DNA of 15,259 bases from Candidatus Neoflavobacterium equi. GTDB lineage: Bacteria; Bacteroidota; Bacteroidia; Flavobacteriales; Flavobacteriaceae. The notes beneath the pieces were generated by a model. The model worked only from the letters and a program-made list of their open reading frames with translations. It did not search any database and was not told where the DNA came from. The stretch covers positions 1-15,259 of the forward strand of contig JAGHSS010000204.1 in NCBI GenBank assembly GCA_018065745.1. Direction: 5' to 3'. The stretch's first letter is position 1. Each line of letters begins with the position of its first letter. This document shows, piece by piece, positions 1 through 15,259 of the stretch. Both the position numbers and the translations under genes were made by a program.

Positions 1-513
1 ATATTAGATCACGCTACAACTAAAACCTATATGAAAGGGGAAATTGTCGCTGATGTTCACAGCAATAATACGCCTGCTTCAAACAAGGTTTACTTTGTGG
101 AAAGTGGTATTGCACGCACATTTTATTATAAGGATATCAAAGATATTAGCCATTATTTTTTTACTGAAAACACGTTTAAATTAAACGTAGATATCTTGAC
201 AAATAAGAAGGAATCTCCCTATGGTTTCCAAGCTTTGGATGCTTGTGTGATCACAGAATTTCCCTATGATGTCATTCAACGCCTTTCAGACAGTCATATT
301 TCCATCAACAAATTGATCCAAAAATTAATGTTGGACGTCATCTTCAATTTCTCAAGCAGACTTTATGATATGCAATTTGAAAATGCGAATGAACGTTATC
401 ATAATTTCATACAATCTCATCCAGAAATTCACGCCAAAGCCTCTTTGGGACATATTGCTTCATACCTGGGTATTTCACAACAAACACTGAGTGTGATCAG
501 AGCAAATAAATAA
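1..513 (+). CDS. Crp/Fnr-family transcriptional regulator, 5'-truncated by window edge
   Basis: The reading frame is open from base 1, so the gene starts upstream and about 170 C-terminal residues are present; the ATG at 31 is internal, not a start. The visible part holds the end of a cyclic-nucleotide-binding-type beta-roll (VYFVESGIARTFYYKD, then ISHYFFTENTF), a long dimerisation helix, and a C-terminal helix-turn-helix ending IASYLGISQQTLSVIR. This matches the Bacteroidota branch of Crp/Fnr regulators, which usually lack the cAMP-contacting residues, so the ligand is unknown. Relatives commonly end the recognition helix with LSRIR, whereas here it reads LSVIR. It lies 104 bp upstream of an efflux operon in the same orientation with a perfect palindrome between them, which suggests, without proving, that it controls those genes. 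Family assignment is firm; target is inference. Confidence 0.85.
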   Translation: MLDHATTKTYMKGEIVADVHSNNTPASNKVYFVESGIARTFYYKDIKDISHYFFTENTFKLNVDILTNKKESPYGFQALDACVITEFPYDVIQRLSDSHISINKLIQKLMLDVIFNFSSRLYDMQFENANERYHNFIQSHPEIHAKASLGHIASYLGISQQTLSVIRANK

Positions 514-550
514 CTTGAAATAGTGCTGAGGTATGATATTTCCAATGTTT

Positions 551-566
551 TTTAAGATATCTTAAA
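551..566. promoter_or_regulatory. Perfect 16-bp palindrome, candidate operator for the efflux operon
   Basis: TTTAAGATATCTTAAA is a perfect inverted repeat of two 8-bp halves with no spacer, lying between the regulator stop and the membrane-fusion gene start, 51 bp before that ATG. A weak -7-like element GAATTTTG (588-595; consensus TAnnTTTG) follows, with no convincing -33 at the right distance. The position suits a dimeric regulator, perhaps the adjacent Crp/Fnr protein. An AT-rich chance palindrome cannot be excluded. Confidence 0.4.
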
Positions 567-617
567 TTTTTTTTGGTCCATTATATCGAATTTTGTAATC
601 TAAAATTATAGCACACT

Positions 618-1655
618 ATGAATAGTAAACCCATTTGTCTATTAGCTCTATTGACTGTGATGACATTTTCATGTGGTCCAGATAATAAATCTTCTGTGGC
701 TGAAGTTGTTCAGCCAATTTCTATTAAAACAGCTCCGGTTTCTACTTCAGAGACTTCTGGTTCACTTCAACTCAGTGGTAATATTGAAGGAAACAAAACG
801 GTAAAACTTGGTTTTATGGTGGCTGGAAAATTACAAACTTCTCCTAATACAGAAGGTCAACTGGTTAAAAAAGGGCAGTTGATTGGAAGTTTAGATCCTT
901 CAAATTATGCTATAGCTAAAGAATTAGCTGACGTTCAAGTAAGACAAGTACAGGACGAATACAACCGTCTTAAAATATTGTTTGAACGCAATTCACTTAG
1001 TGAAAGTGACTTTAAAAAAGTAAACTTTACTTTGGATCAAGCAAGAACACAACAAAAACTTCACACAAAAAATTTAAGCGATACAAAATTGTATGCGCCT
1101 ATGGACGGTATTATTCTCAAAAAGATATCTGAAGTAGGAGAGATTGTTGGTACAGGAATTCCCGTGGTGGTTTTGTCTGACATCAGCAAGGTAAAAGTAA
1201 ATGCCTATGTGCCGGAATCTGATTTGGGTGCTGTAAAAATTGGACACAAAGCTACCGTTACAATTGCAGCTTTGGGGAAAGATTTTGACGGGTTGGTTAC
1301 TGAGGTTGGTGCAGCAGCAGATCCAACATCAAGAGCTTTTACAATCAAAATTGAATTGAACAATCCAAATATGATCATCAAACCTGGAATGGTAGCAGAA
1401 ATTGCTGTTCAAACTGGGCAAACTAAGAGTGCCATCACTTTACCTGTTGAAACGGTCTTGAAAGACGTGAATGGAGAAAGTTATGTATATGTGGTAGATC
1501 CAAAAAGCAACAAGGCTTTTAAACGCAAAATTGCGCTTGGAGCAATGGATCAAAACAAGATCCAAGTTTTAAGTGGTCTTGAAGTTGGCGAACAACTGGT
1601 TGTTGGTGGACAAAACAAATTGACAGAAGGATCTGCTGTACAAATCATAAAATAA
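618..1655 (+). CDS. RND efflux periplasmic adaptor (membrane-fusion lipoprotein)
   Basis: This 345-residue HlyD/AcrA-type adaptor bridges the inner-membrane pump and the outer-membrane channel. The N-terminus is a lipoprotein signal with lipobox residues TFSC, so C19 is the predicted lipidated cysteine. The first lipoyl half is at about 55-95 (VAGKLQTS... EGQLVKKGQLIGSLD), an alpha-helical hairpin at about 95-155, and the second lipoyl half follows (KLYAPMDGIILKK). Next come a beta-barrel domain (VNAYVPESDLGAVKIGHKA) and a membrane-proximal domain up to the C-terminus. It is the first gene of the operon; the pump starts 5 bp after its stop. The substrate cannot be read from the sequence. Confidence 0.93.
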   Translation: MNSKPICLLALLTVMTFSCGPDNKSSVAEVVQPISIKTAPVSTSETSGSLQLSGNIEGNKTVKLGFMVAGKLQTSPNTEGQLVKKGQLIGSLDPSNYAIAKELADVQVRQVQDEYNRLKILFERNSLSESDFKKVNFTLDQARTQQKLHTKNLSDTKLYAPMDGIILKKISEVGEIVGTGIPVVVLSDISKVKVNAYVPESDLGAVKIGHKATVTIAALGKDFDGLVTEVGAAADPTSRAFTIKIELNNPNMIIKPGMVAEIAVQTGQTKSAITLPVETVLKDVNGESYVYVVDPKSNKAFKRKIALGAMDQNKIQVLSGLEVGEQLVVGGQNKLTEGSAVQIIK

Positions 1656-1660
1656 GACGT

Positions 1661-4600
1661 ATGAATTTTGTTGAAAAATCTTTAAAATACAAACAGGTCA
1701 CCCTGTCTGTCCTCTTTTTATTGTTTGTGGTTGGGGTGAATTCCCTGTTGAATATGCCGCGAAGAGAAGATCCAAAAATTACCATCAGACAAGGATTGGT
1801 TATGGCGTTCTTCCCAGGGGCTAACGCAAGTCAAGTTGAAAGTCAGGTCACAAACAAATTAGAGCAATACCTCTTTGAATTTGAAGAGGTGAAAAAAGCA
1901 AAAACCTATTCCACGACTAAAGACGGTTCTGTTGTAGTTAACGTGGAACTGAATGAGAATGTCAAAAACCCAGATGTTTTCTGGAGTAAATTGAGACACC
2001 AACTCTTGGTTGCAAGACAATTGGACTTGCCTAAAGGAGTGGTTGGTCCCTTGGTCAATTCTGATTTTGGTGATACAGAAGCCATGGTTATTGGTCTGGT
2101 GAGCAACCGTGCCTCTTTTGACGAACTCAAACAATACACTTCCAAATTGGAAGACCGCTTGAGAACCATTCCTGCTGTATCTAAAATCAAACGCATTGGC
2201 GAACAAAAGGAAGAGATTGTCGCTATGGCCAACTCTCAAAAGTTAACTCAATATGGGGTGAACTTAAAAGATGTGATTACCATTATGCAATCTCAAAACT
2301 TGATTCACGCCACTGGGGATATCAAAACAGATAACAACAAAACAAATTTATATACTTCTGGATATTACAACACTCAAAACGAAATTGAAAACCAAATTAT
2401 AGGGGCTTCAAAAACGGGTGAAATTGTGCGTTTAAAAGACGTTGCAGAGGTGAGTAGGGGTTATGCAGACCCAACGTCTAAAGCAACTGTAAACGGAGAA
2501 AAAGCGATGCTTGTTTCCATACAGATGCAAGAGGGAAACAACATTGTTAAATTTGGGGAAGAAGTCAACAAGATTATTGACGAACTCCAATTGACAATTC
2601 CCTCTGATGTGAAGTTGATCAAAGTAGTGAACCAACCTGAAATGGTGGATCACAACATTTCCCATTTTATCAAAGAATTCTTTTTGGCTATTATCTCTGT
2701 GGTAATTGTCATCATTTTATTGTTGCCTTTCCGCGTTGCCTTGGTGGCTGCCATGGCCATACCTATGACCATTGCCGTGACCTTTGCATTGATGCATTTG
2801 TTTGGTATTGAATTGCACCAGGTTTCTCTTGCCGCTCTGATTGTGGTGTTGGGTATGGTGGTGGACGATGCCATTGTGATTGCGGACAACTATGTGGAAT
2901 TGCTGGATCATGGATTGGACCGCTGGACGGCTGCTTGGCGCAGTGCAAGTGATTTGATCATTCCAGTATTGGCTGCAACTATTACAATTATTGCCTCTTT
3001 CTTTCCAATGGTTTTATTGACTGGTGCGGTGGGTGAGTTTATTCACGCCTTGCCAATCACGGTTGCCATTGCGTTGGCATCATCTTTTATTGTGGCCTTG
3101 GTCTTAACGCCAATGTTGTGTTATTTCTTTATCAAAAAAGGATTGCACGACCACAGTGAAGAAGCAGAAAAAAATAAAAAATTCTCTCTTTTGGACAAGA
3201 TGCAAGAGGGATACAACGGCTTGTTGGACTGGAGTATCAAACACCCAAAATTGGTGGTTTGGTCCAGTTTGTCTACCATCGTTATTGCTGGGTGCTTGTA
3301 TCTTTTTGCAATCAAACAAAAATTCTTCCCTTCTGCAGAGCGCAATCAATTTGTTGTGGAGTTGTGGATGCCAACGGGTACCAAACTTGACAAGACGGAA
3401 GAAGCCATTTTAAGGGTTCAAAAAATTGTAGAACAAGACAAACGGGTGCTGTCTTATGCAACTTTTGCAGGGATGAGTGCTCCGCGTTTTTACTATAACT
3501 TTTCTCCAGAAGTTCCTGCCACTAATTATGCTCAAATACTTGTAAATACTACAGATGAGCATGCCACATTAGCCATGGCAGCTGAATTGAAGCAAAAGGT
3601 AGCGAATATCATTCCGGAAGGGACGCCACAAATTAAATTGATGCAACAAGGACAACCTTTAAAAGCTCAGGTGGAAGTGCGTGTCATTGGGGAAGATTTA
3701 AATGTGATCAAGCAACTGGGAGATACCATCAGTCAAATTATCAAGGCTGAAAAAGGAAGTTATTTGGTGCGCAATGATTTTAGAGAAGACAGTTATGGAT
3801 TGAACATCCAACTTAAGCCAGAGGCAGAACGTTTGGGATTCACGACAGAAAGTATTTCTAAAATGGTGTATACCGGTTTTTCTGGTGCTCCAGTAACAAC
3901 TATATATGAAGGGAAAAATCCAGTGCAGGTCAAATTCAGATTGGATGAAAAGGACCGTGGCTCTTCAAGTGATTTAAACAATTATATGATTGCCTCACCG
4001 GTGACCGGATCTAGCGTTCCTGTGCGTCAAATTGCCAATTTGGTTCCAGAGTGGCAAAGTGGTCAAATCATGCACAGAAATGGAGTGCGAACGTTGACGG
4101 TTCAATCTGAAACAACAGAAGACTTATTGCCTTCACAATTGCTTAAAAAAGTGCAACCTAAGATTGACGCCATCAAATTGCCAACGGGTTACCGCTTGGA
4201 ATATGGAGGTGAATATGCCAATAAAAAAGAAACTTTAGGTCAGATGATTGCTGTTTTGGGCATCAGTTTGGTGTTGATTTTCTTTATTCTTTTGTTCCAA
4301 TTTAGAAATTTAAAGGAGGCTGCTATCATTATGTTGACCATTCCTTTGAGTTTGCTAGGTGCTCTTTTTGGACTGTACATCACGGGGAATAACTTTGGAT
4401 TTACAGCCTTTGTAGGATTGGTTAGTTTGTCTGGAATAGTGGTGCGAAATGCCATCATTTTAGTGGACCACACCAATGAGTTGATCAAAGATCACGGAAT
4501 GGATTACAAAGAAGCGGCTGTTGAAAGTGGTAAACGTCGTTTGAGACCTATATTTTTAACTGCTATGGCTGCTGCTATTGGAGTTTTACCAATGATTCTA

Positions 4601-4768
4601 TCTGGTTCTCCAATGTGGAGTCCGCTGGCTTCTGTAATTGCCGTTGGGGTGATTTGGAGTATGGTCATGGCTTTGTTGACTGTTCCTGTGTTGTACATCA
4701 GATGGATGAGACCAACAGACTTTGAAGATTATGCAGTGGAATTAAATAAAAATGAAGAAAATGAATAA
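1661..4768 (+). CDS. RND-family efflux transporter, inner-membrane pump
   Basis: This 1035-residue protein has full RND length: a first transmembrane helix at about 12-31, a large periplasmic porter loop, a membrane block from about 335, a second porter loop, and a closing membrane block from about 855. The TM4 proton-relay motif GMVVDDAIVIADN places the acidic pair at D402 and D403, equivalent to D407/D408 of AcrB. In TM10 the motif GIVVRNAIILVDH has R929 where AcrB has Lys940. It probably exports small molecules using the proton gradient as a homotrimer; sequence alone does not separate drug from other substrates, and the HME metal-pump signature is not obvious. The first bases of the channel gene overlap its last 17 bp, indicating translational coupling. 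Confidence 0.94.
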   Translation: MNFVEKSLKYKQVTLSVLFLLFVVGVNSLLNMPRREDPKITIRQGLVMAFFPGANASQVESQVTNKLEQYLFEFEEVKKAKTYSTTKDGSVVVNVELNENVKNPDVFWSKLRHQLLVARQLDLPKGVVGPLVNSDFGDTEAMVIGLVSNRASFDELKQYTSKLEDRLRTIPAVSKIKRIGEQKEEIVAMANSQKLTQYGVNLKDVITIMQSQNLIHATGDIKTDNNKTNLYTSGYYNTQNEIENQIIGASKTGEIVRLKDVAEVSRGYADPTSKATVNGEKAMLVSIQMQEGNNIVKFGEEVNKIIDELQLTIPSDVKLIKVVNQPEMVDHNISHFIKEFFLAIISVVIVIILLLPFRVALVAAMAIPMTIAVTFALMHLFGIELHQVSLAALIVVLGMVVDDAIVIADNYVELLDHGLDRWTAAWRSASDLIIPVLAATITIIASFFPMVLLTGAVGEFIHALPITVAIALASSFIVALVLTPMLCYFFIKKGLHDHSEEAEKNKKFSLLDKMQEGYNGLLDWSIKHPKLVVWSSLSTIVIAGCLYLFAIKQKFFPSAERNQFVVELWMPTGTKLDKTEEAILRVQKIVEQDKRVLSYATFAGMSAPRFYYNFSPEVPATNYAQILVNTTDEHATLAMAAELKQKVANIIPEGTPQIKLMQQGQPLKAQVEVRVIGEDLNVIKQLGDTISQIIKAEKGSYLVRNDFREDSYGLNIQLKPEAERLGFTTESISKMVYTGFSGAPVTTIYEGKNPVQVKFRLDEKDRGSSSDLNNYMIASPVTGSSVPVRQIANLVPEWQSGQIMHRNGVRTLTVQSETTEDLLPSQLLKKVQPKIDAIKLPTGYRLEYGGEYANKKETLGQMIAVLGISLVLIFFILLFQFRNLKEAAIIMLTIPLSLLGALFGLYITGNNFGFTAFVGLVSLSGIVVRNAIILVDHTNELIKDHGMDYKEAAVESGKRRLRPIFLTAMAAAIGVLPMILSGSPMWSPLASVIAVGVIWSMVMALLTVPVLYIRWMRPTDFEDYAVELNKNEENE

Positions 4769-6083
4769 GATCAATATATCTTCTTTGGCCTTGTTTCTAG
4801 CTCTTGTTACTGGGGTGAAAACTGCTGCTCAAGAAAGGGAAGTGATTGGTTTGGAAACTGTAAAACAGGCTGCTTTTGAAAAAAATCACCTGTTAAAAGT
4901 GAAACAATACCAGTTGGAAGAAAAATTGGAAAAAGTTCAAGAAGACAAAATTAAAAGACTGCCTGCATTGAATGTCAATTCCAATTACCAATACAATGTC
5001 AATGTTGGGGCGCTAACCATTCCTGCGGGATCTTTTGGAAGCTTGCCTTTGGGACCTAACACGGTGATTGCCTTGCCAAATGAAAACTTTAAATACGACA
5101 TTGGAACACACCACACGTTCAACGCATCTGCGGTTTTGTACCAACCTTTGACCCAACAATTCAAAATTGGTTCTGCTGTCAAAGCTGCAAAATTGGATGC
5201 TGAGGTTGCAAGGCTTGAGGCTGACAAAGTGCAATTGCAGGTAACCAATGGGGTGGAGAAATTATATTATGGCCTTTTGGTAAACCAATACAGACAACAG
5301 GAGGCGGGTTTGAAAAAGCAAGTTGCAGCATTGAAGCTGTATGATGTGGAAAGTGCGCTTTTAGCAAAGAAAACGGTTGACAATAGCGCTGTTGGATTGC
5401 GTGCTTCTTTGGCAGATGCTAACCAAGAACTCTTGAAGTTGCAAATGGAGGCTGAGGATTATTTAGCAGACTTACAACAGTTGACAGGATTGGATCTATC
5501 TGACAAGAAATTAGCTCCTGCTGCCGCTGTTTTAACTATGGAAGAGACTACTGAATCAGCTCCTAAAAACGTTGATGTAGCGTTGGCTAAACTGTCTATA
5601 GAAAAGGCTGCTGTTGGGAAAAAGGTGGCGATGCAAAACAATTTACCTGACGTTGGCGTTTTTGTTGGATATGCTTACCAATTGGGAAGTGTGTTGATGC
5701 CAGAAAATAATCCATTTGCTGGGTTATCTCTGAAGTGGGATGTACAGGGGATTTTGAGCAACCGTCACGTGGCTAAACAACGTGAGTTACAAATGGCTCA
5801 GGCGGCTGAAAACGTGGCTTACACGGAGGAACAATTGGCGGTGAACCGCGGTAAAAATCAACGCAAAACCAACCAGGCAATGCAGTTGGTTGAGGTGGCA
5901 AAACAGGCGAGAACCTACCGTACTGAAGAGCTTAAAATTCAAAAAGACCGTGCATTTGCTGGGTTGAATAAGCCGATTGATGTGCTGGAAGCAGAAGCTA
6001 ATTTTTACAAGTCTGAAGCTGATTATTATGCGGCTTTGTTGCAATTAAAAGTGATACATGCAGATTATAAATTACTGGAGTAA
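4752..6083 (+). CDS. TolC-like outer-membrane efflux protein
   Basis: This 443-residue outer-membrane channel subunit would complete the tripartite pump. A Sec signal peptide (LALFLALVTGVKTAA, cleavage likely after A26, before QE) is followed by two OEP-type repeats rich in long amphipathic helices (for example AKLDAEVARLEADKVQ and AKQRELQMAQAAENV) and beta segments (NVNSNYQYNVNVG; DVGVFVGYAYQLG). The start overlaps the pump gene by 17 bp; an in-frame ATG at 4761, giving a protein three residues shorter, is an equally plausible start. It is the last gene of the operon, with a strong terminator about 85 bp downstream. Confidence 0.92.
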   Translation: MKKMNKINISSLALFLALVTGVKTAAQEREVIGLETVKQAAFEKNHLLKVKQYQLEEKLEKVQEDKIKRLPALNVNSNYQYNVNVGALTIPAGSFGSLPLGPNTVIALPNENFKYDIGTHHTFNASAVLYQPLTQQFKIGSAVKAAKLDAEVARLEADKVQLQVTNGVEKLYYGLLVNQYRQQEAGLKKQVAALKLYDVESALLAKKTVDNSAVGLRASLADANQELLKLQMEAEDYLADLQQLTGLDLSDKKLAPAAAVLTMEETTESAPKNVDVALAKLSIEKAAVGKKVAMQNNLPDVGVFVGYAYQLGSVLMPENNPFAGLSLKWDVQGILSNRHVAKQRELQMAQAAENVAYTEEQLAVNRGKNQRKTNQAMQLVEVAKQARTYRTEELKIQKDRAFAGLNKPIDVLEAEANFYKSEADYYAALLQLKVIHADYKLLE

Positions 6084-6166
6084 TCCAACCTATATAACAA
6101 TTTTAAAATAATGTTTGATCTGTTTCTTTATTTCACACTTTAGACCCTTGATTATAACTTTATTAT

Positions 6167-6200
6167 AACGACCGATTCTATGAATCGGTCGTTTTTTTTT
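6167..6200 (+). terminator. Intrinsic terminator of the efflux operon
   Basis: A perfect 12-bp stem, AACGACCGATTC paired with GAATCGGTCGTT, closes a 3-nt loop (TAT, 6179-6181) and runs directly into a tract of nine T residues. This is a textbook rho-independent terminator on the + strand, 83 bp after the channel gene stop. Confidence 0.93.
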
Positions 6201-6230
6201 GTCTTTATTACAATGAATAATGGTGTTTTT

Positions 6231-6377
6231 AACGCATTTTTAAGCGCTTGCGTTAGCGGTTGAAGCGGCATCCTTTTCACTGGCCATCGGCCGTGAAAAG
6301 ATATAGCGGAAGACGCGACCCCCTTTTTTTCTAAGGGGGTAACGCCATTAAATCCCGTAAACACTTGATTTTAATGG
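6231..6377. repeat. Hairpin-rich intergenic element, probable dispersed repeat
   Basis: Non-coding stretch, visibly richer in G and C than its surroundings, made of several hairpins in a row. AACGCA (6231-6236) can pair with TGCGTT (6249-6254). CTTTTCAC-T-GGCC (6273-6285) pairs with GGCC-GTGAAAAG (6289-6300), with one bulged T and loop ATC. ACCCCCTT (6318-6325) pairs with AAGGGGGT (6333-6340). A weaker 8-bp pair joins 6345-6352 and 6370-6377. The wording around GGCATCCTTTT... AAAAGATATAGCGGA... GCGACCC resembles, from memory, elements scattered between genes in flavobacterial genomes. Only one copy is in this window, so repeat status is not proven here. The small reading frames across it have no coding signal. 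Confidence 0.5.
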
Positions 6378-6399
6378 GGTGAAATAAAATATTTATAAT

Positions 6400-6422
6400 T
6401 TATTTAGACTTATTAAAAATAA
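6400..6422 (+). promoter_or_regulatory. Operator-like dyad A upstream of the haem receptor
   Basis: A 23-bp site: left arm TTATTTAGA, 5-bp spacer, right arm TAAAAATAA, an imperfect inverted repeat. It ends 5 bp before the -7 element and would cover the -33 region of the receptor promoter. Three sister sites lie at 6448-6470, 15153-15175 and 15211-15233. Placement on haem-uptake promoters suggests an iron-responsive repressor such as Fur; the regulator's identity is inference. Confidence 0.65.
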
Positions 6423-6427
6423 TAATT

Positions 6428-6435
6428 TACATTTG
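6428..6435 (+). promoter_or_regulatory. Bacteroidota -7 promoter element of the haem receptor unit
   Basis: TACATTTG matches TAnnTTTG exactly. The -33 region is weak (TTTAG at 6403-6407, about 20 bp upstream, in place of TTTG), as might be expected of a regulated promoter. Transcription would begin near 6439, giving a leader of about 40 nt that contains operator-like site B and leads to the ATG at 6481. Confidence 0.65.
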
Positions 6436-6447
6436 CTGCAACAGTTG

Positions 6448-6470
6448 TTATTTAGATTAAATAAAAATAG
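6448..6470 (+). promoter_or_regulatory. Operator-like dyad B in the receptor leader
   Basis: Left arm TTATTTAGA, spacer TTAAA, right arm TAAAAATAG. All 23 bases are identical to the site at 15211-15233 upstream of hmuT, while the bases on either side differ. It lies just downstream of the predicted transcription start and 10 bp before the start codon, a position where a bound repressor would block RNA polymerase. Confidence 0.68.
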
Positions 6471-6480
6471 TATTGCAAAT

Positions 6481-8589
6481 ATGAAATATGCGTTGTTTTT
6501 GTCTTTCCTGTCTGGGATGAATGTTTTGATGGCTCAAGAGGGGGATAGTTTGTCTGTTTTGAAGATGGATGAGCTGATTATTTCTGGCCAATACAACCCT
6601 CAAACGGTGAATAAATCCATTTATGAGGTGCGTGTGATCAACCGCGAAATGATTGACAGACAGGCGGGGAATAATCTGGCTGATTTGTTGAATCAAACGC
6701 TGAATATGAACATTATTCCCAATGCGAACACGGGGAAATCTGGTGTTCAAATGTTTGGATTAGACAGTCAATATTTCAAGATTCTAGTGGATAATATTCC
6801 GCTGATAAACGACGAAGGTCTTGGTAATAATACGGATTTAACGCAGATAAACCTGGATGATGTTCAACAAATTGAAATCGTTGAAGGTTCTATGGGAGTG
6901 GAGTATGGTGCCAATGCTATTTCTGGGATTATTAATATAATAACCAAAAAAAGTGTACAACATAAATGGGTGATTTCGCCCATGATTCAAGAGGAAACCG
7001 TGGGGAAGGAATACAATTGGCGCAACCAGGGGCGGCACATTCAGTCTCTGAAAGTGGATCACAACATCAGTGATCGTCTGTTTGCAAATGTGACCTATAC
7101 GCGCAATGATTTTATGGGGTTTTGGAACGATTACCACGGGAAATTTCACCTGGAAAACGACGGTAAAAGGGGCTTTGAATGGCTGCCAAAAAGACAACAT
7201 ACCGCCAAGGGGATTTTGCGCTATAAACACGATAATTACCAGCTGTTTTACAAATTGGAATTCTTTAATGAGGGCATCAAAAGATATAGTAATGAAGTGT
7301 TACAAAATTATGATCCCGCAACAGAAACTGACCAGCCGGTGGGGAGTGATGCCAAATTTAAAACCCACCGTTGGGTGCACCACTTGAATGCTTCAGGGCG
7401 TTTTGAAGACGTTGTAAACTATGATTTTTCTTTCTCATTGCAACAGCAAAAAAGAGCGGTTGAGCAATTTCAATACGACCTGAGAAAAGACGAAAAATTT
7501 GATGCTTTGAGTCAAATATACGAGAGTCGAAAGGGGTATTATTCCAAAGGGAATTTCAGCAATTTTATAGAAAATAAAACTTTTGACTTCCAAATGGGTT
7601 ACGAATTTTCAGTTATGGATGGATATGCATCTTCTCTGGCTGGGACGTTTGCTGACCCCATCAATAAGAAGCTGGAAAACTATGACGTCTTTGCGTCTTC
7701 AGAAATTACACTTTCCAAAAAACTGTCCTTAAGACCGGGCGCAAGGGTGCTTTTTTCTCCTCAATTTGACAACCAAGTGGCCTGGTCCATGAGTGCAAAA
7801 TACTTGTTTGAAAAGGGATATGAGTTGCGTGCCATTTTGGGAAGTTCGCCCAGATTGCCCAATTATGAGGAGTTGTATTCCTATTTTGTCGATGTGAATC
7901 ACAACGTTCAGGGAAACCCAAATTTAAAACCTGAACAGGGGAAATCTGCATTTTTACACCTTAAAAAACAGTTTGACTTCCAACCAAATGCTGCCCTTCA
8001 ATCCAAAGTATCTGCATGGTATATTGACGTGAAGGACAAGATTGATTTGGTGGTGGTTGAAGTGGCGCCTTTGGCTTATTCTTACCGCAATATTAACGCT
8101 TACAAAACTTTTGGTTTTACATGGACCAATAACATAAGATATAATGATTTTACAGCCGGTATGGGGGTTACTTATGCTGGGGTATCTCAAGAATTAGAAG
8201 CACAATCCAATCAAAAGGCAGACTTTTTATTTGCTGCTCAGTTTAATGTAAATGCGTCTTATCCGGTGCCTACTACTAAAACCGTTTTTTCAGCATTTGT
8301 CAAGTATAACGGTCCTATAAATCAATTTGTTCAACGACAAAATGAATTAAACGAGACTGTTTTCATCAAGGGAAGACAGGATGGCTTTACTTGGTTTGAC
8401 GCTTCCATTAAACAGCGATTTCTACAAGACAAATTGGAGGTGACTGCTGGTGCTCGCAATTTGATGAACATCAAAAGTATCAACACAACTGCTACCAATG
8501 CTGGGGCTCATGATGCTGCTGCTAGTACGCTGATGTTGGGGTATGGCAGATCCTATTTTTTAAAACTATTGTATAAAATAAACCTATGA
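6481..8589 (+). CDS. hmuR: TonB-dependent outer-membrane haem receptor (HmuR-like)
   Basis: This 702-residue receptor would import haem across the outer membrane using TonB energy. A start at the ATG at 6481 gives a clean signal peptide (MKYALFLSFLSGMNVLMA, cleavage before QE) and leaves the promoter upstream. An upstream in-frame TTG (6433) falls inside the -7 element and is rejected. The plug domain spans about 40-155 (VINREMIDRQAGNNLADLL; VDNIPL; QIEIVEGSMGVEYGANAISG), followed by a 22-strand-type barrel ending YFLKLLYKINL. A FRAP-like segment SPRLPNYEELY (456-466) and an NPNL box (479-482) surround H474 (VNHNVQGNPNL), the pattern of haem receptors whose barrel His lies between FRAP and NPNL. 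Its stop overlaps the HmuY-like start by 4 bp (ATGA), tying it to haem capture. Similar motifs occur in some other TonB-dependent receptors, so the substrate rests partly on context. Confidence 0.88.
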   Translation: MKYALFLSFLSGMNVLMAQEGDSLSVLKMDELIISGQYNPQTVNKSIYEVRVINREMIDRQAGNNLADLLNQTLNMNIIPNANTGKSGVQMFGLDSQYFKILVDNIPLINDEGLGNNTDLTQINLDDVQQIEIVEGSMGVEYGANAISGIINIITKKSVQHKWVISPMIQEETVGKEYNWRNQGRHIQSLKVDHNISDRLFANVTYTRNDFMGFWNDYHGKFHLENDGKRGFEWLPKRQHTAKGILRYKHDNYQLFYKLEFFNEGIKRYSNEVLQNYDPATETDQPVGSDAKFKTHRWVHHLNASGRFEDVVNYDFSFSLQQQKRAVEQFQYDLRKDEKFDALSQIYESRKGYYSKGNFSNFIENKTFDFQMGYEFSVMDGYASSLAGTFADPINKKLENYDVFASSEITLSKKLSLRPGARVLFSPQFDNQVAWSMSAKYLFEKGYELRAILGSSPRLPNYEELYSYFVDVNHNVQGNPNLKPEQGKSAFLHLKKQFDFQPNAALQSKVSAWYIDVKDKIDLVVVEVAPLAYSYRNINAYKTFGFTWTNNIRYNDFTAGMGVTYAGVSQELEAQSNQKADFLFAAQFNVNASYPVPTTKTVFSAFVKYNGPINQFVQRQNELNETVFIKGRQDGFTWFDASIKQRFLQDKLEVTAGARNLMNIKSINTTATNAGAHDAAASTLMLGYGRSYFLKLLYKINL

Positions 8590-9983
8590 AAATTTTCAAA
8601 TCCCTATTGATATTATTTGTGCTGTTGTCGCAAATTTCTTGCAACGACAATGATGCTGTAGCTTCTCAAGATTTTGTGATTGCATTTAAAGAACAGTCTG
8701 TTGATTTTTCAACGATTGAAAACTCCAAAACTATACAACTTACATTTTCTGAAAAAGCGGCATACGCCGGTTCTGTCACCTTGAATTGGACGGCAGATCA
8801 AGCGACTTACAACACAGATTTTGAGACGTTTCCCAACGCTTCATCTGGTCAATTGACCTTGGATTTTGCAGCTGGTGCAGCTGGTGTTTCCTTTGAATTT
8901 AAAAATTTAATTTTTCCTTTTGACCGTAGTGATAAGGCTGTAACTTTTAAAATTACTTCCATCAATTATGGTGCTCCAGCAGTGATTCAAGGGTACAGTA
9001 GTTTGTTGGTTTCTTTTGATCGTGCCATTGGGGGAACGGTACTTCCAGATGTGGGGGGACCAAATCAACCCAATCAGGTCTTTGTGGATTTGAGTACCAA
9101 TCAGGTTGTTTTGAGTAGGAGAGACTTATGGGATTTTGGATTTTACAGCGGCAGTGAAGATCGCGTGGTCTTGAACGGGTCGCTTTATATGGCGGCAACG
9201 GCCTTGGATCAAAACAATATTGACGCAGTGACTCCAGCCTCTGTTCAAGGACTGATTAACCAAGTGGCTGTGGGAACGTTTGACCCTACAAATGAAAACT
9301 ATATTGACGATCCCAAAGGGGATATTTCAGAAACAGCGATTGCTGAAATTTCTGCCAATACTGCTGACAATAAGGTGTATCTAGTCAATATGGGCTATGA
9401 GATTGGTACCGCAACGCCTCCTGTTGGGAGTGTCGCTATTGCCGGTGCTTCACGTGGATTTAAAAAAATACAGATTCAGAAAACAGCTGCGGGTTACAAA
9501 TTGCTTTATGCCAATTTGGAAGACACAACACACCGTGAAATGGACATTCAAAAAAGACCAGATTACAACTTCACTTTTGTCAGTGTTACCAACCACAACC
9601 AACCTCAGGTTGAACCTTTGAAAGACAAATGGGATTTGTGTTTTACAGTTTTTACAAATGTGATTCCGGGTAATGGATCTTATGGATATTCAGATTTTGT
9701 GCTGTTTAATCGCAAAGCCGGGGTGAAAATGTATCAAGTGAACACGACTCAAGTGAGTTATGCCAACTTTAATGCGTCCCATTTGGAGGAGCAACGCTTT
9801 GTTTTGGATCAACGCGTGATTGGTGCTGACTGGCGTGATGTCTTTACCGGTGGTGCTTTTACAGACCGCTTTTACATTTTGAAAGACACGGATGGCAATG
9901 TGTACAAAATCAAAATGCTATCCATGATCAATACGTCGGGTTGGAGAGGATATCCCTCTTTTGAATACCGATTGGTGGAATAA
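8586..9983 (+). CDS. hmuY: HmuY-family haem-binding lipoprotein, large form
   Basis: This 465-residue lipoprotein presumably captures haem at the cell surface and hands it to the receptor encoded just upstream (4-bp ATGA overlap). The lipobox ends SQISC, so C19 would be lipidated. It is followed by NDND, acidic residues like the export tags of Bacteroidota surface lipoproteins. Residues about 28-145 form a beta-rich domain somewhat like Calx-beta (YNTDFETFP; LTLDFAAGAAG). Residues about 160-465 show HmuY features: VFVDLSTNQVVLSRRDLWDFGFY, a second core KWDLCFTVFTN (348-358), and DRFYILKDTDGNVYKIKML. Two WD-F cores and a length about twice that of P. gingivalis HmuY point to an internal duplication. 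The only histidines are H316, H337 and H399; H316 and H337 are candidate haem ligands, but not assignable with certainty. Confidence 0.85.
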   Translation: MKIFKSLLILFVLLSQISCNDNDAVASQDFVIAFKEQSVDFSTIENSKTIQLTFSEKAAYAGSVTLNWTADQATYNTDFETFPNASSGQLTLDFAAGAAGVSFEFKNLIFPFDRSDKAVTFKITSINYGAPAVIQGYSSLLVSFDRAIGGTVLPDVGGPNQPNQVFVDLSTNQVVLSRRDLWDFGFYSGSEDRVVLNGSLYMAATALDQNNIDAVTPASVQGLINQVAVGTFDPTNENYIDDPKGDISETAIAEISANTADNKVYLVNMGYEIGTATPPVGSVAIAGASRGFKKIQIQKTAAGYKLLYANLEDTTHREMDIQKRPDYNFTFVSVTNHNQPQVEPLKDKWDLCFTVFTNVIPGNGSYGYSDFVLFNRKAGVKMYQVNTTQVSYANFNASHLEEQRFVLDQRVIGADWRDVFTGGAFTDRFYILKDTDGNVYKIKMLSMINTSGWRGYPSFEYRLVE

Positions 9984-10015
9984 ATTAAAACTATTTAAAA
10001 TTAAAACAGATACTT

Positions 10016-11248
10016 ATGAAAAAGAAATTACTTTCTATGGCACTACTACTAGGTGCTTTCACAATTCATGCGCAGGTGGTGACGCATACAGTAACCATGG
10101 GGGCGGGTTCAGGAAACAATGTGTTTTACAAAATAAATACCCAATCTGAAACCAGTTACAACAACAACGACTGGGACCTGGCTTTTTACAGAGATAGCTC
10201 CAGACAAAAAGGCATTAGAATTAATGACGGTAAGGGGTTGACTCTTCATGAGGTGAGCAATAATATCAACGATTGGAATACGGTTTCAATCGGTGATGTA
10301 TCTGATGAAAATGCACTTTACAATTCTGACATCACTTGGGCTGATGGTGCTTTTGATGCAGGTTCAGCTCAGTTTGGTTGGGGGGTGTACAACATTTCAA
10401 CTCATGCGGTAACGGGAAGCGTGGTCTTTATCATAAAATACCCAAACAACCAATTTAAAAAGGTGAAGATCAACAGTTTTTTGGGTGGATACAATTTCAC
10501 TTATGCAAATTGGGATGGTGCTGCTTGGGGACCTGATATCACGCAGGAATTGCCAAACACAGCAAATGCGAACAACTATTTCAACTACTTTAATTTAAAC
10601 ACCAATACAGCAGTAATTGCGGAAGCAGATAAAACGGCATGGGATTTAGAATTTACAAAATATACAGGAGATGTTCCCACTTTTGACGGTACGTTGATGA
10701 AATATGTGGTGACAGGTGTTCTTCACAATCCTAACGTCACGGTTGCAAAATCTCAAAACATGGAAACGGGCGCTTTTAGCGAAGAGATAAATGCCATTGG
10801 TTACAACTGGAAAACGTTTAACGGTGCAGATTACAGCGTGGATTCAGCAACCAATTACTTTGTAAAGTATGCTGATGCGACTGTTTACAAACTTAATTTT
10901 CAAAGTTTCTCAGGTACTTCTACTGGAACAACTGTGTTCACAACAGAAGATGTAACTGCGTCGTTGAGCACGTCAGATCCTTTGGCACAAGTTCAATTTG
11001 GAGTTTTTCCTAATCCGTCTACAAACAAGAGGGTTAACCTTCTTTTAGATCTTAAAAATACAGATGCTGCGGGCTTAGAAGTTCAGATTTTCAATACAAA
11101 TGGGGGCTTAGTTCACCAAGAACAATATACTGATGGAAGTGGCTTTTACAATAGAGAACTGGACCTTTCTAAATTGTCTTCAGGAATTTATTTAGTCAAA
11201 ATTCAATCCGGTAGCTATGGAGCTACCAAAAAATTAATTCTTAACTAA
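10016..11248 (+). CDS. Secreted HmuY-like protein with T9SS type A sorting domain
   Basis: This 410-residue protein has a Sec signal peptide (MKKKLLSMALLLGAFTIHA, cleavage before QV). HmuY-like segments follow: VFYKINTQ and DWDLAFYRDSSRQKGIRIN (52-70), FKKVKINSFLGGYNFTYANWDG, a second core AWDLEFTKYTG (209-219), and NYFVKYADATVYKLNFQSF (280-298). The last 90 residues or so (about 321-410) are a T9SS sorting domain: FGVFPNPS, VQIFNTNGGLVHQEQ, ELDLSKLSSGIYLVKI, then a terminal KKLILN. It would cross the outer membrane through T9SS and be released or anchored at the surface. The order of segments parallels the preceding lipoprotein, so the two look like paralogues. It starts 32 bp after the lipoprotein with no terminator between, so it is probably co-transcribed. 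A soluble or surface haem carrier is inference. Confidence 0.82.
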   Translation: MKKKLLSMALLLGAFTIHAQVVTHTVTMGAGSGNNVFYKINTQSETSYNNNDWDLAFYRDSSRQKGIRINDGKGLTLHEVSNNINDWNTVSIGDVSDENALYNSDITWADGAFDAGSAQFGWGVYNISTHAVTGSVVFIIKYPNNQFKKVKINSFLGGYNFTYANWDGAAWGPDITQELPNTANANNYFNYFNLNTNTAVIAEADKTAWDLEFTKYTGDVPTFDGTLMKYVVTGVLHNPNVTVAKSQNMETGAFSEEINAIGYNWKTFNGADYSVDSATNYFVKYADATVYKLNFQSFSGTSTGTTVFTTEDVTASLSTSDPLAQVQFGVFPNPSTNKRVNLLLDLKNTDAAGLEVQIFNTNGGLVHQEQYTDGSGFYNRELDLSKLSSGIYLVKIQSGSYGATKKLILN

Positions 11249-11338
11249 TCCATAGTTAGATTTTTCGTGTTATTTAGGATAGCACACGTTTGTTGAAGTT
11301 TTACTTTAGTTAAAACTTGTTTAGGTGTTTTTATTGTA

Positions 11339-11371
11339 AAAAGGGACGGTTTAAATTAAACCGTCCCTTTT
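11339..11371. terminator. Bidirectional intrinsic terminator between convergent haem units
   Basis: A 16-bp inverted repeat, AAAAGGGACGGTTTAA and its complement, is separated by a single A at 11355. Reading right, the stem ends in TTTT then GCTTTTTG; reading left, it ends in TTTTT. It lies 90 bp past the T9SS protein stop and 65 bp past the stop of the convergent HemS-like gene, so it can serve both units. Confidence 0.9.
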
Positions 11372-11388
11372 GCTTTTTGAATGTAGCT

Positions 11389-11414
11389 GCACTACAATCA
11401 CATAATTGTAGTGC
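11389..11414. repeat. Second hairpin in the convergent intergenic region
   Basis: GCACTACAAT (11389-11398) pairs perfectly with ATTGTAGTGC (11405-11414) around a 6-nt loop. No T-tract follows directly on either strand, so it is not a clear terminator. It sits 22 bp past the stop of the HemS-like gene and may protect the 3' end of that mRNA or act as an auxiliary pause site. Confidence 0.45.
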
Positions 11415-11436
11415 CGCTAGCTGCTATTTTACTATC

Positions 11437-12462
11437 TTATATCAAGTCTTTTACAATTTCTTGCCAAGCGGCTAATTCAGGAATTCCAGGCTTGCGTTTT
11501 CCAAAAAATTGAACAATAACGTCTCCCATTTCATTAAATACCTCAATGGAAGTGACTACTCCGTCTGCCGTTGGTTTTCTGACCAACCACGTTTGGGAAA
11601 TTTTGGACATGTCCAAGTGTAGGTTGAAGTCTGGGTCCATGATGTTGAACCACTGTTCGTGCCACAACGTCTTTTTTATTGGACCGGTATGGATTTGAAT
11701 GATCCCTTTGTTACCTACAAAAACCATGATTGGCAATTGGGTTTCTGCTACTTTTTCCAACATCTTTACAATGCTGTCCTTGTTGATTGGTTTCGCATAA
11801 TAGTGATCTGGAGCCAAGCGCAACGCCTGAGTTCTAGAAACTTGGAATTTTCTTAGCAGCCCAAAAAAGTTATGGGTGTCTTGTAAATTTTTCCATTCGT
11901 TTTGAAATCCAAAAACATCAATTTCACCATCCGCTTTTTCAATCACGTTGGGAATAGATGGCGTTATGGTTAGATTTACATCCTGCTGCGGACTTTTATA
12001 TTTTTCAACTAATTTTTCAAAGGCCGTTGCATCGCTGTCTTTGGTCAAGTAAATTTTGTGTATGGCTTCTCCGTCTTTTCCAAAGAATTGAAAGCTTTTT
12101 CTGTCTCCTTCAGACACGGCAAAAGCAGAGACCCATTGGTTGAGGAAAATTCTTAAATCAATATCTTCTCCTATAAATAGCTGTGCATGCGTAGAGGTAA
12201 AATCTGCGTTTAAATACACTCCTTTTCTTTCGTGTACTGCTTCATTGTTTCTTGATAAAGCCATCACCTTACCCAGTTGTTCGATCTCTTTTAAAAGCGC
12301 TTCAAAGTGAGGTTCCAAAAGGGTTACTCCCTCATTTATGTTTAGTGCTAACAACTCCACCTCACTCACACCAAGGGCAAAAGCTGCGTTTCTGATGCGC
12401 AGATGTGGGTTGTTTTCTTTTAGTTTATTCCATTGTTCTTTTAAAGAAATTGTGTTGTTCAT
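11437..12462 (-). CDS. hemS: HemS/ChuS-type cytoplasmic haem-binding/degrading protein
   Basis: This 341-residue protein of the HemS/ChuS/HmuS family would take haem delivered by the ABC transporter in the cytoplasm and store, relay or degrade it, the family being reported in each role. Two similar halves are visible, as usual for the family: an N-terminal half with RNAAFALGVSEVELLAL (24-40), and a C-terminal half with DTHNFFGLLRKFQVSRTQALRLAPD (195-219), MVFVGNKGIIQIHTG (246-260) and TWLVRKPTADGVVTSIEVF (291-309). H197 in DTHNFF matches the proximal haem ligand of HemS (His196). The start MNNTISL at 12462 is chosen because an upstream in-frame ATG at 12522 would run 49 bp into hmuV. It begins 11 bp after the hmuV stop. 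Not to be confused with P. gingivalis HmuS, a CobN-like protein. Confidence 0.92.
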   Translation of the reverse strand: MNNTISLKEQWNKLKENNPHLRIRNAAFALGVSEVELLALNINEGVTLLEPHFEALLKEIEQLGKVMALSRNNEAVHERKGVYLNADFTSTHAQLFIGEDIDLRIFLNQWVSAFAVSEGDRKSFQFFGKDGEAIHKIYLTKDSDATAFEKLVEKYKSPQQDVNLTITPSIPNVIEKADGEIDVFGFQNEWKNLQDTHNFFGLLRKFQVSRTQALRLAPDHYYAKPINKDSIVKMLEKVAETQLPIMVFVGNKGIIQIHTGPIKKTLWHEQWFNIMDPDFNLHLDMSKISQTWLVRKPTADGVVTSIEVFNEMGDVIVQFFGKRKPGIPELAAWQEIVKDLI

Positions 12463-12473
12463 GTGTTTTGTTT

Positions 12474-13253
12474 TTAGTTCCCAAAAAGTATTAAGGGAAG
12501 GTTTGTAATTGGATTGCTGCATACCACACAGGGAAATTCATAAGCATCACTTATTATTTCTGAGGTGAGTATGTGTTGTGGTTTGTCAAAACCAAGACAT
12601 TTTCCATTTTTGAGCAATAGTATTTTGTCTGCAAAAGTACCTGCCAAATTGATGTCGTGCAACACCATGAGAACTACATTCCCTTGTGTTGCATAGTTTT
12701 TTAAAAGGTTTAATATTTTGAATTGGTGCGCCACGTCCAAATTGTTTAAAGGCTCATCTAAGATAATGGTTTTGTTGACGTGATCATTTTGGAGTTGAGC
12801 CAAGACTCTTGCCAGGTGAACACGTTGTTTTTCTCCGCCAGAAAGTTGGTTGTACGGCCTTTTAGCCAAACTTTCAATCTCCAGTAAAGACAACATTTCA
12901 GTGACAATATGATGGTCGTTTTTCAAGGGCTGTTGTTGGTAATAAGGATACCTTCCCATTCTTACCACTTCCTCAACAATTAACGGTATTTCATGCTGTT
13001 GACTCTGTGAGAACTTGGCTTTGTGCTGGGCTAATTTTTGAAGATTCCAAGTTGTGTATTTTTGGTCTTTGAGGGTAATCTCCTGTGCTTCTTTTCCCTC
13101 AATTTCATTTGACAACAAACTGAGCAAGGTGGATTTCCCAGCCCCATTGGGTCCAATTATGGCAATGAACTCTCCCGGGTGCAGGTCAATGGACACCTTG
13201 TCAATTAGTTTTCTTTGATTGCTTGTATAAGAGATCTGTTTGGCGTGAATCAT
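12474..13253 (-). CDS. hmuV: Haem ABC transporter ATP-binding protein (HmuV-like)
   Basis: This 259-residue ATPase would energise haem import through the permease. All ABC motifs are present: Walker A GPNGAGKST (34-42), signature LSGGEKQR (137-144), Walker B TIILDEP (162-168) with D-loop NNLD, and the H-loop LHD at H199. The FecE/BtuD-like arrangement fits the FecCD-type permease beside it. The start at 13253 (MIHAKQIS) overlaps the permease stop by 4 bp (ATGA). The frame is open further upstream to 13493, but that extension lies inside the permease gene, is Cys/Arg-rich and lacks domain character, so it is not used. Confidence 0.94.
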   Translation of the reverse strand: MIHAKQISYTSNQRKLIDKVSIDLHPGEFIAIIGPNGAGKSTLLSLLSNEIEGKEAQEITLKDQKYTTWNLQKLAQHKAKFSQSQQHEIPLIVEEVVRMGRYPYYQQQPLKNDHHIVTEMLSLLEIESLAKRPYNQLSGGEKQRVHLARVLAQLQNDHVNKTIILDEPLNNLDVAHQFKILNLLKNYATQGNVVLMVLHDINLAGTFADKILLLKNGKCLGFDKPQHILTSEIISDAYEFPCVVCSNPITNLPLILFGN

Positions 13254-14284
13254 ATTTTTCCTTTTTTGTATCTGATCAATAACAGTATAAAAACGGGAGC
13301 TCCCATAAATGCAGTCAGTATCCCGATGGGTATTTCTGACGGTGCAACAACCGTTCTTGAAACGGTATCTGCAACCACCATTATGAAACTGCCTAAAACG
13401 GCAGACAACGGCAATATGTACAAGTAGTTGGACTTGAAGAGTAACCTCAAAATATAAGGTACAATCAATCCTATAAAACCGATGGTTCCACAAAATGCAA
13501 CACAGGTACCCACCATCAACGCAGTGGTTATGATGATTTGGGTCTTTATTTTTTCCACGGGAATTCCCAGGTGTTTTGCGTCGTTTTCACCAAGTAGAAA
13601 AGCATTCAAAGCTTTGCCTTTTGGCAGGAGTATGCACAAGCCAACCCCGGTGACAACCGCGAGGATGGCATTCTTTGTCCAGTTGGCACCACCCAAGGAT
13701 CCTAATGTCCAAAAGGTTAAATTTCTCAGTTCTTCATCTGTAGATACATAGGTTAATAAACCCGTTGTTGCACCACAGATGGCACTGATGGCTACACCAC
13801 TGAGCAACAGCAGGACGATGTTGGTTTTTTTGTTTGTTTGCGCCATGCCATACACCAACAACATACTCAATAAAGATCCTACAAAAGACAGGATGCCCAC
13901 CATAGAAAAGTACAGCATTTCAGGTAGGTATTTTTTGATGTAACTCCCCAGGACAATGGTTATACCTGCAAAGAGAACCGCTCCAGAAGTCATCCCAATC
14001 AAATCTGGAGACGCCAATGGATTTTTGAACATTCCCTGCAAGCTCGTTCCTGAAACGGCAAGGCAACAACCCACCAAAAGTGCCATGACAATCCTTGGGA
14101 TGCGGAGGTGCATCAACACAAACCAATCCGTTTCCTTCCATGTTGTGTCTGTTTGAAACAGTTGGAAAAGGGTGTCAACAATCCCGTTTTCAAATTGGTA
14201 AACCCCCATAAACAACGTGAGCAAACTTGTGAAGAGGACCACACACAAGGAGATTAGCGTCACTGCTGTTACATTTTTTTGCAT
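13250..14284 (-). CDS. hmuU: Haem ABC transporter permease, FecCD/BtuC family (HmuU-like)
   Basis: This 344-residue polytopic inner-membrane protein has about ten predicted transmembrane segments and standard family length. Conserved stretches are LRIPRIVMALLVG (60-72), LQGMFKNPLASPDLIGM (82-98), FWTLGSLGGANW (191-202), GFIGLIVPYILRLLF (269-283, the ATPase-contact region) and SEIPIGILTAFMGAPVFILL (316-335). It would form a homodimer and pass haem from HmuT into the cytoplasm. Its ATG is one base after the hmuT stop and its TGA overlaps the hmuV ATG, so the three genes are translationally coupled. The FecCD family also serves siderophores and vitamin B12; haem is assigned from the neighbours. 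Confidence 0.93.
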   Translation of the reverse strand: MQKNVTAVTLISLCVVLFTSLLTLFMGVYQFENGIVDTLFQLFQTDTTWKETDWFVLMHLRIPRIVMALLVGCCLAVSGTSLQGMFKNPLASPDLIGMTSGAVLFAGITIVLGSYIKKYLPEMLYFSMVGILSFVGSLLSMLLVYGMAQTNKKTNIVLLLLSGVAISAICGATTGLLTYVSTDEELRNLTFWTLGSLGGANWTKNAILAVVTGVGLCILLPKGKALNAFLLGENDAKHLGIPVEKIKTQIIITTALMVGTCVAFCGTIGFIGLIVPYILRLLFKSNYLYILPLSAVLGSFIMVVADTVSRTVVAPSEIPIGILTAFMGAPVFILLLIRYKKGKI

Positions 14285-14285
14285 T

Positions 14286-15146
14286 TTATTTATTTAAAGC
14301 ATTATTCAATTCCACTACTGCCTGACCCACACGCGGACCAAAACCTGAAAGGAGTTGCCCGTCCATGGCGATGATGTTGTTTGTTTTACCTGCATTTGTT
14401 TGTTTGATTCCATCAATTTTCAAAACGCCAGCGGTACCGCCAAGGCTTTGCAAACCACTGCTAAACATCAGAATTACATCAGGATTGCTTTGAATTAAAG
14501 CTTCTGGAGTTAAAGGTTTGTAATCGGCAAAAGTGGTCACGGCATTTTTTCCGCCCGCTAATTCAATTACTTTTTCAACTGGGGTACCCGTTCCTCCAAC
14601 CATTAAATTTCCAGCTCCACGAGCATAGATAAACAATACTTTTGGTTGTTTTTTGAGGGGTTTAACCTCCCTTAGTTTTTCAGTAATATCTTGATTTAAC
14701 TTCTGTGCTATTTCTGTGCTGAATGCACCAGCCACGTCGTCAATTAAATTTTTTGTTCCCTCCACTGTATACTCTTGATTGACTGTGATCACTTTGATTT
14801 TAGCCTGTTTTATCTGCTCTTTCAAATCCGGTTGCAGTTCTTTTTCCAAGGCATATATAACGTCTGGTTTAAGGGCTAGAATTTTCTCCAAAGAGATACT
14901 TCTGATGTGGCCCAAGTCTGTAGCTGTAGTTTTGATGCTTTCAGGGTAGGTACTGGTCACGTCCACACCGATGATTTGGTGTTCTTGTCCCGCTGCGACC
15001 AATGTTTCTGTCAATGTTCCATTGAGAGATATGATTTTAACCGCTGCTGTGGGTTCTGTTGTTTTTTGATTTTCATCAGCCTTTGTTTCTTTGTTACAAG
15101 ACACCAAAAGCGCTAAGGCACTACACAGTAAAATTTGAATTTTCAT
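14286..15146 (-). CDS. hmuT: Periplasmic haem-binding lipoprotein (HmuT-like)
   Basis: This 286-residue class III solute-binding protein has a lipoprotein signal ending LLVSC (C17 lipidated), so it is probably tethered in the periplasm and delivers haem to HmuU. Family features are GVDVTSTYPESIK (60-72), LGHIRSISLEKILALKPDVIYALEKE (78-103), an AGGKNAVTTFADYKPLTPEAL stretch in the C-terminal lobe, and QLLSGFGPRVGQAV near the end. Proteobacterial relatives have Tyr as haem ligand in the corresponding GY-R motif; here the motif is GHIR, with H80. It is first in the - strand unit, with promoter and operator-like sites just upstream. Family is certain; haem specificity follows from the neighbours and motifs. 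Confidence 0.92.
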   Translation of the reverse strand: MKIQILLCSALALLVSCNKETKADENQKTTEPTAAVKIISLNGTLTETLVAAGQEHQIIGVDVTSTYPESIKTTATDLGHIRSISLEKILALKPDVIYALEKELQPDLKEQIKQAKIKVITVNQEYTVEGTKNLIDDVAGAFSTEIAQKLNQDITEKLREVKPLKKQPKVLFIYARGAGNLMVGGTGTPVEKVIELAGGKNAVTTFADYKPLTPEALIQSNPDVILMFSSGLQSLGGTAGVLKIDGIKQTNAGKTNNIIAMDGQLLSGFGPRVGQAVVELNNALNK

Positions 15147-15152
15147 AGGTAT

Positions 15153-15175
15153 TTATTTGTAATGGTTCTAAATAA
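15153..15175 (-). promoter_or_regulatory. Operator-like dyad C at the hmuT transcription start
   Basis: On the - strand: left arm TTATTTAGA, spacer ACCAT, right arm TACAAATAA. It is the most symmetric of the four sites. It starts 3 bp past the -7 element and ends 6 bp before the hmuT ATG, so it covers the expected transcription start. Confidence 0.65.
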
Positions 15176-15178
15176 ATT

Positions 15179-15209
15179 CAAAAGTATTGATTCTCTTTTA
15201 GATATACAA
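15179..15209 (-). promoter_or_regulatory. Bacteroidota promoter of the hmuT-hmuU-hmuV-hemS unit
   Basis: On the - strand, TTG (15209-15207) is followed after exactly 20 bp by TACTTTTG (15186-15179). This fits the Bacteroidota sigma-ABfr consensus of TTG/TTTG, about 19-21 bp, then TAnnTTTG. Transcription should start near 15175, giving a leader of roughly 30 nt. Confidence 0.75.
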
Positions 15210-15210
15210 C

Positions 15211-15233
15211 TTATTTAGATTAAATAAAAATAG
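15211..15233 (-). promoter_or_regulatory. Operator-like dyad D upstream of the hmuT promoter
   Basis: This site abuts the upstream edge of the -33 element with one base between. It is identical over 23 bases to site B at 6448-6470 (as read on the + strand: TTATTTAGA, TTAAA, TAAAAATAG). With site C it brackets the promoter, as sites A and B do at the receptor. The region may be shared with a divergent gene beyond the window edge. Confidence 0.68.
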
Positions 15234-15259
15234 CATTATAATTTTTGGATGTTTAGAGC

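Follow-up and report, generated by a model that had tools for sequence, protein, structure and literature searches.

Two related two-unit HmuY-type proteins with different export signals, encoded in a haem-uptake operon of Candidatus Neoflavobacterium equi

Background

In Riemerella anatipestifer the haemophore RhuH binds haem with a Kd of 3.44e-11 M and strips it from haemoglobin, while RhuA binds haem and cannot strip haemoglobin; a route from the secreted haemophore to RhuA or to RhuR has been proposed (PMC11967795). The HfpR-HfpY operon of F. psychrophilum is induced by iron scarcity, and 1:1 haem binding is shown in the available text of PMC9331221. The HmuY protein of F. columnare is secreted by the T9SS, according to the available sections of PMC9618737, which cite Thunes et al. 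2022. An hmuY deletion mutant is unchanged in virulence and in growth, whether in TYES or in iron-limited TS medium; these sections of PMC9618737 do not mention haem as sole iron source. In some HmuY proteins the haem is bound through its ring and the iron is not coordinated (PMC12106395, available text).

The window analysed here is the 15,259 nt stretch of contig JAGHSS010000204.1 from Candidatus Neoflavobacterium equi. It encodes two HmuY-like proteins, a lipoprotein and a protein with a T9SS sorting domain, called here the T9SS protein. The evidence supports common ancestry of the two, likeness in predicted fold, distinct export signals and membership of one haem operon. With slightly better than even confidence, we regard them as paralogous two-unit HmuY-type carriers that serve as a haem chain.

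Organization of the locus

Table 1. Features of the window
Feature	Position	Strand	Basis or remark
Fur-box-like element, putative: TTTAGACTTATTAAA	6403..6417	+	pattern match
Flavobacterial -7-like element: TACATTTG	6428..6435	+	TAnnTTTG
hmuR/rhuR-like TonB-dependent receptor	6433..8589	+	PF00593, PF07715
Second match to the Fur-box-like pattern: TTTAGATTAAATAAA	6451-6465	+	
HmuY-family lipoprotein gene	8586..9983	+	465 aa; RhuA-like by gene order
Lipobox QISC, Cys19, then NDND	8631..8642	+	sequence
Calx-beta-like N-terminal domain, lipoprotein residues 28-144	8667..9017	+	
Lipoprotein HmuY-like unit 1	9033..9536	+	PF14064
Lipoprotein HmuY-like unit 2	9537..9980	+	PF14064
Gene of T9SS-tagged two-unit HmuY relative	10016..11248	+	410 aa
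Sec signal peptide, residues about 1-19 (A|Q)	10016..10072	+	by eye, N-terminus ends 'IHAQ'
T9SS-protein HmuY-like unit 1	10079..10555	+	
T9SS-protein HmuY-like unit 2	10556..10963	+	
T9SS type A C-terminal sorting domain, residues 330-408	11003..11239	+	
Terminator-like hairpin, 15 pairs	11339..11371	.	found on + strand
HemS/ChuX-like cytoplasmic haem protein	11437..12522	-	PF05171 E 5.4e-78
Haem ABC transporter ATPase, HmuV-like	12474..13325	-	NF010068 283.6 bits, cut-off 261; start putative
FecCD-type permease	13250..14284	-	PF01032 E 1.1e-85
Periplasmic binding protein (Peripla_BP_2)	14286..15146	-	PF01497 E 3e-32

Both reading frames have the positions given in a preliminary description of this DNA (Table 1). 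The lipoprotein and receptor genes share 4 nt, and a gap of 32 nt separates the lipoprotein gene from the T9SS gene that follows; the terminator-like hairpin separates two convergent gene sets. The receptor may start at an ATG at 6481, as an alternative to 6433, and positions 6481-8589 match PF00593 (E 1.9e-22) and PF07715 (E 1.4e-18). Receptor residues His202 and His490 (counted from 6433) are invariant in 76 sequences including that of the window, and His490 sits within 'VNHNVQGNPNL'.

The Fur-box-like pattern TTTAGA-N(2-9)-(T/A)(C)TAAA, picked post hoc after inspection of the window, has matches in 33 of 75 relatives (window left out) within the interval from -200 to +60 around the start of the receptor ORF, versus 2.2 expected, the maximum of 200 order-1 Markov simulations being 6. 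This upstream element may represent a Fur box. The flavobacterial -7 consensus is TAnnTTTG, which is found in the same interval in 72 of the 75 relatives versus 18.6 expected (maximum of 200 simulations, 28). A scan for sigma-70-type promoters gave no signal, with 25 sites versus 23.6 expected.

Properties of the two proteins

The lipobox and acidic tail of the lipoprotein are as previously described. The lipobox Cys is conserved at its column in 99% of the 194 sequences aligned, the window's among them, and two or more acidic residues are found among the six after the Cys in 173 of 190 sequences, where the lipidated Cys is taken as the first Cys after residue 12 and 4 of the 194 have no such Cys. 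An acidic tail of this type has an export role in surface lipoproteins of Bacteroidota. The signature of these lipoproteins is present, and a surface location is predicted.

The T9SS protein has the signal-like N-terminus and type A sorting domain that the preliminary description assigned to it. At the end of the signal, Q20 is invariant and A19 is present in at least 90% of 40 family sequences. The sorting domain matches PF18962 (E 1.8e-14) and TIGR04183 (E 1.4e-11), and PF18962 matches 40 of 40 family members. A PorV-family protein, the sole T9SS component examined, is encoded in the same genome (E 1.7e-132, above its cut-off).

Each protein consists of two HmuY-like units in tandem, and the lipoprotein carries a Calx-beta-like domain besides; neither feature is in the preliminary description. 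The ten sequence segments quoted earlier are all present in the order claimed, and the ordered series in both proteins represents a two-fold internal repeat. The whole lipoprotein passes Pfam HmuY (PF14064) with E 3.8e-24 and 86 bits versus a cut-off of 27; taken alone, unit 1 (9033-9551) has E 1.8e-13 over profile positions 1-98 of 157 and unit 2 has E 7.7e-12 over positions 7-157. The intact T9SS protein of the window gives no match to Pfam HmuY, and its units alone score below the 27-bit cut-off, with E 0.0045 and 17.6 bits for unit 1 (10079-10561) and E 2.2e-5 and 25.1 bits for unit 2 (10553-10963). Since other family members are above the cut-off, e.g., L017 with 52.2 bits, the term HmuY relative is used for the T9SS protein; 14 of 40 whole family members match PF14064 at E <= 0.01. 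At other loci the unit test is positive in 6 of 10 T9SS-protein halves and 8 of 8 lipoprotein halves.

The claimed relationship of the two proteins is borne out by BLASTP (E 3e-5) and by profile-profile alignment (probability 99.0%, E 3.1e-18, 263 columns). Like units also align with hhalign, unit 1 with unit 1 at 95.8% (E 3.2e-9) and unit 2 with unit 2 at 98.7% (E 2.9e-15). HMMs of single units recognise the corresponding unit of the partner protein in 192/194, 194/194, 192/200 and 200/200 sequences, and match none of 788 shuffled sequences. These results show a likeness beyond chance. A shared sorting domain as the source of the match is ruled out: the lipoprotein has no sorting-domain match, and the aligned residues 29-311 of the T9SS protein precede its sorting domain.

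Predicted models display an HmuY-type fold in both proteins, in agreement with the same-fold proposal. Foldseek ranks HmuY-type chains low (6r2h at 26, 4gbs at 42-43) with large rmsd; VIA-align 2, re-examining Foldseek's own list, places HmuY-type chains at the top. The ranges aligned with HmuY chains cover both units (e.g., lipoprotein 145-465, 136 residues aligned), which allows two models: the units may lie side by side or may exchange strands. Single-sequence searches of the PDB gave no HmuY match for either whole protein and no HmuY-type match for lipoprotein unit 1, and one weak HmuY-type match for lipoprotein unit 2 (4gbs, E 0.38).

Conservation of the gene pair

The neighbourhood survey suggested in the preliminary description was made on the best 80 of 195 confirmed relatives; the relatives were ranked by their similarity to the query, the T9SS protein, and close relatives are accordingly over-represented, and the loci of the window's own genome (L001-L003) are excluded. 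Both genes are present in 75 of these 80 loci, in two arrangements. In 41 loci the lipoprotein gene is upstream on the same strand (40 with a receptor gene). In the other 34 the T9SS gene is divergent from the other two, and the receptor gene lies between it and the lipoprotein gene. The remaining five genomes carry the lipoprotein gene elsewhere, which together with the 75 loci shows that the gene association is real. The 75 include L020, with the lipoprotein ORF broken in two, and L080, with a short lipoprotein ORF and no receptor found; L050 and L075 are near contig ends, so that absent neighbours may be cut off. A hemS, permease or RhuH homologue is present in 69 of the 80. Pairing in so many relatives may reflect an outer relay by which scavenged haem is moved to the cell.

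In a sample of 299 genomes of the genus, window's included, at least 10 have the T9SS protein and at least 106 the lipoprotein; these are lower bounds, as six first-look candidates were scored per genome (five for the lipoprotein profile). The T9SS-profile search was flooded by sorting-domain matches, and the 10 counted are matches above 400 bits; a partial match in G261 (113 bits) was kept apart. Among the matches listed, all 10 genomes with the T9SS protein also have the lipoprotein (Fisher p 2.4e-5, with shared descent ignored). The surveys overlap, in that G250 and the genome of L017 share lipoprotein coordinates. Among the matches listed, 96 of the 106 lipoprotein genomes are without the T9SS protein, so that the latter is dispensable; the lipoprotein looks like the core component and the T9SS protein like an accessory.

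That the T9SS protein was not found without the lipoprotein (75 of the best 80 of 195 loci plus five genomes, and 10 of 10 in the genus) fits an acceptor role for the lipoprotein, but a shared dependence on the receptor would give the same pattern. The pattern bears on a rather unlikely alternative, which it speaks against, in which both carriers deliver in parallel to one receptor, the lipoprotein near it and the T9SS protein at a distance, with no mutual transfer. Parallel delivery is consistent with the HmuY-type predicted fold of both proteins, with the single HmuY-type protein that works with its receptor in F. psychrophilum (available text of PMC9331221), and with the genus genes listed, of which four T9SS genes adjoin the lipoprotein gene and six of the 10 lie apart.

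The rarity of the T9SS protein in the genus (at least 10 of 299), the partial match in G261 and the deletion without phenotype in F. columnare (PMC9618737, available sections) would also suit a duplicated gene that has become redundant or is decaying and has no role of its own. This is very improbable: the protein is full-length and conserved in many genera, with 25 invariant columns among 40 sequences, and pairing persists through two gene orders.

Identity of the T9SS protein with RhuH was considered, since RhuH is a haemophore that is secreted by a flavobacterium and has its gene next to rhuR-rhuA. It is ruled out: the RhuH homologue of L004 matches 8XJC with E 1.1e-96, and neither the T9SS-protein nor the lipoprotein profile matches RhuH (8XJC, DUF6607) at E <= 10. 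A RhuH homologue is encoded with the pair in 34 of the best 80 of 195 loci, and in 14 of the 80 rhuH begins 6-10 nt after the T9SS gene. The window's own genome gives no DUF6607 match; it is 83.6% complete, so absence is not implied.

Haem binding in the HmuY family goes with paired His/Met iron ligands, and as candidate haem ligand, lipoprotein Met202 is conserved in 100% of 194 sequences. Members of the T9SS family have invariant aromatic residues but, start Met aside, no fully invariant His or Met. These features, with the tight coupling of rhuH in the 14 loci, would fit a T9SS protein that binds the haem source or tethers RhuH, its HmuY-like units acting as a protein-binding scaffold. We consider this improbable. 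His130, a candidate ligand, is kept in 95% of the 200 sequences examined (at the following position 81% have His, and the window protein has Ala), and haem binding by HmuY without an iron ligand (PMC12106395, available text) makes a missing ligand compatible with haem.

Proposed function

Two-stage haem transfer between the proteins is plausible. In the favoured carrier chain, the T9SS protein would be an optional outer carrier, either set free or kept at the surface once its sorting domain is removed, and would take haem from haemoproteins, or from RhuH in relatives that have it, and so raise the haem supply to the lipoprotein and receptor. The lipoprotein would be the receptor-side carrier, a RhuA equivalent exposed at the surface beside the TonB-dependent receptor, and HemS and the ABC transporter would complete haem import. 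The specific order, a Gram-negative outer relay of one fold from the T9SS protein (encoded together with the unrelated RhuH in 34 of the best 80 of 195 loci) to its lipoprotein paralogue, is put forward tentatively.

Counted for the carrier chain were the homology and predicted fold, the invariant receptor His202 and His490, the PorV-family protein, the haem context and the pairing. Counted against it were the dispensability of the T9SS protein in the genus, the F. columnare deletion of a T9SS-type hmuY without phenotype (PMC9618737, available sections), the T9SS family's want of a fully invariant His or Met, the six of 10 genus T9SS genes that lie apart, and the possibility that RhuH and the T9SS protein share one job.

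If true, single HmuY haemophores become a multi-carrier chain in Flavobacteriia, and a recurrent T9SS cargo gains a role. With two units, a carrier could bind two haems on each chain, or haem could move from unit to unit. The duplicated build and the observed confinement of the T9SS protein to lipoprotein-bearing genomes make the order of transfer directly testable.

Comparison with known systems

In Gram-positive bacteria, secreted and anchored NEAT-domain carriers of one domain family pass haem on, and this transfer is established. Fold and envelope are unrelated to those considered here; secreted and anchored kin are the common feature. The paired arrangement had been described as not a standard system, and searches of open-access papers found no report of paired two-unit proteins; parts of it, however, are published: F. 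columnare has a T9SS HmuY, and in Riemerella a secreted haemophore is encoded next to RhuR-RhuA.

P. gingivalis HmuY-HmuR and the solved relatives (Tfo, PinO, Bvu) share the predicted fold with both proteins; further common features are the Pfam family, in the case of the lipoprotein, and the TonB receptor partner. The solved HmuY chains that were matched have 182-192 residues, whereas each chain here has two HmuY-like units and an extra Calx-beta-like or T9SS domain. A T9SS-tagged form of Porphyromonas-type HmuY is not described in the available text of PMC12106395. In F. psychrophilum a receptor and an HmuY-type protein likewise share one operon, but the HmuY-type protein is single and a DoxX-family gene lies between (PMC9331221, available text).

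F. columnare HmuY (C6N29_01035) resembles the T9SS protein, by its description, in having an HmuY domain and a T9SS type A domain. By contrast with the present pair, no other gene is listed with it for haem uptake in the table of PMC9618737; 'hmuR' is absent from the main text, and the available sections mention no partner lipoprotein.

Neither the T9SS protein nor the lipoprotein shows a relation in sequence to RhuH of R. anatipestifer, and the term 'T9SS' is absent from the main text of the RhuH paper (PMC11967795). The present locus shares with R. anatipestifer a TonB receptor and, by prediction, a membrane haem-binding protein (PMC11967795, PMC10986502), and by gene order the lipoprotein may be likened to RhuA. 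The secreted haemophore gene of R. anatipestifer is divergent from the receptor and haem-protein genes; in 18 of the best 80 of 195 loci the rhuH homologue and the receptor gene likewise diverge. The proposed chain would link two separate lines of published work, one on the F. columnare T9SS HmuY and one on the cooperation of RhuH, RhuA and RhuR, a question left open by the R. anatipestifer authors.

Gene layout and transcription unit

ORF and profile searches show that the window holds a haem-uptake region with two convergent gene sets (see table). The receptor and lipoprotein genes overlap by 4 nt and the lipoprotein gene is separated from the T9SS gene by 32 nt. The two stems in the table are the longest terminator-like stems on the + strand; shorter ones of 6–7 pairs are intragenic, and there are 19 terminator-like sites vs 8.7 expected. 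The gene overlap, the short spacing and the long stems that flank the set make it likely that the receptor, lipoprotein and T9SS genes represent a single operon. Upstream of this region, positions 1–6083 hold the end of a CRP-type regulator (PF00027, E 2.5e-4, below cut-off) and, after it, genes for a membrane fusion protein, an RND pump and a TolC-like protein (named by eye); the 12-pair hairpin at 6167–6193 comes next.

Features of the haem-uptake region
Feature	Position	Strand	Remark
Terminator-like stem, 12 pairs	6167–6193	+	5' of receptor gene
TonB-dependent receptor	6433–8589	+	
HmuY-family lipoprotein	8586–9983	+	
Calx-beta-like N-terminal domain of lipoprotein	8667–9017		
T9SS-tagged protein	10016–11248	+	
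Terminator-like stem, 15 pairs	11339–11371	+	3' of T9SS gene
HemS/ChuX protein, haem-type ATPase, FecCD permease, periplasmic binding protein		-	convergent to receptor set

Two-unit build of both proteins

The lipoprotein halves give two matches to Pfam HmuY (E 1.8e-13 and 7.7e-12); the halves of the T9SS protein match weakly, below the cut-off (E 0.0045 and 2.2e-5). Among halves taken from other loci, 8/8 from lipoproteins and 6/10 from T9SS proteins match Pfam HmuY. The relationship between the two proteins, proposed in the preliminary description, is sound and is deeper than was described there. In profile-profile comparisons between the proteins, like units align better than unlike ones: unit 1 matches unit 1 with E 3.2e-9 (95.8%) and unit 2 matches unit 2 with E 2.9e-15 (98.7%), whereas lipoprotein unit 2 against T9SS unit 1 gives E 5.3e-5 (38.9%). 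T9SS unit 1 against its own unit 2 gives E 6.3e-4 (11.5%), and lipoprotein unit 1 has no useful profile-profile match to its own unit 2 or to T9SS unit 2. Unit HMMs find the like units in 192/194, 194/194, 192/200 and 200/200 sequences; for unlike units the tally is 0–43 out of 194–200, and 0/788 shuffled sequences are matched. Judged from similarity, the simplest history would begin with one ancestral two-unit protein that was copied; a lipobox would then have been acquired by one copy and a T9SS domain by the second.

Distribution of the gene pair

When genome contigs were scanned for members of the T9SS family, 195 relatives came up, and the best 80 loci were analyzed. The proposed survey of neighbourhoods was run on these 80, and the lipoprotein gene is within the locus in 75; the remaining five genomes all have it elsewhere. 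It is 5' of the T9SS gene on the same strand in 41 of the best 80, 40 of these with a receptor gene, and the gap is ≤49 nt in 31 of 39 standard co-directional loci. In 34 of the best 80, all with records named Chryseobacterium, Epilithonimonas or Kaistella, the receptor and lipoprotein genes run divergently from the T9SS gene; here the lipoprotein gene is 2.2–4.3 kb from the T9SS gene, with the receptor gene in between. Shorter lipoproteins, of 360–377 aa, are found in these 34 loci and in four Winogradskyella loci of the best 80, and 50 of 107 lipoprotein matches in the genus begin past profile position 100. The Calx-beta-like domain seems to be absent from both groups.

Within the genus sample, the full-length T9SS protein is present in at least 10 of 299 genomes and the lipoprotein in at least 106, own genome counted. 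All ten genomes with the T9SS protein also have the lipoprotein (Fisher p 2.4e-5, shared descent ignored), and the pair is adjacent in four (G000, G313, G263 and G107). The lipoprotein thus appears to be the core component, and the T9SS protein seems to be an accessory that depends on it.

In three related loci (L017, L037, L041) a T9SS HmuY-type gene is remote from the receptor and is followed by ParA-like and ParB-like genes (named by eye); this is a second location that some Flavobacterium have in common. A partial T9SS HmuY-type match (profile 186–413) lies 3' of the lipoprotein gene in one genus genome (G261:C1:2221488–2222183) and is possibly a decaying or divergent copy. A Chryseobacterium locus encodes an extra T9SS-tagged protein of 265 aa (L047:8015–8812, PF18962 E 1.9e-6) between the receptor and T9SS HmuY-type genes.

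Haem context and RhuH homologues

Two receptor histidines are invariant across 76 sequences, and His490 is within an NPNL stretch; a histidine-bearing motif of NPNL type is described for haem/haemoglobin receptors in the available text of PMC9331221. hemS, the permease gene or a RhuH homologue is present in 69 of the best 80 loci. A gene in related locus L004 encodes a homologue of RhuH, the haemoglobin-stripping haemophore of Riemerella anatipestifer (E 1.1e-96 vs 8XJC; Pfam DUF6607, E 8.9e-100). By way of this gene, RhuH homologues were recognised in 34 of the best 80 loci, e.g., L008:10241–11134: divergent from the receptor gene in 18, directly 3' of the T9SS gene with a gap of 6–10 nt in 14, and 3' of the lipoprotein gene in 2. 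hemS and a RhuH homologue occur together in 0 of these 80. A TTTAGA...TAAA pattern, a putative Fur-box-like element, is 5' of the receptor gene in 33 of 75 relatives vs 2.2 expected; in R. anatipestifer a Fur box is situated between rhuH and rhuR, according to the portions of PMC11967795 available.

Proposed function and comparison with known systems

Computation shows the family relationship of the two proteins and their predicted fold; it also shows that each is built of two units, which export signals they carry and that their genes are associated. A haem relay from the T9SS protein, proposed from genes and sequences, is a good hypothesis. The T9SS protein would act outside the cell and supply the lipoprotein or the receptor, and the lipoprotein would serve the receptor in the manner of RhuA, the R. 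anatipestifer membrane haem-binding protein. By conservation, candidate ligands are Met202 of the lipoprotein (100% of 194 sequences) and His130 of the T9SS protein (95% of 200). HmuY ligands are known to differ, i.e., His-His, His-Met, Met-Met or none (PMC12106395, in part). F. columnare HmuY has HmuY and T9SS domains and is termed T9SS-secreted, and its deletion produces neither a growth nor a virulence defect (PMC9618737, in part); this silent deletion is part of the main weakness of the relay. Overall, serial transfer is ranked above readings in which the proteins would be parallel carriers, a scaffold or a leftover.

The open-access literature, mostly titles and abstract openings, yielded no report of a lipoprotein/T9SS HmuY pair or a two-unit HmuY. 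In the text available from PMC11967795, RhuH occurs both among secreted material and in vesicles; it binds haem with a Kd of 3.44e-11 M, strips haemoglobin and requires His96. Homologues from R. columbina, F. columnare and F. soli are haemoglobin strippers too. RhuA binds haem but does not strip haemoglobin. Transfer from RhuH to RhuA or to the receptor RhuR is suggested by those authors, who leave it open, and rhuH loss does not affect virulence. HfpY binds haem 1:1 and has HfpR as its receptor (PMC9331221, in part). A DoxX-like gene adjoins the receptor gene at L004:4950–5444 (PF07681 E 7.8e-4, below cut-off), and the hfp operon of F. psychrophilum, as described in the same source, also contains a DoxX-family gene.
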